A stretch of 64,000 nt of DNA from Salinicola acroporae (GTDB lineage: Bacteria; Pseudomonadota; Gammaproteobacteria; Pseudomonadales; Halomonadaceae), in NCBI RefSeq assembly GCF_003206615.1, contig NZ_PZJW01000001.1, forward strand, positions 186,001 to 250,000, given 5' to 3'. The position numbers were made by a program, and so were the translations under genes. The notes beneath the pieces were generated by a model. It was not told the DNA's origin, searched no databases, and saw only the letters and a program-made list of their open reading frames with translations. Positions 1-64,000 of the stretch are shown here, one piece after another; within the stretch, counting starts at the first letter, position 1, and each line of letters starts with the position of its first letter.

Positions 1-378
1 AACCTGCTGCGCGATGAGCGCGAGGGCTCATCGAGCTGGAACGATGGCGCGACCCGCCAGTTGATCGGCTCTCGAGTACAGATCCGCTCGCCAACCTTCA
101 TGCGTGGGCGAACGCTCAACGATACCTTCCTGATCATCGACGAGGCCCAGAACTTCACGCCCAAGCAGCTCAAGTCGCTGGTGACGCGCGCTGGACGCAA
201 TACCAAGATCGTCTGTCTGGGCAACGTGGGCCAGATCGACACCCCCTACCTGACGGCCAATACCTGCGGCATGGCAGCGGTCGTGGAACGCTTCCGCGAC
301 TGGCCCCATGCCGGCCATATCACGCTGAGAAGCGTCGAGCGCTCCCGGCTCGCCCTGGCGGCGGAGGAGCTGCTGTAG
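1..378 (+). CDS. PhoH family ATPase, C-terminal part (cut by window edge)
   Basis: The reading frame is open from the first base and ends at a TAG at 376-378, so only about the last 125 residues are present. The visible part carries a Walker B motif (FLIIDEAQN), followed by a conserved GNVGQIDTPYLT segment and an ERSRLA tail. This matches the C-terminal half of PhoH2-type P-loop ATPases, which usually carry an N-terminal PIN ribonuclease domain of about 150 residues. The Walker A motif and any PIN domain would lie before the window. The family couples ATP hydrolysis to RNA unwinding or cleavage. A strong hairpin follows the stop codon. Confidence 0.85.
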   Translation, partial: NLLRDEREGSSSWNDGATRQLIGSRVQIRSPTFMRGRTLNDTFLIIDEAQNFTPKQLKSLVTRAGRNTKIVCLGNVGQIDTPYLTANTCGMAAVVERFRDWPHAGHITLRSVERSRLALAAEELL

Positions 379-411
379 CGCGCTTGTCGCCGCTCGTCCC
401 ACCAACGCAAA

Positions 412-435
412 ACACCCCGGCCGTGGCCGGGGTGT
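412..435. terminator. Hairpin terminator between phoH and the convergent zinc-ribbon gene
   Basis: A perfect 11-bp GC-rich inverted repeat (ACACCCCGGCC, 2-base loop, GGCCGGGGTGT) lies 34 bp after the phoH stop and 25 bp before the stop of the opposing gene. There is only a weak T-run. It could serve both strands. Confidence 0.65.
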
Positions 436-459
436 CGTCGTCGATACACTGACGAACCG

Positions 460-702
460 CTATCGCTCGTCGTCAGTGGACGGCTTCTTGTTGTTCATCA
501 CGTCCTCGATCAGTTGCTCGGACTCGCTACGCGGGGTCTCCGCCATGATCCGCTCGGCCTCCTCCCAGGCACAGACTTCCGTGTTGCAGGACGTGCAGTA
601 GACCAGGTCATCGGGGGATTTGGCCTGGGAGACCTTCATCATGTGGTTGCCGCAGTTAGGGCACCCCTTGGGCATACGAAACTCTTCGGAGAAGTCTGAC
701 AC
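460..702 (-). CDS. Small zinc-ribbon protein, function unknown
   Basis: This 80-residue protein has two cysteine pairs, C14-P-N-C17 and C36-T-S-C39, plus C44, with H20 nearby. That arrangement suits a single zinc ribbon. The C-terminal third is acidic and probably helical (EEAERIMAE...EQLIEDVMNN). The start is preceded by a purine-rich stretch (AAGGAG) about ten bases upstream. It stands alone, convergent with phoH across a terminator. Zinc ribbons of this size often bind RNA, DNA or RNA polymerase, but nothing here shows which. Confidence 0.75.
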   Translation of the reverse strand: MSDFSEEFRMPKGCPNCGNHMMKVSQAKSPDDLVYCTSCNTEVCAWEEAERIMAETPRSESEQLIEDVMNNKKPSTDDER

Positions 703-804
703 GGCATCACTCCTTGTCGGCCGTTGAAGGTCTGCCTCCAGTGTAGTCGAGTTGCGGCGTATTGCGGCGACATCTCCCGCTTTCGAGCCGGACCGCCTCG
801 GACA

Positions 805-1434
805 TCAGCGCCGCCAGACGACACAGAGGTTGTTCGCCGGCAATTCGTGCACGGCGTCGCGCTTCAGGCCGTTGTACCCCGCCAGCCGCTCCACCGCTTC
901 AAGATCGCGAATCCCCCAACTTGGGTCACGCGCCCGCAGATCGTCATCGAACGCCGCATTGCTGGGCGCAGTATGCTCGCCATGGCGCCGAAAAGGACCG
1001 TAGACGATCAGCACGCCGCCCGCGGGAAGCTGGCGCCCGGCTGCGGCGAACAGCGCCTCGCTGGCCGCCCAGGGCGAGATGTGCAGCAGGTTGATACAGA
1101 CCATGGCCGCAAGATCCGGCAACACCGGCCAGCGCCCGGTGACATCCAGGCGGACCGGCGCTGCCAGGTTATCCAGCGCCTCGCTCTCCCGCCAGGCAGC
1201 GATCGAGGCCAGCGCAGTCTCGCTGGAATCCGTCGGCTGCCAGCAAAGGGGCGCCAGGTGACGGGCAAAATAGACCGCATGCTCGCCACTGCCGCTGGCG
1301 ATCTCCAGTACCCGCCCTGCGCTCGGCAGCGTCGAGCGCAGTACCGCGAGAATCGGCTCGCGATTGCGCCGGGCGGCGGGGCTGGAGAGACGCCGGTCGT
1401 TGTCCCCCTGGTCCAGACTATCCATGCTGTTCAT
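805..1434 (-). CDS. DUF938 family SAM-dependent methyltransferase
   Basis: The 209-residue protein shows the class I methyltransferase motif I at about residues 42-55 (VLEIASGSGEHAVYFA), and the family signature INLLHISPW later. The family (DUF938/UPF0585) has about 200 residues and no settled substrate. The ATG at 1434 has GAGGG seven bases upstream. It lies 10 bp behind the esterase gene on the same strand, so the two are probably co-transcribed. The assignment to the family is firm; the methylated substrate is unknown. Confidence 0.85.
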   Translation of the reverse strand: MNSMDSLDQGDNDRRLSSPAARRNREPILAVLRSTLPSAGRVLEIASGSGEHAVYFARHLAPLCWQPTDSSETALASIAAWRESEALDNLAAPVRLDVTGRWPVLPDLAAMVCINLLHISPWAASEALFAAAGRQLPAGGVLIVYGPFRRHGEHTAPSNAAFDDDLRARDPSWGIRDLEAVERLAGYNGLKRDAVHELPANNLCVVWRR

Positions 1435-1444
1435 GACACCCTCG

Positions 1445-2110
1445 TCATTGAAATGTCGCGACCAACCAGTCGGCGATGTCGCGCGCCTGCTCGGGACACA
1501 GGCTGTGCCCCATCTCGTAGGTGCGGTAGTTGACCGGGTAACCCAGCGACTCGACCTTCCCAGCGCCCTCGCGTCCCAGAGGTTCGGGGACGACCGGATC
1601 GGCCGAGCCGTGGTGCACTTCGATGGGCAGGCGGCGGTTGGCGTCTGCCAGATCGATGCTGTCGGCGGTCGCGAAGTAGGTCGACAGCGCCAGCAACCCG
1701 GCCAGCGGTCGGGCGCAGGAAAGCGCCGCCTCGTAGGCCACCGCGCCCCCCTGCGAGAAGCCGGCGATCACGATTCGCCGGCTGTCGATCCCATCGGCAA
1801 CCTGGTCCTCGACCAGCCCGTGGACGCGCTCGGCGGAGGCCCGCAGTTGCTCGACGTCGACCCGGCGGCCGAGATTCATCTCGAGGATGTCGTACCATGC
1901 CGACATCGTCATTCCCCCGTTGACCGTCACCGGCAGTTGCGGGGCATGGGGCAGCACGAAACGCACGGCCAGTGATTCCGGCAATGCCAGCGCCGGTACC
2001 AGCGGCTCGAAATCATGACCATCAGCCCCTAGCCCATGGAGCAGAATGACACAGGCATCGGCCTTTTTTCCGTTCGATGGTTCAATGATCAACTCGCGCG
2101 CAGCTGTCAT
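1445..2110 (-). CDS. Carboxylesterase/phospholipase family alpha/beta hydrolase
   Basis: This 221-residue protein has the fold and length of bacterial carboxylesterase II (EstB-like) and acyl-protein thioesterases. The oxyanion motif LLHGLGADG is near residue 23. The nucleophile is S119 in GFSQGG. D171 in the GSADPVVP loop and H202 in the MGHS segment complete a standard catalytic triad. There is no signal peptide, so it should be cytosolic and hydrolyse short acyl esters or lysophospholipids. It is the first gene of a likely two-gene operon with the DUF938 methyltransferase. Confidence 0.88.
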   Translation of the reverse strand: MTAARELIIEPSNGKKADACVILLHGLGADGHDFEPLVPALALPESLAVRFVLPHAPQLPVTVNGGMTMSAWYDILEMNLGRRVDVEQLRASAERVHGLVEDQVADGIDSRRIVIAGFSQGGAVAYEAALSCARPLAGLLALSTYFATADSIDLADANRRLPIEVHHGSADPVVPEPLGREGAGKVESLGYPVNYRTYEMGHSLCPEQARDIADWLVATFQ

Positions 2111-2297
2111 GTTGGATCGTCCTCGTCGCCTGGTTGGTCCGGTTCGGGTTCGAAATTCTGACCATTCAGTTTAACGTGCCATCCGAAACCTTGCGCGCTG
2201 CGTAGGTCGATGAACCGATTCGCTTCACGCCCACCCGACGAACGCAGGTCAAAGCCATGTCGACCCCGAATCGCCCGACCCGACTCAAGGACGAGCC

Positions 2298-3977
2298 ATG
2301 ACGTTTTCTTTTCCCCAGGCGCCTCGCTGGCACCTGGTGCTGGGCCTCGCGTTGCTCAACATCCTGCTGCTGACACCGGAACTCCCGTGGGCGGGGTTTC
2401 CACCGCGACACTGGATCGCGCTCGAGGCACCGCTCATCGTCGGTCTGCTGGCTCTGCTACCCCCCTCGCGCTGGCGACGCTGGCTGTCCGGACTGGTCGT
2501 CCTGTTCGCGCTGGCGATCGTCTGCGGTGCCGCCGGCGACGCCTTGACACAGACCATGCAGGGTCGATCGCTGAATCTCTACACCGACATCAAGCTGATC
2601 CCCATCCTGATCGAGCTGATCGTCACCAATCTTGGCCTGCCGCTGGCCCTCGCAGGCTTGTCGGCCGCCGGCCTCGCCGCATTCGCCACCGGCCTCTTGC
2701 TGGCACGCCTGCTGCGCGGCTTCCACGCCCGCAATACGCCACGCGCGCTGGCGCTGCCGCTGATCCTGACCGGCGGTATCGGCCTGGCGGTCGTCAATGC
2801 CGTACCCATGGGCAACGCTCCGGCCGGGATTGACAGGCTCGGCCACCCCGCCGCCAGCTTCGTCATGTTCGAATGGCAGCGAGCCCAGGAGACACGCCAG
2901 GCGATGGCGACGTTCGGGCGCCAGTTGTACGACGACGATCACGCCTATGCGACGCCCGACGGCCAGGCGCTTCCCGGCTTGGCCAACACCGATGTCATTC
3001 TGGGCTTCATCGAGTCCTACGGCGTCGCGGCCCTCGAGCGCGAACCGTTCGAGGCCGAGCTTCGCCCACGCCTGGAGACGATAGAGCATCAACTCGCCGC
3101 CGCCGGCCTGTCGGTCGTCACCGGGCGTGTCACCGCCGCGACGCTTGGCGGCCAGTCCTGGCTCAATCACGCCACTTTCGCCAGTGGCCTGCCGGTCACG
3201 TCTCAGCTGCGGTTCGAGCTGATGATCAACAGCCCTCACTCGACCCTGATCGACGATTTCAAGGCAACCGGACACACCACCATCGCCATCATGCCTGGCA
3301 TCACCCGGGATTGGCCCGAAGGGGGCCTTTACGGCTACGACGAAATCCACACCGCCGCGAGCATGGGCTATCAAGGTCCCCCGATGGGCTGGGCCAGCAT
3401 GCCGGACCAGTTCACCTGGCAGCGGGTCGAGGACTATGCGCTGTCACGCCAACACGGGCCGAGCTTTACCGAACTGGCGACGTTGTCCAGCCATGCCCCG
3501 TGGTCGCCGGTCATCGACATGATCGAGGATTGGTCGAGAGTCGGCGACGGTCGGGTTTTCGATCGCTGGAAAGGCGCGGGCGACGATTATGCCTCGCTGT
3601 GGCAGGACACCGAGGCGATGCGCCGGAACTATGCTCCAGCCATCGACTACTCGCTGCAGGCAGCCACCGGCTTCGCCCGGCGCTACCTGGGCCGGAACCT
3701 GGCCGGTGGCGATCACGCCCTGATGATGGTCCTCGGCGACCACCAGGCCGCCCCGGCCATCATCGGCAGCAATCCCGGCAAGGATGTGCCGCTGCATGTG
3801 ATCAGCGACGATCCGACGCTGCTACGAGGATTCCTCGATAACGGCTTCCGCCCCGGCATGTTCCCGCCCGGTCCGGAAGCCGCGATTCCCATGGCGGGAA
3901 TGCGGGATCTCCTGCATCGGATCTACGGCGATGTCACTCCTGATGAGACGTCGCCGACTTCAGGTGCCGGCTCTTGA
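2298..3977 (+). CDS. Membrane-anchored sulfatase/phosphoethanolamine-transferase-like protein
   Basis: The 559-residue protein starts with about five hydrophobic segments in its first 170 residues, followed by a soluble sulfatase-fold domain. In that domain, NTDVILGFIESYG corresponds to the first metal-binding strand, HATFASGLPV contains the probable Ser/Thr nucleophile region, and VLGDHQAAP carries the D-H metal-ligand pair typical of LtaS and alkaline-phosphatase-superfamily enzymes. The layout suggests an enzyme acting on envelope polyol-phosphate or lipid head groups at the periplasmic face. Its last 44 bp overlap the 3' end of the convergent terC gene. The substrate cannot be told from sequence. 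Confidence 0.78.
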   Translation: MTFSFPQAPRWHLVLGLALLNILLLTPELPWAGFPPRHWIALEAPLIVGLLALLPPSRWRRWLSGLVVLFALAIVCGAAGDALTQTMQGRSLNLYTDIKLIPILIELIVTNLGLPLALAGLSAAGLAAFATGLLLARLLRGFHARNTPRALALPLILTGGIGLAVVNAVPMGNAPAGIDRLGHPAASFVMFEWQRAQETRQAMATFGRQLYDDDHAYATPDGQALPGLANTDVILGFIESYGVAALEREPFEAELRPRLETIEHQLAAAGLSVVTGRVTAATLGGQSWLNHATFASGLPVTSQLRFELMINSPHSTLIDDFKATGHTTIAIMPGITRDWPEGGLYGYDEIHTAASMGYQGPPMGWASMPDQFTWQRVEDYALSRQHGPSFTELATLSSHAPWSPVIDMIEDWSRVGDGRVFDRWKGAGDDYASLWQDTEAMRRNYAPAIDYSLQAATGFARRYLGRNLAGGDHALMMVLGDHQAAPAIIGSNPGKDVPLHVISDDPTLLRGFLDNGFRPGMFPPGPEAAIPMAGMRDLLHRIYGDVTPDETSPTSGAGS

Positions 3978-4935
3978 TCAGGCTGGCGACGGTGGTGACG
4001 ACCAAGGTGCCGAGAATGATCGACATGGAGAGCCAGATCGGGATTTCCGGCACCAGATGCAGCGGCTGGCCGCCGTTGATGAACGGCAGGCTGTTGGTAT
4101 GCATCGCCTCGATGATCAGCTTGACCCCGATGAAGGCCAGAATGAACGACAGCCCCAGGCTGAGATAGACCAGCCGGGTCAGCAGGCCGCCGAGCAGGAA
4201 ATAGAGCTGGAGCAGGCCCAGCAGGGCAAAGGCGTTGGTGGTAAAGACGATATAGGGCTCCTTGGTCAGCCCATAGATCGCCGGAATCGAGTCCAGTGCG
4301 AACAGCACATCGGTCATCCCCAGCGCCACCACCACCATGAACAGCGGGGTCACCAGACGCTTGCCGTTCCTGACCGTCAACAGGCGATCGCGGTCGAACT
4401 CGTCGGTGGCCGGTAGACGCTGCTGGATCCAGCGCACGATGGCATTGGGTTTGTACTCCTCGTTCTCGTCATGACCGCCCGCGCCCTCACGCACCAGTTG
4501 AATCGCCGTGTAGAGCAGGAAAAAGCCGAAGAGATAGAAAACCCAACTGAACTGCGCAATGGCAGCGGCACCGACCGCGATGAAGATGCCGCGCAGGATC
4601 AGCGCGATCACGATACCGATCAACAGCGCCTTCTGCTGGTAGGCACGCGGTACCGCGAACTTGGCCATGATGATAAGGAAGACGAACAGGTTGTCGACCG
4701 ACAGGCTCTTCTCGGTGATGAAACCCGCAAAATACTCGGCGCCATGCTGCGCGCCCCAGACCCACCACAGACCGCCCCCGAAGAGTATCGCCAGCGCGAT
4801 GAAGAAAACCGACCACCAGGCCGCTTCCTTGAAGGTGGGATCGTGAGGCTTACGCACGTGGGCGTAGAAATCGAAAATGAAGAGTGCGGCGATGCCGGCG
4901 ACAGTCGCCAGCCAGACCCAGACGGGTACGTGCAT
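3934..4935 (-). CDS. TerC/Alx family membrane protein (probable manganese exporter)
   Basis: This 333-residue integral membrane protein has about nine hydrophobic helices. It carries the TerC-family motifs EKSLSVDNLFVF near residue 75 and TDVLFALDSIPA in the second half, whose acidic residues are thought to handle the metal. The central cytoplasmic loop is charged (HDENEEYKP). E. coli Alx, a close family member, exports Mn2+ and is controlled by a yybP-ykoY riboswitch. The same kind of element sits upstream here, which strengthens the manganese assignment over tellurite resistance. The ATG at 4935 has GGAGG upstream. The 3' end overlaps the convergent sulfatase-like gene. Confidence 0.88.
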   Translation of the reverse strand: MHVPVWVWLATVAGIAALFIFDFYAHVRKPHDPTFKEAAWWSVFFIALAILFGGGLWWVWGAQHGAEYFAGFITEKSLSVDNLFVFLIIMAKFAVPRAYQQKALLIGIVIALILRGIFIAVGAAAIAQFSWVFYLFGFFLLYTAIQLVREGAGGHDENEEYKPNAIVRWIQQRLPATDEFDRDRLLTVRNGKRLVTPLFMVVVALGMTDVLFALDSIPAIYGLTKEPYIVFTTNAFALLGLLQLYFLLGGLLTRLVYLSLGLSFILAFIGVKLIIEAMHTNSLPFINGGQPLHLVPEIPIWLSMSIILGTLVVTTVASLIKSRHLKSATSHQE

Positions 4936-4968
4936 AGAGGAACCTCCGGTAGACGGTGAACGTCACCG

Positions 4969-5097
4969 AAAGTCTCTCCCGCTGCCCGCGGCCCCGTAAG
5001 CGGCCGTGGCAACCGATGATTCCGGGGCAATGTGGCCCGTGCTGACGAAATCATCGACCGGCGGCGCCTGACGCGCCAGCGGCGGAATACTCCCCTT
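4969..5097 (-). promoter_or_regulatory. yybP-ykoY manganese riboswitch in the terC leader
   Basis: Read on the minus strand, the leader begins with AAGGGGAGTA, the hallmark of this class. It continues through TTTCGTCAGCACGG and ends with a GC-rich stem-loop (GGCCGCTTACGGGGCC) and GGGAGAGACTTTC, about 34 bp before the terC start. The order and spacing of these blocks match the yybP-ykoY aptamer as found before alx and mntP. In that class Mn2+ binding raises expression of the downstream exporter. Seen: the conserved blocks. Inferred: ligand and mode of control. Confidence 0.8.
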
Positions 5098-5178
5098 CCG
5101 TGCTGAGCGCATTGTGTCTGCAAGTGGCGGACGACACAAGCCCGCCGACGCCGATTCCTGTCGAAGGCCGCGTCTAGC

Positions 5179-5496
5179 TCAAGGGGCAGACGCAGTACTG
5201 TCCGACGAGCGTTCGTGCTGGAGCGTTCCCTCCATCAGTTCCGCCCGTGATGCCGCGTTGCCGGGATCGCCGTCGTCCACGTCGTCACCGGATCGACGCT
5301 CTTCGCTGCTCATCTCGTACTGCGCGGAGGCGCCCTGGTTTTGCCCCTCATGGGTGTCGGCTTGCATTTCCGGATTCCGATGGGCGTCATCGGATGGCGG
5401 CGAATCGCCGGATTGCGCCATGGCGACGCCGGTCAATCCCACACCACCAACGACACACAGGATGGCGAGCCGACCAGCCAGTGAAGATAGCCGCAT
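5179..5496 (-). CDS. Small acidic secreted protein, unknown
   Basis: The start is set at the ATG at 5496 because AAGGAG lies eight bases upstream and because a clean signal peptide follows (RLSSLAGRLAILCVVGG, then GVAMAQ). The mature part, about 75 residues, is hydrophilic and rich in Asp, Glu, Ser and Gly with no cysteine. It looks disordered, as is common for exported proteins of halophiles. A longer upstream in-frame extension exists but has no signal-peptide logic. No family is recognised. Confidence 0.6.
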   Translation of the reverse strand: MRLSSLAGRLAILCVVGGVGLTGVAMAQSGDSPPSDDAHRNPEMQADTHEGQNQGASAQYEMSSEERRSGDDVDDGDPGNAASRAELMEGTLQHERSSDSTASAP

Positions 5497-5519
5497 GACT
5501 GACTCCTTACGTCGAATGA

Positions 5520-5543
5520 CCCCGCTCTCGGGAGAGAGCGGGG
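5520..5543 (-). terminator. Hairpin terminator after purU
   Basis: A perfect 10-bp inverted repeat (CCCCGCTCTC / GAGAGCGGGG) with a four-base loop lies about 70 bp past the purU stop, just before the small secreted-protein gene. It lacks a clear U-tract. It probably ends the sox-purU operon. Confidence 0.5.
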
Positions 5544-5611
5544 AAGCTTCCCGCTTCCTCGCGCCTATCGGTATAGAAGGTATCGCGCGACACGGCAAAC
5601 GGGAGGCCGGA

Positions 5612-6478
5612 TCATCCCGTCAATACCACGGTTCTTCCGGCGTGCAGGAAGACGCGCTTCTGCAGATGGTAGCGCACCGCCCGCGCCAGGGTCAGGCACT
5701 CGATGTCCCGCCCGCGCGCCACCAGGTCTTCCGGGTAGTGGGCGTGGTCGACCGCCTCGACGCCCTGGGCGATGATCGGCCCCTCATCGAGATCGTCGTT
5801 GATGTAGTGGGCGGTGGCGCCAACCAGCTTCACGCCCTTCTCGTAGGCCTGGTGATAGGGCTTGGCACCCTTGAAACCGGGCAGCAGCGAGTGGTGGATA
5901 TTGATCGCGCGACCGGCGAAGTGGTGGCACAGCTCAGGCGACAGCACCTGCATGTAGCGCGCCAGGATCACCAGCTCGGCCCCGCTCTCCTCGACTACCC
6001 GGCGCACCTCGGCCTCCTGCTCCGCCTTGGTCTCCGGGGTGATCGGCAGATGGTGATAGGGCAGCCCGTGCCACGCCGCCAACGGCTCCAGATCCGGATG
6101 GTTGGAGACGATGGCACGCACATCGATCGCCAGTTGCCCGGTCCGATAGCGATAGAGCAGATCGTTGAGGCAGTGGTCGGTCTTGGAGACCATGATCACC
6201 ACCGGCAGACGATAGTCCGGCGGGGTCAGCTCGAAATGCATGTCGAACGCCGACGCCCGCGCCGTGAACTGCTCGCGGAAGTCGTCGCCATTGAAATCGG
6301 CCTGCTCCGGCAGAAAGGCCGCACGGATGAAGAACTGCCCGCCGCGGTAGTCGTCGAAGGAGTGCAGCTCGGTGATATAGCAGCCCTGCTCCTTGAGGAA
6401 GCGGGTCACCACGTCCACCGTGCCCAGCCGACTGGGGCACTGGGCGGACAGAATCCAGCTGTTGTTTTCAGAGTGCAT
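5612..6478 (-). CDS. purU: Formyltetrahydrofolate deformylase PurU
   Basis: The 288-residue product has an N-terminal ACT domain (about 1-85) and a C-terminal formyltransferase-type catalytic domain. The NIHHSLLPGFKGAKPY motif supplies the catalytic Asn and His, and the Asp lies in DLDEGPIIAQ. It hydrolyses 10-formyl-tetrahydrofolate to formate and tetrahydrofolate in the cytosol. It is the last gene of the soxBDAG-purU operon, 49 bp after soxG. That position fits disposal of the one-carbon units loaded on folate by sarcosine oxidase. The start at 6478 matches family length; a longer upstream frame into soxG is not used. Confidence 0.93.
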   Translation of the reverse strand: MHSENNSWILSAQCPSRLGTVDVVTRFLKEQGCYITELHSFDDYRGGQFFIRAAFLPEQADFNGDDFREQFTARASAFDMHFELTPPDYRLPVVIMVSKTDHCLNDLLYRYRTGQLAIDVRAIVSNHPDLEPLAAWHGLPYHHLPITPETKAEQEAEVRRVVEESGAELVILARYMQVLSPELCHHFAGRAINIHHSLLPGFKGAKPYHQAYEKGVKLVGATAHYINDDLDEGPIIAQGVEAVDHAHYPEDLVARGRDIECLTLARAVRYHLQKRVFLHAGRTVVLTG

Positions 6479-6527
6479 GTTGGCTCCAGCCAGGCCTGGC
6501 CCCCGCCATGACGGGGGCTCTCGATGA

Positions 6528-7208
6528 TCAGGGCGACGCGGATTCCACGCGCAGCCCGTACTCGCGCCCGGCATCCCGCAGCCAGCGCACGCAGTAGTCG
6601 GCAAAGCTGCGCCGCACCACCAGCTCGAAGCGCTCTTCGCTGGGACGCCGCAGCACCACGCTGGTCTTGGCGAAGACGGTGCCTACCGCCTTGCCCACCG
6701 GCAGCCCATGCTCGTGCACGTCGTAGGTGACCGACTTCATCAGCAGCTCGCGCGCCTTCTCGCCGGAGAGTTCCAGCAAAGTCTGGCCGCCGCCGACGTT
6801 GACGATGGCGAAGTGGGCATCCCCCAGCCGCGCTCGCAGCCGATTCTCCAACTCGAACTCCTCGCCGGCGGGGACGATCACCAGCCACTCGTCCGGCGAG
6901 ACCCACTGCACCGAACGACTGCCCTCGGCGTCGAGCACCAGCCCCAGCGGCTTGCCCGGCAGGCTCACGCCGAGTTCGGCGCGCACCGCCTCGTCGAGGG
7001 TGATGGCGCCGCCGCGCAGCACCAGATGGCCGAGGAATGGCCGTTCGACCACCCTGATCTGCTCGGCCGCGCCACCTTCCTCGGTGACGCGCCCCTGTAC
7101 TCGGCTCCACTGCAGCGGCGACTCGGGGGTGACGCCGGCGTCGGCGCCCGGATGCGTATCGAAAGTGGCGGCGTTGCCGACACTCGCTTCGGAACGGGCT
7201 TCAGACAT
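6528..7208 (-). CDS. soxG: Sarcosine oxidase gamma subunit
   Basis: This 226-residue protein resembles SoxG, which is related to the folate-binding part of the T-protein family. Features are the SVQWVSPDEWLVI strand, the GGQTLLELSGEKARELL helix and the C-terminal SFADYCVRWLRDAG. It is the small subunit of the heterotetrameric enzyme that oxidises sarcosine to glycine and transfers the methyl carbon to tetrahydrofolate. Its start overlaps the soxA stop by 8 bp, so translation is probably coupled. The purU gene follows. Confidence 0.92.
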   Translation of the reverse strand: MSEARSEASVGNAATFDTHPGADAGVTPESPLQWSRVQGRVTEEGGAAEQIRVVERPFLGHLVLRGGAITLDEAVRAELGVSLPGKPLGLVLDAEGSRSVQWVSPDEWLVIVPAGEEFELENRLRARLGDAHFAIVNVGGGQTLLELSGEKARELLMKSVTYDVHEHGLPVGKAVGTVFAKTSVVLRRPSEERFELVVRRSFADYCVRWLRDAGREYGLRVESASP

Positions 7209-10200
7209 TCTGGCGCTCTCCCTTGGGATCGATGAAGACGGTACTCACCACTTCGGCCTGGTGGACACTGCCGTCGGACATCGGCAGATAGACGGTCTCG
7301 CCCATCCGGTTGCGTCCGCCCTTGAGCACCGCCAGCGCGAAGCCGCTCTCCAGTACCGGGCTGTAATAGCTCGAGGTGACGTGACCCATCATGGTCATGG
7401 GAATCTTCTGCTCGGGGTCGAGCACGATCTGCGCCCCCTCCTCGAGGACCACCTTGGGGTCCTTGGGCTTGAGCCCCACCAGCTGCTTGCGATCCTCGCG
7501 GGCGGTGTCCGGACGCGTCAGCGCGCGCTGGCCGATCCACGAAAACGGCTTGTCGTAACCCACCGCCCAGTGCATGCCGAGATCCTCCGGGGTCACCGAG
7601 CCGTCGGTGTCCTGACCGGCGATGATCAGCCCCTTCTCGGCACGCAGCACGTGCATGGTCTCGGTGCCGTAGGGCGTGAGGTCGTACTTCTCGCCGTGGG
7701 CGAACAGCGCCTTCCACACGTGCATGGCGTAGTTGGCCTGGACGTTGATCTCGAACGCCAGCTCGCCGGTGAAGGAGATACGGAACACCCGCGCCGGGAC
7801 ACCGGCGACCTTGCCCTCCTTCCAGTCCATGAACTTGAACTGCTCACGGTCGAGGTCGATATCGGTCACTTCCGACATCAGCTTGCGCGCGTCCGGACCG
7901 GTCACGGTCATGGTCGCCCAGTGATCGGTGACCGAGTTGAAGTAGACCTGCAGCTCCGGCCACTCGGTCTGGTGCCACAGTTCCAGCCACTCCAGCACGC
8001 CGGCGGCGCCGCCGGTGGTGGTGGTCATCAGGAAGTGGTTTTCAGCCAGGCAACTGGTGGTACCGTCGTCCATCAGCATGCCATCGTCTTTGCACATCAG
8101 GCCGTAGCGCACGCGCCCCGGTGCCAGCTTGGCCCACTTGTTGGTGTAGACCCGACCCAGGAACTCGCGCGCATCCGGCCCCTGGATGTCGATCTTGCCC
8201 AGGGTCGAGGCATCGAGAATACCCACACCGCGGCGCACCGCGAGGCACTCGCGTGCCACCGCCTCGTGCATCGTCTCCAGCTTGCCGTTGACCCGGCGCG
8301 GGAAGTACCAGGGGCGCTTCCACTGGCCGACATCCTCGAACTCGGCGCCATTCTCCACGTGCCACTGGTGCAGCGCGGTATAGCGCTCGGGATCGAACAG
8401 ATCGCGGCAGTGGCGGCCGACGATGGCGCCGAAGCTGACCGGGGTATAGTTGGGACGGAAGACCGTGGTCCCCACCTCGGGAATCGAGCGATTGAGGCAG
8501 CGCGCGGCGATCGCCATGCCGTTGATGTTGCCCAGCTTGCCCTGGTCGGTGCCGAAGCCCAGCGCAGTGTAGCGCTTGACGTGCTCGATCGACTCGAAGC
8601 CCTCGCGAGTCGCCAGCTCGACGGCGGCCGCGGTGACGTCGTTCTGCAGATCGACGAACTGCTTGGGCGCGCGCAGCGGCGGCTTTTCATGGGGGATCTG
8701 GTAGAGCGCGCTGGTCGGCGACTCCTGGCGCACTGCGACCTCGGGCACCGCGATCGCCGCAGCCTCCTCGAAGCCCGCCGCACGCGCCGCCTCGGCTCCC
8801 ACATCGGCGCCGTCGGTGAGCGTCTCGCCGAGGGCGTAGACCCCATGAACGCCGCCGGCAAAGTGCATACCCTTGACCTCGCCGGGCACGAAGCCGAGCA
8901 GGTCATCGCGCCACTGCGGGCGCTTGCCGGTGTGCGAGGCCAGGTGGACCACCGGGCTGTAGCCGCCGGAGCTGGCGATGGTATCGCACTCGAGCGTCTC
9001 GACCTTGCCGGTCACCACGAAGCGTTCGGTATCGATCGCCACCACCTTGGCACCGCTGACGCGCTGGCTGCCGGTGGCCTCCATCACGGCACTGCCGGTG
9101 ATGACGCGGATACCGGCGTCGCGGGCCTGCTTGACCAGATCGCCGTCCGGCTTGGCCCGCGAGTCGACCACCGCGACCACCTCGCGGCCGGCCTCTTGCC
9201 AGTCCAGCGCCGCGCGGTAGGCGTGGTCGTTGTTGGTAGAGAGCACCAGACGCTGCCCCGGCACCACGCCATAGCGGCGGATATAGACGGAGACCGCCCC
9301 CGCCACCAGGTTGCCGGGCACATCGTTGTTGGCGTAGACCAGCGGGCGCTCGTGGCTGCCACTGGCCAGCACCACGCGGCCGGCACGCACCCGATGCAGC
9401 CGTGCACGCACTTCACCTTCGCGACCGGCGCCCGCGGCGGTATCGGCGAGGTGCTCGGTGCGCCGCTCGTGCAGGGTGACGAAGTTGTGGTCGTGATAGC
9501 CGTTGGCGGTGGTGCGCGGCAGCAGCGTGACGTTGGCCAGGCCACCGAGTTCGGCGACCGCCTGCTCGGCCCAGGCGCTGGCCGGCTCGCCGTCGATCGA
9601 TTCACGGCTGTCGAGCAGCGAACCGCCCATCTCTTCCTGCTCGTCGCACAGGATCACCCGCGCGCCGGCGCGGGCGGCGGAGAGCGCGGCGGCAAGCCCT
9701 GCGGGGCCGGCACCGATCACCAGCACGTCACAGTGCTGATTGAAATGGTCGTAGATGTCCGGGTCGGCTTCGGTGGGCGCGCGACCAAGGCCGGCGCCCT
9801 TGCGGATGAACTTCTCGTAGGTCATCCACATCGAGGCCGGGGCCATGAACGTCTTGTAGTAGAAACCCGGCGGCATGAAGCTGCCCCCCAGCTTGCCGAC
9901 CCAGCTCATGACGTCACGCTGCACGTTCGGCCAGCCGTTGGTACCGCGTGCCACCAGACCGTCATACAGCGCCTGCTGGGTGGCGCGCACGTTGGGGACC
10001 TGGGCGGCTTCGGTGGCGCCGAGCTGGACGATGGCGTTGGGCTCTTCGGGCCCGGCGGCGGTGATCCCGCGCGGACGCGAATACTTGAAGCTGCGGTTGA
10101 CGATATCCACGCCGTTGGCCAGCAGCGCGGAGGCCAGGGTGTCCCCGGCGAAGCCGGTGTATTGCTGACCGTTGAAGGTGAACGACAGCCGCCGCGAGCG

Positions 10201-10242
10201 ATCGATGCGCCCGCCCTGATTGAGACGGTTGGACTGGGTCAT
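7201..10242 (-). CDS. soxA: Sarcosine oxidase alpha subunit
   Basis: The start at 10242 gives 1013 residues, the usual size. The order is: an N-terminal ferredoxin-like 2Fe-2S-fold domain without cluster cysteines (about 20-100); a dinucleotide-binding domain with GAGPAG at 177-182; and a C-terminal GcvT-like folate-binding half. The enzyme carries NAD and non-covalent FAD on other subunits and forms 5,10-methylene-tetrahydrofolate from the sarcosine methyl group. Its ATG overlaps the soxD stop (ATGA). A longer frame upstream runs into soxD and is rejected. The very long open frame on the opposite strand is a codon-bias shadow. Confidence 0.95.
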   Translation of the reverse strand: MTQSNRLNQGGRIDRSRRLSFTFNGQQYTGFAGDTLASALLANGVDIVNRSFKYSRPRGITAAGPEEPNAIVQLGATEAAQVPNVRATQQALYDGLVARGTNGWPNVQRDVMSWVGKLGGSFMPPGFYYKTFMAPASMWMTYEKFIRKGAGLGRAPTEADPDIYDHFNQHCDVLVIGAGPAGLAAALSAARAGARVILCDEQEEMGGSLLDSRESIDGEPASAWAEQAVAELGGLANVTLLPRTTANGYHDHNFVTLHERRTEHLADTAAGAGREGEVRARLHRVRAGRVVLASGSHERPLVYANNDVPGNLVAGAVSVYIRRYGVVPGQRLVLSTNNDHAYRAALDWQEAGREVVAVVDSRAKPDGDLVKQARDAGIRVITGSAVMEATGSQRVSGAKVVAIDTERFVVTGKVETLECDTIASSGGYSPVVHLASHTGKRPQWRDDLLGFVPGEVKGMHFAGGVHGVYALGETLTDGADVGAEAARAAGFEEAAAIAVPEVAVRQESPTSALYQIPHEKPPLRAPKQFVDLQNDVTAAAVELATREGFESIEHVKRYTALGFGTDQGKLGNINGMAIAARCLNRSIPEVGTTVFRPNYTPVSFGAIVGRHCRDLFDPERYTALHQWHVENGAEFEDVGQWKRPWYFPRRVNGKLETMHEAVARECLAVRRGVGILDASTLGKIDIQGPDAREFLGRVYTNKWAKLAPGRVRYGLMCKDDGMLMDDGTTSCLAENHFLMTTTTGGAAGVLEWLELWHQTEWPELQVYFNSVTDHWATMTVTGPDARKLMSEVTDIDLDREQFKFMDWKEGKVAGVPARVFRISFTGELAFEINVQANYAMHVWKALFAHGEKYDLTPYGTETMHVLRAEKGLIIAGQDTDGSVTPEDLGMHWAVGYDKPFSWIGQRALTRPDTAREDRKQLVGLKPKDPKVVLEEGAQIVLDPEQKIPMTMMGHVTSSYYSPVLESGFALAVLKGGRNRMGETVYLPMSDGSVHQAEVVSTVFIDPKGERQNV

Positions 10243-10628
10243 GACGGCGTCTCCTCGTTGAGCCGGCTGTTCTCGGGCTGTGCGCCCACGGTCTGCCAGC
10301 CGCCGTCGGCGGTCTGCACGCCCTGCTCGCGGCGCACCTCGGCGTTGGCGGCGGTGATGCTCGGCTGCTCGCCCATGCGATAGGTCTCGAGAATCTCGTA
10401 GGTCGCGGTGTCGCGGGTGATATTGAAGAACTTGCGACAGCCCAGGCGGTGCACCCACATCTCGTGGTGGATACCGCGCGGGTTGTCACGGAAGAACAGG
10501 TAATCGCCCCACTCCTCGTCGCTCACGCTGGCGGGATCGGCCGGCCGGACGAGGTGTGCCTGACCGCTGGGATGAAACTCCTCTTCCTCGCGATACTCCT
10601 GGCAGTAGGGACAGAAGATATGAAACAT
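10239..10628 (-). CDS. soxD: Sarcosine oxidase delta subunit
   Basis: The 129-residue protein keeps the zinc ligands of the delta subunit: C6 and C9 (CPYC), H60 and C64 (HRLGC). It is a structural zinc subunit of the heterotetramer. At 129 residues it is longer than the common 90-100, with an extra Gln/Glu-rich C-terminal tail (SITAANAEVRREQG onward). It overlaps soxA by four bases. It is separated from soxB by 166 bp that hold a long hairpin. Confidence 0.93.
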   Translation of the reverse strand: MFHIFCPYCQEYREEEEFHPSGQAHLVRPADPASVSDEEWGDYLFFRDNPRGIHHEMWVHRLGCRKFFNITRDTATYEILETYRMGEQPSITAANAEVRREQGVQTADGGWQTVGAQPENSRLNEETPS

Positions 10629-10667
10629 GTTGTTTACTCCGATTTGGACTTGTTACGAGCAGTCCCT

Positions 10668-10792
10668 GTACAAATTGCCGAGCGAGATGAAGCGCAAGGC
10701 ACACGGCACGCAGGACAAGAGACATAACGCGGGATTAGGCGAATGTCCGAGTACCGCGTAACGCAGCGATTCGCTCGCGCAGGCATTTGTAC
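10668..10792 (-). repeat. Long intergenic hairpin between soxB and soxD
   Basis: The ends pair as an imperfect inverted repeat: GTACAAATTGCC at 10668-10679 with GGCATTTGTAC at 10782-10792, extended inward by GCGAG/CTCGC. An inner GGAC/GTCC pair lies at 10713 and 10745. It starts three bases past the soxB stop on the coding strand and fills most of the gap. In mRNA it should form a branched hairpin of about 125 nt. Similar structures sit inside the dgc operon. Confidence 0.6.
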
Positions 10793-10794
10793 CC

Positions 10795-12045
10795 TCAGTG
10801 CGCCACGCCGGCGGCGCCATGCTCATCGATCAAGGCGCCGGTATTGAACCGATCGATGGAGAACGGCGCCGCGATGGGGTGCATTTCCCCTTTAGCCAGA
10901 CTGGCTGCAAAAACGTGTCCGGAGCCGGGGGTGGCCTTGAAGCCACCGGTGCCCCAGCCGCAGTTGAAATAGAGTCCCTTGACCTTGGTCTTGGACAGGA
11001 TCGGGCAGGCGTCGGGGCAGGTATCGACGATGCCGCCCCACTGCCGGTTCATGCGCACCCGCGAGAACATCGGGAACATCTCGACGATCGCCTGCAGGGT
11101 GTGCTCGATGGTGGGGAAGCTGCCGCGCTGGCCGTAACCCAGGTAGCCGTCGATCCCCGCGCCGATCACCAGGTCGCCCTTGTCTGACTGGCTGACGTAG
11201 CCGTGCACGTGGTTGGACATGGTGACGGTGTTGAGAATCGGCTTGAGCGGCTCGGAGACCAGCGCCTGCAGCGGGTGCGACTCCAGCGGCAGCTTGAGCC
11301 CGGCCATCTTCGCCAGCACGCCGGAGTTGCCCGCGGCCACGCAGCCCACCGTATGCGCTTCGATGTCGCCGCGGTTGGTGTGCACGCCGTAGACCTGACC
11401 ATCACGGATCTTGAAGCCGGTCACCTCGGTGTTCTGCAACAGATCGACGCCCAGCGCGTCGGCGCCACGGGCGAAGCCCCAGGCCACCGCGTCGTGACGC
11501 GCGACCCCGGCACTCTTCTGCCACGAGGCGCCCATGATCGGGTAACGCGCGCTCTTGGAGATATCCAGCGCCGGCTCGATCTCCTTGATCTGCTCGGGGG
11601 TCACCACCTCGCTGTCGATGCCGTTGAGACGGTTGGCATTGACCCGGCGCTGCACGTCACGCATGTCCTGCAGGGTGTGCGCCAGGTTGAGCACGCCGCG
11701 CTGCGAGAACATCACGTTGTAGTTGAGATCCTGGGACAGCCCCTTCCACAGATCGAGGGAGTGGTTGTAGAGCTGTGCCGCCTCGTCCCACAGATAGTTG
11801 GAGCGCACGATGGTGGTGTTGCGCGCGGTATTGCCGCCACCCAGCCAGCCCTTCTCGATCACCGCCACATTGGTGACGCCGAACTCCTTGGCGAGGTAGT
11901 AGGCCGTCGCCAGACCGTGGCCGCCACCGCCGACGATGATCACGTCGTAGCGCTTCTTGGGTGCAGGGTTGCGCCAATGGCGCTGCCAGTTCTCGTGATG
12001 ACTGAGCGCGTGCTTGACCAGGCTGAAACCGGAATAACGTTGCAT
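10795..12045 (-). CDS. soxB: Sarcosine oxidase beta subunit
   Basis: This 416-residue FAD-dependent subunit has the GxGxxG motif at about residues 38-44 (VGGGGHG) and the DAO fold. The ARHDAVAWG segment contains H184, at the place where the FMN is covalently bound in heterotetrameric sarcosine oxidases. It holds the sarcosine-oxidising active site. It is the first gene of the operon here. In Pseudomonas a glyA often precedes soxB, but no glyA is present. The 233-bp region upstream to the LacI gene should hold the promoter. Confidence 0.95.
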
Positions 12046-12278
12046 GGGGACCCTCTCTACGTCGCTCGTCGCCGTGGCGACACGCGGTCGGCGTGCGGTG
12101 ATTTTCCGCGATGGTATCGTCCACCTGGGGGGGCATGATGCGCTGCGACGTCACGATCGGGCGTGTTTGCGACATGACATTGCGATTCGCGACAGAGCCC
12201 TGCCCCTCTCGCTCGAGAGCACACGACCGAACGACGTGACGTAAAGAGAAGAGATCGCGGCTATCCGGCGACTCGGAC
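12046..12278. promoter_or_regulatory. Upstream region of soxB
   Basis: The region lies between the soxB start and the stop of the LacI-type gene. On the plus strand it contains two GCGACA hexamers close together near 12165-12200 (TTTGCGACATGACATTGCG and TTCGCGACAGAGCC). That hexamer also occurs before gbcA and before the dgc operon. No clear -10/-35 pair was assigned. Confidence 0.35.
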
Positions 12279-13298
12279 TCACATCGGGTCGCCGACGATC
12301 TCCGGCATGACCTCCAGCCGCCTCGCCGGATCCTCGGGCGGGACGTCGATCCAGTCGAAGAGGCGCGCGATCATCGTGGGAACGTCCTGGCGCATCATGA
12401 TCAGGCGCGGATGGAAGGCTGCCGCCAGTGGGTCCCAGTCGAAGCAGCCCATGATGATGTCGTTCACGTCATGTCCCCCCAGGCGCAGCCAGCGGACGAT
12501 ACCTTCCAGCGAGATCGTGGAATTGACGAACATCGCGGCGGGCAACCGGCCCTCACGATCGACGTAAGCCTCTAGCGCTGCCTGGGCCTTCTCGGCGGCA
12601 TAATCACAGGTGACGATATCCGTGGGCGCTGTGGCCAGACCGCGCTTCTCACGGGCCTGGCGGAAGCCTTCGATACGTTCCCGGGTGTTGTGATCCTCGG
12701 CTCGCCCCCCGATGAACAGCACGCGCGCCGCGTCGGCTCGCCGCGCTTCGAGCCGGTCGAGCAGCGCATCCGTCAGCCGGCGCGCACCCTCGCGATTGGC
12801 GGAGATGACCGACGGCGCGGCCGTGCCGGGCAGATCGAGGTTGAGGCTGGCGATCCCCGCGGCACTGCACATTTCTGCGATGGCGTCCGGGTCCGTTGCC
12901 CCGGTACAGATCAGATGCTCGACGCGGTAGGCCAGCATCATCCTGGCTGCCTCGCGCTCCTGCGCCGGGTCGCGATTGGTGCAGGAAACGATGGTGAAAA
13001 TGCCTCGCCTGCGCGCCTCCGCTTCGAATACCTGGGCAATCGAACTGAAATAGCGGTTGTCGTAGAGCGGCAGAATCATGCCAAGAATGCCGGAACGATC
13101 GCGGCGCAGCGCCCGCGCCTGCATGTTGGTCGAGTATCCTTCGCGCTCGGCCAGCTCGAGGATTCGCTTGGCCAGCTTGCGGCTGATCCGGCGGCGCTGC
13201 CACGTACCGTTCAAGACGGCGCTGACGGTACTCGGCGAGGAGTTCGCCAGCTTGGCGAGATCGTAGATCGTCAGCTTTCTGGATGACTCGCTCGACAC
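12279..13298 (-). CDS. LacI family transcriptional regulator of the adjacent sugar ABC operon
   Basis: The 339-residue regulator has an N-terminal LacI helix-turn-helix (TIYDLAKLANSSPSTVSAVL) and a periplasmic-binding-protein-like effector domain. The start is taken as the GTG at 13298, because AAGGGGAGG lies six bases upstream and the HTH then begins at the usual place. The longer frame upstream runs through the divergent transporter gene and is spurious. It is divergent from the ABC importer across 153 bp, so it most likely represses that operon and responds to its sugar or sugar alcohol. Confidence 0.9.
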   Translation of the reverse strand: MSSESSRKLTIYDLAKLANSSPSTVSAVLNGTWQRRRISRKLAKRILELAEREGYSTNMQARALRRDRSGILGMILPLYDNRYFSSIAQVFEAEARRRGIFTIVSCTNRDPAQEREAARMMLAYRVEHLICTGATDPDAIAEMCSAAGIASLNLDLPGTAAPSVISANREGARRLTDALLDRLEARRADAARVLFIGGRAEDHNTRERIEGFRQAREKRGLATAPTDIVTCDYAAEKAQAALEAYVDREGRLPAAMFVNSTISLEGIVRWLRLGGHDVNDIIMGCFDWDPLAAAFHPRLIMMRQDVPTMIARLFDWIDVPPEDPARRLEVMPEIVGDPM

Positions 13299-13451
13299 TT
13301 GGGCCCTCCCCTTCGGTAGATCAAAAGTCGCATTGACCTGGACGATGCAGAAACGAATAGTTGCACAACCGATTGCGCATTCATAAGCGACTTTGGTCAA
13401 GACCGCTCGACCCGGCTGCGCTATCGGACCACCAACGACGGGGAACCGATC
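13299..13451. promoter_or_regulatory. Divergent LacI/ABC-importer promoter with candidate operators
   Basis: AAAGTCGC at 13324-13331 is matched by its reverse complement GCGACTTT at 13387-13394. Between them lies GTTGCACAAC, a palindrome except for its central two bases, then TTGCGCA. A LacI-family repressor could bind these and loop the DNA. Which of them is the true operator is inference. Confidence 0.4.
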
Positions 13452-14438
13452 ATGAAACGCAACTTCTATCTCGCCGCGACCGTTATCGCGGGCGTCATCG
13501 GCAGCGCCGGCATGGCGCAGGCTCAGGACAAACCCACCATCGCGGTCGTGGCCAAGGTCGGCGGGATTCCCTGGTTCAACGCCATGGAGCAAGGCATCGA
13601 GGAGATGGGCGACGAGCTCGGCGTCGATGCCTACATGATCGGCCCCACCAGCGCCGACCCTGCGCTGCAGGTGCGTGCGGTGGAGGATCTCATCGCTCGC
13701 GGCGTGGATGTCATCGGTGTGGTCCCCAATGATCGCGAAGTGCTGGAGCCGGTACTCAAGAAGGCCCGCGACCAGGGCATCATCGTCCTCACGCATGAAA
13801 GTCCCGACTCCGAGAACATCGACTACGACTTCGAGATGATTTCTGCCCAGCAACTGGGTGAAGAGCACGCCCAGCTGCTGGCCGATACCACCGGCTGCGA
13901 AGGTTCCTATGCCGTCTATGTCGGCGGACTCAACGTGCCAGCCCACAACGCTTGGGCCGATGCCGCCGTACATTGGCTCGACCAGCACTGCCCGGACATG
14001 AAGCAGGCCGCCGATCGCTTCGGTGTCGCCGAAAGCGTCGACGACAGCCGCAACACCACCCTGGACCTGATCCGCGCCCATCCGGACCTGGCCGGCATCA
14101 TGTCGTTCGGTAGCCAGGGCACCATCGGTGCCGCTCGAGCCGTCAAGGAGCGAGGCTTGGCCGGGGACATCAAGGTCATGGGCCTGTTCTCCCCCGGCCA
14201 GGGGCGCCGCCTGGTCCACGAGGGCGTCATAACCGGCGGTTTCCAGTGGAGCCCGCTGGAGGCCGGCAAGGCCTTCGTCGCACTCGGCGACAGACTCTAC
14301 GAAGGTGGCGAGATCGCCGATGGTGACGACCTGCCGGTACTGGGCAAGGTTCGCCTCGACGGTCATACCCTGTTCGCCTCCAAGCCGCTGGAGCTGAACG
14401 AGCAGACGGTCGACCAACTGGCCGAACTCGGCCTTTGA
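13452..14438 (+). CDS. Sugar ABC transporter periplasmic substrate-binding protein
   Basis: The 328-residue protein begins with a signal peptide of about 24 residues ending AQA-QD. The mature part belongs to the ribose/AI-2-type binding proteins (Peripla_BP_4): AVVAKVGGIPWFNAMEQGIEE, then DVIGVVPNDREVLEPVLKKA and SFGSQGTIGAARAVKERG. This looks closer to the LsrB/RhaS branch than to RbsB. It feeds the ATPase and two permeases that follow. With a pentulose kinase in the same operon, the ligand is probably a pentitol, pentulose or similar sugar. The exact ligand is not readable. Confidence 0.88.
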   Translation: MKRNFYLAATVIAGVIGSAGMAQAQDKPTIAVVAKVGGIPWFNAMEQGIEEMGDELGVDAYMIGPTSADPALQVRAVEDLIARGVDVIGVVPNDREVLEPVLKKARDQGIIVLTHESPDSENIDYDFEMISAQQLGEEHAQLLADTTGCEGSYAVYVGGLNVPAHNAWADAAVHWLDQHCPDMKQAADRFGVAESVDDSRNTTLDLIRAHPDLAGIMSFGSQGTIGAARAVKERGLAGDIKVMGLFSPGQGRRLVHEGVITGGFQWSPLEAGKAFVALGDRLYEGGEIADGDDLPVLGKVRLDGHTLFASKPLELNEQTVDQLAELGL

Positions 14439-14510
14439 AGCGCTTCGACCGCCATCGCCGCGCGGGATTCGCGCGGCCTTCCTTCATCTTGCCTTCCGGG
14501 AGAGACAGCG

Positions 14511-16001
14511 ATGGATGACATCGCACTACGGGCGGAGCGTGTCAGCAAGGTATTCGGCCAGAGCCGGGTACTCGATGACGTTTCCTTCGAGCTTCGTCGT
14601 GGCGAGGTGCTCTGTCTCGCCGGCGAGAACGGCTGCGGCAAGAGCACGCTGATCAAGATACTCAACGGCGTCTATACACCGGAAGCGGGGGCGACCTTCT
14701 CGTTCGGCAATGCCGACGCCGTGAGCCGCATCACCCCTCACGACGCCCGCGCACTCGGGATCCATGTCATCTGGCAGGACCTGGCCCTGTTCCCGCACCT
14801 GAGCGTTGCCGAGAACATCGTCTTCGACGATTACGTGGCCAGCCCTTTTCGGCCGCTCTCGCGTCGAGCCGCCCGCCACCAGGCGCGCGAGGTGATCGAG
14901 CGACTCGGGGTTCCCCTTGACCCCGATACCCGGGTCGAGGATCTCTCCATCGCGCGGCGTCAGTTGGTGGCGATCTGCCGCGTCCTGCGCGCCGGTGCTC
15001 GAATCGTGTTCATGGACGAGCCCACGGCCTCGCTGACCCGCAACGAAGTGCAGACCTTGCTGGAAATCACCCGCTCGCTCTCGGCGCAGGGAATCTCCAT
15101 CGTCTTCGTCAGTCATCGCCTGTCGGAGGTGCTGGCGGTCTGTCAGCGGGTGACCGTGCTGCGCAATGGCACGCTGGTCGGGACCTATTCCACCGAGGGC
15201 ATGACCCAGACACGACTGTCGCAATTGATGACCGGTCGCGAGCTGACACTTACCCCGCGTCAAGCCGCCTGCACGGGCGAACCGGTGCTCGAACTGCGCA
15301 ATCTGAGTCGCACCGGCGAGTTCGAGGAGGTTTCCCTGACGCTGCATCGCGGCGAGATACTGGGCCTCACCGGGCTGCTGGGCGCAGGACGCACCGAGCT
15401 CGCCCACGTTCTGTTCGGCATGAATCGTCCCACCGGCGGCGAGTTGCTCAAGAACGGCAAGCCGCTGACGCTGCGCTCCAACCGGGACGCGATCCGCAAC
15501 GGCATCGCCTACGTCTCCGAGGACCGCCTGCATCTGGGACTGGTCCAGAACCAGTCGATCAACATGAATACCGCCGTGACGGTACTGGACGAACTGGAAA
15601 AGCCAAGGGGCTTTCTCTCCCCGCGACGTCTGCGCGAGCTGACCGCCAGGTGGATCCAGCGTCTCGGCACCAAGGTCAGCGACGCCGAACTCGCGGTCTC
15701 TTCCCTCTCGGGGGGCAACCAGCAGCGGATCGTGCTGGCCAAGTGGCTGGCGACCCAACCCGATGTACTGATTCTCGACTGTCCCACGGTGGGCGTCGAT
15801 GTCGGCGCCAAGGCGGGCATCTTCGAGATCATTCGCCAGTTGGCCGACGAGGGCATGTCGATCATTCTCATCTCGGACGAGGCGGGCGAAATCTGGATGA
15901 ATTCGGACCGCGTCGTGGTCCTCAAGGCGGGCCGAATCAGCCGCGAGCTCACGCCGAACGCCACTACCGAGGCATCGCTCGAGGAGATCATCAATGCGTA
16001 G
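14511..16001 (+). CDS. Sugar ABC transporter ATPase, double domain
   Basis: This 496-residue protein is a fused pair of nucleotide-binding domains of the RbsA/MglA type. Domain 1 has Walker A GENGCGKST at 38-46, and its Walker B motif (FMDEPTASL) keeps the catalytic Glu. Domain 2 has a degenerate Walker A (GLLGAGRTE) and a good signature (LSGGNQQ). Its Walker B reads LILDCPTVGVD, with C424 in place of the usual catalytic Glu. The start overlaps nothing and follows a GGGAGAGA site. The downstream permease overlaps its stop by 8 bp. Confidence 0.92.
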   Translation: MDDIALRAERVSKVFGQSRVLDDVSFELRRGEVLCLAGENGCGKSTLIKILNGVYTPEAGATFSFGNADAVSRITPHDARALGIHVIWQDLALFPHLSVAENIVFDDYVASPFRPLSRRAARHQAREVIERLGVPLDPDTRVEDLSIARRQLVAICRVLRAGARIVFMDEPTASLTRNEVQTLLEITRSLSAQGISIVFVSHRLSEVLAVCQRVTVLRNGTLVGTYSTEGMTQTRLSQLMTGRELTLTPRQAACTGEPVLELRNLSRTGEFEEVSLTLHRGEILGLTGLLGAGRTELAHVLFGMNRPTGGELLKNGKPLTLRSNRDAIRNGIAYVSEDRLHLGLVQNQSINMNTAVTVLDELEKPRGFLSPRRLRELTARWIQRLGTKVSDAELAVSSLSGGNQQRIVLAKWLATQPDVLILDCPTVGVDVGAKAGIFEIIRQLADEGMSIILISDEAGEIWMNSDRVVVLKAGRISRELTPNATTEASLEEIINA

Positions 16002-16986
16002 ACTGCACCTCGGTACCGAGGGCGTGCTGGCGGCGATCATCGTCGCGCTCTGTCTCGTCCTGGGTGTGACCACGGATACCTTTCTGACGACACAGAACCT
16101 GTTCGACCTGCTCAACAACCAATCCGTGAACATGATCTTCGCCGTCGGGCTGGTGGTGGTGCTCATCGCCGGCGGCATCGACATCTCGTTCGCGGTGGCG
16201 GCTTCGGTGGTGCAGTACGTGGTCATGACGCTACTGATGGATCACATGGGCGGCGGCAACTGGTGGTTCGGCATCCTCCTGTCAATGGCCGTGGGCAGTC
16301 TGCTCGGCCTGGTCAACGCCTTTTTGATTCACCGTTTCCGGATTGTCTCGATCATCGTCACCATCGGCACCTTCAACCTCTACTTCGGCCTGCTGATGGT
16401 CTTTACCGGTGGCGTGTCGATCTACGACGTGCCCGACTGGCTCTACTATTCGGTTCCACTGATCGACCTACCCGCCTCACGGGGCAGCGCGACGCTCTAT
16501 CTCCCCGTCGCGGTGATGGTGGTGATGAGCCTTGCCACCGGATTCATCCTCACCCGGACCGGTTTCGGCCGTGCCATCTACGGCTTCGGCTCGAGCCCGG
16601 AAGCGGCCCGACGCTCGGGCGTGCGAGTCGGCGTGATCCACGCCTTCGCCTACGGCTGGCTGGGTCTGTGCGCCGGTGTCGCCGGGCTGATGCAGGCCCA
16701 CATCGTGCAGGAGGTGGTTCCCAACGCGCTGATCGGCCAGGAGCTACCGATTCTCGCAGCCGTGGTCCTCGGTGGCGCGACGCTCGGCGGCGGCCGCGGC
16801 TCGGTGACCGGGGCGCTGCTCGGCGTGCTGCTGCTGGCCGTGGTGCAGAACGGGCTCAACCTGCTAGGCGTGACTCCCTACGCCTTCCGCATGATCGTCG
16901 GTTTCATCATTCTCGTCGCGATCACCTGCAGCAATCTCGACAAGCTGCTGCCGCGTCGCGCGATTCCCAAGGAGGCACGCCAATGA
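15994..16986 (+). CDS. Sugar ABC transporter permease 1
   Basis: The 330-residue membrane protein has about nine to ten hydrophobic helices of the BPD_transp_2 (ribose/AI-2) type. It includes the conserved AGGIDISFAV segment near residue 53 and the cytoplasmic LGGATLGGGRGSVTGALLG loop that contacts the ATPase. It overlaps the ATPase gene by 8 bp and the second permease by ATGA. It forms a heterodimeric channel with permease 2. Confidence 0.92.
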   Translation: MRRLHLGTEGVLAAIIVALCLVLGVTTDTFLTTQNLFDLLNNQSVNMIFAVGLVVVLIAGGIDISFAVAASVVQYVVMTLLMDHMGGGNWWFGILLSMAVGSLLGLVNAFLIHRFRIVSIIVTIGTFNLYFGLLMVFTGGVSIYDVPDWLYYSVPLIDLPASRGSATLYLPVAVMVVMSLATGFILTRTGFGRAIYGFGSSPEAARRSGVRVGVIHAFAYGWLGLCAGVAGLMQAHIVQEVVPNALIGQELPILAAVVLGGATLGGGRGSVTGALLGVLLLAVVQNGLNLLGVTPYAFRMIVGFIILVAITCSNLDKLLPRRAIPKEARQ

Positions 16987-17966
16987 GCGCCGTATCCGCC
17001 CTCCGCCGTACCTTTCGCCCCGGCGCCGAGTCACTCGAAATCGGCATCATGGCGCTGCTACTGGTCGTCAGCTTCGCGTTCTTCGCCTTGATGGCTCCCG
17101 GGTTCTTGAGCGCGGTCAATGTGCGCTCGATGGCCGTGCAGCTCCCGGAACTCGGCCTGCTCTCGCTGGCCATGCTGGTGCCGATCATCTCCGGCGGTCT
17201 CAATCTGGCGGTGACCTTCACCGCCAACATCGCAGGGCTGACCACCGCCTGGCTGGTACAGAACGCGCTCGGCGATGCTGGCGTGATCGGCATCATCGCA
17301 GGTATCGGCGCCGGGCTCGCCGTCGGCAGTGCAGCCGGCTTGCTGATCGGCGTCATCGTGGCAAGGGTCGGTGCCCACCCGATTCTGGTCTCGCTGGGGG
17401 CGATGATATTCCTCCAGGGGCTGGGGGAATTCCTGACTCGCGGCGGCGGCATCTCCGGCATGCCGGCAGGCTTTCAGTGGCTCGGCAGCGGCAGTTTGAT
17501 CGGCATCCCCGTCCCGATGCTGATCTTTTTGCTCTCCGCCGGCGGGCTCGCCTACTTCATGCAGTTCACCCGTACCGGATTCTCGATCCACATGATCGGC
17601 TCCAACCTGCGAGCCACCGAATACTCGGGAATCGACGTGCGCCGCGTGCTGATCGTGCTCTACACGCTCTCCGGGTTGCTGGCCGCGATCGCCGGCATGG
17701 TGATGCTGGCACGGTTCAATTCTGTCCGCGTGGGCCATGGCGAGAGCTATCTGCTGATCACGGTGCTGGCCTGTTTCCTCGCCGGCGCCAATCCGTTCGG
17801 CGGCTTCGGGCGCGTGCTACCACTGGTGCTGGGGTTGATGAGTCTTCAGGTGATCGCCTCGGGCATGAACCTGATGGGCGCCAGCCAGCATCTCGCCACC
17901 GCCGTCTGGGGCGCGTTTCTGATCGTTGTGATGACGCTGCGCATGCCCTTTCTCAAACGCTCATGA
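16983..17966 (+). CDS. Sugar ABC transporter permease 2
   Basis: The 327-residue permease of the same family carries ISGGLNLAVTFTANIAG (the counterpart of GGIDIS) and an AGANPFGGFGRV cytoplasmic loop. The start at 16983 overlaps the stop of permease 1. The frame is open further upstream, but that part is a shadow of permease 1. Its stop codon overlaps the first possible start of the kinase gene (ATGA at 17963). Confidence 0.92.
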   Translation: MSAVSALRRTFRPGAESLEIGIMALLLVVSFAFFALMAPGFLSAVNVRSMAVQLPELGLLSLAMLVPIISGGLNLAVTFTANIAGLTTAWLVQNALGDAGVIGIIAGIGAGLAVGSAAGLLIGVIVARVGAHPILVSLGAMIFLQGLGEFLTRGGGISGMPAGFQWLGSGSLIGIPVPMLIFLLSAGGLAYFMQFTRTGFSIHMIGSNLRATEYSGIDVRRVLIVLYTLSGLLAAIAGMVMLARFNSVRVGHGESYLLITVLACFLAGANPFGGFGRVLPLVLGLMSLQVIASGMNLMGASQHLATAVWGAFLIVVMTLRMPFLKRS

Positions 17967-19534
17967 ACAGGCCAATCATGTCCCATATCGTTTATTCACT
18001 GGGCGTCGACATCGGCACCGGCAGCGCCCGCGTCGGGGTCTTCGATGATCGCGGCGAACTGCGGGGCGAAGCTAAGGCACCGATCGCCATTCATCGCCCT
18101 CTCGAGCATCATGTCGAGCAAAGCACCACCGATATCTGGCGAGCCGTCTGCGACGCCACCCGTCGCGCGGTCAATCAGGCCGACATCGAGCCGGCCCAGG
18201 TCAAGGGCATGTCGGTCAGCGCGACCTGTTCGCTGGCGCTGCTCGACCGCCAGCATGAGCCGTTGGCGCTATCGCCTGGCGACGAGCCCTGGAACATCAT
18301 CGTCTGGATGGACCATCGGGCGACGGCCGAGGCGTCGGTCTGTACCGCGACCCAGGCTGCACCACTGGCCAATCTCGGCGGGGTGATGTCGCCGGAGATG
18401 CAGATGCCCAAGCTGATGTGGCTCAAGCGCAACCGACCGGAACTCTACGACAGCATCGGTTATGCCGGTGACCTGGGCGACTGGCTGGGCTATCACTGCA
18501 CCGGCATCGATCGCCGTTCGGTCTGCATGCTGGCCTGCAAATGGACCTTCGATCCGCGGCCGAACCGCGGTTGGGACCGGGAATTCCTCGCCCAGATCGA
18601 CATGACGGACGTACTCGAACGCTTGTCGTTGCCCGATCGCGCCGCCGCCGTGGGCGAGCCGCTGGGGCGATTGAGCGAGAGGGCCGCGGCCGAGCTCGGA
18701 CTCACCACCGACTGTCTTTTTGCCGTGGGCATGATCGACGCCTACGCCGGCGCCATGGGAACGCTGGGGCGCAGCCTCGACGCGCACTCGGCGCATCGGC
18801 TGGCGGTGATTGCCGGTACCTCGACCTGTCATATCGGTGCACAGCCGGAACGGCGCGAAGTCCCCGGCGTGTGGGGCCCCTATCCGGGCGCCCTGTGCGA
18901 TGGATTCGTCGCCAACGAAGGCGGCCAGAGCCTGACCGGCGCCCTGCTGGACCATATCGTCGACCTGTTCAGCGCGGGTGGCGAGTTTGGCGACGATCCC
19001 CACGGGGCTCTCTCGGAACTGCTCCTGGAGCGGCTGGCAACAGGCGATCCGGCACCGGACCTGCACGTTCGCCCGGACTTCATCGGCAATCGTTCACCGC
19101 TGGCTGACCCCGACATTCGGGGCGCCATCGTCGGCCTCACGCTGGAATCCCCAAAGGAGACCCTCATCAAGGTGTACTGGGCCGCGGCGACGGCGCTGGT
19201 CTACGGAACGCGGGCGATCATCGAGCGCATGAACGCCAATGGTTATGCCATCGACACGCTCCACCTCAGCGGCGGCCACAACCGCTCCCCCCTGCTGCGC
19301 AAGCTCTACGCCGATGGCACCGGCTGCCGCGTGGTGCTGTCAGACGCCCCTGAGCCCGTGCTGCTGGGGGCCGCCGTGGCCGCCATGGCACCGTGGCGCG
19401 ATAGCGATCTGCTGGCCGTAGCCCGCGCACTCGCGCCTGGCGAGGACGTACTCGAGCCCGATACGGCAGCGCGTGACATGCACGAGAAGCGCTATGCCGC
19501 GTTTCGCGAGCTGTTCGATGGGCGCCTGGACTGA
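17963..19534 (+). CDS. FGGY-family pentulose kinase (D-ribulokinase-like)
   Basis: The 523-residue kinase has the FGGY N-terminal motif GVDIGTGSARVGVFD, the NIIVWMDHRA segment typical of the pentulose/D-ribulokinase branch, and the catalytic-Asp region GMIDAYAGAMG. It also has GTSTCHIG and the nucleotide-site motif LSGGHNRSPLLRKLYAD. It should phosphorylate a ketopentose, probably D-ribulose, brought in or made from the imported sugar. The start at 17963 is chosen because it overlaps the permease stop. A second in-frame ATG at 17978 is an alternative. No dehydrogenase or isomerase accompanies it. Confidence 0.87.
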   Translation: MNRPIMSHIVYSLGVDIGTGSARVGVFDDRGELRGEAKAPIAIHRPLEHHVEQSTTDIWRAVCDATRRAVNQADIEPAQVKGMSVSATCSLALLDRQHEPLALSPGDEPWNIIVWMDHRATAEASVCTATQAAPLANLGGVMSPEMQMPKLMWLKRNRPELYDSIGYAGDLGDWLGYHCTGIDRRSVCMLACKWTFDPRPNRGWDREFLAQIDMTDVLERLSLPDRAAAVGEPLGRLSERAAAELGLTTDCLFAVGMIDAYAGAMGTLGRSLDAHSAHRLAVIAGTSTCHIGAQPERREVPGVWGPYPGALCDGFVANEGGQSLTGALLDHIVDLFSAGGEFGDDPHGALSELLLERLATGDPAPDLHVRPDFIGNRSPLADPDIRGAIVGLTLESPKETLIKVYWAAATALVYGTRAIIERMNANGYAIDTLHLSGGHNRSPLLRKLYADGTGCRVVLSDAPEPVLLGAAVAAMAPWRDSDLLAVARALAPGEDVLEPDTAARDMHEKRYAAFRELFDGRLD

Positions 19535-19569
19535 GCATGCCGCGAAGCAACTCCCTCCGGTAGCGGCGA

Positions 19570-20163
19570 TCAGCCCATCGCCTCTACCGGCTTGCGGCGA
19601 TGACACGCGTCGGCGTGATCGTTGATCATGCCGACGGCCTGCATCCAGGCATAGACGATGACCGGACCGGCGAACTTGAACCCACGCTTCTTGAGCGCCT
19701 TGGAAATCTCCAGGGACAGCGGCGTCTGGGTGGGGACAGGGCCATCGCGTTCGAAGTCCCGCTGGATCGGCCTGCCGCCGACCATGCTCCACAGGAACTC
19801 GGAGAAATCCTCGCCGTTGTCGCGCATGGCGAGGTAGGCCCGGGCGTTGCCGATGGTCGCCTCGATCTTGGATCGCGAGCGGATGATGCCGGCGTTGCCC
19901 ATCAGACGCTCGATATCATGCTCGTCATAGTCGGCGATCCTTACGGGATCGAAGCCCTCGAATGCCTCGCGGAAGGCGTCACGCTTCTTGAGGATGGTCA
20001 GCCAGGAGAGCCCCGCCTGGAAGCCATCGAGGATCAACTTTTCCCACAGCGCGCGACTGTCGTACTCCGGTACGCCCCACTCCTCGTCGTGGTATTCGGC
20101 ATTCAGTGGATGAGTCTGCGCCCAGGCGCAGCGCGGCAGATTCGGGGTCGGCTCTGTCATCAT
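19570..20163 (-). CDS. tag: DNA-3-methyladenine glycosylase I
   Basis: The 197-residue enzyme matches Tag throughout: RCAWAQ and YHDEEWGVP at the N terminus, FQAGLSWLTILKKRDAFREA in the middle, and a C-terminal DHADACHRR. The N-terminal Cys and His and the C-terminal His and Cys form the usual zinc snap. It excises 3-methyladenine from DNA. It stands alone, convergent with the kinase gene. Confidence 0.95.
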   Translation of the reverse strand: MMTEPTPNLPRCAWAQTHPLNAEYHDEEWGVPEYDSRALWEKLILDGFQAGLSWLTILKKRDAFREAFEGFDPVRIADYDEHDIERLMGNAGIIRSRSKIEATIGNARAYLAMRDNGEDFSEFLWSMVGGRPIQRDFERDGPVPTQTPLSLEISKALKKRGFKFAGPVIVYAWMQAVGMINDHADACHRRKPVEAMG

Positions 20164-20238
20164 CGGTCTCGGTCGGGTTCCTGTCGGATGATCGCAAAGA
20201 CTCGATTCTGCTGCCTTTCGCTGGCCCAGCCAAACGAA

Positions 20239-20276
20239 AAAGAGCCGGCGATGCCTTGGGGCATCGCCGGCTCTTT
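20239..20276 (-). terminator. Intrinsic terminator after fdhA
   Basis: A 17-bp perfect stem (AAAGAGCCGGCGATGCC with its complement), a four-base loop and flanking A/T runs lie about 70 bp past the fdhA stop on the minus strand. It is a textbook Rho-independent terminator separating fdhA from tag. Confidence 0.85.
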
Positions 20277-20302
20277 CTACAGCGCTCCGAAACTGGCGCT
20301 GG

Positions 20303-20344
20303 TCGTGGCTCGTGGCTCGTGGCTCGTGGCTCGTGGCTCGTGGC
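20303..20344. repeat. Heptanucleotide tandem repeat at the fdhA stop codon
   Basis: Six uninterrupted copies of TCGTGGC run right up to the fdhA stop codon (complement of 20344-20346). A seven-base unit can slip during replication, but here it lies just outside the coding frame, in the 3' untranslated part before the terminator. Confidence 0.9.
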
Positions 20345-21537
20345 TATTTGAGCGTGCCGTGCGGATCGATCACGAATTTCTTCGCCGCACCGCCGTCGAA
20401 GTCGGCATACCCCTGGGGCGCCTCGTCGAGCGAGATGGTCTGCACGTTCACCGCCTTGCCGATCTGTACCCTGTCGTGAAGAATCGCCTGCATCAACTGG
20501 CGCTGATAGCGCATGGCCGGTGTCTGGCCGGTGTGGAAAGACATCGCCTTGGCCCAGCCGAGACCGAACTTCATCGAGATATTGCCGTGTTTGGCGTCTT
20601 CGCTCTCGGCGCCCGGGTCTTCGGTGACGTAGAGCCCTGGGATGCCGACCCGGCCACCGGCCTGGGTGATCTCCATGGTGGCGTTGAGCACGGTAGCCGG
20701 CTGCTCATGAGAATGGTTGTGACCATGGCAGTTAGCCTCGAATCCCACCGCATCGACCGCAGCGTCGACCTCCGGCACGCCGAGGACTGATTCGATCAGC
20801 TCCGACATGCTGGCATCCTGCTTCAGGTCGAGCCCGACGCACCCAAAGCTGCGCGCCTGATCGAGGCGCTTGTCGTTCATGTCGCCGACGATGACGCAGG
20901 CCGCACCCAGCAGTTGGGCGGAGACGGCGGCGGCCAGCCCGACCGGACCCGCACCGGCGATATAGACCGTCGATCCCGGCTGGACACCGGCAGTCACGCA
21001 GCCATGGAAGCCGGTGGGAAAGATGTCCGAGAGCATGGTGAGATCGAGGATCTTCTCCATCGCCTGCTCCTTGTCGGGAAAGACGAGCAGTTGGAAGTCG
21101 GCGTAGGGCACCATCACGTACTCGGCCTGGCCGCCGACCCAACCGCCCATATCGACATAGCCGTAGGCGCCACCGGCGCGGTCACCGTTGACGTGCAGAC
21201 AGATATGGGTATCGCCGCGCTTGCAGTTGCGGCAGCGGCCACAGGCCACGTTGAACGGCACCGAGACGATGTCGCCCTTCTTGATGAACTCGACATCCCG
21301 GCCACACTCGATCACCTCGCCGGTGATCTCGTGACCGAGCACCAGCCCTTCCGGTGCCGTGGTACGGCCACGCACCATGTGCTGGTCGCTGCCGCAGATG
21401 TTGGTGGTCAAGATCTTGAGAATGACACCGTGGTGGCACTGGCGGCTGCCGAGCGCCAGTTCAGGGAAGGGGATACTCTCGACGGCGACCTTGCCGGCAC
21501 CGCGAAAGACGACGCCTCGGTTGGCGGATGAAGACAT
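20344..21537 (-). CDS. fdhA: Glutathione-independent formaldehyde dehydrogenase
   Basis: With the start at 21537 (AGGAG nine bases upstream) the product has 397 residues, matching the Pseudomonas putida enzyme. It is a zinc alcohol-dehydrogenase-family protein. The catalytic-zinc Cys lies in NICGSDQH, the structural zinc is held by CGRCRNCKRGDTHIC, and the NAD fold begins at AGAGPVGLAAAVSAQ. It oxidises formaldehyde to formate without glutathione. In Pseudomonas this gene follows soxBDAG-purU. Here it sits apart, beside gbcB, and still serves to remove formaldehyde from the three demethylation steps. Confidence 0.93.
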   Translation of the reverse strand: MSSSANRGVVFRGAGKVAVESIPFPELALGSRQCHHGVILKILTTNICGSDQHMVRGRTTAPEGLVLGHEITGEVIECGRDVEFIKKGDIVSVPFNVACGRCRNCKRGDTHICLHVNGDRAGGAYGYVDMGGWVGGQAEYVMVPYADFQLLVFPDKEQAMEKILDLTMLSDIFPTGFHGCVTAGVQPGSTVYIAGAGPVGLAAAVSAQLLGAACVIVGDMNDKRLDQARSFGCVGLDLKQDASMSELIESVLGVPEVDAAVDAVGFEANCHGHNHSHEQPATVLNATMEITQAGGRVGIPGLYVTEDPGAESEDAKHGNISMKFGLGWAKAMSFHTGQTPAMRYQRQLMQAILHDRVQIGKAVNVQTISLDEAPQGYADFDGGAAKKFVIDPHGTLK

Positions 21538-21727
21538 GGCGTGGACTCCTGGGTCTGATCTCGGAATGCCTTGTGTCGTGCCGCTCTGGCGACGACATCG
21601 CATGAAGGCGCGAGACCAGACTAGGAGTTACATCGACGTTGAAACGGTCTCGTCACGCCATCGAATGACGCCGCGACGACAGCCGTCAGGTCCAAAGGTC
21701 TAACACTTGCAGCCCGTCGCCCGTGGC

Positions 21728-22828
21728 TCAGAAATCGATGACGACTTTTCCCCGCGGCTTCGAACAGCAAGACAGAATGAAACCTTCCGCTTCGTCCTCC
21801 TCGGTAATGCCGCCGTTGTGCTCCATCTCGACCTCGCCTTCCAGCTTCATGACCCGGCAGGTACCGCAGATTCCCATCCCGCAGGCCTTGGGAATATGCA
21901 GCCCAAGCTTGGCGGCAGCCGAGTGGATGGTGTCGTTCTCACTGACACGGATACTCTTGCCGCTGCCGGTGAACTCGACTGGCATCAGCGTCGACGTATC
22001 GACTTCCTCGGCATCGGCCTCGGCCTGCTCGGCGAGTTCCAGCACATCCTCCTGGACGCTCAACGGCGTCGCGCCGAAGGACTCCTGGTGGTAGCGCGAC
22101 ATGTCGAAGCCGTCTTCCTGCAGCACCTGGCGCACCGCCTTCATGAATGGCGCCGGCCCGCAGCAGAACACTTCCCTCTCGAGATAGTCCGGCGCCATCA
22201 GCGTCAGCATCTGCCTCGTCAGGTAGCCCCGAAAGCCGGACCAGGCCTGGCTGAGCTCGTCGCTGCGCTCGCAAACGATATGCAGGCGGAACTCCGGCAG
22301 CCGCGAGAACATGTGGACCAGTTCACGGTGGTAGATGATGTCGTTGGGCGCCTGGGCACAGTGGATGAATTCGAGATCCACGGAGGCATTGGTATCGAAG
22401 AACCAGCGCGTCATCGACATCAGCGGCGTGATACCGACACCGCCCGAGAGCATCAGCACTTTTTCCGCCGGATGATCGATAACGTTGAAATCGCCGACCG
22501 GCCCGTGAACCACCATCGGGTCACCGATCTTGAGATTGTCGTGCAACCAGTTGGAGACCTGCCCCCCTGGCAGCCGCTTGACGGTGATCGAGAAGCTGTA
22601 GGGGATCGAGGGGGAACTGGAGATCGTGTAGGAACGCATCACTGGCTGACCGGCGATCTCTAGCTCCAGCGTGACGAACTGCCCCGGCTTGAAGAAGAAC
22701 ATCACCGGCTGGTCGGCCATGAAACAGAACGTTCGCACGTTCCAGGTTTCCTGAATCACCTTGACGCACCGCACCTGATGTCGGCCGTTGGTCCAGGTTT
22801 GGGTATTGACCGGATTGAAGAATTGCAT
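21728..22828 (-). CDS. gbcB: Glycine betaine demethylase, reductase subunit GbcB
   Basis: The 366-residue reductase has an N-terminal flavin domain (RSYTIS motif), an NAD-binding domain (GGVGITPLMSM), and a C-terminal plant-type 2Fe-2S ferredoxin domain with CGMGICGTC and a later C-C pair. It passes electrons from NADH to the Rieske oxygenase GbcA. The start at 22828 gives the family length; an upstream in-frame ATG would add an unsupported basic stretch. It is divergent from gbcA across 439 bp. Confidence 0.94.
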   Translation of the reverse strand: MQFFNPVNTQTWTNGRHQVRCVKVIQETWNVRTFCFMADQPVMFFFKPGQFVTLELEIAGQPVMRSYTISSSPSIPYSFSITVKRLPGGQVSNWLHDNLKIGDPMVVHGPVGDFNVIDHPAEKVLMLSGGVGITPLMSMTRWFFDTNASVDLEFIHCAQAPNDIIYHRELVHMFSRLPEFRLHIVCERSDELSQAWSGFRGYLTRQMLTLMAPDYLEREVFCCGPAPFMKAVRQVLQEDGFDMSRYHQESFGATPLSVQEDVLELAEQAEADAEEVDTSTLMPVEFTGSGKSIRVSENDTIHSAAAKLGLHIPKACGMGICGTCRVMKLEGEVEMEHNGGITEEDEAEGFILSCCSKPRGKVVIDF

Positions 22829-23267
22829 CGTCACCGCACTCGATCGGGGAAATGGCCAGGGCGAGAATGCCAATCCGCTCAGCCGCTTCCGGTGAATTAC
22901 CATCCTCAGCGGATTCTGCGCACGCCGACGCGGACCGACTTGCCTATCAACGACACAGGCATGTCAACCACCCCCAGCCATCGTCAAAACCGCGTCGCCA
23001 GCACGAAAATTGACTCGTCGTGACAGCCGCGCGACGTCATCGCCACCCCGGTATCAACGTGTGACGCCCCGGTGATCATTTGTGCTTGGCGGTCGGCCTG
23101 GCATCGACGAATGTCGCGGCTGGACAATTTCATCACCAGCACCTGAGCGACACTCGCCGAAAGTCGGAACGAGAGCGAAGAACCGACACCGTCATAGCCA
23201 TCTCACCCGGTCGTTCCCGCGGACATGTTCGGGAAGACCCACACCCGTTATCGATGAGGATGCGACC
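22829..23267. promoter_or_regulatory. Divergent gbcB/gbcA control region
   Basis: This 439-bp gap holds no convincing gene. It contains TGTCGCGGCTGGACAA at 23112-23127. On the minus strand this reads TTGTC-(3)-C-(1)-GCGACA, which recurs before the dgc operon at 46147-46162. A further GCGACA lies at 23147-23152. GbdR is the expected activator; assigning these sites to it is inference. Confidence 0.45.
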
Positions 23268-24557
23268 ATGTCACCACTTCCACGCGACAGTCTGGAGGAT
23301 TCCCTTGCCGAGACTCGCGCCGCCGTGGCGGAAATGCTGGACCAGCGCGACCCGACCTTCTCGCTGCCCCAGCCGTTCTACAACGATTCGCGACTGTTCG
23401 CGCTGGACATGCAGGAAGTGTTCGAGAAACAGTGGCTATTCGCTGGCATGAGCTGCGAGATTCCCGCCAAGGGCAATTTCTTCAAGATCGAGGTCGGCAG
23501 CAACTCGATCATCGTGGTGAGGGGTGCGGAGAATCGAATCCAGGCCTTTCACAATGTCTGCCGCCACCGCGGGTCGCGGTTGTGTCTCAAGGACAAGGGC
23601 AAGGTCGCCAAGCTGGTCTGCCCCTATCACCAGTGGACCTACGAGCTCGACGGCCGGCTGCTGTTCGCAGGCAGCGACATGGGTGCCGATTTCGACATGA
23701 GCGCCTACGGCCTCAAGCCCGTGGCAGTGAAGAGCGCCGGCGGCTTCGTGTTCGTCAACCTGAGCGAGGACCCGGAGCCGATCGACGATTTCCTGGTATC
23801 GCTGGAACACTACCTGTCGCCCTACGACATGGATAACGTCAAGGTCGCGGTGGAGTCGAACATCGTCGAACGCGCCAACTGGAAGCTGGTACTCGAGAAC
23901 AATCGCGAGTGCTATCACTGCAACGGCGCCCATCCCGAGCTGCTCAACTCGCTGATCGAGTTCGACGATACCGACGATCCCCGTTCCACCGGCGAGTACC
24001 GTGACCTGGTCGCCCGCAAGCAGGCCGACTGGACCGCCTGCGAGGTACCGTGGCAGCTCGCCCGATTCGGCAAGCGCAACCGTCTCACCCGCACGCCGCT
24101 GATCGACGGCATCGTCTCGATGACCATGGACGGCAAGCCGGGCTGCAACAAGCTGATGGGTCAGATTCCCAATGCCGACATGGGCTCGCTGCGTATCCTG
24201 CATCTGCCCAATTCGTGGAACCACTTCATGGGCGACCACGCGGTGGTGTTCCGGGTGCTGCCACTCGGCCCGCAGGAGACCCTGGTCACCACCAAGTGGC
24301 TGGTGCACAAGGATGCCGTCGAAGGCGTCGACTATGACCCCGAGCGTCTCCGCCAGGTCTGGGACGCCACCAATGACCAGGACCGCCGCCTGGCCGAAGA
24401 GAACCAGCTCGGCATCAATTCACGCGCCTATCAGCCTGGTCCCTATTCGAAGACCTACGAGTTCGGCGTGATCGATTTCGTCAACTGGTACAGCGAGACG
24501 CTGCGGGCCAATCTCGACGTCGAGACATCGCCCCAGCTGCAGGTCGCCTCGCAATAG
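23268..24557 (+). CDS. gbcA: Glycine betaine demethylase, Rieske oxygenase subunit GbcA
   Basis: The 429-residue oxygenase has a Rieske centre with C98/H100 (CRH) and C118/H121 (CPYH). It has a mononuclear iron site with H217 and H222 in the ECYHCNGAH segment. It removes one methyl group of glycine betaine as formaldehyde, giving dimethylglycine. The ATG at 23268 is preceded by GAGGA. The open frame extends 62 codons upstream but without family similarity. A terminator follows. Confidence 0.95.
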   Translation: MSPLPRDSLEDSLAETRAAVAEMLDQRDPTFSLPQPFYNDSRLFALDMQEVFEKQWLFAGMSCEIPAKGNFFKIEVGSNSIIVVRGAENRIQAFHNVCRHRGSRLCLKDKGKVAKLVCPYHQWTYELDGRLLFAGSDMGADFDMSAYGLKPVAVKSAGGFVFVNLSEDPEPIDDFLVSLEHYLSPYDMDNVKVAVESNIVERANWKLVLENNRECYHCNGAHPELLNSLIEFDDTDDPRSTGEYRDLVARKQADWTACEVPWQLARFGKRNRLTRTPLIDGIVSMTMDGKPGCNKLMGQIPNADMGSLRILHLPNSWNHFMGDHAVVFRVLPLGPQETLVTTKWLVHKDAVEGVDYDPERLRQVWDATNDQDRRLAEENQLGINSRAYQPGPYSKTYEFGVIDFVNWYSETLRANLDVETSPQLQVASQ

Positions 24558-24610
24558 CTAAACTGCTGGAACCGCGCGCCATTCACGCGTTACCGGTTAT
24601 CCCCCCATGA

Positions 24611-24642
24611 AAAAAGGCGCCCCCCTGGGGAGGCGCCTTTTT
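24611..24642. terminator. Bidirectional intrinsic terminator between gbcA and the TonB receptor
   Basis: AAAAAGGCGCC at 24611-24621 pairs with GGCGCCTTTTT at 24632-24642 around a C4/G4 core. A/T runs on both sides allow termination of both convergent genes. Confidence 0.88.
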
Positions 24643-24666
24643 GCTGATGACCATGATATCCGCGAA

Positions 24667-26835
24667 CTAGAATTCCACCGTTGCCGACAGCTTGAACGTC
24701 CGCGGCTCGCCCTGGATCAAGTAGCCGGCAAAGGCCGTGGAAGCGCCAGCCCAGTAATCCTCGTCGGTGACGTTATCGATACCGGCACGCCACACCCAGT
24801 CCGCGCCACCGATCGGCATGGTGTAGCGCACGCCGAGGTCAAGTCGCGTCCACGGGTCCAATTCGAGATTGTTGGCGGTATCGGCATACTGTGAACCGGT
24901 ATGAATGACACGACCCGTCGCAGTGAGGCGATCGACATGCGGGATATCCCATTCGCTGCCTAGCACGAAGCGATATTCGGGCACGCCCGTGGCATCATTA
25001 CCCTCGGTGCCATCCTGGGTCTTGGTCAGTTCGGCATCGATCCAGGTCGCACTACTGAACAGGCGCAGGCCATCGAGGGGTTCGCCGTAAAGGCTGAGCT
25101 CGATGCCACGATTGCGCTGCTCGTTATCGAGATTGCCTACACCATCGACGACGGCTGCCGTCGGTAGCTTGATCTGAAACAGGCTGATGCCGCCGCCTAT
25201 ATTGCCATAATCGAACTTAGTCCCCACTTCATACTGCTTGGCGTGGGCAATTCCCAGGTACTCGCCATAGTTCGATGCCGTGGTATCGGTGACGGTGCCA
25301 CCATCCTGCAGCGCCTCGACATAGTTGGCGTAGAGGGAGATATTGGGATTAGCCTTGAACACAACACCCACCGCCGGCGTCACTCGGCGGTCGGCATAAC
25401 GGTTATTGCCACCAGCGTTGGGGCGCTCGTCGACTTCCAGCTCCTGATAGCGGGCCCCCAGGGTCAGCAATACCCGATCATTCAGGAAGCCGAGCGTATC
25501 GCTCAGGGTGACACCTTGAGATCGGGTTCGCGTCACGCTGCCTCCCACAAAAGGGTCGCCTTCTGGTCGCGATAGATCCTGGGGGTCGTAGATATTGGTC
25601 GTGCCTGCCGCCAGGAAGCTCCAGTCCGTGTCGAACTTGCGGTAAGCGCTGGAGTAGCCAAGCGTCACGTCGTGGCTCACCGGCCCTGTAACGACATAAC
25701 CGCGGACCCCTGCCTGACTGGCGAAGTTATCGATGTGGTTGCCAGTCTCGAAATCGTTGACGCTGGCATTGCCGTTGTCATCGGTGAGTCTCGGGTTCGC
25801 CGAGGCGATATTCTCGATCGTGCGGTTACCGCCGAGCGCCGCAAAAGCGGTCCACTCATTGTTCAGGTCGTACTCCCCTCGCACCATACCGAAATTGGTC
25901 TCGAGCGCGGAGCCTCCGAAAGCGGGCGTATAGTTAGAGGAAGCATCCGGCACCGAGGGCACTTCCGTTGCCGCCCCGGTGTAGATACTTGAGCGGGCAC
26001 CCTCCAGCGTCGATTTCTGGTGACCGACATCGAACAGCACGCGTCCACGCTCGCCACGATAGTCGAGGCCGACGACGACCGAGGTATCGCGCTGGCTCTC
26101 GTCATCGATAGCGGTATCGCCACGGCCACGGACAGCACTGACCCGCGCGCCCCACTGTTTCTGGTCACCGAAGCGCCGGCTCGCATCGACACCCACCTCA
26201 CCGTAGCTGTCGGAACGATAGCCGCTGGAGAGCTTGAGCATCGGTTCATTACCGGCATGCTTGGGTTCGATGTTGACGGTACCGCCGATGCCACCGTTGC
26301 CACCGATGGGAATACCGGAGGTAAAGGCGCTGGCACCCTTGAACACCTCTATCCGCTCCGCAATGTCGCTGTTGATGAGCTGGCGGGGAAGCACGCCGTA
26401 GAGACCACCGTAGGCCACGTCGTCGCCGGTTAGATTGAAGCCGCGAATCTTGAAGGCCTCACCGTAGATGCCGTACCCCTGGCCGACGCTGACGGAGGCG
26501 TCGTTTTGCAGCGTATCGCCCAGGGTTTGCGACTGCTGATTCTCGATCAGTTCGCTGGTGTAGCTGGTCACGCTGAAGGGGATGTCCATGGCATCCTTTT
26601 CACCCAGCAGGCCGACACGACCACCTGCGGCGATCTGCCCACCCGCAAAAGCCGGCGGCGGCGTATCGCCATAGGTCGGCGCAGTACTAGTCACCGTTAC
26701 CGTATTCAATGCCTGCGTATCGCCACGGCTCTGCGCCCATGCCGGCGAAATCAGCGGCGCAGCACCGATGGCCACGAACGTCATCAGACGAAAGGCCTGA
26801 CGACAATGTCCCGAAGAAGAGTTCCCTGATGTCAT
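24667..26835 (-). CDS. TonB-dependent siderophore receptor
   Basis: The 722-residue outer-membrane receptor has a signal peptide ending SPAWAQ and a plug domain (IPFSVTSYTSELIENQQSQTL through EVFKGASAF). Its 22-strand barrel ends in the aromatic-terminal SATVEF. The plug and the GTVNIEPKH strand fit ferrichrome/hydroxamate-type siderophore receptors. The start at 26835 is chosen because the signal peptide follows. The frame is open further upstream but crosses the divergent gene. A Fur box lies in the divergent promoter, so iron repression is expected. Confidence 0.9.
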   Translation of the reverse strand: MTSGNSSSGHCRQAFRLMTFVAIGAAPLISPAWAQSRGDTQALNTVTVTSTAPTYGDTPPPAFAGGQIAAGGRVGLLGEKDAMDIPFSVTSYTSELIENQQSQTLGDTLQNDASVSVGQGYGIYGEAFKIRGFNLTGDDVAYGGLYGVLPRQLINSDIAERIEVFKGASAFTSGIPIGGNGGIGGTVNIEPKHAGNEPMLKLSSGYRSDSYGEVGVDASRRFGDQKQWGARVSAVRGRGDTAIDDESQRDTSVVVGLDYRGERGRVLFDVGHQKSTLEGARSSIYTGAATEVPSVPDASSNYTPAFGGSALETNFGMVRGEYDLNNEWTAFAALGGNRTIENIASANPRLTDDNGNASVNDFETGNHIDNFASQAGVRGYVVTGPVSHDVTLGYSSAYRKFDTDWSFLAAGTTNIYDPQDLSRPEGDPFVGGSVTRTRSQGVTLSDTLGFLNDRVLLTLGARYQELEVDERPNAGGNNRYADRRVTPAVGVVFKANPNISLYANYVEALQDGGTVTDTTASNYGEYLGIAHAKQYEVGTKFDYGNIGGGISLFQIKLPTAAVVDGVGNLDNEQRNRGIELSLYGEPLDGLRLFSSATWIDAELTKTQDGTEGNDATGVPEYRFVLGSEWDIPHVDRLTATGRVIHTGSQYADTANNLELDPWTRLDLGVRYTMPIGGADWVWRAGIDNVTDEDYWAGASTAFAGYLIQGEPRTFKLSATVEF

Positions 26836-27123
26836 GTTATTGAACCTGTTTTGGTCTGACGACAGAAGCAGTGGACCGAGAGCCGGTGGCACGCACGTCG
26901 GTCCAAGGAATAGAGGCATTCCGCGGCATTCTATACGCAGATTGACAAAATAAAAATGAGAACGCTTCTTATATGTACAAGAATCTCGAGTCGCCGAGCC
27001 CCGCTCTTTATTGATAACGATTGTCATTCGATCTACCATCACCGCCCATAGCCGAATCCGGCGCCGCGCTGCCGGCCGGATCAGCGCCATGTCACCTTTT
27101 CCCGTCGCCAGGAAACCGTCACT
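26836..27123. promoter_or_regulatory. Divergent iron-regulated promoter region with Fur box
   Basis: GATAACGATTGTCATTCGA at 27013-27031 matches the 19-bp Fur consensus at about 13 positions. A second, weaker candidate (AAAAATGAGAACGCTTCTTA) lies near 26951-26970 next to an AT-rich stretch. The region separates the receptor from the FhuD-like gene. Confidence 0.75.
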
Positions 27124-28050
27124 TTGCCGCGTGTTCGCTCTTTTCCCGCTCTCCTCGCACTTGCGATTGCCGTGCTGCTGGGGATGAGCACCGCGCAGGC
27201 GGATGCCCAGGCCGACGCCGATTCGAAACCGCCGCGGATCGCAGCCGCCAACTGGACCGTCGTCGAGACCCTCATCGCCTTGGGGGTCGAACCCTACGCG
27301 GTGTCGGATATCCCCAACTACAACGCCTGGGTCAAGGCGCCAGCGGTCCCCGATTCGACGCTGGACATGGGTCTGCGCAACGAGCCTAACCTCGAACTGC
27401 TGGCTCAGGATCCGCCCGACCTGCTGATGACGAGCGCCCTGTTCTCCCGCGACAACGCCCGTCTGGAGCGTCTGATGCCGGTGAGGATGATCGATAACTT
27501 CTACACCGACCGGCCGTATTACGAGGCGACGCTGGCAATGACTCGCGAGATCGCGAGACTGACCGGCCGGCAGCCGCAGGCCGAAGCCCTGATCGCCGAA
27601 ACCGATGCCGTTCTCGCACACGCCGCACGGGCCCTGCGAGGAGCGAAAACGCCCCTCTATCTGGTGCAGTTCAGCGATGCTCAGCACGTCCGCGTGTTCG
27701 GCCAGGGCAATATGGTGGGCACGCTGTTCTCCCGCACCGGCCTCACCAATGCCTGGGCCGGTCCGACCAACGCCTGGGGCTACGCCAGCATCCCGATCGA
27801 TCGACTCGCGGAGAGGCCCGAGGCGCGCATTGTCGTCATCAAGCCCTATCCCCGCGGCGTCGAAGAGGCCCTGGGCAACAATCAGATCTGGCGGCACCTG
27901 CCGGCGGTACGCGCGGGGCGAGTGAGCTTCATCGACCCCGTCTGGCCCTACGGCGGTCTGGTTTCACTGCAGCGCTTGGCCCGTTCGCTGGTCGATGTCG
28001 CCACCGCCGATACGTCTCGCGCCTCTTCCGTCGAGGATCAGGTGCCATGA
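27124..28050 (+). CDS. Iron-siderophore ABC transporter substrate-binding protein (FhuD-like)
   Basis: The 308-residue protein has a signal peptide (PALLALAIAVLLGMSTAQA) and the two-lobed FecB/FhuD fold, with PPRIAAANWTVVETLIALGVEP at the start of the first lobe. No upstream ATG in this frame fits, so the TTG at 27124 with AGGA about ten bases upstream is used. There is no lipobox, so it is a free periplasmic protein. It overlaps the permease gene by four bases. It should deliver hydroxamate siderophores taken in by the neighbouring receptor. Confidence 0.88.
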   Translation: MPRVRSFPALLALAIAVLLGMSTAQADAQADADSKPPRIAAANWTVVETLIALGVEPYAVSDIPNYNAWVKAPAVPDSTLDMGLRNEPNLELLAQDPPDLLMTSALFSRDNARLERLMPVRMIDNFYTDRPYYEATLAMTREIARLTGRQPQAEALIAETDAVLAHAARALRGAKTPLYLVQFSDAQHVRVFGQGNMVGTLFSRTGLTNAWAGPTNAWGYASIPIDRLAERPEARIVVIKPYPRGVEEALGNNQIWRHLPAVRAGRVSFIDPVWPYGGLVSLQRLARSLVDVATADTSRASSVEDQVP

Positions 28051-30044
28051 CGCTTCGCACGCGTTCCCCCGCCGGGTTCGCGATCGCCCTGCTGCTGCTG
28101 GCGATCGGCCTGGCAGCCGCGACCCTGCATACCCGGTTCGGCGATCTCTCCGGGTTCTGGTGGCAATCCATCGTTGCCCCCGACGATGACCAGATCCGTC
28201 AGATCGTGATGCACTACACCTTCGTGCCGAGGCTGCTGGTAGCGCTGCTGGGCGGCGCGGCACTGGCCCTGGCGGGTTGCCTGATGCAGCAGGTGTTGCG
28301 TAATCCACTGGCGTCGCCGGCGACGCTTGGCGTCACCAGCGGTGCGCAGCTGGCGCTGGTCGTTGCGACGTTGTGGGCGCCGAGCTGGATGCTGGCCGGG
28401 AGGGAGTGGATTGCCCTGGCCGGCGGCATCGTGGCGATGCTGCTGGTCTTAGCGCTCTCCTGGAAGCGACGCCTGGCGCCGATGGTGGTGGTGCTCTCCG
28501 GGATGGTGGTCAGTCTCTACTTCAGCGCGATCAACAGTGCATTGCTGCTGTTTCACCAGGAGAGCCTGTCGGGGCTGTTCATCTGGGGGTCCGGGGCACT
28601 GGCCCAGGACAACTGGCACGACTCACGCTTCCTGCTGCTACGCCTGGGCATAGTCGTCGCGCTGGCACTGTTGCTGTTACGCCCGCTGTCGCTGCTCGAT
28701 CTCGAGGAGGATGGCGCCAGAAGCCTCGGTATCTCGCTGCGCAAGCTGCGCTTCGCCGGCCTCGGCCTGGGAATCTTCATGACCGCCTGCGTGGTCAGCG
28801 CTATCGGCCTGATCGGTTTCATCGGCCTCGCCTCGCCGGCCATCGCAAGGCTCTCCGGCGCCCGCACGCTATCCCAACGGCTCGGCTGGTCGATGATTCT
28901 GGGCGCCCTGCTGCTCGCGGTGACGGATCTCGCCGTGCAGCAGCTGTCTCCGTTCACCGCTTCGTTGCTACCGACCGGCGCCATGACGGCGGCGTTGGGC
29001 GCCCCGCTGCTGCTGTGGCTGTTGCCGCGCCTGCGGGTCGGTGGATCACGACCGACGCCCAGCACCGGGCTGACCATGCCGCGCCTGGCACGACCACACC
29101 TTCGCCTGTGGGCGCTGGCGGGTTTGACGATCGTCGCCTGCGCGCTGGCGTTGCTTGTCGGCTTCATGCTCGACAGCCACACCATGCACCCCAGTGTGGC
29201 AGGCATAGGTGACCTGTCGCTCATCGTCGACTGGCGGCTACCGCGAGTGGCCACGGCCGCGGCGGCGGGGCTGATGCTGGCTATCGCCGGCACCCTGCTG
29301 CAGCGGATGACCGGCAACCCCATGGCCAGTCCCGAGGTCCTCGGCATCAGTGCCGGCGTCGCGATCGGCGTGATCGCGCTGATGCTGCTGCCGCTCGGCA
29401 TCGCGCCACTGAGCGGTTCGGTCATGGGCTTCAGCGGGGCCACGGTAGCGCTACTGGTCTTGATCGTCTGCAACCGCCGCAGTGGCTTCGCCCCGGAGCG
29501 GCTGCTGTTGACCGGCATCGCCATCTCATCGCTGCTGGATGCCATGCGCGCCATCGTACTAGCGAGCGAAGATCCCAGGGCACAGCAGTTGCTCTCGTGG
29601 CTGGGTGGGTCGACCTACTATGCCAGCCTGACTTCGAGCGGCTGGATCGTGGCAATTGCCATCCTCCTGCTGGCGCTGACACTACCTCTGCAGCGCTGGC
29701 TGACGCTGCTGCCATTGGGCGCGCCCACCGCCAAGGCGCTCGGCGTCGACGTGGATCGCAGCCGACTGATGCTGCTGGCATTGGTCGCCCTGCTGACCGT
29801 CGCCGCGACCCTGGTCATCGGGCCGCTCTCCTTCGTCGGCCTGATGGCCCCGCACATGGCGCGGCTGATGGGATTCCACGGCGCCAGGCATCAGTTGCTC
29901 GGCGCCGGTCTGCTGGGGATGCTGGTCATGGTGACCGCCGACTGGCTGGGCAGAAATCTGTTTTTCCCCTACCAACTGCCGGCGGGCCTGATCGCCGCGT
30001 TGATCGGCGGCGTCTACTTCATGTGGGGATTGCGGCGGCTCTGA
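28047..30044 (+). CDS. Iron-siderophore ABC permease, fused double-length (FhuB-like)
   Basis: The 665-residue membrane protein consists of two tandem FecCD/BtuC-type permease units of about 330 residues. Each has the LAGCLMQQVLRNPLASPATLG type motif; the second copy reads IAGTLLQRMTGNPMASPEVLG. That is the FhuB arrangement, giving about 20 transmembrane helices. It is probably co-translated with the FhuD-like gene. No ATPase gene (fhuC) follows; the next gene lies on the other strand. Confidence 0.92.
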   Translation: MTLRTRSPAGFAIALLLLAIGLAAATLHTRFGDLSGFWWQSIVAPDDDQIRQIVMHYTFVPRLLVALLGGAALALAGCLMQQVLRNPLASPATLGVTSGAQLALVVATLWAPSWMLAGREWIALAGGIVAMLLVLALSWKRRLAPMVVVLSGMVVSLYFSAINSALLLFHQESLSGLFIWGSGALAQDNWHDSRFLLLRLGIVVALALLLLRPLSLLDLEEDGARSLGISLRKLRFAGLGLGIFMTACVVSAIGLIGFIGLASPAIARLSGARTLSQRLGWSMILGALLLAVTDLAVQQLSPFTASLLPTGAMTAALGAPLLLWLLPRLRVGGSRPTPSTGLTMPRLARPHLRLWALAGLTIVACALALLVGFMLDSHTMHPSVAGIGDLSLIVDWRLPRVATAAAAGLMLAIAGTLLQRMTGNPMASPEVLGISAGVAIGVIALMLLPLGIAPLSGSVMGFSGATVALLVLIVCNRRSGFAPERLLLTGIAISSLLDAMRAIVLASEDPRAQQLLSWLGGSTYYASLTSSGWIVAIAILLLALTLPLQRWLTLLPLGAPTAKALGVDVDRSRLMLLALVALLTVAATLVIGPLSFVGLMAPHMARLMGFHGARHQLLGAGLLGMLVMVTADWLGRNLFFPYQLPAGLIAALIGGVYFMWGLRRL

Positions 30045-30059
30045 CGCACGTAACGGCGC

Positions 30060-30869
30060 TCAACGGCGGGAGGAGGAGTAGCCACGCCAGATCTCCCGCG
30101 AGCGCGAGAGTTCGTCCTCCAGAATACGGCGGTTGCCCTCGCTCGATACCGGCGAAACGGGATCGTGCATCGGCGGCAGGCACTCCAGAATCACCGGTCC
30201 GTCGAAACCGATCCGCAAGAGCGCATCGAACTGCGCTTCGAAATCCACGGCGCCGCTGCCGATACCGCCACGGGTCGAATCCGACACCTGATAGACCGCC
30301 AGTGCATCGCCGCTCGATTCGATCGCCGCGACCGGATCCACCGCTTCGAAATGCAGGTGGTAGCTGTCGAGCATCAGCCCGAAATTGGCCCGCGCCACCT
30401 CGCCTACCAGCCGATTGGCCTGGTCGAGTGTGTGAATCATCGGTGTCTCGTCGTGATTGACGACGTCATGGACCAACCGAATTTCCCGCTCGGCGGCGTA
30501 ATCGGCCAGCTCGCGGCACGCCGCCGCCAGAGCGTTGGATGGCGTGGCACGGCCCCGAATCCAGAGCGGCAGCATCGATAGCGTAACGACCGGCGCTTCG
30601 AGTTCAGCGGCGCGATCGATGACCTGTCGATAGGCATCCACGCCCCGCGCCACGTCCGGCGCCTCTCCGGCCTGCGGGCCGATCCGCCGAGCATCCACGA
30701 CCATCGGCGCCAGTCCCCTGCGTGCCAGCGAACCCCGGATCACCGCCGGGGAGACATGCTCCCACAGCTCATCGACCTGGACGCCATCGAACCCCAGCTC
30801 AAGCACCTTGTCCATCAACAATTCGAGGTCGTCGATGCCGAGCGTCCAGGTGCAGACTCCCATCGCCAT
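30060..30869 (-). CDS. Sugar phosphate isomerase/epimerase family TIM-barrel protein
   Basis: The 269-residue protein begins MAMGVCTWTLG, with AGGAG eight bases upstream of the ATG at 30869; that is preferred over an earlier in-frame ATG. The xylose-isomerase-like AP-endonuclease-2 barrel is shown by LGFDGVQVDELWEH, LVHDVVNHDETPMIHTLDQA, NFGLMLDSYHLHFE (metal-site His and Asp) and a terminal GPVILECLPP. Such enzymes move a keto group or epimerise a sugar acid or inositol derivative. The substrate is unknown. It ends 16 bp from the convergent permease stop. Confidence 0.82.
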   Translation of the reverse strand: MAMGVCTWTLGIDDLELLMDKVLELGFDGVQVDELWEHVSPAVIRGSLARRGLAPMVVDARRIGPQAGEAPDVARGVDAYRQVIDRAAELEAPVVTLSMLPLWIRGRATPSNALAAACRELADYAAEREIRLVHDVVNHDETPMIHTLDQANRLVGEVARANFGLMLDSYHLHFEAVDPVAAIESSGDALAVYQVSDSTRGGIGSGAVDFEAQFDALLRIGFDGPVILECLPPMHDPVSPVSSEGNRRILEDELSRSREIWRGYSSSRR

Positions 30870-30966
30870 GCCGTCGACTCCTGTATCACGTCGGTTGCCT
30901 TTTCCAGCGTAGGCAAGGATCCACGACGTCGTCATCCCGGGCCATGCGAGGCTCGGGGCTGCGACA

Positions 30967-31212
30967 TCAGGAGGAACCGAAGACGGGCAGCAGATGACGC
31001 TCGATCGCCTCGCGAACGGATGGCAGCATCACGTCGGTGTGCTGCATCAGGTCGCGAATGGCGGGCTCCAACCCCTCGACGCCTCGCGCGCGATGACATC
31101 CCGCCGCCAGCCGCGCACAGCTCTCCGGGCACGCTTCCTCGGGGATACGCACCCCCAGCGAGACCAGCCGTTGACGAAAGTCCTCGCCATCGATGAGATC
31201 GACGATCATCAT
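30967..31212 (-). CDS. Small hypothetical protein
   Basis: If started at the ATG at 31212 (G-rich stretch upstream) the product has 81 residues, MMIVDLIDGEDFRQRL and onward. It has a CPESC pair and an amphipathic helical C-terminal half (LEPAIRDLMQHTD, VREAIERHLLPVF). No family is recognised. It lies about 100 bp upstream of the TIM-barrel gene on the same strand, so it could lead that transcript. Codon pattern and amphipathicity favour a real gene, but the evidence is modest. Confidence 0.5.
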   Translation of the reverse strand: MMIVDLIDGEDFRQRLVSLGVRIPEEACPESCARLAAGCHRARGVEGLEPAIRDLMQHTDVMLPSVREAIERHLLPVFGSS

Positions 31213-31375
31213 GATCCACCCCCCGTTCGACAGTGTTGCCGTGCAAGTCGCTACCAAGGCATGGCCCTCGGGCCGGCCGCATGTTCTATTATCTATCGCA
31301 TCGGGACAGGCTGCGTCGATACCCGAAACGTCGCCATGTCGGTTTCACGAAGTTCGGTGTCATTCACGGAGACGC

Positions 31376-31999
31376 ATGCCCTCGATCGCTTTTCCCTTCC
31401 CCCGTCTTCGGCGCCTGGCCTATTGGCTGCTTGCGGTGCTGCCGACGACGGCCAACGCGACTGGCTTCACCTACTGGGACGATCCCGGCGCCACGGCCGT
31501 GACACTCACCCGGGAGGAGTTCGTGGCCCAGGCCAGCCATCGCCGGGGCGAGGGCCGGCTGGCTTTCGTCAATCGCGTGATCAATAACGCCGCCCGCCAG
31601 CAGTTCGAGAAGGTCGATACCTGGAAGGGCTTCGACCGCCTGGTGAGCGACGGCTACGGCGACTGCGAGGACTTCGCTATCGCCAAGTACCAGATCCTGA
31701 TCCAGGCGGGCACTCCGGCATCACGCCTGGATTTTCTCGCCGCCGACGACACCCTGACGCCGACCTACCATGCCGTGCTGCGCTACCGGCAGGATGACGG
31801 CTCTCACCTGATTCTGGACAACCTGACGCCGATGATGCTGCCGGAGTCGCGCCGTACTGACCTGATACCGCTGGTCTCCTTCGACGCCAACCGCGCCGAG
31901 CATTTTCGCGACGGTCGCTTTCACGCCGTCGATCCGGCGCGCGTCGTGCTCGGCGGCCAGCGGCTATCGGAACGGATGCCGCACCTGATGGATTATTGA
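31376..31999 (+). CDS. Transglutaminase-like periplasmic cysteine protease (BTLCP/LapG-like)
   Basis: The 207-residue protein starts at the ATG at 31376, with GGAG five bases upstream. It has an N-terminal signal peptide (LRRLAYWLLAVLPTTANA). The mature domain has the Cys-His-Asp triad of bacterial transglutaminase-like cysteine proteases: YGDCEDFAIAKY, PTYHAVL and LILDNLTP. LapG, the known member, cleaves the N terminus of a large adhesin under c-di-GMP control. No LapD or adhesin gene is nearby, so the target is unknown. It ends four bases from the convergent GntR gene. Confidence 0.85.
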   Translation: MPSIAFPFPRLRRLAYWLLAVLPTTANATGFTYWDDPGATAVTLTREEFVAQASHRRGEGRLAFVNRVINNAARQQFEKVDTWKGFDRLVSDGYGDCEDFAIAKYQILIQAGTPASRLDFLAADDTLTPTYHAVLRYRQDDGSHLILDNLTPMMLPESRRTDLIPLVSFDANRAEHFRDGRFHAVDPARVVLGGQRLSERMPHLMDY

Positions 32000-32003
32000 T
32001 ACA

Positions 32004-32693
32004 TCACCGGTCGAGCCCTAGTTTCTGCCGACGCCGCCCCTGAGACTGCGCCTCGAGCGCGGCCGAAAAGATCGGCTTCCAGCTCGAGATGTGGACTCTC
32101 AACGTCTGGCACAACTGTTCCGCGTCACCGGCCTCGATCAGCTCGACGATGCGGTAGTGCTCGTCGACCGACTCACGTTGGCGCTCGAACCCCGCACTCG
32201 AGCGAATGCCGAAAAGCCGCATTCGGTCACGCAGCTCGAGCGCGCTCTTGGTGAGTACGTGATTGCCCGCAGCCATGAACATGGCGTTGTGGAACTGACG
32301 GTCGGCGATGAGGTAGTCCTGAACGCTGTCTTCCTTGACGGCAAGCGCAATCTGGTCCGCGTAGCCGCTCAACTCCCGCGTGCTCTGAAAGCCGTTTGCC
32401 ATCATCCGCCTGGCCGCGTGCAGCTCCAGCAATTCGCGCATGTCGAAAATATCTTCCAACTCGCTGACGGTTAGCTGAGAGACCCGAAATCCACGATTAC
32501 GAATGGGTTCGACGAGCCCCGCGTTGGCCAACTCCAGTAGCGCTTCACGCACTGGAGTCGTCGAGACGTCGAGCTCCGCCGCCAATGCCGGTACCGAATA
32601 GAGCGAGCCGGGGCGACTCTCTCCGGAGATGATTTCCGAACGAATCTGCTTAAGGATCTGCTCGCGCAAGCTGTCATGCATGGGAATGCTCAT
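32004..32693 (-). CDS. GntR/FadR family transcriptional regulator
   Basis: The 229-residue regulator has an N-terminal winged helix (VPALAAELDVSTTPVREALLEL, then LVEPIRNRGFRVSQL) and a C-terminal all-helical FCD effector domain. Two ATGs compete (32693 and five codons later); the first is used. It is divergent from the molybdopterin oxidoreductase gene across 114 bp that contain an 11-bp palindrome. It therefore very likely controls that operon in response to a carboxylate substrate. Confidence 0.9.
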   Translation of the reverse strand: MSIPMHDSLREQILKQIRSEIISGESRPGSLYSVPALAAELDVSTTPVREALLELANAGLVEPIRNRGFRVSQLTVSELEDIFDMRELLELHAARRMMANGFQSTRELSGYADQIALAVKEDSVQDYLIADRQFHNAMFMAAGNHVLTKSALELRDRMRLFGIRSSAGFERQRESVDEHYRIVELIEAGDAEQLCQTLRVHISSWKPIFSAALEAQSQGRRRQKLGLDR

Positions 32694-32807
32694 TGGGAAT
32701 GGAATGTTGCACCTCGGCTAGCCTATCCCGTCTGCCTTGACACCACCAATGGGCCAATGCATTTTAGTAGCGCATTACTCTAATGCGCTACAGAGGTCGC
32801 ATTCCCC
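32694..32807. promoter_or_regulatory. Divergent GntR/Mo-oxidoreductase promoter with palindromic operator
   Basis: GTAGCGCATTA at 32767-32777 and TAATGCGCTAC at 32781-32791 form a perfect 11-bp inverted repeat with a three-base spacer, 16 bp before the oxidoreductase start. A TTGACA hexamer lies at 32737-32742. The palindrome sits where a repressor would block transcription initiation or early elongation. Confidence 0.6.
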
Positions 32808-35800
32808 ATGGCCGAGCGACGACTCGAGGGCTACTGCACGCTGTGCCGCTCACGCTGCGGCACACAAACCCTCGTGCGCGACAACACGATGATCTCGGTC
32901 AGCCCCGCGCCAGAACATCCCACCGGCGGCGCGCTCTGCGCCAAGGGCCGGGCCATGCCGGAGATCGTCGCGAATCCCAATCGTCTGCGCGCCCCGCTCA
33001 AACGCGTGTCACCCAAAGGCACCGCCAAACCGCAATGGCAGGAAATTTCCTGGTCGGAGGCGCTGGATGAGATCGCCACGCGCCTGGGCACCATTCGGAC
33101 GTCGCACGGCGCCGAATCCGTCGCCTTCGCGGTGACTACGCCCAGCGGCACGCCCATGGTCGACAGTTTCGAGTGGGTCGAGCGTTTCGTGCGCTGTTTC
33201 GGGTCGCCCAATCTGATCTACGCAGTGGAGGTGTGCGGCTGGCACAAGGACCACGCCCACAAGCTGACTTTCGGTCAAGGCATCGGCTTCGCGGACTACG
33301 AACGAGCCGATGTCATCGTGCTGTGGGGTCACAATCCGGCGCGCACCTGGCTCGCCCAGGCCTCGAGAATTGCCGCGGCGCGCAGTCGCGGTGCAAAGGT
33401 CGTCGTGATCGACCCCAAGCCTGACGGATCCGGGCAACAGGCCGATTTGTGGCTGCGCGTCAGACCCGGTACGGACTCGGCCATCGCCATGGGCGCCATT
33501 CGCCACCTGATCGCAACGAAGACCTACGACGACGCCTTCGTGAGACGCTGGACGAACGCCTGCGCGCTGGTGAATCGGGCCACGGGGCACTTGGTCAGAG
33601 CACGATCGTTGTGGCGTGGGGCCGCACCGGACACATTGGTCGTCGTGGACGAAAGCGGGGAGCTACGCCCTTTCGACCCGAGGCATGCCGATACGAGCGC
33701 TGACGATCTGGCGCTTCGTTATCAGATGACGTTGAGCGACCTGGACGGCAACAAATTTCAGGCCACCACGGTCTTCATGTTGCTGGAAGCATCCAGTGAA
33801 CCGTTTACCCCGTCACATGTCGTGGAGATGTGCTGGGTCGACCCCGATCCGCTCGAGCAGTTCTATACACTGCTCGAGCACAACCCGCGCCTGGCCTATC
33901 ACGCGTGGACGGGCGTAGGGCAGCATACCAACGCCACCGCTATCGAGCGGGCCATCGCCAGCCTCTACGCCTTGACCGGCGCCTGTGACGCGCCCGGCGG
34001 CAATATCTGGCCGACGCCGCCGCCGACCCGTTCCGTCAACGACTATGCCCTGCTGGAACCGTCGCAGCAGAGGAAAGCGCTGGGACTCGACGAACTGCCG
34101 CTCGGCCCACCCGCCAACGGTTGGATCACGGCCCGCGATTTCCGCCGGGCCGTGCTCGAGGCTCACCCTTATCCGATACGAGCGTTGATGAGTTTCGGAA
34201 CCAATTTCGTCGCCTCTCAGGCCGATGCCGCCAGCAATCTTCGCGCCCTGCACGCTCTCGACTTCCACGTGCACGCCGACATCTTCATGAACCCGACCGC
34301 TGAGTGCGCCGACATCGTGCTACCGGTCAACCTCCCGGCCGAGCGTGACGCGCTCAAGATCGGCTTCGAGATCGATCAGGCCGCAGTGGAAACGATCCAG
34401 TTCCGCCAGAAGGCCATCGACTGTGAGTTCGATGCGCGCTCCGACTACGACATCGCCTTGGAACTCGCCACGCGGTTGGGCCACGCGGAAGCGTTCTTCA
34501 ACGGCGACATCGAAACCGGCTGGAACTGGCAACTGGAACCGCTGGGCATCTCCGTCGAGCAACTGCGCCGGTGTCCGGGTGGCAAACGGTTTCCCCAGCA
34601 AGCGCCACTGTACAAATACCGTCAGTCGGATTCGACAGACCGCCTGAAGGGTTTTCCCACCGAATCCGGGCTGGTGGAGCTCTACTCTGAGCGACTGTTC
34701 GACGTGCACTACCCGCCGGTCGCCACTCACCTTGAAAGCGACGCCGCCAACGAGAGTGACAATGCGCGATACCCTCTCACCTTGACCACGGCCAAGTCAG
34801 GCTGGTTCGTGCATACGTCGCACCGCCACATCGCTTCACTGCGCAAGAAATCCCCCGACCCCGGTGTCGAGATCAGCCCGGCATTGGCCAGCTCCCGTGG
34901 GCTCGAGGAGGGGGATTGGGCCGTGATCGAGACGAACGCCGGACAAGCGGAACTGCGCGTAAAGCTCAACCAACGGCTGGATGATCGCGTGGTCATCGCG
35001 GAATTCGGCTGGTGGCAGTCCTCGGAGGCCTTCAATCGTCCGGCGACTCCGGTCGCAGGCCCCGGCACCCGAAACATCAACGCGGTATTGAGCGATCACG
35101 CACGCGACCCCATCAGTGGCTCGGTACCGCTGCGGGCGGTCTCCTGCCAGATTCGAGCGCATACCAGCGCCAATGCGGGAAACTGGGGCGGCTGGCGGGA
35201 CTTTACGGTCACGGCCAGACGTGTAGAAAGTGAGGATACCGTGGCGCTCGAGCTCGAACCCTGTAACGGCCAACCCCTGCCTGCCTTCCTCCCCGGACAA
35301 TACGTGCCGTTGAGGCTTGATGAAAACGGCCCGACGCGCGCCTACTCGCTGACTGGCTCGGGGCTGCCGGCCGCTACCTTGTCCATCGGCGTGCGGCGTC
35401 AAGGCGGCGACGCCGGGACACAGGCTGGCACCTCGGTCTCCACGGCCATTCATCGGCTCGAGTTGGGTAGACGTCTGCAACTGGGTTCCCCTCGCGGTGC
35501 GTTCAATCCGCCCACGTTCGCCACCGGACGCCCGCTCATCTTTCTGGCTGCCGGTATCGGTATCACGCCGTTCGTGAGCGTGTTGGCGCGGCTCGCCTGC
35601 GAGGGCAGCACGAGCGATATCCACCTGTTGCACGGCTGTCGCAACTCGCAGGCGCACCCCTTTGCCCGGCGATTGAAGGCGCTGGACGCCGAGTTGCCCG
35701 GTCTGAAGCGAACGAGTGCATACTCCGCCCCGCTGGCGTCGGATCGCCTCGGCGAGCATTTCTCACACCACGGGCGCATTGATTTCGGGAGCGTCGCATC

Positions 35801-36200
35801 GTGGGTCTCACGCAGGCCCCTCGTCTATATCTGCGGCTCCCCCGCGTTCACCCGCGCGGCGAAAAAAGCCATGCAGGCGCTGGGAATTCCGGCGTTCGAT
35901 ATCGTGGCGGAATCATTCAAATCGCCGGCCACGATTCCCGATGGACTCGAATCTCAGACCGTGCGGCTGGCTGGTAGCGATCGCGAATTCGTATGGCGAC
36001 CGGAAATGGGCTCGCTGCTCGATGCGGCGACGGCGCATGGTATTTCGCTACCCAATGGATGCCGCGTCGGCCAGTGCGAAAGCTGCCTGTGCCATATCGT
36101 CAGTGGAAAAACCGCCCACCTTCAGGAGACACAGCTCGAAGAGAATCAATGCCTCACCTGCCAGGCCATTCCGCTGACGCCTATCACGCTTGCCGTTTAG
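32808..36200 (+). CDS. Molybdopterin oxidoreductase fused to flavin reductase and 2Fe-2S ferredoxin
   Basis: This 1130-residue protein joins three modules. Residues 1-750 are a DMSO-reductase-family bis-MGD domain. A 4Fe-4S site (C10, C13, C17, C44) leads it, C143 in EVCGWHKDH is the likely molybdenum ligand, and a C-terminal molybdopterin dinucleotide-binding domain closes it. About 800-1030 is a ferredoxin-NADP-reductase-like domain (RAYSL at about 843; FLAAGIGITPF). About 1045-1130 is a plant-type ferredoxin (C1085, C1090, C1093, C1115 or C1118). The reductase tail resembles Rieske-oxygenase reductases. It has no Tat signal, so it should work in the cytosol on NAD(P)H or NAD(P)+. The substrate is unknown; the neighbour is a fatty-acid transporter. 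Confidence 0.88.
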   Translation: MAERRLEGYCTLCRSRCGTQTLVRDNTMISVSPAPEHPTGGALCAKGRAMPEIVANPNRLRAPLKRVSPKGTAKPQWQEISWSEALDEIATRLGTIRTSHGAESVAFAVTTPSGTPMVDSFEWVERFVRCFGSPNLIYAVEVCGWHKDHAHKLTFGQGIGFADYERADVIVLWGHNPARTWLAQASRIAAARSRGAKVVVIDPKPDGSGQQADLWLRVRPGTDSAIAMGAIRHLIATKTYDDAFVRRWTNACALVNRATGHLVRARSLWRGAAPDTLVVVDESGELRPFDPRHADTSADDLALRYQMTLSDLDGNKFQATTVFMLLEASSEPFTPSHVVEMCWVDPDPLEQFYTLLEHNPRLAYHAWTGVGQHTNATAIERAIASLYALTGACDAPGGNIWPTPPPTRSVNDYALLEPSQQRKALGLDELPLGPPANGWITARDFRRAVLEAHPYPIRALMSFGTNFVASQADAASNLRALHALDFHVHADIFMNPTAECADIVLPVNLPAERDALKIGFEIDQAAVETIQFRQKAIDCEFDARSDYDIALELATRLGHAEAFFNGDIETGWNWQLEPLGISVEQLRRCPGGKRFPQQAPLYKYRQSDSTDRLKGFPTESGLVELYSERLFDVHYPPVATHLESDAANESDNARYPLTLTTAKSGWFVHTSHRHIASLRKKSPDPGVEISPALASSRGLEEGDWAVIETNAGQAELRVKLNQRLDDRVVIAEFGWWQSSEAFNRPATPVAGPGTRNINAVLSDHARDPISGSVPLRAVSCQIRAHTSANAGNWGGWRDFTVTARRVESEDTVALELEPCNGQPLPAFLPGQYVPLRLDENGPTRAYSLTGSGLPAATLSIGVRRQGGDAGTQAGTSVSTAIHRLELGRRLQLGSPRGAFNPPTFATGRPLIFLAAGIGITPFVSVLARLACEGSTSDIHLLHGCRNSQAHPFARRLKALDAELPGLKRTSAYSAPLASDRLGEHFSHHGRIDFGSVASWVSRRPLVYICGSPAFTRAAKKAMQALGIPAFDIVAESFKSPATIPDGLESQTVRLAGSDREFVWRPEMGSLLDAATAHGISLPNGCRVGQCESCLCHIVSGKTAHLQETQLEENQCLTCQAIPLTPITLAV

Positions 36201-36328
36201 TAGAGGACAGTGCAGATACCGACACCAATAACAATGAACGGGAAAAAATGCGCCGTACCCGCCACAACCAGAAAGACCCTTCTAACAACCACAATCAAAC
36301 CTCTCGTAGTCGAGACAAGGATCGAGAA

Positions 36329-37642
36329 ATGATCAAACCATTGACCCAGGCGTTCGTGACGCTCTTCGACCGCTACATGCCAGACCCTTTCGTACTGGTA
36401 TTGCTCATCACGCTACTGGTTTTCTTCTGCGGTATTGCGTTCGAAGGTCAGACCCCACTGGCGATGCTGGACTACTGGCAGGGTGGGTTCTGGAATCTGT
36501 TGAGCTTCGCCATGCAGATGACACTGATCCTGGTCGCGGGTTTTGCCGTCGCCAAGACGCCGCTGTTCGAACGCCTGGTCGATCGCCTGGCCAGCATTGC
36601 CAAGACGCCCGGGCGCGCCATCATCACCGTCAGCCTATCCACGCTGATTATCTGCTGGCTCAACTGGGGCATGGGACTCGTCGCGGGGGCCATACTGGCC
36701 CGCCAGCTATCGGCCCGCGTCGAGGGCGTCGATTACCGCCTACTGGTGGCAAGCGCCTACGCGGGCTTTATCACCTTCCACGCGGGGCTCTCGGGTTCGG
36801 CGCCGCTGTTGATCGCCACACCGGGCAATTTCCTGGAAGACCAGATCGGACTGATTTCTACCACTGAAACGATCTTCGGCTGGTTAAACATCAAGATAAT
36901 GATCGCCGTTCTTATCGTCATGCCGCTGACCTGCCGACTACTGATGCGAGGCATCGACAAGCCCGTCACCTTGAACGTCGAACAGACCGAGGCAGTGATA
37001 AGAGAGACACGTTCCGCGAGAGATCTTCGCCCCGCCGAGCGCCTCGAACGGTCCAGAACCCTGGCTTGGATATCCGCGGCACTTGGCGCGGCCTGCCTTT
37101 CGCTCTATGTCGCCAACGGAGGTGGTCTCAATCTCAATCTGGTCATTTTCATTCTCATTTTCCTGGGTCTGGCGCTGCACGCCAACGTTCAGAGCTTTCT
37201 CAAGGCGCTCGATGACTCGACCCAGGGCATATCGGGAATTCTGATCCAATTTCCCTTCTATGCCGGCATCATGGGGATGATGAATTCATCCGGACTTGGC
37301 AGTAGTATTGCGCAGTTTTTCGTCAATATCTCATCGGCCGATACGCTGCCTTTTTTGAGTTTCCTGTCGGCAGGGTTCATCAACATTTTCATTCCGTCGG
37401 GCGGCGGACAGTGGGCCGTCCAGGGTCCCATTCTCGCCGAGGCCTCGCAGTCGCTGAACGCCTATTTTCCGGACGTGGTCATGGGCTTCGTCTGGGGCGA
37501 CACGCTGACCAACCTCATCCAGCCATTCTGGGCGCTACCGGTGCTGGCCATCGCGGGGTTGAAAGCGCGTGACATCATGGGCTTTTGCGCGATGATCATG
37601 ATCGCGACCGGGATTGCCATTTCTCTCGTGCTGCTCTTCTAG
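36329..37642 (+). CDS. Short-chain fatty acid transporter (AtoE family)
   Basis: The 437-residue integral membrane protein has about 11-12 helices. The AtoE-family motifs are FHAGLSGSAPLLIATPGNFL, QFPFYAGIMGMMNSSGL, FINIFIPSGGGQWAVQGP and GDTLTNLIQPFWALP. The ATG at 36329 has AAGGA upstream; the frame is open into the preceding gene but only as a shadow. The family carries acetoacetate, butyrate and related short acids. It lies 128 bp behind the molybdopterin fusion gene and is closed by a terminator, so it probably imports that enzyme's substrate. Confidence 0.88.
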   Translation: MIKPLTQAFVTLFDRYMPDPFVLVLLITLLVFFCGIAFEGQTPLAMLDYWQGGFWNLLSFAMQMTLILVAGFAVAKTPLFERLVDRLASIAKTPGRAIITVSLSTLIICWLNWGMGLVAGAILARQLSARVEGVDYRLLVASAYAGFITFHAGLSGSAPLLIATPGNFLEDQIGLISTTETIFGWLNIKIMIAVLIVMPLTCRLLMRGIDKPVTLNVEQTEAVIRETRSARDLRPAERLERSRTLAWISAALGAACLSLYVANGGGLNLNLVIFILIFLGLALHANVQSFLKALDDSTQGISGILIQFPFYAGIMGMMNSSGLGSSIAQFFVNISSADTLPFLSFLSAGFINIFIPSGGGQWAVQGPILAEASQSLNAYFPDVVMGFVWGDTLTNLIQPFWALPVLAIAGLKARDIMGFCAMIMIATGIAISLVLLF

Positions 37643-37688
37643 GTGCCGACAAGCCTGAATAGCCAGCGGTATCTCCAAATCACGAAAA

Positions 37689-37726
37689 CAATCGGGCCAG
37701 CCGGTACCAATCGGTTGGCCCGATTG
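37689..37726 (+). terminator. Hairpin terminator after the AtoE-family gene
   Basis: CAATCGGGCCAGCCG at 37689-37703 pairs with CGGTTGGCCCGATTG at 37712-37726 with one mismatch and an eight-base loop. It stands between two convergent genes and may serve both. Confidence 0.75.
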
Positions 37727-37737
37727 TCCTCAACGAT

Positions 37738-38583
37738 TTACTCCCCAGAGGGAGCAGTCAGGATGCGCTCCCGACGCAGATAATCGATCAGCTTCTCGGC
37801 GGCCTCCTCCGGCGAGAGGTCGGTCAATACCTGGCCACCCGACGCGGAGGACTTGGCCGCGGCCGCCTTGAAGCGATCCCGCGCATTGGTCGATTTGACC
37901 ACTTTGAGACGCTTGGGCCGCGCGCGGGCCGGCTGCCACTGCCACGCCGCCTGCAGCGTATCGGGCTCGGCCGTGACATTCGCCACCGCCTCCACCCGCC
38001 CGCGCCGGGACGGGCCGAAAGCGCTCTGGCGCGGCATCGGTGCCACGCCATCGACGCACAGCAGGCATGGCAGACGCACTTCGAGCCGCCGTCGCTGACC
38101 CTGGGGTAGCGCCTGCAGCACGGTGACGCGGTCGCCCGCGTAGTGCTCGATCGCGGCGACGCCGGTGGCCACCGCCCAGCCCAGCCGCTCGGCCAGCAGA
38201 TAGGGCAGCAGGCCCGAACCCTCGCCGCACTCGGCGCGCTGCCCGGTCAGCACCAGGTTGGCGCCATAGGCCTCGAGCCAGTTCGCCAGCAGCGGCACGG
38301 CGTCGTCGCCGGCGGCCATTGGCAGCAGCGAGAGCTCGCCGGGCCCGCCGGCACCCTCGAGACCGTGGAACATGCCCAGGTACTCCGGCAGCGCCGCATC
38401 CTCGGCATCGCCGGCGTGGGCCAGATGCAGCGAGGCCCCCGCCAGTGCCAGCCCCATCTCCACCGCGCGGGCATCCTCCCGCGCCCGTCCGGCGCGCCCG
38501 GAGACCGGATGCCGGCCGCTGGAGACCAGCGCGACGACCCTGGCCTCACCGGCCGCGCTGGCGCTGCGCTCAGGCTGCGTCAT
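37738..38583 (-). CDS. etfB: Electron transfer flavoprotein beta subunit of the dimethylglycine pathway
   Basis: Started at 38583, the protein has 281 residues. ETF-beta features include EDARAVEMGLALA, the LVLTGQRAECGEGSGLLPYLLAE segment, GWAVATGVAAIE and the C-terminal EKLIDYLRRERIL. It has the character of the divergent ETF found next to dgcAB in Pseudomonas (PA5400-PA5401 type), not of the housekeeping ETF. With EtfA it should carry electrons from DgcAB. The gene overlaps etfA by 14 bp and is last in the operon. Confidence 0.85.
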   Translation of the reverse strand: MTQPERSASAAGEARVVALVSSGRHPVSGRAGRAREDARAVEMGLALAGASLHLAHAGDAEDAALPEYLGMFHGLEGAGGPGELSLLPMAAGDDAVPLLANWLEAYGANLVLTGQRAECGEGSGLLPYLLAERLGWAVATGVAAIEHYAGDRVTVLQALPQGQRRRLEVRLPCLLCVDGVAPMPRQSAFGPSRRGRVEAVANVTAEPDTLQAAWQWQPARARPKRLKVVKSTNARDRFKAAAAKSSASGGQVLTDLSPEEAAEKLIDYLRRERILTAPSGE

Positions 38584-39868
38584 GGCGCACCTCCTCGTGC
38601 CGGCTGTCGCCGCTCTCGGGTTGGGGTTGGGGTTGGCCCAGCTGGGAACAGACCGCCGCCAGCACCGCATCACCATCGCCGATGATGGCGAAGTCGGCAC
38701 GCTTGACCATGTCGCAGCTCGGGTCGCTGTTGATCGCTACCACCCGCTGACACTTGGTGATGCCCTGCAGGTGCTGTACCGCGCCGGAGATCCCCACCGC
38801 GACATAGCAGCTCGCGCTGACGAAGGTACCGGTGGCGCCGACCTGGCGCGCGCGCGGCATGTAGCCGTCATCGACGGCCACCCGCGAGGCACCCTCGCTG
38901 GCACCCAGCACCTTGGCGGCGTGATGGTAGCCCTCCCAGTCGCTGACACCGCGGCCGGCGGAGAGAATGAAGGGCGCCTGGGCCAGCGGGATCTGCTGCG
39001 GGTCCACCGCGACCCGGCCGCGGTCGATGACACCCGGCGCCGCTGACGCATCACCCGCCGAGGCGTCGAGATCCAGCAGCGTCGCCGCATGGCGGGTGTC
39101 GCTGACCGGTTCGGCGCACTCCGGCAGTGCCAGCAGCACCCGCGCCACGTCGCGCTGGATGTCCTGGCGGTCGCCGGCGCGGGAGAGCGTCTGGCCATCG
39201 GCGAACTGCCACACCCGGGTCGCCGCACGCGCCGCGCGTGCCGCAGCGTCGCCGGCAAGCGCCAACCGCGCGGCCAGGCGCCGGCCGAGATCGCCACCAC
39301 CGGGGAAGTCGTCGGCAAAGATCCAGTGCGCCGGGGCGAGTGCGGTTTCCACCGCTGCGAGCGCCGCCAGGCGTGCCTCCGGCGCGTAGCTGTCGGCGTC
39401 GACCTGGGACGACAGATCGATCCGGCGGTCGGCGCCGGCCTCCTCGAGCCCGGCGACCTCGGCCTGGAAGGTGACCGCAACCACGGCCACCCCCGTCTCG
39501 GCACCGCCGCGGGCCTCGGCCAGCTGGCGCGCCAGTCCGAGCAAGTCGCGGTCGTGATCGCTCAGGCGCCCTTCCGGCAACTCCGGCACCACCGCGACAT
39601 ACGCCGTGGGCGTGTCGATAGTGACCTGGCGCCGGCTCGGCTCGGCGCTGGCCTGGGTACCACCTGCCGCCGCCTCGACGCTGGCGCCGCTGCGGTCGAT
39701 GCGCTTGATGCCGTTGGGGCCGATCGCGCCCAGGGCGTGAGGGTTGATCCGGGTCACGCCGTCGGCACTGGTCCAGCGCCAAGCTGGCCGTGCGAATTCG
39801 AGATGACGCGGATGCAGCCGATTGCGCCGAGCGCGTTCGGCGTGCGGGTCGAGTCGTCTGACACTCAT
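38570..39868 (-). CDS. etfA: Electron transfer flavoprotein alpha subunit of the dimethylglycine pathway
   Basis: The 432-residue protein has an ETF-alpha C-terminal FAD domain (ILSAGRGVSDWEGY, SRVAVDDGYMPRARQVGATG, YVAVGISGAVQHLQGI, VAINSDPSCDM). Its N-terminal extension is about 100 residues longer than in ordinary EtfA and rich in Arg. That extension is typical of the betaine-pathway paralogue. The start overlaps the dgcB stop (ATGA) and the stop overlaps etfB. Function follows from position: electron acceptor for dimethylglycine demethylation. Confidence 0.88.
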   Translation of the reverse strand: MSVRRLDPHAERARRNRLHPRHLEFARPAWRWTSADGVTRINPHALGAIGPNGIKRIDRSGASVEAAAGGTQASAEPSRRQVTIDTPTAYVAVVPELPEGRLSDHDRDLLGLARQLAEARGGAETGVAVVAVTFQAEVAGLEEAGADRRIDLSSQVDADSYAPEARLAALAAVETALAPAHWIFADDFPGGGDLGRRLAARLALAGDAAARAARAATRVWQFADGQTLSRAGDRQDIQRDVARVLLALPECAEPVSDTRHAATLLDLDASAGDASAAPGVIDRGRVAVDPQQIPLAQAPFILSAGRGVSDWEGYHHAAKVLGASEGASRVAVDDGYMPRARQVGATGTFVSASCYVAVGISGAVQHLQGITKCQRVVAINSDPSCDMVKRADFAIIGDGDAVLAAVCSQLGQPQPQPESGDSRHEEVRHDAA

Positions 39869-41847
39869 GCCGGAACCTCCTCAGGGGCTTCGGTGCTGTT
39901 ACGCGCGGTCGGCGCCGCAGCCGGCTCGGCCAGTGCGGCGGCGACCAGCTCGGCGAGATCCTTGACCTGGGGCCGCGGCTCGACCACGCCCTCGAGCATT
40001 GCGGTGCACTGGGGGCAGGCCACGGCCACGGTGGTCGCCCCGGTCTCGCGCACGTCCTCCATGCGCATGTCGGGGATACGCGCCTTGCCCGGCACGTCGG
40101 AGAGCGCGGCACCGCCACCGCCGCCACAGCAGCGCGAGCGGTAGCCGGAGCGCTCCATCTCGGCGACCTCGACGCCGAGCGCGGCGAGCACCTGGCGCGG
40201 CGCGGCGAACTCACCGTTGTAGCGGCCCAGATAGCAGGGGTCGTGATAGGTCACCGTCTCGCCCGGCTCGGCGGCCTTGACGCTGAGCCGGCCGGCGTCG
40301 AACAGCTCGGCAATGAAGGTCGAGTGGTGCTTGACCACGTAGTCGCCGCCGAAGGCGCCATACTCGCGACCCAGCACATGGAAGCTGTGCGGGTCGGCGG
40401 TGACGATGCGCTGGAAGCGGTAGCGCGACAGCGTGGCGATATTGCGCTCGGCGAGGCGCTGGAAGGTGGCCTCGTCACCCAGTCGGCGGGCGACGTCGCC
40501 GCTGTCGCGCTCTTCGTCACCCAGCACGGCGAAGTCGACCTCGGCGGCGCGCAGGATCTTGACCAGCGAGCGCAGGGTGCGCTGGTTGCGCATGTCGAAG
40601 GCGCCGTCGCCCAGCCACAGCAGCACATCGACTCCTTCCGGGCGCTGCTGGATACGCGGGATATCGAGGTCCGCCGCCCAGTCCAGGCGCGAGGCGTTGT
40701 CGAGCCCGCCGGGGTTGTCGGTGGCGATCAGATTGTCGATCGCCGCGGCACCCTTCTCTGGGGTCTCGCCCCGCTCCAGAGTGATGAAGCGGCGCATGTC
40801 GACGATGGCATCCACGTGCTCGATCATCATCGGGCACTCTTCGACACAGGCGCGGCACGTGGTGCACGCCCACAGCGTCTGCGCCTCGACCAGCTGCGGC
40901 ACGATGGCATCAGTTGGCCCACCATGGTGCTTGCCGACCTCGATGCCGGGATAACCGGAGCCGGCATAGCGGGCGTCACTGCCGCCGGCCATGCCCACGA
41001 CCATGTCCTGGATCAGCTTCTTGGGGTTGAGCGGCTGGCCGGCGGCGTAGGCCGGGCAGACATTCTGGCAGCGGCCGCACTGGACGCAGGCGTCGAAACC
41101 GAGCAGTTGCTCCCACTGGAAATCGGCGGGCTTCTCCACGCCCAGCGTCTTCGCCGTGAGATCGAGCGGGAAGAGCGCGGTGGAGCGGCTGCCACGATGC
41201 ACATCGTGCGCCACGTCGCGGTGCTGATCGTCGAACCGCTCGGGGCGGCGATGGAAGGCCAGATGGAAGGTACCGGCGAAGGCGTGCTTCATCGGCCCGC
41301 CCCAGCCCATGCCGATCAGCATCTCGGCCAGGCCCCAGGCGACCAGTGCCAGCAGGATCAGCGCCAGCACGCCGCCACCCAGTACGGTCGGCGCCACGCC
41401 CACCAGCGGCAGGCTGACCAGGAACATGCCCACCGAGTAGGCCAGCAGACTCTTCGACAGCCGCTGCCACGGCCCCTTGGAGAGCTTGGCCGGCGGATCG
41501 ATACGCCGGCGGTTGACCGCCAGCGCGCCGATGAACATGCACAGGCTCGCCGCCAGCAGCAGCCCGCCCAGAATCGGGTTGCGCCAGCCGAAGCCGTGGA
41601 CCACCAGCGCCAGCGCCATGGCAGCGACGAAGCCCCCGGCGGTGGCCACGTGGGTGTGCGCGATCGCCTTGTCGCGGGCGACCACATGGTGCAGGTCGTT
41701 GAGATAGCGCTTGGGCATCAGCACGAGCCGATGCCAACGCATCGGCGTGCGCCGCCCCTGGCGCCACAGCCGGATGCGGCGCACCGCGCCCGCCGCACCC
41801 ACCGCCAGCGCGGCAAAGATCAGAATGGGGAGTAGCGTCTGCAGCAT
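39865..41847 (-). CDS. dgcB: Dimethylglycine demethylation protein DgcB, membrane Fe-S protein
   Basis: The 660-residue protein has about five N-terminal membrane helices (DUF3483-type region). Two 4Fe-4S motifs follow (CVQCGRCQNVCP and CTTCRACVEECP), then two CCG heterodisulfide-reductase-like domains (HDPCYLGRYN and SRCCGGGGG). It resembles glycolate-oxidase/Hdr iron-sulfur subunits and should pass electrons from DgcA toward the membrane or ETF. The start at 41847 has GGAG upstream. It follows dgcA after a 222-bp gap that contains a long hairpin. Confidence 0.92.
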   Translation of the reverse strand: MLQTLLPILIFAALAVGAAGAVRRIRLWRQGRRTPMRWHRLVLMPKRYLNDLHHVVARDKAIAHTHVATAGGFVAAMALALVVHGFGWRNPILGGLLLAASLCMFIGALAVNRRRIDPPAKLSKGPWQRLSKSLLAYSVGMFLVSLPLVGVAPTVLGGGVLALILLALVAWGLAEMLIGMGWGGPMKHAFAGTFHLAFHRRPERFDDQHRDVAHDVHRGSRSTALFPLDLTAKTLGVEKPADFQWEQLLGFDACVQCGRCQNVCPAYAAGQPLNPKKLIQDMVVGMAGGSDARYAGSGYPGIEVGKHHGGPTDAIVPQLVEAQTLWACTTCRACVEECPMMIEHVDAIVDMRRFITLERGETPEKGAAAIDNLIATDNPGGLDNASRLDWAADLDIPRIQQRPEGVDVLLWLGDGAFDMRNQRTLRSLVKILRAAEVDFAVLGDEERDSGDVARRLGDEATFQRLAERNIATLSRYRFQRIVTADPHSFHVLGREYGAFGGDYVVKHHSTFIAELFDAGRLSVKAAEPGETVTYHDPCYLGRYNGEFAAPRQVLAALGVEVAEMERSGYRSRCCGGGGGAALSDVPGKARIPDMRMEDVRETGATTVAVACPQCTAMLEGVVEPRPQVKDLAELVAAALAEPAAAPTARNSTEAPEEVPA

Positions 41848-41963
41848 CGGACTTCTCCGGAAATCGCACCGACCATGAAAGCGTATCGGATCGGGTTGGC
41901 GAGAGGCGGTCGAAAAAGCGCGTACCGCCCTGATCACCAGGCTAGAGAAAGCGTCATGAGCGA

Positions 41964-42052
41964 CGCTCAGGCGCGGCGAAGGACGGCGAGCCAGCGGAGT
42001 GGACGTGTTTGTCCATGAGCATGGCGAGCCGGACTTCAACAATGCCTGAGCG
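41964..42052 (-). repeat. Long intergenic hairpin between dgcA and dgcB
   Basis: CGCTCAGGC at 41964-41972 pairs perfectly with GCCTGAGCG at 42044-42052. An inner TGGAC/GTCCA stem at 42000-42015 carries a six-base loop. The inner block GTGGACG..TGTCCATGAGC also occurs in the hairpin at 44891-45008. A separate small stem (TGCACT/AGTGCA, 42066-42080) covers the dgcA stop codon. Confidence 0.65.
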
Positions 42053-42069
42053 AGCGCAATCGCTTTGCA

Positions 42070-44139
42070 CTAAAAGTGCATGCACAGCCGCAAGGCATCG
42101 TATATCGCCGCATGCGTATTGCGCTGCGCCACACAGTCACCGATCCGGAACAGCGCGAACTCGCCGCTCTCGGCCAGGGTCGGCTGGGGCGCGATCGCAT
42201 ACAGCGCCTCGACATCGATCTGGCCGTGGTTGCGCGAACGCGACTTGAGCGCATAGTAGAGCGACTCGTCCGGACGCACGCCGTTCTCGATCACCACCTG
42301 ATCGACCACCCGCTCCTCGTGCTCGCCGGTGTACTCGTTCTCGAACAGCGCCACCAGCTTGTCACCTTCGCGGTAGACCTTGTGCAGCCCCAGGTCGCCG
42401 GTCATCACCACCGACTGCTGATAGAGGCTGCGGTAGTAGGTCGGGAAGGTGGTGCCACCGATCGCCACACCGGGCTTGGTGTCGTCGGTGACGATCTCCA
42501 CCGTGGCGCCCTTGCTGGCGAGATAGTCGGCGGTGGACATGCCACTGAACTCGCACATGGTGTCATAGACCAGCACGTTTTTACCCGGCTCGACCTTGCC
42601 GCTGAGGATGTCCCAGCTGCTGACCGCCAGGCTCTCCTCAGGATTTTCCGAGTAGCCCCACTCAGGCACCTGCTCGAGGAACGGATGACCGCCGTTGGCC
42701 AGCACCACCAGATCGGGCTGCAGGTCGCGCACCATCGAATCGTCGGCGCGGGTGTCGAGCTGGACATCGACGCCGAGGCGCGACAGCTCCATCTCGTACC
42801 AGCGGGTGATACCGGCGATCTGGTCGCGCTGCGGTGCCCGCGCAGCAAGGGTGACCTGGCCGCCGAGCTGGGGCTGGGCTTCAATCAGGGTCACGTCGTG
42901 GCCGCGCTCGGCGCTGACGCGGGCCGCCTCCATGCCGCCGGGGCCGCCGCCGACCACCACCACGCGGCGACGGGGTCCGCTGGTTTTCTCGATGATGTGC
43001 GGCAGGCCCATGTACTCGCGCGAGGTCGCCGCGTTCTGGATACAGAGCACGTCGAGGCCCTGGTACTGGCGGTCGATGCAGTAGTTGGCGCCCACACACT
43101 GACGGATCTGGTCGGTCTGGCCGTTCTTGATCTTGGCGATGATGTGCGGGTCGGCGATGTGCGCCCGGGTCATCCCCACCAGGTCGACGTAGCCGCCCTC
43201 GAGAATACGCTCGGCCTGGGTCGGATCCTTGATGTTCTGGGCGTGGATGACCGGGACCGAGACCACCTCCTTGATGCCCGCCGCCAGGTGCAGAAACGGC
43301 TCCGGCGGATAGGACATGTTGGGAATGACGTTGGCCAGGGTGTCGTGGGTATCGCAGCCGGAGCCGATCACGCCGAAGAAGTCGACCATGCCGGTGGCAT
43401 CGTAGTAGGCGGCGATCTGCTTCATGTCGTCGTGGGAGAGACCATCGGGATGGAACTCGTCGCCGCAGATGCGCATGCCGACACAGAAATCGTCACCGAC
43501 TTCGGCACGCACCGCCTTGAGCACTTCCATGCCGAAGCGCATGCGATTCTCGAAGCTGCCGCCCCACTGGTCGGTACGCTTGTTGACGCGCGGGCTCCAG
43601 AACTGGTCGATCAGGTGCTGGTGGACCGCGGAGAGTTCGCAGCCGTCGAGTCCGCCCTCCTTGACCCGGCGTGCGCCCTGGGCGAAATCACCGATGATGC
43701 GCCAGATCTCTTCTTCTTCGATGGTCTTGCAGGTAGCGCGGTGAACCGGCTCACGGATCCCGGAGGGCGAGACCAGGGTCGACCAGTTGTGGCCGTCCCA
43801 GCGCGAACGCCGCCCCATGTGGGTGATCTGAATCATGATCTTGCCGCCATGCTTGTGCACCGCATCGGCGAGATTCTGGAAATACGGAATGATGCGATCG
43901 GTGGAGACGTTGACCGAGCTCCACCACTGCTGCGGGCTGTCGATGGAGACCGGCGAGGAACCGCCGCAGATGCAGAGACCACAGCCACCTTTCGACTTCT
44001 CTTCGTAATACTTGACGTAGCGATCGGTGGTCATGCCGCCGTCGGTGGCATGCACCTCGGCGTGGGCGGTACTGACCACACGGTTGCGGATCGTCAGCTT
44101 GCCGATTTGAATCGGCTTGAATAGCGCTTCATGGGCCAT
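42070..44139 (-). CDS. dgcA: Dimethylglycine demethylase flavoprotein DgcA
   Basis: The 689-residue protein belongs to the trimethylamine-dehydrogenase/old-yellow-enzyme group. It has an N-terminal FMN TIM barrel (LFKPIQIGKLTIRNRVV), then a 4Fe-4S segment, then a C-terminal FAD/NAD-type domain (VVVGGGPGGMEAARVSAERG). The cluster segment reads C-V-G-A-N-Y-C with a later C, so Ala replaces the second of four ligands seen in trimethylamine dehydrogenase. It demethylates dimethylglycine to sarcosine. It lies between the DUF5943 gene and dgcB, in the order known from Pseudomonas. Confidence 0.94.
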   Translation of the reverse strand: MAHEALFKPIQIGKLTIRNRVVSTAHAEVHATDGGMTTDRYVKYYEEKSKGGCGLCICGGSSPVSIDSPQQWWSSVNVSTDRIIPYFQNLADAVHKHGGKIMIQITHMGRRSRWDGHNWSTLVSPSGIREPVHRATCKTIEEEEIWRIIGDFAQGARRVKEGGLDGCELSAVHQHLIDQFWSPRVNKRTDQWGGSFENRMRFGMEVLKAVRAEVGDDFCVGMRICGDEFHPDGLSHDDMKQIAAYYDATGMVDFFGVIGSGCDTHDTLANVIPNMSYPPEPFLHLAAGIKEVVSVPVIHAQNIKDPTQAERILEGGYVDLVGMTRAHIADPHIIAKIKNGQTDQIRQCVGANYCIDRQYQGLDVLCIQNAATSREYMGLPHIIEKTSGPRRRVVVVGGGPGGMEAARVSAERGHDVTLIEAQPQLGGQVTLAARAPQRDQIAGITRWYEMELSRLGVDVQLDTRADDSMVRDLQPDLVVLANGGHPFLEQVPEWGYSENPEESLAVSSWDILSGKVEPGKNVLVYDTMCEFSGMSTADYLASKGATVEIVTDDTKPGVAIGGTTFPTYYRSLYQQSVVMTGDLGLHKVYREGDKLVALFENEYTGEHEERVVDQVVIENGVRPDESLYYALKSRSRNHGQIDVEALYAIAPQPTLAESGEFALFRIGDCVAQRNTHAAIYDALRLCMHF

Positions 44140-44257
44140 GGCCGGTCATCTCCTCGAACTCGCACCGCGCCGGGTGGGGCGCGGCCGCCAAGAGTTCTTC
44201 AGTACACGGAATTGCTTGAATTATGGGTCGCTGTCGCGGGGTGTGTCGGCGCCGCCG

Positions 44258-44788
44258 TCAGCGTGGCGTCACTTCGAAGTAGCCAACCTCGCAGCCCGCC
44301 TCGGCCCCGCTCTGGGTCTGCTCGGCACGGGTGCGCAGGCTGCTGCCGCGGGCCTCGAGGACCTGGTCCATGGCGCCGGCGAACCAGCCGGTGAACATGT
44401 ACTCTTCCTTCTTGCCGGTCTTGCCCAGCTGATAGACGAAACAGGAGTGTTCCAGGCGCACCTTGGCGGTGCCGGCGTCGAGATCGATCGCCTCGGTGAT
44501 GAACAGCCCCCAGCCGCGCTGCGACAGGCGCTTCATGTAGTGTTCGAAGACCGCCACACCCTCGAGACCGTGCAGCTCGGCTTCCTTCTCGCACCAGTGC
44601 CAGGCGGACTTGTAGCCGGCGTCGTAGAGAATCCTGGCGTAGGTCTCGGCCCCCAGCGCCTCTTCGATGGCGACGTGGTTGTTGATGAAGAAGTGGCGCG
44701 GCACGTAGAGCATCGGCAGCGCATCGGTGGTCCAGATACCGGTGTCGCTATCGACATTGATCGGCAGTTCGGGAGCCATCTGGGTCAT
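44258..44788 (-). CDS. DUF5943 / 4-vinyl-reductase-domain protein of the dgc operon
   Basis: The 176-residue protein has an N-terminal DUF5943-like part (LYVPRHFFINNHVAIEEALG) and a C-terminal V4R-like fold (GWGLFITEAIDLDAGTAKVRLEHSCF). Its only cysteines are the Trp-Cys-Glu near residue 66, one in HSCFVY, and one in GCEVGYFEV. Homologues occur at the same place in Pseudomonas dgc operons (PA5397 type) but have no assigned reaction. V4R domains bind small hydrophobic or pigment-like ligands. It lies 118 bp before dgcA. Confidence 0.85.
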   Translation of the reverse strand: MTQMAPELPINVDSDTGIWTTDALPMLYVPRHFFINNHVAIEEALGAETYARILYDAGYKSAWHWCEKEAELHGLEGVAVFEHYMKRLSQRGWGLFITEAIDLDAGTAKVRLEHSCFVYQLGKTGKKEEYMFTGWFAGAMDQVLEARGSSLRTRAEQTQSGAEAGCEVGYFEVTPR

Positions 44789-44890
44789 ATCGGTTACCTC
44801 TGAAGTTGTTCTTGGGCGGCGCTTCCAGCCGCGGGCTAAGAGCAGAATGATGTCTTGAGGACTCCAGCCGACTCCGCTATCACGTTCCAG

Positions 44891-45008
44891 GAGCCGAGCG
44901 AGCTAGCGAAGACAAGGCGAAGTCTGCCGGGCTCGCGCAGTGGACGAGGTTGTCCATGAGCAGAGAGCGGCAGACTTCAACGCCGTATTCGCGACGCGCA
45001 GCCGGCTC
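44891..45008 (-). repeat. Long intergenic hairpin between the M19-like gene and the DUF5943 gene
   Basis: GAAGTCTGCCG at 44919-44929 pairs perfectly with CGGCAGACTTC at 44968-44978. Inside is TGGAC/GTCCA (44941-44956). Outside are further matches, ending in GAGCCG (44891) with CGGCTC (45003). The predicted RNA is a hairpin of about 118 nt starting nine bases past the M19-like stop codon. Its core is shared with the dgcA-dgcB element. Confidence 0.7.
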
Positions 45009-45016
45009 GGCACGGT

Positions 45017-45994
45017 TTACTCGCCCCAGACATCTTTCAACGTCCGCACCCAGTTCTCCCCCATGATCTTGCGCACCACCGGCTCGGAGAGGCCGTGGTC
45101 CAGCAACGCCTGGGTCAGGTTGGGGAACTCGCCGATGGTGCGGATGCCCTTGGGATTGATGATCTCGCCGAAGCGGGTCAGGCGGCGGGCATAGCCCTTG
45201 TCGTGGGTCAGCCACTCGAAGAAGGCCTCGTCCTGGCCCTGGGTGAAGTCGGTGCCGATGCCGATGGCATCCTCGCCGACGATGTTCATGATGTAGACGA
45301 TCGCCTCGACGTAGTCCTCGATGGTGGCGTTGACGCCGGCCTTGAGGAACGGCGTGAACATGGTCACGCCGACGAAACCGCCGTGGTCGGCGATGAACTT
45401 GAGCTCCTCGTCGGACTTGTTGCGCGGGTGCTCCTTGAGCCCGCTGGGCAGGCAGTGCGAATAACAGACCGGCTTGCTCGATTCGAGGATGATCTCCTCG
45501 GAGGTCTTCGAGCCGACGTGGGAGAGATCGCACATCATGCCGACCCGGTTCATCTCGGCGATCACTTCTCGACCGTAGCCGGAGAGCCCGCCGTCGCGCT
45601 CGTAGCAGCCGGTACCGACCAGGTTCTGGGTGTTGTAGCAGAGCTGGGTGATGCCCACGCCGAGCTTCTTGAAGATCTCGATGTAGCCCAGCTTGTCCTC
45701 GAAGGCGTAGGCGTTCTGGAAGCCGAGGATGATGCCGGTCTTGCCCTCTTCCTTGGCCCGGGTGATGTCGCGGGTGGTATGCACCGGGCGCACCAGCTCG
45801 GCGTTGTCGCGCATCAGCTGGTTGACGGCAACGATGTTGTCGACGGTGGCTTCGAAATCCTCCCACACCGACACCGTGCAGTTGGCCGCGGTCAGGCCGC
45901 CCTTGCGCATGTCCTCGAACAGGGCGCGGTCCCATTTGGCAATGATCAGGCCGTCGATGATGATGGCATCGTCGTGCACGGATGAGGTCGACAT
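45017..45994 (-). CDS. Membrane dipeptidase (M19)-like protein of the dgc operon, first metal site lost
   Basis: The 325-residue protein has the M19 amidohydrolase barrel. The second-metal histidines are kept (H159 in DLSHV, H180 in YSH), as is the HPRN substrate-arginine segment. The canonical first-metal ligands are not: the usual D-G-H-x-D near the N terminus reads D14-G-L-I-I, and the bridging Glu of the GxEGGH motif aligns with Q93 in LGFQNAYAF. It is the first gene of the dgc operon, matching the PA5396 position in Pseudomonas. A normal dipeptidase activity is therefore doubtful. Confidence 0.85.
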   Translation of the reverse strand: MSTSSVHDDAIIIDGLIIAKWDRALFEDMRKGGLTAANCTVSVWEDFEATVDNIVAVNQLMRDNAELVRPVHTTRDITRAKEEGKTGIILGFQNAYAFEDKLGYIEIFKKLGVGITQLCYNTQNLVGTGCYERDGGLSGYGREVIAEMNRVGMMCDLSHVGSKTSEEIILESSKPVCYSHCLPSGLKEHPRNKSDEELKFIADHGGFVGVTMFTPFLKAGVNATIEDYVEAIVYIMNIVGEDAIGIGTDFTQGQDEAFFEWLTHDKGYARRLTRFGEIINPKGIRTIGEFPNLTQALLDHGLSEPVVRKIMGENWVRTLKDVWGE

Positions 45995-46229
45995 GCGGAA
46001 ATCCTCCTGGGTTTTGTGCGCCTTCGGCAGCCGTCGCGGCAGTTGACCGGAAGCCCGAAGGCGATTGTTCCGCGCAGCATATCCCCGGGCTTCCTCCCCC
46101 CGCCGACCGAAAGCGAATTCCAGTGTTCCGATTGCGTCACGCCCGCTTGTCTGCCTGCGACAGCCTCCAGGGTGCGGGAGCCTCCAGGGTGCGGGAGCCT
46201 TGGAGTAATGGCATGATTGACGCCAAAGT
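45995..46229. promoter_or_regulatory. Upstream region of the dgc operon
   Basis: TTGTCTGCCTGCGACA at 46147-46162 matches the gbcA/gbcB motif TTGTC-(3)-C-(1)-GCGACA. Directly after it, a 17-bp unit (CCTCCAGGGTGCGGGAG) is repeated twice at 46164-46180 and 46181-46197, followed by a partial third copy. The strand carrying the dgc operon start is minus. Confidence 0.45.
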
Positions 46230-46261
46230 GTTCTTTATATAGAACGTTCCATATAAAGAAC
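46230..46261. promoter_or_regulatory. Double palindromic operator of the XRE-azlCD operon
   Basis: Two 16-bp palindromes abut: GTTCTTTATATAGAAC (46230-46245) and GTTCCATATAAAGAAC (46246-46261), each with GTTC/GAAC arms. Together they make a 32-bp inverted repeat with a single mismatched pair. The downstream gene encodes an XRE regulator that starts 18 bp later, so autoregulation by two dimers is the simplest reading. Confidence 0.75.
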
Positions 46262-46279
46262 GACTGGACCCAATCGCCC

Positions 46280-46825
46280 ATGGACGAGATCGCGCTGGAA
46301 ACCCTGGGACGGCACCTGCAGGCGCTGCGTCAGGCACAGGGCCTGTCGCTGACGCAATTGGCGGCTCAGGCGGAGATCGCCAAGTCGAACCTGTCCCGCC
46401 TCGAGCAGGGGATCGGCAACCCGACCATCGATACGCTGTGGCGCCTAGCGAAGCAGTTGGGGGTACCGTTCGGCACCCTGGTAGCCCCGGTCGCGACACC
46501 GGTGGAGGAGAACGGCGTCAGCGTGCACCTGGTCGAGCAGAGCCATCATCAGCGTCACGACGAGCCGGCCGTCGATGTCTACCTGATGCGCTGCGCGCCC
46601 GGGACGATTCGCCAAGCAGAACCTCACCCGCCAGGCACCCGGGAAACCCTGCAGGTCATCGAGGGCCGGGTGTCGGTAGGCCCCGCGGGTGAGTCACGCC
46701 AGCTTGCCGCCGGAGAGATTTTCACGTTCGCTGCCGATCGACCTCACGACTATCGCGTCAGCGACATGGGCGCGACGCTGCTGGTCACCATCGTCTACGC
46801 CAGGGAAGGACCATCGAATGGCTGA
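46280..46825 (+). CDS. XRE family regulator with C-terminal cupin domain
   Basis: The 181-residue regulator starts MDEIALETLG. It has an N-terminal Cro/CI helix-turn-helix (LGRHLQALRQAQGLSLTQLA, then AKSNLSRLEQGIGNPTIDTL) and a small cupin domain (RETLQVIEGRVSVGP ... GEIFTFAADRPHDY). Cupin-type regulators of this kind often sit before amino-acid exporters. It overlaps azlC by 8 bp. The strong double palindrome just upstream is its probable target. Confidence 0.9.
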   Translation: MDEIALETLGRHLQALRQAQGLSLTQLAAQAEIAKSNLSRLEQGIGNPTIDTLWRLAKQLGVPFGTLVAPVATPVEENGVSVHLVEQSHHQRHDEPAVDVYLMRCAPGTIRQAEPHPPGTRETLQVIEGRVSVGPAGESRQLAAGEIFTFAADRPHDYRVSDMGATLLVTIVYAREGPSNG

Positions 46826-47555
46826 TACCGATATGCCGCCACCCTCGAGCGGGTGGTTGACCGGCGTCCGTGAAGCGGTACCCCTGCTGGGCGGATATCT
46901 CCCGGTGGCCGTCTCGTTCGGATTGATCTCCACCCAGGCGGGGTTCAGCACGGTCGAAACCCTGGCGATCTCGGCACTGATCTACGCCGGCGCCTCGCAG
47001 TTCCTGTTCGTCGGCATGATCGCCAGCGGCTCACCCTTGTGGCTGACCGTGGCGCTGACGTTGCTGATCAACGTGCGCCACGTCGTCTACGCGCCCAACA
47101 TCGCGCCCTGGCTGCCGAAGAGTCGCTGGTGGCCATGGCTGATGCACGGTATGACCGATCAGATCTTCGCACTCGCCCATAGCCGCCTGCCGCAGTTGCC
47201 GGCAGCACGGCGCGTGGGCTGGTTCTTCGGCGCCGCCCTGCTGGCCTGGCTCAGTTGGATCGCCGGCTCGTTGCTGGGCGCGGCCGCCGGTGAGTGGCTG
47301 ACCCGCCGCTGGCCCCTGCTGGGTGAGGTGATGCCATTTGCACTGCCGGCACTATTTCTGGTGTTGCTCGTGCCGCGCATCACCTCCAGGCGCTGGGCAC
47401 TCGCGCTCGGTGTCAGTATCGTCGCGGCCCTGCTCTGCACTCTGACCGGGCTGACCAATATCGGGATCCCGCTGGCTGCCGCCTGCGGGGCGTTCTGCTT
47501 CTACCTGGTTCGGCTGCCGGCGGCAGCCGGAACGGGGGGAGGGAAACGCCGATGA
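46818..47555 (+). CDS. azlC: AzlC family branched-chain amino acid exporter subunit
   Basis: The 245-residue membrane protein has the AzlC hallmarks PLLGGYLPVAVSFGLISTQAG, LIYAGASQFLFVGM and RHVVYAPNIAPWL, and about six to seven helices. With AzlD it exports branched-chain amino acids and analogues. The ATG at 46818 overlaps the regulator's stop; the upstream open frame is a shadow. The last four bases overlap azlD. Confidence 0.92.
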   Translation: MADTDMPPPSSGWLTGVREAVPLLGGYLPVAVSFGLISTQAGFSTVETLAISALIYAGASQFLFVGMIASGSPLWLTVALTLLINVRHVVYAPNIAPWLPKSRWWPWLMHGMTDQIFALAHSRLPQLPAARRVGWFFGAALLAWLSWIAGSLLGAAAGEWLTRRWPLLGEVMPFALPALFLVLLVPRITSRRWALALGVSIVAALLCTLTGLTNIGIPLAAACGAFCFYLVRLPAAAGTGGGKRR

Positions 47556-47899
47556 GTCTCGAACTCTGGCTTGGCGTGATCGTCGCCGCGCTGGGCACCT
47601 ATCTGCTCCGACTGCTGCCACTGCTCTGGATGCAACGGCACCTGAAACGTCGCGATGGGGAGGCCGAAGTCGATGCCTTGCCAAAGTGGCTGGTGGTGCT
47701 GGGTCCGATGATGATCGCTGCCGTACTGGGGGTTTCGCTGGTACCGCGCACGTCGGATCCTGAGGGCTGGCTGGCGACGGTCGTCGGGCTGGGCGTCACC
47801 CTCGTCGTCTGGCGCAAAACTCGCTCGCTGGGTTGGCCGGTGGTAGGCGGGGTGCTGACGTTCGGGGCCGTGGTGATCGTGGCCAGGGTCATCATCTAG
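47552..47899 (+). CDS. azlD: AzlD family branched-chain amino acid exporter subunit
   Basis: The 115-residue protein has three to four helices and the AzlD-type start LGVIVAALGTYLLRLLPLL. It is the small partner of AzlC. ATGA overlap with azlC implies coupled translation. A GC-rich hairpin follows before the convergent gbdR. Confidence 0.9.
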   Translation: MSLELWLGVIVAALGTYLLRLLPLLWMQRHLKRRDGEAEVDALPKWLVVLGPMMIAAVLGVSLVPRTSDPEGWLATVVGLGVTLVVWRKTRSLGWPVVGGVLTFGAVVIVARVII

Positions 47900-47956
47900 T
47901 CTCTGCCCGTAAGCCGGGGCCAGGCGCCGCAATGGCAGTTGACCGCACGATGACGA

Positions 47957-47978
47957 CGGGCGGCACAAGGGCCGCCCG
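47957..47978. terminator. Hairpin between azlD and gbdR
   Basis: CGGGCGGC and GCCGCCCG form an 8-bp perfect stem with a six-base loop between two convergent genes. No strong T-tract follows on either strand. Confidence 0.5.
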
Positions 47979-48002
47979 ATCCGGAAGTGAGAACCGCGAC
48001 GC

Positions 48003-49124
48003 TCAGCCCAGCGCGATACTGGCGTAGGTGGGCTCTCCCCTGGCGTGGCTCAGCGCCACCGCTGCACTGCTGGATTGCATCAGCGGGTCGTTGCCCGCCA
48101 GCGGGATCGACGCAGGCTCCAGCCGACGAATCTTCAGCGTCTCGCCTCGGTCCTCGCGCGGCGGCGTGCCAAAATACTCGCGATAGCACTTGGAGAAGTG
48201 CGGCGTGGAGACGAAACCACAGGCCGAGGCGATCTCGATGATCGGCAACGGTGTCTGCTTGAGCAGTTGCCTCGCCCGCGTCAGCCGCAACTTGAGATAG
48301 TAGCGCGACGGCGAACAGTGCAGATGGCGCTGGAACAGCCGCTCGAGCTGGCGCCGGGAGACATCCACGTAGCTGGCCAGCTCGTCGAGTTCGATCGGCT
48401 CCTCGATATTGGCTTCCATCAACGCCACGATCTCGAGCAGCTTCGGCTGGGTGGTCCCCAGCACATGCTTGAGCGGCACCCGCTGCTGGTCCTCCTCGCC
48501 GCGAACCCGCTCGTAGATGAACATCTCGGAGATGGCCGCCGACAGCTCGCGACCATGGTCACGCCCGATCAGATTGAGCATCATGTCCAGCGGTGCGGTG
48601 CCGCCCGAGGCCGTGAAGCGGTCGCGGTCGATCGAGAATAGCCGCGTGCTCCAGGCGGTGCGCGGATACGCTTCCTGGATCGCGGCCAGGCACTCCCAGT
48701 GGATGCTGGCGTCGTAACCGTTGAGCAGACCGGCCTGGGCCAGCGCCCAACTGCCGGTGCAGACCGAACCGACCCGCCGCAACTGCCGTTGGCGGCCCTG
48801 CAGCCAGGTCAGCAGCGCCGGCGTCACCGAGCGTTGTGGCGCAACCCCGCCGCACACCACCAGCCAGTCCAGCCGCAGCGGCGAATGGGCGCTGGCGTCC
48901 GGCGTCACCTGCATGCCGTCGCTCGCGCGAACAGGTGCGCCATCCATGGTCATCACATACCAGCGATAGAGCTCGCGTCCGGCAAGTTGATTGGCCATGC
49001 GCAACGGCTCGATGGCCGATGCCAAGGAAATCAGGGTGAAGTCTTCCAGCAGCAGGAAGCCAAGAGTCTGCGGTTCGGGCGCTGCGCCTGCGGGGGCGCC
49101 ACCACGAGCGGGGGTGATTGCCAT
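48003..49124 (-). CDS. gbdR: Glycine betaine-responsive AraC-type activator GbdR
   Basis: The 373-residue protein has a DJ-1/PfpI (GATase1-like) N-terminal domain (TLGFLLLEDFTLISLASAIEPLR, VGSVCTGSWALAQAGLLNG). A C-terminal AraC double helix-turn-helix follows (YVDVSRRQLERLFQRHL, IIEIASACGFVSTPHFSKCYREYFG). Size and sequence fit GbdR of Pseudomonas, which senses glycine betaine and dimethylglycine and activates gbcAB, dgcAB and sox genes. All three target groups are in this window. The last 40 residues form a tail without recognised motif. Confidence 0.9.
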   Translation of the reverse strand: MAITPARGGAPAGAAPEPQTLGFLLLEDFTLISLASAIEPLRMANQLAGRELYRWYVMTMDGAPVRASDGMQVTPDASAHSPLRLDWLVVCGGVAPQRSVTPALLTWLQGRQRQLRRVGSVCTGSWALAQAGLLNGYDASIHWECLAAIQEAYPRTAWSTRLFSIDRDRFTASGGTAPLDMMLNLIGRDHGRELSAAISEMFIYERVRGEEDQQRVPLKHVLGTTQPKLLEIVALMEANIEEPIELDELASYVDVSRRQLERLFQRHLHCSPSRYYLKLRLTRARQLLKQTPLPIIEIASACGFVSTPHFSKCYREYFGTPPREDRGETLKIRRLEPASIPLAGNDPLMQSSSAAVALSHARGEPTYASIALG

Positions 49125-49519
49125 GTCATGTCTCCTCCAAGGATGGTTCGGCGGTTATTGTTATTGCGGTTCCCTGGCATCCGTCGCTCTCGGTCCATGG
49201 CGACTTCGTCGGTGTCGAACGGCGCTCGAGCGCGGCCGTGACCTGGCTCGTCGGCGTTTCGACCGGCCTGTTTCGACTGTAATCCCTGTGACTAGGCGAC
49301 GCATGCGTTTTTATCTCTGCGCGACACCGCCATCGCCATTAGGCACCTCGATGTCGTTTTTAGAACAGATCGTCCTCCGTCGGGTACGTCGATGTCGCAA
49401 TTCAAACAGGACGTGAAAAAGTGTTACCGAATGAAGGTGATAACAAGTATCATTCACACCATTATCGTCCCGTTACCGCCTGATCACCGTTCATCGCGAC
49501 TTGCCACTGGATTTCCGTC
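49125..49519. promoter_or_regulatory. Divergent gbdR/efeU region with Fur box and a direct repeat
   Basis: This 395-bp gap has no gene. GATAACAAGTATCATTCAC at 49439-49457 matches the Fur consensus at about 14 of 19 positions, 62 bp before efeU. Upstream, two related 27-bp units start at 49348 and 49389, 41 bp apart, sharing TCGATGTCG and, later in the unit, AACAG and CGT. The spacing is about four helical turns. Confidence 0.65.
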
Positions 49520-50368
49520 ATGTTGGTACCCTTTCTGATCATGTTGAGAGAAGGGCTGGAAGCGGCCCTGGTCGTCGGCATCATCGCCAGCTATCTCCAT
49601 CAGACCGGCCGTGGCGCCTGGATGCCCGCGGTGTGGATCGGCATTTTTCTAGCCGCCGCGCTGGCCCTATTCGTCGGTGCGGGACTGCAGTTCGCCAGTG
49701 CCGAGTTCCCGCAGCGTCAACAGGAGCTGTTCGAGGCACTGGTCGGCTTCCTCGCTGTCGGCGTGCTGACCTGGATGGTGATGTGGATGCGACGCGCCGC
49801 CAGCGGCATGCGGCGGGAACTCACCCGGTCGCTGGACCGGGCGTTCGGCAGCGGTAGACGTCATACCTACGCGCTGATCGGCATGGTCTTTCTCGCCGTG
49901 GCGCGCGAGGGGCTGGAATCGATCTTCTTTCTGCTGGCGGTGTTCCAGCAGAGCAGCGGCTCGGAGGCGCCTATGGGCGCGCTACTGGGCCTGGTCGTCG
50001 CAGCTGTCGTCGGCCTGGCCCTCTACCGCGGCAGCTTGAGGCTGCCGCTGGCGCATTTCTTCCGTCTCACCGGCTTGTTCATCCTGCTGGTCGCGGCAGG
50101 TCTGTTCGCCGGCTCGGTGCGCGCACTGCATGAGGCGGGTCTCTGGAATCACGCCCAGGGTGTGGTTTTCGACCTGAGCGATCGTCTACCGCTGGATACG
50201 CCGCTGGGGTCGTTATTCTCGGGCATCTTCGGCTACCAGCCGGCCCCCACGATGAGTGAGGTCGTGGCTTATATCGGCTATCTGGCCGTCGCGTCTTGGC
50301 TGCTGTGGCTTGGTCCGTCCTCGCCTCGGGCGTCGGCGGCAATCCAGTCCCGGCACGGGAGGGCCTGA
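49520..50368 (+). CDS. efeU: FTR1 family iron permease EfeU
   Basis: The 282-residue membrane protein has seven hydrophobic segments and two REGLE motifs (R10-E14 and R129-E133), which bind iron in FTR1/EfeU permeases. It is the first gene of efeU-efeO-efeB-efeM, three bases before efeO. A Fur box upstream implies iron repression. The system takes up ferrous iron, in E. coli best at low pH under oxygen. Confidence 0.94.
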   Translation: MLVPFLIMLREGLEAALVVGIIASYLHQTGRGAWMPAVWIGIFLAAALALFVGAGLQFASAEFPQRQQELFEALVGFLAVGVLTWMVMWMRRAASGMRRELTRSLDRAFGSGRRHTYALIGMVFLAVAREGLESIFFLLAVFQQSSGSEAPMGALLGLVVAAVVGLALYRGSLRLPLAHFFRLTGLFILLVAAGLFAGSVRALHEAGLWNHAQGVVFDLSDRLPLDTPLGSLFSGIFGYQPAPTMSEVVAYIGYLAVASWLLWLGPSSPRASAAIQSRHGRA

Positions 50369-50371
50369 GCC

Positions 50372-51523
50372 ATGTCGCACGCCGCATCCGTCGCGCCGCC
50401 CTCCTCTCGCGCCCTGCGCCTGGGGATGGCGTTGTCGTTTCTGCTGACGCTGGTTGCCCTGGGCGTTTTCACGCTCTCGCTGCGGGCCGTGCATCCCGTC
50501 GGCGACGCCGGCCAGGTCGTCGAAGTGACCGCCACCGGTTGCGAGCCCAACCGCCTGGAAGTGGCCGCTGGACGGCGCACGTTCACCGTGGTCAACCGGT
50601 CGAACCGGGCCATCGAGTGGGAGATCATCGACGGCGTGATGGTGCTTGCGGAGCGGGAGAACATCGCGCCCGGCCTGCGCCAGCCGTTGACGGCGACGTT
50701 GCAGGCGGGTGATTACGTGATGACTTGCGGCCTGCTCAGCAATCCGCGAGGCACCCTGCATGTCCTCGCCGGGGACGCGAGCGCCCAGCCCGCCGCCCTT
50801 CCGGCAACCGCCTTCGTGGGCGCGCTGGCCGAGTATCGCGTCTATACCACGCTGCAGCTACGCAGGCTCCGCGCCAGTGCCGTCGAGCTGCGCGATGCGA
50901 TCGATGCCGGCGATCTCGATGCCGCCCGTCGTGCCTATCGGGAAGCGCGTCGCGCCGACCTGCACCTGGCCATGCCCATCGGCCTCTACAGCGATATCGA
51001 TCAGCGCCTCAATGCGCACGCCGACGACTTCGAACGGCGCGAAGCCGACCCTGCCTTCGTCGGCTTCCATCGGCTCGCTTACGGCCTGTTCGGGCAGCAG
51101 GATACCGCCGGCCTGGCGCCGATTGCCGCGCAACTGCTGACCGATGTGGAAACACTCACCGAACGGCTGAAGCACGCCTCGATCCCGCCGGCCCAACTGG
51201 CGGACGGGACTTCGCGCGTGCTGGAGGCGTGGCTCGACCACCATCGTGGCGAGAGCGCCATCGCGGGCCCAGACCTTGCCGATCTCGTCGCCCTGACGGA
51301 AGGGGCCGACAAGATCGTCTCGCTGCTGGCACCGCTCCTGGAGGGTCAGTCTCCCGCCACCCTGCAGACGCTGGAAGCCAACCTGAGCACGCTACAACAG
51401 GATCTGCCGGCGGCCGACTCGTCGATGCCAGCCGGCGTCGCCGCCGGGGGACTGCTGCAGGCCACCAGCGCCCTGGCCGACTCGCTCGCCGGCATCAACC
51501 AAACCCTCACCCTGAAAGGTTAA
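50372..51523 (+). CDS. efeO: EfeO-like cupredoxin/M75 protein, metal Glu missing
   Basis: The 383-residue protein has an N-terminal signal anchor ([19 protein letters not shown]), a cupredoxin domain (about 45-135, with [15 protein letters not shown]) and a C-terminal M75/imelysin-like helical domain. In the M75 part the HxxE metal motif reads H233-R-L-A236, so the Glu is lost. The separate M75 protein at the end of the operon keeps it. It lies between efeU and efeB and should be the periplasmic iron carrier or ferroxidase component. Confidence 0.9.
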
Positions 51524-51542
51524 TCGACCTCGGTCATCGCCC

Positions 51543-52934
51543 ATGAGTCAGTTCGATCGTCATTCAGGCTGTCCCTTTCATCGCCGGACAGACCGTTCTC
51601 AGTCAGCACTCTCCCAGTCCGACACGTCCACGCCTGCCCACCGTGAACGCCGCCGCTTTCTCAAGGGCGCCGGCTTGACCGGCCTTGGCCTGGGGCTGGG
51701 CGGGATCGGGCTCGGTGGCACCTGCCCGGCCCGGGCCTTGGCTGCCACCGGGCACGGCCAGGATGTCACGAGCGCACCACAGGAGCAGGACTCGCAACTG
51801 CGCTACCCATTCTACGGCCATCATCAGCAGGGCATCGTCACCCCGCGCCCGGCCACCGGGATGCTGGTCGCGTTCGACGTACTGGCGCGGGATCGAGACG
51901 ATCTGGAAAGGTTACTGAAGATACTGACCGAGCGGATGGCCTTTCTGACCCAGGGCGGCAACATTCCCGAGCGGAACCCGCTCTTCCCGCCGCCGGACTC
52001 CGGCATCCTGGGCCCGGTGGTCGCCCCCGACGGCCTGACCATGACCCTCGCGGTGGGCGACTCCCTGTTCGACCAGCGCTTCGGCCTGGCAGGCGCCCGA
52101 CCGAAGCGCCTGCAGCGCATGGAGGGCTTCCCCAACGACGCCCTGGATGCCGCACGCTGCCACGGCGACCTGGCACTCCAGATCTGCGCCAATACGCTGG
52201 ACACCGGCTATCACGCGTTGCGCGACATCATCAAGAATACGCCGGGGCTGCTGATGGTGCGCTGGAAGCAGGAAGGCACCGTGCCGCTGCTGCCGCCCGC
52301 TCCAGGCGACAGCGACGGCAGTGCCCGCAATTTCCTCGGTTTCCGTGACGGTTCTGCCAATCCCGATGGCAGCGACGACGCGCTGATGGACGAGCTGGTG
52401 TGGGTCGGCGGGGATCACGACGAACCGGCCTGGGCTCGCGGCGGCAGCTATCTCGCGGCGCGCATCATCCGCAACTTCGTCGAGCGTTGGGACCGCACGC
52501 CATTGCAGGAGCAGGAAATGATCTTCGGTCGTCGCAAGATGAGCGGTGCGCCGCTTTCCAAGGATGGCGCCGAGGGCAAGGAGCAGGATGTCCCCGACTA
52601 TACGCGGGATCCGGAGGGCGAGATCACCCCGCTCGACGCCCATATCCGGCTGGCCAACCCGCGCACGCTCGCCACCGAGAAAAATCGCATCCTGCGACGA
52701 CCGTTCAACTACTCCAATGGCGTCGAGGCCAACGGACAGCTCGACATGGGGTTGCTGTTCCTCTGCTTCCAGGCCGATCTGGAGGCGGGATTCATCACCG
52801 TTCAGCATCGCCTCGACGGCGAGCCGCTGGAGGAGTACATCAAGCCGGTGGGCGGCGGCTACTTCTTCGTGCTGCCCGGGGCGCGGGACGCCAACGATTT
52901 TCTGGGCAGTGGCCTGCTGGCCGCCTCGGCCTGA
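51543..52934 (+). CDS. efeB: Dye-decolourising heme peroxidase / deferrochelatase EfeB
   Basis: The 463-residue protein has a twin-arginine signal ([13 protein letters not shown] followed by a Gly/Leu-rich stretch), so it is exported folded. The Dyp-peroxidase GxxDG motif is [13 protein letters not shown], and the C-terminal [18 protein letters not shown] block is conserved. In the Efe system it oxidises Fe(II) or extracts heme iron in the periplasm. It lies 19 bp after efeO. Confidence 0.94.
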
Positions 52935-53061
52935 GCCGGTTCGGCGCGGGCAGCAGAAGTCGGGCAACCCGAATCGACAGCAAGAACAATCGCGCTCGCG
53001 ACGACGAGCCGACGAGGCACGACCGCCGACTGGCACTCGAATCATTCAACGGAGGCAGACA

Positions 53062-53925
53062 ATGAAGACAACTCGACAGTGGATCGCGACCGGCGCTTTC
53101 GCGCTACTCCCGCTCGCGCCTTTCACAGCCCTTATCACGGCTCCGGCCGCCCAAGCCGCGGTCGCCCCGGAAGCGCTGGTCGCCCCGGTCGCCGACTACA
53201 AGCTCTATGTGCTCGACAATCTCGAGCAATTGGTCAGCCACACCCGGGATTTCACCGCCGCCATCCAGGCCGGTGACGTCGAGAAGGCGCAGGCGCTATA
53301 CGCTCCGACCCGGGTCTACTACGAGCGCATCGAGCCGATCGCCGAGCTTTTCGCCGATCTCGACGCCAGCATCGACGCGCGGGAGGACGACTACGAGAAA
53401 GGTGTCGCGGATCCCGACTTCACCGGTTTCCACCGTCTCGAGTACGCCCTGTTTCACGACCACAGCACCGACGGCATGGACAAGTACGCCCAGGGCCTGA
53501 TGGATGACGTCAACGACCTGGACAGTCGCGTCCAGGGCCTGACTTTCCCGCCAGAGACGGTCGTCGGCGGGGCTGCCGCATTGATGGAAGAGGTCGCGGC
53601 GACCAAGGTTTCCGGCGAGGAGGATCGCTACAGCCGCACCGACCTGTGGGACTTCCAGGGCAATGTCGACGGCGCGCGGGAGATCTTCGAGCTGTTCAAG
53701 CCGTTGGCCGCGCAGGAGGACGCTGGCTTCGTCGAACGCGTCCAGACCAATTTCGACGACGTGGAAGAGACCCTGGCTGACTACCGTCTGGACGCCGACG
53801 ATCCCAGCGCAGGCTTCGAATCCTACGACGAGGTCAGCGATGCCGACCGCCGCGCCCTGACCGGGCCGGTGACCGTGCTCGCCGAGGACCTGTCGACGCT
53901 TCGCGGTCTGCTCGGCCTGAACTGA
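53062..53925 (+). CDS. efeM: EfeM/EfeO-type periplasmic M75 (imelysin-like) iron-uptake protein
   Basis: The 287-residue protein has a signal peptide ending AAQAA and an M75 domain without cupredoxin. It keeps the iron motif H124-R-L-E127 (FTGFHRLEYALF). The start at 53062 has GGAGG seven bases upstream; the longer frame upstream overlaps efeB only as a shadow. It is the cupredoxin-free EfeM form known from Pseudomonas. It closes the efe operon, 127 bp after efeB. Confidence 0.9.
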   Translation: MKTTRQWIATGAFALLPLAPFTALITAPAAQAAVAPEALVAPVADYKLYVLDNLEQLVSHTRDFTAAIQAGDVEKAQALYAPTRVYYERIEPIAELFADLDASIDAREDDYEKGVADPDFTGFHRLEYALFHDHSTDGMDKYAQGLMDDVNDLDSRVQGLTFPPETVVGGAAALMEEVAATKVSGEEDRYSRTDLWDFQGNVDGAREIFELFKPLAAQEDAGFVERVQTNFDDVEETLADYRLDADDPSAGFESYDEVSDADRRALTGPVTVLAEDLSTLRGLLGLN

Positions 53926-53938
53926 GCGGGCCCAAGGG

Positions 53939-55183
53939 TCAGTCGCTCGCCGCGCGCCTGACCCGCTGACGGTCGTCGTCCAGCGTCAGCCCCTGGTCGA
54001 AGCGCTTGAGCAACAGTTCGCGGTGGTCGTTGACGAGACGCTTGAAGCGCTCGTCACCGATCGCCGCCAGCGCGCTCAACGCCTTCTGCAACCGTATCCC
54101 GACCTCCACCGTCGAAGCCCCGTCCCGAGCGATCGGTGTGAAGAAATCGTCGAACACATCGGCCGTCGAGAGTGGCTCGACGAAGACATGGGCGGCAGGC
54201 TGTTCGGCTTCATCGATACCGTCGGCCGCATGCCTCACCCACGGTGTCAGTACGCGGACGCCGCAGCCGATCACGTCGATGGCGGTGCCCGGGTCGTTGA
54301 TACCCGGCGAGAGCGCCTTGGAGGCAACTTCGGCCAGTACGATGATGCCGAAGCGCGGATCCTGCTCGAAGCGCCGCGACGGGCCAATGGTGAATGCGGC
54401 ACGGATTCTCCCGGCCCGCTCATCGCTGGTCTCGCCGCTTGTCGCCAGTACGACACCACTATCGACGAACTTGCCCGGCAGCACCTGCACGTAGATCGCC
54501 TCTCGCTCGTTGGTCGCCAACGAATCGAGCAGTGGCATGTCGATGTGCTGAATGTAGCCGACCTTGTCGGCATGAACGGGATTAAGCGCCGGCCGGCTGT
54601 GCGCCGGCATTGCCTGACCACCGAGGTAAGGGTTCTCGATGCGAGACTGGAGGGCGTCGCTCGCCGCGCGCTCGACCTTGGCGATGGTGTCTCGCACGCG
54701 CCCCAATCGCGTCAGATAACCGGCCCACTTGATCAGTTGATAGACCACCAGCACGATGACCAGGATCGTCGCGGCGAACAGCAGCGTGCGGCCGTCTTCG
54801 TCGTAGACGCCGGCAGCCAGGGCGACGATGCCGACCAGGCTGAAGAGAAACGCGCCGATGAACGTGGCCAGGGTATTCTGCGTGATACGGTCCTCGATCA
54901 GCAGCAGTGTCGCCCGCGGGCTGACATTGCTGGTCGCCGAGCCATACGCCGTTACCATCGCGCTCAGCGAGAAAGTGGTGACCGCCAACATGCTGGAGGC
55001 GATGATATTGAGGATGCTGTCCACCGATCGTGAACCGATGCTGACGACCGAGGGAACATCCAGCCACGGCGATGCCAACCAGGCGACGAGTGCCGTGAGC
55101 ACCCCGCCCAGCGAGAACAGCGTGGCGCGATACCACAAGGATCGGTGTAGCCGGCGCCACACCCATCGAAAACGTCCTACCAT
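53939..55183 (-). CDS. DUF2254 family membrane protein
   Basis: The 414-residue protein has four N-terminal membrane helices, including SMLAVTTFSLSAMVTAYGSA and FIGAFLFSLVGIVALAAGVY. A soluble C-terminal half carries the family blocks VGYIQHIDMPLL and ALSPGINDPGTAIDVI. The family is widespread and of unknown function. It stands alone, convergent with the efe operon. Confidence 0.88.
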   Translation of the reverse strand: MVGRFRWVWRRLHRSLWYRATLFSLGGVLTALVAWLASPWLDVPSVVSIGSRSVDSILNIIASSMLAVTTFSLSAMVTAYGSATSNVSPRATLLLIEDRITQNTLATFIGAFLFSLVGIVALAAGVYDEDGRTLLFAATILVIVLVVYQLIKWAGYLTRLGRVRDTIAKVERAASDALQSRIENPYLGGQAMPAHSRPALNPVHADKVGYIQHIDMPLLDSLATNEREAIYVQVLPGKFVDSGVVLATSGETSDERAGRIRAAFTIGPSRRFEQDPRFGIIVLAEVASKALSPGINDPGTAIDVIGCGVRVLTPWVRHAADGIDEAEQPAAHVFVEPLSTADVFDDFFTPIARDGASTVEVGIRLQKALSALAAIGDERFKRLVNDHRELLLKRFDQGLTLDDDRQRVRRAASD

Positions 55184-55339
55184 CTCGCCACTCCCGTCCC
55201 TGAACCAGAATTCGCTCAGTCTAGGTCAAACCGTCGTGCCTCGAGTGTTTTAGCGGCGCTGGTCTATCCTGATCTCGAATCTGTCACGCCAATGACGGCG
55301 GGCAACACCGATGATCGGTTTCGGCAAAAGGAGTTTGCC

Positions 55340-56350
55340 ATGACTGCCAGAGCCTCGAAGCGAGTCACCCGCCACCGTTGCGGCAAGGGCTTTACCTACC
55401 GCCTGGATGACGGCAGGACACTCAAGGACAAGGCATGGCGCGACTGGATCGCATCGCTGGCCATTCCACCAGCGTGGCAGGAGGTCGAGGTCGTGCTCGA
55501 CAAGCGTCACCACATCCACGCCACGGGTCGCGACAGCGCCGGCCGAAAGCAGTACATCTACAACGCCAAGTGGCGACAGAAGCGCGAGATATTGAAATTC
55601 GACCGAATCGTCGAGTTCGCCCAGCGCCTGACGCCGATGCGACGCGTGACCGGCCAGCACCTGCTACTCGACGGCATGCCACGGGAAAAGGTCCTCGCCT
55701 GCATGGTCAGGTTGATCGATAGCGCCTATTTCCGGCCCGGCAGCGAGCGCTACCGCGAAGAGAACGACTCCTATGGCCTGACAACCATGCGCTCGAAGCA
55801 TCTGACCATCGACGGTGACGAGCTGATCTTCGATTACCGAGGCAAGAGCGGACAGGAACAGCACCGCGTCGTCGAAGATGAGCGCTTGGCGACGATCGTC
55901 AGCGAGCTCGATGACATTCCCGGCTACGAAATTTTCAAATACTTCGATGACGAGGGCCACAAGGTCAAGGTCGATAGCCACGACCTCAACGACTATATCC
56001 ACGAGGTGATGGGCGAGCGCTTCAGCGCCAAGGATTTTCGGACCTGGGCAGGGACCTCGATCGCGGCACTGGCACTGGAGGAGCTGGGGCCCGGCGACAA
56101 CGACAAGGCAAGCCAGGGCAACGTGCGCCAGGCCGTCGAACGGGTTGCCAAGACGTTGGGCAATACGCCGAGCATCGCCAAGGCGAGCTATATCGACCCG
56201 CGTGTCGTCGAGAGCTACCTCGACGGCCGGACGCTGGAACATTTCCGCAAGCTGGTGGAAACCGAGCTGGCAAGGGACGACGAACTGATCGGCCCCGACG
56301 AGCGTGCCATTCTCAAGCTGCTGCAGAGCCGGCTGGACGCCAAGCGCTGA
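55340..56350 (+). CDS. DNA topoisomerase IB, poxvirus type
   Basis: The 336-residue enzyme matches bacterial short topoisomerase IB. The N-terminal domain carries WIASLAIPPAWQEV; catalytic residues follow in GLTTMRSKHLTIDG, KDFRTWAGTSIAA and the nucleophile Tyr in IAKASYIDPRVV. It nicks and reseals one DNA strand to relax supercoils. The ATG at 55340 has AAAGGAG upstream. It is monocistronic. Confidence 0.92.
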   Translation: MTARASKRVTRHRCGKGFTYRLDDGRTLKDKAWRDWIASLAIPPAWQEVEVVLDKRHHIHATGRDSAGRKQYIYNAKWRQKREILKFDRIVEFAQRLTPMRRVTGQHLLLDGMPREKVLACMVRLIDSAYFRPGSERYREENDSYGLTTMRSKHLTIDGDELIFDYRGKSGQEQHRVVEDERLATIVSELDDIPGYEIFKYFDDEGHKVKVDSHDLNDYIHEVMGERFSAKDFRTWAGTSIAALALEELGPGDNDKASQGNVRQAVERVAKTLGNTPSIAKASYIDPRVVESYLDGRTLEHFRKLVETELARDDELIGPDERAILKLLQSRLDAKR

Positions 56351-56506
56351 GGGCAGCGGCTCGACCTATCGGCAATCGACGCCACGGGGCGGCCGATGCT
56401 AAAACGGAACTTTGTCTTTCTGCCATTCGCCGTCACCGGGCTACCGGTCAACACGCGCCAGGACGACGTGACTTTCGCCCCCCTTTCAACCGTTCAGGAA
56501 TACCTC

Positions 56507-57586
56507 ATGCCCTCCACCGCCCCCGCGCTCGATACCGTCGTCTACGTCGCCAATGCCGGCGATGGAACCATAGGCAGCTACCGGCTGGACCGGCGCGCCG
56601 AACAACTGATCCCGCTCGCCACCACCGAGGCAGCCGACAATGTGATGCCGCTGGCCATCAGTCCCGATCGGCAACATCTCTACGCGGCGGTCCGCAGTGA
56701 TCCATTGCGGGTCCTGAGCTATCGCATCGAAGCCAGCACCGGGGAGTTGACGCCGCTGGGCAGTGGCGCGCTCTACGGCAGCATGGCCTATATCGCCACC
56801 GACCGCGCCGGCCGCTACCTGCTGGCTGCCTCCTACGGCGGCGATCTAGTCAGCGTCAGCCCCATCGATGCCAACGGCGTCGCCGGAGATGCCACCCAGA
56901 CGCTCGGCACTGGCAGCCGCGCGCATGCCATCCAGACGACGCCCGACAATCACCACGTCCTTGCCACCAACCTGGGCGATGACCAACTGGCCCAGTTCTA
57001 CTTCGCCGACGGCGCGCTCGCCCCCAACGAACCGGCCGTCGTCGAAACGGCAGCCGGTTCCGGCCCACGCCATTTCGTCTTTTCACCCAACGGACGATTC
57101 GTCTACGTACTGGGGGAGTTCGATGCCACGGTAACGACCTTCGCTCTGGACGCCGCCAGCGGCACGCTAAGCCGGGTCGGCGTCTGCCCGGGGTTGCCCG
57201 AGGGCCACGGCCTCGCGCCGGGCATGCCGAGGGAGGAGATTCCCGACGGAGACGACACGCCTCGAATCTGGGCCGCCGATCTGCACGTCACGCCTGACGG
57301 GCGCTATCTCTACCTATCCGAGCGCACCAGCAGCACCCTGAGCACGCTGCGCGTCAATCCGGATTCCGGCGAGCTCCACTTCGTCGGCAATCGGCCCACC
57401 GTGACGCAGCCCAGGGGATTCGGAATCGATCCCGTCGGGCGTTATCTGGTAGCCGCCGGCGAACTGAGCGATCACCTGTCGCTCTATCGCATCGAATCGG
57501 CCAGCGGCGAGCTAAACCATGTCAGCGATGTCGCCACCGGCCGCAAGACCAACTGGGTGGAGATCGTGTCGTTCGAACAGCCGTGA
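56507..57586 (+). CDS. Lactonase family beta-propeller protein (6-phosphogluconolactonase-like)
   Basis: The 359-residue protein is a seven-bladed propeller of the YbhE/Pgl lactonase family: VVYVANAGDGTIGSYRLD, AISPDRQHLYAAVRS, AHAIQTTPDNHHVLATNLG, RHFVFSPNGRFVYVLGE and DLHVTPDGRYLYLSER. The inner ATG at 56507 has AGGA eight bases upstream and begins close to the first blade. A longer start at 56396 adds 37 residues with no match. It may hydrolyse 6-phosphogluconolactone or another sugar lactone. Confidence 0.85.
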   Translation: MPSTAPALDTVVYVANAGDGTIGSYRLDRRAEQLIPLATTEAADNVMPLAISPDRQHLYAAVRSDPLRVLSYRIEASTGELTPLGSGALYGSMAYIATDRAGRYLLAASYGGDLVSVSPIDANGVAGDATQTLGTGSRAHAIQTTPDNHHVLATNLGDDQLAQFYFADGALAPNEPAVVETAAGSGPRHFVFSPNGRFVYVLGEFDATVTTFALDAASGTLSRVGVCPGLPEGHGLAPGMPREEIPDGDDTPRIWAADLHVTPDGRYLYLSERTSSTLSTLRVNPDSGELHFVGNRPTVTQPRGFGIDPVGRYLVAAGELSDHLSLYRIESASGELNHVSDVATGRKTNWVEIVSFEQP

Positions 57587-60145
<2,559 letters not shown>

Positions 60146-60201
60146 TCGGCGACCGGCTCGAGGCCATCGAGCCGGTTTCACCGTTGCCGCAACACGAAAA
60201 G

Positions 60202-60234
60202 AAACGGGCCCGTGCCATTGGCACGGGCCCGTTT
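60202..60234. terminator. Bidirectional intrinsic terminator between icd and cstA
   Basis: AAACGGGCCCGTGCC and GGCACGGGCCCGTTT form a perfect 15-bp stem with a three-base loop, flanked by A- and T-rich ends. Both genes converge on it. Confidence 0.9.
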
Positions 60235-60269
60235 GCTTTGCAGGTCTACCGCGAGCGGGACACCGGCGC

Positions 60270-61742
60270 TCAGCTCGTCGCCAGCGCTTCGCCCCCCTTG
60301 CCGTTCAGGTGGGCCGGCACTTCCGGCTCGTCGACGGCAAACAGGCCGCCGCTCAGACGACGTACCCGCTTCATGAACAGCGCGATGCAGATCAGCGTGC
60401 CGATCGCCGCCACCACGTAGCTCATCTGCAACGAGAGACCGAAACCGATTGGCGCGTAGGCGAGATAGGTGAAGGTCGCCATGGTCATGAACGTCGCCGG
60501 GATCGAGGTGATCAGGTGCGGCTTGCGCGCCAGCACCAGATACATGGTCGCGACCCACAGCGCGATGACGGCCGTGGTCTGGTTGGCCCAGGAGAAGTAG
60601 CGCCACAGCAGCGTGAAGTCCATATGGGTCAACGCGTAGGAGACCACGAACAGCGGTGCGGCAATCAGCAGGCGTTTGACGATGGGGCGCTGGTCGACCT
60701 TCAGGTAGTCGGCGATGATCATGCGCGCGCTGCGGAAAGCCGTGTCACCCGAGGTGATCGGCAGCACGATCACGCCGAGAATGGCCAGCGTGCCACCGAT
60801 GGCGCCCAGCATGGTGGTGGAAACTTCACTGACCACGGCGGCCGGGCCGCCGGCTGCCAGGACGTCGGACAGCGTGTGGTCGCCGTGGAACAGGCTCATC
60901 GCCGCCGCTGCCCAGATCATCGCGATGACACCCTCGGTGATCATCATGCCGTAGAAGATCTTGCGACCATTGCCCTCGTTCTCCGTGGTGCGGGAGATGA
61001 TCGGCGTCTGGGTCGCATGAAAGCCGGACAGCGCACCACAGGATATGGTCAGGAACAGCAGCGGGAAGATCGGTGCCCCCTGGGGGTGCATGTTCTGGAA
61101 CGAGAGCTCGGGAATCGGCGCGCCGGTAAAGACCATGCCCAGGCCGATACCCAGCGCACTGAACAGCAGCAGCGCGCCGAAATAAGGGTAGATGCGACCG
61201 ATCACCTTATCGATCGGCAGCAGCGTCGCCAGCAGGTAATAGGCGAAGATCACCAGCGTGATCAGCGTGATCGACAACGGCGTCATGTTGGCGAGCAGCG
61301 CCGCCGGCGAGGTCACGAAGACGGTGCCCACCAACAGCAGCAACAGAATGGCGAAGCCGTTGACGACGTGCTTCATCACCCTGCCCAGGAACTTGCCCGC
61401 CAGCTGCGGCAGGTGGGCGCCATGATTGCGGATCGAGATCATGCCGGTGAGATAGTCGTGCACCGCGCCCGCGAAGATACAGCCGATAACGATCCACACG
61501 AACGCCACCGGACCGTATAGCGCGCCGAGAATCGGCCCGAAGATGGGCCCTACCCCCGCGATATTGAGCAGTTGAATCAGCGAATTCCGAGTGGTGTTCA
61601 TCGGCACGTAGTCGATGTTGTCACGCATGGTGAATGCCGGCGTGCGTCGCTTGCGATCGGTGACGAACACCCGCTCCACGAATTTCCCATACGTGAAGTA
61701 GCCCACTATCAATAGCAGGATCGATCCAATGAATGTAATCAT
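60270..61742 (-). CDS. CstA family carbon starvation protein (pyruvate/peptide transporter)
   Basis: The 490-residue membrane protein has about 13 helices. It carries CstA-family blocks: RNSLIQLLNIAGVGPIFGPI, FAGAVHDYLTGMISIRNHG, ISCGALSGFHATQTPIISRT and VLPITSGDTAFRSARMIIAD. It is shorter than E. coli CstA (about 700) and resembles the short Gram-positive and Halomonas forms. The family imports pyruvate or peptides under carbon limitation. It is convergent with icd and divergent from the transpeptidase gene. Confidence 0.92.
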   Translation of the reverse strand: MITFIGSILLLIVGYFTYGKFVERVFVTDRKRRTPAFTMRDNIDYVPMNTTRNSLIQLLNIAGVGPIFGPILGALYGPVAFVWIVIGCIFAGAVHDYLTGMISIRNHGAHLPQLAGKFLGRVMKHVVNGFAILLLLLVGTVFVTSPAALLANMTPLSITLITLVIFAYYLLATLLPIDKVIGRIYPYFGALLLFSALGIGLGMVFTGAPIPELSFQNMHPQGAPIFPLLFLTISCGALSGFHATQTPIISRTTENEGNGRKIFYGMMITEGVIAMIWAAAAMSLFHGDHTLSDVLAAGGPAAVVSEVSTTMLGAIGGTLAILGVIVLPITSGDTAFRSARMIIADYLKVDQRPIVKRLLIAAPLFVVSYALTHMDFTLLWRYFSWANQTTAVIALWVATMYLVLARKPHLITSIPATFMTMATFTYLAYAPIGFGLSLQMSYVVAAIGTLICIALFMKRVRRLSGGLFAVDEPEVPAHLNGKGGEALATS

Positions 61743-61956
61743 CTAGGGTCCCTGGTGCTGGAAAGACGCCTTGTGGGCATCCGGCAGATACGACACGGAC
61801 CCACTGGGTCCACGATCTGGTAGCGCGCCAATTTACGAATAAGGCTCGCACATTACATCTAGACTTTAGTGGGAGCAGCGACACTTGACGGCGCTTGTCT
61901 CGGTGGGACTTCTCAAGCATGCTGGCGCCTTTCCAGCCACCTCGCCCACACCGTCA

Positions 61957-62724
61957 ATGTTCAAGACTCTCGTGGCTCTCCTCCTGATCGCCTCGCCGGG
62001 CCTGCTGGCATCGATCTCTCCCGCGATGGCGGCAACGCCGCCGGCCGCTCCCGACCTGTTGGCACGCGCCGACGTGAGATACCAGCCGACGGCGGTCTCA
62101 CTCGATCGACTGGCCCCGGACGCCGACCCCGACGTCGTCGCCCTCGGCCTGGGGATCATGCAATGCGCGCAGCAGCACGGCGTGGGAGAGAACGCCCGGC
62201 GCCTGGCAATCATCGACTACAGCCGCTCTTCACTGACGCCGCGTCTATGGGTCTTCGACCTGGCCCGCAACACGCTCCTCTACCGCGAGGTGGTGGCGCA
62301 TGGCCAGGGCTCGGGCGGGGACATCCCGGACCACTTCTCCAATCGGGAAGGCTCTCACGCCTCCAGCCTGGGTCTGTTTCTGACCGGCCAGACCTACGCG
62401 GGCAAGAACGGCTACTCCCTGCGCATGGAGGGCCTGGAGCCCGGCTTCAACGACGCGGCGATGAGCCGCGCGATCGTCATCCACGGCGCTGACTATGTGA
62501 ACCCGGAGGCCGGGGAGGCACAGGGCCGGCTGGGTCGCAGTTGGGGTTGCCCCGCGCTGCGCCCCAGCGTCGCCGATGGCGTGATCGACGTACTGAAGGA
62601 TGGCCAGTTCGTGTTCTCCTACTTCCCCGAGCGCGAATGGCTGATGCGTTCCGCACTGGCCCGATGCGCGCAGGCCCGGGTCGAGCGGAGCGGTCACGGG
62701 CATCGCTGGTTCGGCTTTCACTGA
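61957..62724 (+). CDS. Murein L,D-transpeptidase catalytic-domain protein (YkuD_2 type)
   Basis: The 255-residue protein starts at 61957 with a signal peptide (FKTLVALLLIASPGLLASI ... AMA). It carries the YkuD_2 catalytic block, with HGADYVNPEAG followed by RSWGCPALRP, where Cys is the nucleophile. LAIIDYSRSSLTPRLWVFDL is the family's first strand. It should act on peptidoglycan stem peptides or lipoprotein links in the periplasm. No strong ribosome site was seen; an earlier in-frame start at 61885 is less likely. Confidence 0.85.
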   Translation: MFKTLVALLLIASPGLLASISPAMAATPPAAPDLLARADVRYQPTAVSLDRLAPDADPDVVALGLGIMQCAQQHGVGENARRLAIIDYSRSSLTPRLWVFDLARNTLLYREVVAHGQGSGGDIPDHFSNREGSHASSLGLFLTGQTYAGKNGYSLRMEGLEPGFNDAAMSRAIVIHGADYVNPEAGEAQGRLGRSWGCPALRPSVADGVIDVLKDGQFVFSYFPEREWLMRSALARCAQARVERSGHGHRWFGFH

Positions 62725-62842
62725 ACGATCTCCGCCGGGCGTCGGGTTCCGGGCCTTGCCAGGTTCCCCCGCAGAGGCGACATTGATAGGGTGCCGGGCG
62801 TCGATGACGAGAGAGAACCGGTAGTCGTCAGGGAGCTCCCCA

Positions 62843-63958
62843 ATGCTGCGGCTGGGATTCACGTTACTGTTGGGCCTTGCCCTGCTGGTCTCGCCGGCCG
62901 GTTTTGCCGTGCCTTTCTGGGGCGACGAACAGTCGAGCCCCGTCGACTCTCCGCTCGACCGACTGCCTCCCGGCGCCTGGATCTGGGGCGGCGATGACAA
63001 GCGGGCCGGCCCAATGGCCGTCGTCGTCAGCCTGGCCGAGCAGCGGGCCTACGTCTATCGCAACGGCATCCTGATCGGCGTGAGCACGATCAGCAGCGGT
63101 CGCCCCGGCTACGAGACACCCACGGGTGTCTTCACCGTACTGCAGAAGGACAAGGATCACCGCTCCAATCTCTACGGCAATGCCCCGATGCCCTACCAGC
63201 AGCGATTGACCTGGGACGGAGTGGCGCTGCATGCCGGCGGCTTGCCGGGCTACCCGGAGTCCCATGGTTGCGTCCACCTGCCCACCGAATTCGCGCGCCT
63301 GCTGTTCGACGCCTCGAACCTGGGGATGACCGTGGTCGTGACCCAGGAAGGCCAGGCGCCGGTGTCCCTCGTCCACCCAGGCCCATTGAGCCCCATCGAC
63401 GCGCATACCGGCGCCGATGTCGGCATGCCCCAACTGGCCAGTGGCAGTAGCTGGCGCTGGGCCATGGATCCGCCCGCCGAGGGGCCGATTTCGATGGTAA
63501 TGAGTCGCAGCGACCGCATGATCGTGGTCTATCGCAATGGCGTCGAGATCGGCCGTTCCCGTGTCGAGCTAGCGCGTTCGGGTACCGTGACGGGGACTCG
63601 CGCCTATATCGTCGAAGGGCATTTCCATCCTCCGACCTCGCAACAGAGCGCTCACGCGAATGCCGGGAGGAACACCCGGCCACTGCCGATGCCCACCTGG
63701 ATTGCGATCGGCGTGCCGGGTTACGAGAGTGCGGCCGGCCAGCGGGTACCGGCCGACCTCGTCAATCAGGTTGTCGTGCCGGACGGTTTCAAGCAGAAGG
63801 TGTTGCCCCTGCTCGCCCCCGGCACCGTGCTGGTCGCTACCGACGCGCACCTGGCTCCAGAGACCAGCGGCGGACGCCTGCGCGTGATCGATAGCGTCGG
63901 CCCCCGCGGATGGCTGGATGATGTCGCGACCGAACCCGATGTCGGCGCCGACCACTAA
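62843..63958 (+). CDS. L,D-transpeptidase with a second, degenerate YkuD domain
   Basis: The 371-residue protein has a signal peptide (LGFTLLLGLALLVSPAGFA), then a YkuD domain (about 57-170) with the catalytic SHGC motif at C143 (PESHGCVHLP). A second copy follows at about 215-334. SMVMSRSDRMIVVYRNGVEIG mirrors AVVVSLAEQRAYVYRNGILIG of the first. The segment matching the active site reads IGVPGYESAAGQRVPADL, with no Cys or His. The second domain should be inactive and perhaps binds substrate. It follows another L,D-transpeptidase gene by 118 bp. Confidence 0.88.
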   Translation: MLRLGFTLLLGLALLVSPAGFAVPFWGDEQSSPVDSPLDRLPPGAWIWGGDDKRAGPMAVVVSLAEQRAYVYRNGILIGVSTISSGRPGYETPTGVFTVLQKDKDHRSNLYGNAPMPYQQRLTWDGVALHAGGLPGYPESHGCVHLPTEFARLLFDASNLGMTVVVTQEGQAPVSLVHPGPLSPIDAHTGADVGMPQLASGSSWRWAMDPPAEGPISMVMSRSDRMIVVYRNGVEIGRSRVELARSGTVTGTRAYIVEGHFHPPTSQQSAHANAGRNTRPLPMPTWIAIGVPGYESAAGQRVPADLVNQVVVPDGFKQKVLPLLAPGTVLVATDAHLAPETSGGRLRVIDSVGPRGWLDDVATEPDVGADH

Positions 63959-64000
63959 AGTCGCCACCGCCGGCCACGGAGCGCGGATACGACGAGGCGT

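Follow-up and report, generated by a model that had tools for sequence, protein, structure and literature searches.

What does a molybdenum enzyme do that carries its own electron supply and is encoded beside a carrier for small acids? The question is raised by a locus of Salinicola acroporae within the window, i.e., the whole 64,000-nucleotide stretch that was analysed (NZ_PZJW01000001.1, positions 186,001–250,000), where three genes adjoin:

32004..32693, minus strand: GntR/FCD regulator, 229 aa (PF00392, 54.6 bits; PF07729, 81.5 bits)
32808..36200, plus strand: three-module Mo fusion, 1130 aa, a single ORF without internal stop
36329..37642, plus strand: AtoE-type short-chain fatty acid transporter, 437 aa (PF02667, 462.3 bits, residues 1–437)

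The divergent regulator and the downstream AtoE-family transporter had both been named in the original prediction and are borne out by these Pfam matches. The start of the transporter gene was set at the ATG at 36329, where PF02667 (cutoff 27) begins, within a mechanical ORF spanning 35993–37642; against NCBIfam TIGR00366 the protein scores 453.3, below the cutoff of 575.75.

All six Pfam domains of the fusion exceed their curated cutoffs, namely Molybdop_Fe4S4 (residues 9–56), Molybdopterin (59–555) and Molydop_binding (657–776), followed in the tail by FAD_binding_6 (799–899), NAD_binding_1 (912–1019) and Fer2 (1053–1122). The single protein is thus composed of bis-MGD, FNR-like and 2Fe-2S parts, as had been proposed:

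32808..35147, plus strand: bis-MGD catalytic module, residues 1–780, with the N-terminal 4Fe-4S site C10, C13, C17, C44 (PF04879, PF00384, PF01568)
33228..33251, plus strand: family signature E141-x-C143-x-W145-H-K147-D148 from a 38-row alignment, with C143 as the likely Mo/W ligand
35160..35927, plus strand: FAD/NAD(P)H reductase module, residues 785–1040 (PF00970, PF00175)
35940..36197, plus strand: plant-type 2Fe-2S ferredoxin module, residues 1045–1130 (PF00111)

The four cluster cysteines and the candidate metal ligand C143 singled out beforehand are invariant across the 38 aligned fusions, as are E141, W145, K147, and D148, and H146 is nearly so; among the Fer2 cysteines, C1085 is invariant and C1090, C1093, and C1118 are nearly invariant. 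In acetylene hydratase (2e7z) and thiosulfate reductase (2vpw) the residue aligned with C143 is likewise a cysteine, in a column that we take to be the metal-ligand position of bis-MGD enzymes. With three domains above cutoff and a cysteine in this column, the Mo module is, judged by its sequence, a member of the bis-MGD (DMSO reductase) superfamily. No signal peptide was seen in the fusion on inspection by eye, and the enzyme is probably cytosolic. AlphaFold2 modelling of the full fusion from a 5-row alignment (window plus related loci) gave a pLDDT of 44 and a pTM of 0.34, too low for the fold to be used.

Profiles of characterized relatives do not name the reaction. Formate dehydrogenase alpha (TIGR01591, 231.3 against an equivalog cutoff of 666.25) and thiosulfate reductase PhsA (a profile match far below cutoff) were rejected, and so was assimilatory nitrate reductase NasC, with 144.3 bits against an NCBIfam equivalog cutoff of 1100. 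By sequence, the solved structure nearest to the Mo module is that of acetylene hydratase, whether the single protein or the 38-row profile is compared; like the fusion, it has a cysteine in the C143 column. Acetylene hydratase, however, is a non-redox enzyme without reductase modules, whereas the fusion has an NAD(P)H reductase and a ferredoxin attached and contains approximately 75 extra residues (profile columns 252–327) without counterpart in the alignment; with FNR and Fer2 modules fused, this identity was discarded as well. The order of FAD, NAD, and plant-type 2Fe-2S domains in the tail is that of the phthalate dioxygenase reductase/VanB type: the reductase module (785–1040) matches flavohemoprotein and phthalate dioxygenase reductase, and 2pia aligned over profile columns 796–1135. 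While reductases of this type feed a Rieske oxygenase, the tail of the fusion would feed a Mo center in its own chain. A further likeness comes from literature description and not from sequence: according to the consulted part of PMC7028382, gut Actinobacteria possess Mo catechol dehydroxylases, which come nearest to acetylene hydratase and act by reducing an aromatic ring.

The same three-module protein occurs at full length and 39–68% identity in relatives; in Proteobacteria it is encoded on chromosomes as well as plasmids, and in Rhodococcus on a plasmid. A frameshift or an assembly error joining separate genes can be excluded, because 46 loci, counted after de-duplication, share the fusion. 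These loci were compared with 20 unfused or split-gene relatives after L062 (on a contig shared with L009), L041 (near L010), and L068 and L129 (near L040) had been dropped; neighboring genes were taken from our own ORF caller and corrected by tblastn. Two of the 46 fusions are broken: in L026 the annotation gives the ferredoxin part a gene of its own, and L037 was recovered as several tblastn pieces. On two Variovorax plasmids the Mo part and a reductase, annotated as “PDR/VanB family oxidoreductase” on one and “oxidoreductase” on the other, are separate adjacent genes. Both reductases match the FNR part of the fusion at 27–28%, and the ferredoxin part has no match to either.

In a comparison that retains close loci (e.g., L060/L061, L065/L067, L076/L077), and whose p-values treat related loci as independent and so serve as indications only, an AtoE gene lies on the same strand, at most 1.1 kb downstream, in 18 of the 46 fused loci and in none of the 20 unfused or split relatives, and for this reason we regard the fusion–AtoE operon as real. 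AtoE is the next gene in 15 of these 18 loci and follows a gene of the ornithine cyclodeaminase family (OCD) in the other three. The fusion is paired with two AtoE subfamilies, whose identity to the L028 copy is 53–89% in one and 31–35% in the other, and in Rhodococcus the GntR regulator, the fusion, and AtoE occur together. Domains and gene neighborhood hence agree with the original view of a self-sufficient Mo enzyme tied to a regulator and a transporter for acids. That view had considered an NAD(P)H reductase and ferredoxin of their own a rarity in DMSO-reductase-family enzymes, but a Mo enzyme with its own NADPH reductase has a precedent: in the consulted part of its description, NasN of Mycobacterium smegmatis, a monomeric NADPH nitrate reductase, likewise combines a Mo module with the use of NADPH in a single chain (PMC7816997). 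By a cited title NasN is a diflavin enzyme, in contrast to the FAD and 2Fe-2S ferredoxin of the fusion. NasN and the NasC profile match would suit a divergent assimilatory reductase of nitrate or another oxyanion that has AtoE next to it by chance. We consider this very improbable given the distance of the NasC score from its cutoff, the eight neighboring proteins scanned, none of which is a nitrite reductase or a nitrate transporter, and the AtoE counts, which do not look incidental.

A pointer to the substrate comes from the relatives. In the same comparison, a same-strand OCD gene is found near 11 of the 46 fused loci and near none of the 20 unfused or split relatives. All 11 of these intact OCDs pass PRK06141 (scores 389.7–429.4, cutoff 322), named Delta1-pyrroline-2-carboxylate/Delta1-piperideine-2-carboxylate reductase in NCBIfam, and no same-strand OCD passing this model was detected in the remaining 35 fused loci. 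Five loci combine fusion, OCD, and AtoE, with the OCD either in the middle (L027, L064, L127) or directly after AtoE (L028, L037). Downstream of the OCD, L088 and, by clustering, L011 carry TRAP transporter genes. In L063, whose fusion is 66% identical to that of the window and falls into its clade in a quick tree of 48 rows computed without the later-added loci, a proC gene (TIGR00112, 231.6, cutoff 196.75) starts 2 bases past the GntR stop; this genome contains two further ProC-like matches (38 and 32% identical). Proline dehydrogenase and pruA are encoded approximately 5 kb from the R. opacus fusion locus, on the opposite strand, which is also in favor of a link to proline. The gene after AtoE in L066 falls into one cluster with the L074 Ldh_2 protein. 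It is weak evidence for imino-acid reduction, since the L066 protein passes no NCBIfam cutoff and the unfused relative L074 also has an adjoining Ldh_2 gene, which passes the malate/lactate/ureidoglycolate dehydrogenase cutoff. ProC and same-strand Ldh_2 each represent one case among the fused loci. Proven Pyr2C reductases are found in both the OCD and MLD2 superfamilies, according to the consulted part of PMC4113996.

As pyrroline-carboxylate reductases stand near the fusion in relatives, we retain “reduces” from the earlier wording “oxidizes, reduces or hydroxylates” as the most likely activity and drop the other two; on the same grounds the imported short-chain acid, for which hydroxy- and keto-acids had been suggested as test compounds, stays an imported acid and is narrowed to a nitrogen-containing ring acid. 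A nitrogen-free short acid that is reduced or hydroxylated, with the OCD and ProC of the relatives serving other ends, appears rather unlikely. It would match the window itself, which has AtoE and GntR only, and the 22 of 46 fused loci with neither AtoE nor OCD. Of the three further copies from the same genus, two (L060 and L061) are among these 22; for L114, L115, L122, and L124, which lie on short stretches, absence of the partner genes means little. The position of the OCD between fusion and AtoE or right after AtoE in all five loci with the three genes speaks against it. No imino-acid reductase was found among the eight proteins scanned around the window’s fusion, and the best OCD of the genome scores 252.9, below the PRK06141 cutoff of 322.

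Two further readings accept the imino acid. Firstly, the Mo module might strip oxygen off nitrogen in a small oximino, N-hydroxy, nitro, or N-oxide carboxylate (e.g., pyruvic oxime), yielding an imino acid that an OCD-type enzyme would convert to an amino acid. N–O and S–O reductions are standard chemistry for bis-MGD reductases, a short acid suits AtoE, and the relatives of OCD include alanine dehydrogenase and iminosuccinate reductase, seen here as lower-scoring matches. We nevertheless judge it unlikely, as all 11 intact OCDs belong to the cyclic-imine subfamily and one locus has ProC, an enzyme known to act on a cyclic imine. Secondly, the reaction might run in reverse, with the Mo module oxidizing D-proline, pipecolate, or a similar cyclic amino acid with NAD(P)+ and the OCD making the L-form from the imine. 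This would equally explain the linked Pyr2C/Pip2C reductases, and many bis-MGD enzymes are dehydrogenases. It is improbable, however, because FNR and plant-type ferredoxin modules normally run from NAD(P)H outward, AtoE and TRAP carriers are thought of as anion carriers, and cyclic amino acids are already oxidized by flavin enzymes. The tail of the fusion is of the NAD(P)H-oxidizing kind, which argues for reduction.

We therefore propose tentatively, with somewhat less than even confidence, that the fusion is an NAD(P)H-driven Mo reductase in an inducible uptake–reduction operon that converts an imported ring acid to a pyrroline-carboxylate. A small monocarboxylate would enter via AtoE. NAD(P)H would reduce the FAD of the FNR module, from which single electrons would pass via the 2Fe-2S and 4Fe-4S clusters to the cysteine-ligated molybdenum (or tungsten), which would give two electrons to the substrate. 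The product would be a pyrroline-carboxylate-type cyclic imino acid, although OCD enzymes accept open-chain imino acids as well, which counts against this assignment. In relatives a linked reductase (mostly OCD, ProC in one, and perhaps an Ldh_2-family enzyme in another) would convert it to proline, which could then be metabolized to glutamate; in the organism of the window the imino-acid reductase would have to be encoded elsewhere.

The favored substrate is pyrrole-2-carboxylate. Reduction of its C4=C5 bond would give the enamine tautomer of Delta1-pyrroline-2-carboxylate, the OCD substrate, and reduction of C2=C3 that of Delta1-pyrroline-5-carboxylate, the substrate of ProC, so that a single compound would account for the partner enzymes seen. 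That the fusion reduces pyrrole-2-carboxylate with NAD(P)H, independently of oxygen and without ATP, and yields proline together with a pyrroline-carboxylate reductase is nonetheless doubtful in this specific form; no Mo enzyme acting on a pyrrole ring by reduction is known to us. If true, it would be, to our knowledge, the first Mo enzyme for reductive dearomatization of a heteroaromatic ring, and ring reduction would be added to the repertoire of one-chain Mo enzymes. It would also open a reductive route from a little-used ring acid, alongside the attack by monooxygenase or decarboxylase described in the literature as far as consulted; a recent paper calls the microbial metabolism of pyrrole-2-carboxylate “known but poorly understood” (PMC12899673). 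The second step, Pyr2C to L-proline by OCD/MLD2 enzymes, would be shared with the trans-3-hydroxy-L-proline pathway, which in the part of the report consulted begins with a dehydratase (PMC4113996), whereas the route proposed here would begin with Mo reduction. In the literature searched, none of the papers listed was taken to describe this fusion or operon, in line with the earlier statement that no named pathway with such a layout is known. A recurrent molybdoenzyme family with built-in electron supply now has a specific substrate class to test.

Other neighborhoods were less informative. A hydroxyproline pathway beside the same-genus copies L059–L061, suspected from ORF lengths, was abandoned in view of the L060 genes (galactarate-dehydratase-like, KdgT-like, an oxidoreductase of PRK11579, an SDR, and a 2A78-type carrier), and the large ORFs beside L065, considered as 5-oxoprolinases, are recC and recB. 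The sugar genes beside L087 (PfkB, FGGY, mannitol dehydrogenase) were taken as unrelated. In L109, whose fusion is 59% identical to that of the window, the OCD is a genuine ornithine cyclodeaminase, encoded on the opposite strand, which counts against the proposed pathway. The neighbors of four unfused relatives scanned are mixed and offer no guide to function.

For the regulator, the nearest NCBIfam model stays below cutoff. Two elements lie in the gap between its gene and the divergent fusion gene:

32737..32742, plus strand: TTGACA, a -35-like hexamer read from the sequence, putative promoter of the fusion gene
32767..32791, no strand: 25-base palindrome GTAGCGCATTACTCTAATGCGCTAC (arm 11, gap 3), candidate GntR operator

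The palindrome lies just downstream of TTGACA and is probably the GntR operator; the GntR/FCD protein would sit on it and be released in the presence of the acid or of the product formed from it. An arm of 11 was reached by none of 2000 dinucleotide shuffles, and palindromes of equal size occupy five 50-base bins within the 64 kb window. The divergent gaps of L075 and L076 have short palindromes only and that of L109 has none. TTGAC is present in the corresponding gaps of L009, L063, and L109, and GCGC-containing palindromes also occur in those of L009, L063, and L077.

The molybdenum-enzyme gene of the window is a single uninterrupted open reading frame, and the six Pfam domains of its product (in order, Molybdop_Fe4S4, Molybdopterin, Molydop_binding, FAD_binding_6, NAD_binding_1 and Fer2) all score above curated cutoffs, so the three modules of the original prediction are indeed joined in one chain. 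The AtoE transporter expected behind this fusion and the divergent GntR/FCD regulator were likewise matched by Pfam at this locus:

32808-36200, + strand: three-module molybdenum fusion, 1130 residues (open reading frame, Pfam)
36329-37642, + strand: AtoE, full-length SCFA_trans protein, start ATG at 36329 (Pfam)
32004-32693, - strand: GntR/FCD regulator, opposite in direction to the fusion (Pfam)
32737-32742: TTGACA in the divergent gap (read from the sequence)
32767-32791: 25-base palindrome GTAGCGCATTACTCTAATGCGCTAC in the divergent gap

The divergent gap measures 114 bases, and the arm length of its palindrome was reached in none of 2000 shuffles. The corresponding gap contains GCGC-containing palindromes at the relatives' loci L009, L063 and L077, only short palindromes at L075 and L076, and none at L109. 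Two longer palindromes of the window, near 20252 (arms 15-17) and 60213 (arms 13-16), are perhaps terminators.

Genes were called around 50 loci and 15 more with a tblastn check of the calls, L117 and L127-L129 being read by tblastn alone; after four near-duplicates had been dropped, 46 loci with a fused gene were compared with 20 in which the molybdenum gene is unfused or split. This neighbourhood survey, proposed with the original prediction as a check, found AtoE beside 18 of the 46 fused genes, always on the same strand and at most 1.1 kb downstream, versus none of the 20 others. The fusion-AtoE operon is conserved: AtoE-bearing fusions are spread over several separated clades of a quick tree (48 rows), and two AtoE subfamilies occur with the fusion. 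At L065, the LysR-fusion-AtoE unit, flanked by recC and recB genes (L065:1-15530), is a self-contained cassette; L067 shares neighbour clusters with L065. An ornithine-cyclodeaminase family (OCD) protein above the PRK06141 cutoff accompanies 11/46 fused versus 0/20 unfused or split genes, and AtoE or OCD 24/46 versus 0/20 (Fisher p 1e-5, only indicative because the loci are related). Neither partner was seen at 22 of the 46 fused loci, including L060 and L061 from the window's genus.

PRK06141 models Delta1-pyrroline-2-carboxylate (Pyr2C)/Delta1-piperideine-2-carboxylate reductases, and its cutoff is exceeded by every intact OCD neighbour encoded on the strand of the fusion, 11 in total (L011, L027, L028, L031, L037, L038, L064, L071, L078, L088, L127); ten lie downstream of the fusion within 2.5 kb (L078 farthest), that of L071 directly upstream. 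L086 carries a 198-residue OCD piece of similar kind, below the cutoff. The OCD protein of L109, an ornithine cyclodeaminase on the opposite strand, was left out of the count. At L063, in the window's clade, an extra gene for ProC, which reduces Delta1-pyrroline-5-carboxylate (P5C) to proline, starts 2 bases past the GntR stop; ProC-like matches occur at two other places in that genome, at 38% and 32% identity. A gene clustering with an Ldh_2 protein follows AtoE at L066, and a 47% identical Ldh_2-like gene is divergent from the fusion at L111; this linkage is given little weight, because the unfused relative L074 has an Ldh_2 gene too. Proven proline-ketimine reductases occur in both the OCD and the MLD2 (Ldh_2-type) superfamilies (PMC4113996). 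Different protein families in one slot point to one kind of intermediate, which would be a pyrroline-carboxylate. Against this reading speak the 22 fused loci with neither partner and the window itself, where no imino-acid reductase adjoins the fusion; the best OCD protein of the window's genome scores 252.9 against the cutoff of 322, and its single ProC match lies on a different contig.

Given a pyrroline-carboxylate product and an NAD(P)H-oxidising tail as electron source, the imported acid would be reduced by two electrons. On the identity of this acid we infer throughout. Pyrrole-2-carboxylate would be the simplest candidate that we can name, because it is an anion without a basic amine, suiting AtoE and the TRAP transporters that follow OCD in some relatives, and has one carboxylate. 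Its two possible ring reductions would yield tautomers of Pyr2C and P5C. A rough estimate based on how the heats of formation of furan and pyrrole compare with those of their dihydro forms puts this reduction near -0.4 V; by this estimate the step would be hard with NADPH alone and would be drawn forward by downhill imine reduction. The main rival to pyrrole-2-carboxylate is an oximino or N-oxide acid in its place.

The principle of a molybdenum enzyme with its own NADPH reductase is already known from NasN (PMC7816997). No description of the domain combination or operon was found in the literature searched, most subscription journals being outside its scope, and the fusion falls below the cutoffs of all 25 NCBIfam families listed, of 41 matched. 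An alignment of 38 fusions shows no variation at C10, C13, C17, C44, E141, C143, W145, K147 and D148, and acetylene hydratase, the closest solved structure by sequence, has a cysteine in the C143 column. Some 75 residues (about 250-325; window about 33555-33782, profile columns 252-327) are unmatched in the acetylene hydratase alignment and possibly form a substrate- or partner-specific insert; residues 251-330 have the highest AF2 confidence inside the molybdenum part.

The fusion belongs to a wider family. At a threshold of E 1e-100 or better, matches were found in 4/18 genomes of the genus, 10/250 of the family, 4/369 of the class and 5/398 of the phylum, in 10/199 and 6/199 genomes of two other families, and in 11/249 and 10/240 of wider groups around two of these genomes; these sets overlap, count the window genome where drawn, and include matches to the molybdenum part alone. 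In addition, 26 plasmid records match 80% or more of the fusion's length, every one below 60% identity, with carriers including Rhodococcus opacus, Paraburkholderia, Agrobacterium, Phaeobacter, Klebsiella and E. coli. This patchy distribution suggests transfer. Fusion copies carried by large plasmids of Enterobacter, Klebsiella and E. coli lie close to heavy-metal P-type ATPase genes (L029, L040, L129) or transposase genes (L032), and AtoE and OCD matches are absent from these four stretches. Variovorax plasmids L042 and L128 carry the split form, a molybdenum gene with a separate reductase gene, adjoining a set of genes for dihydroorotase and dihydroorotate dehydrogenase on the opposite strand; orotate is another ring carboxylate.

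The remaining neighbours in the window are as follows:

37738-44139, - strand: EtfB- and EtfA-like proteins, DUF3483/CCG iron-sulfur protein and Oxidored_FMN/Pyr_redox enzyme (Pfam/NCBIfam)
31193-31999, + strand: BTLCP (Peptidase_C93) protein, LapG model match far below cutoff, convergent with the GntR gene
27124-30044, + strand: two overlapping open reading frames
24667-27897, - strand: large open reading frame beside these two

The first set, convergent with the AtoE gene, is probably unrelated to the fusion operon; it resembles a dimethylglycine-type demethylation operon. In their sequence the two overlapping frames resemble genes for a siderophore-binding protein and for an FhuB-type permease of double length, and the large frame beside them resembles one for a TonB receptor.
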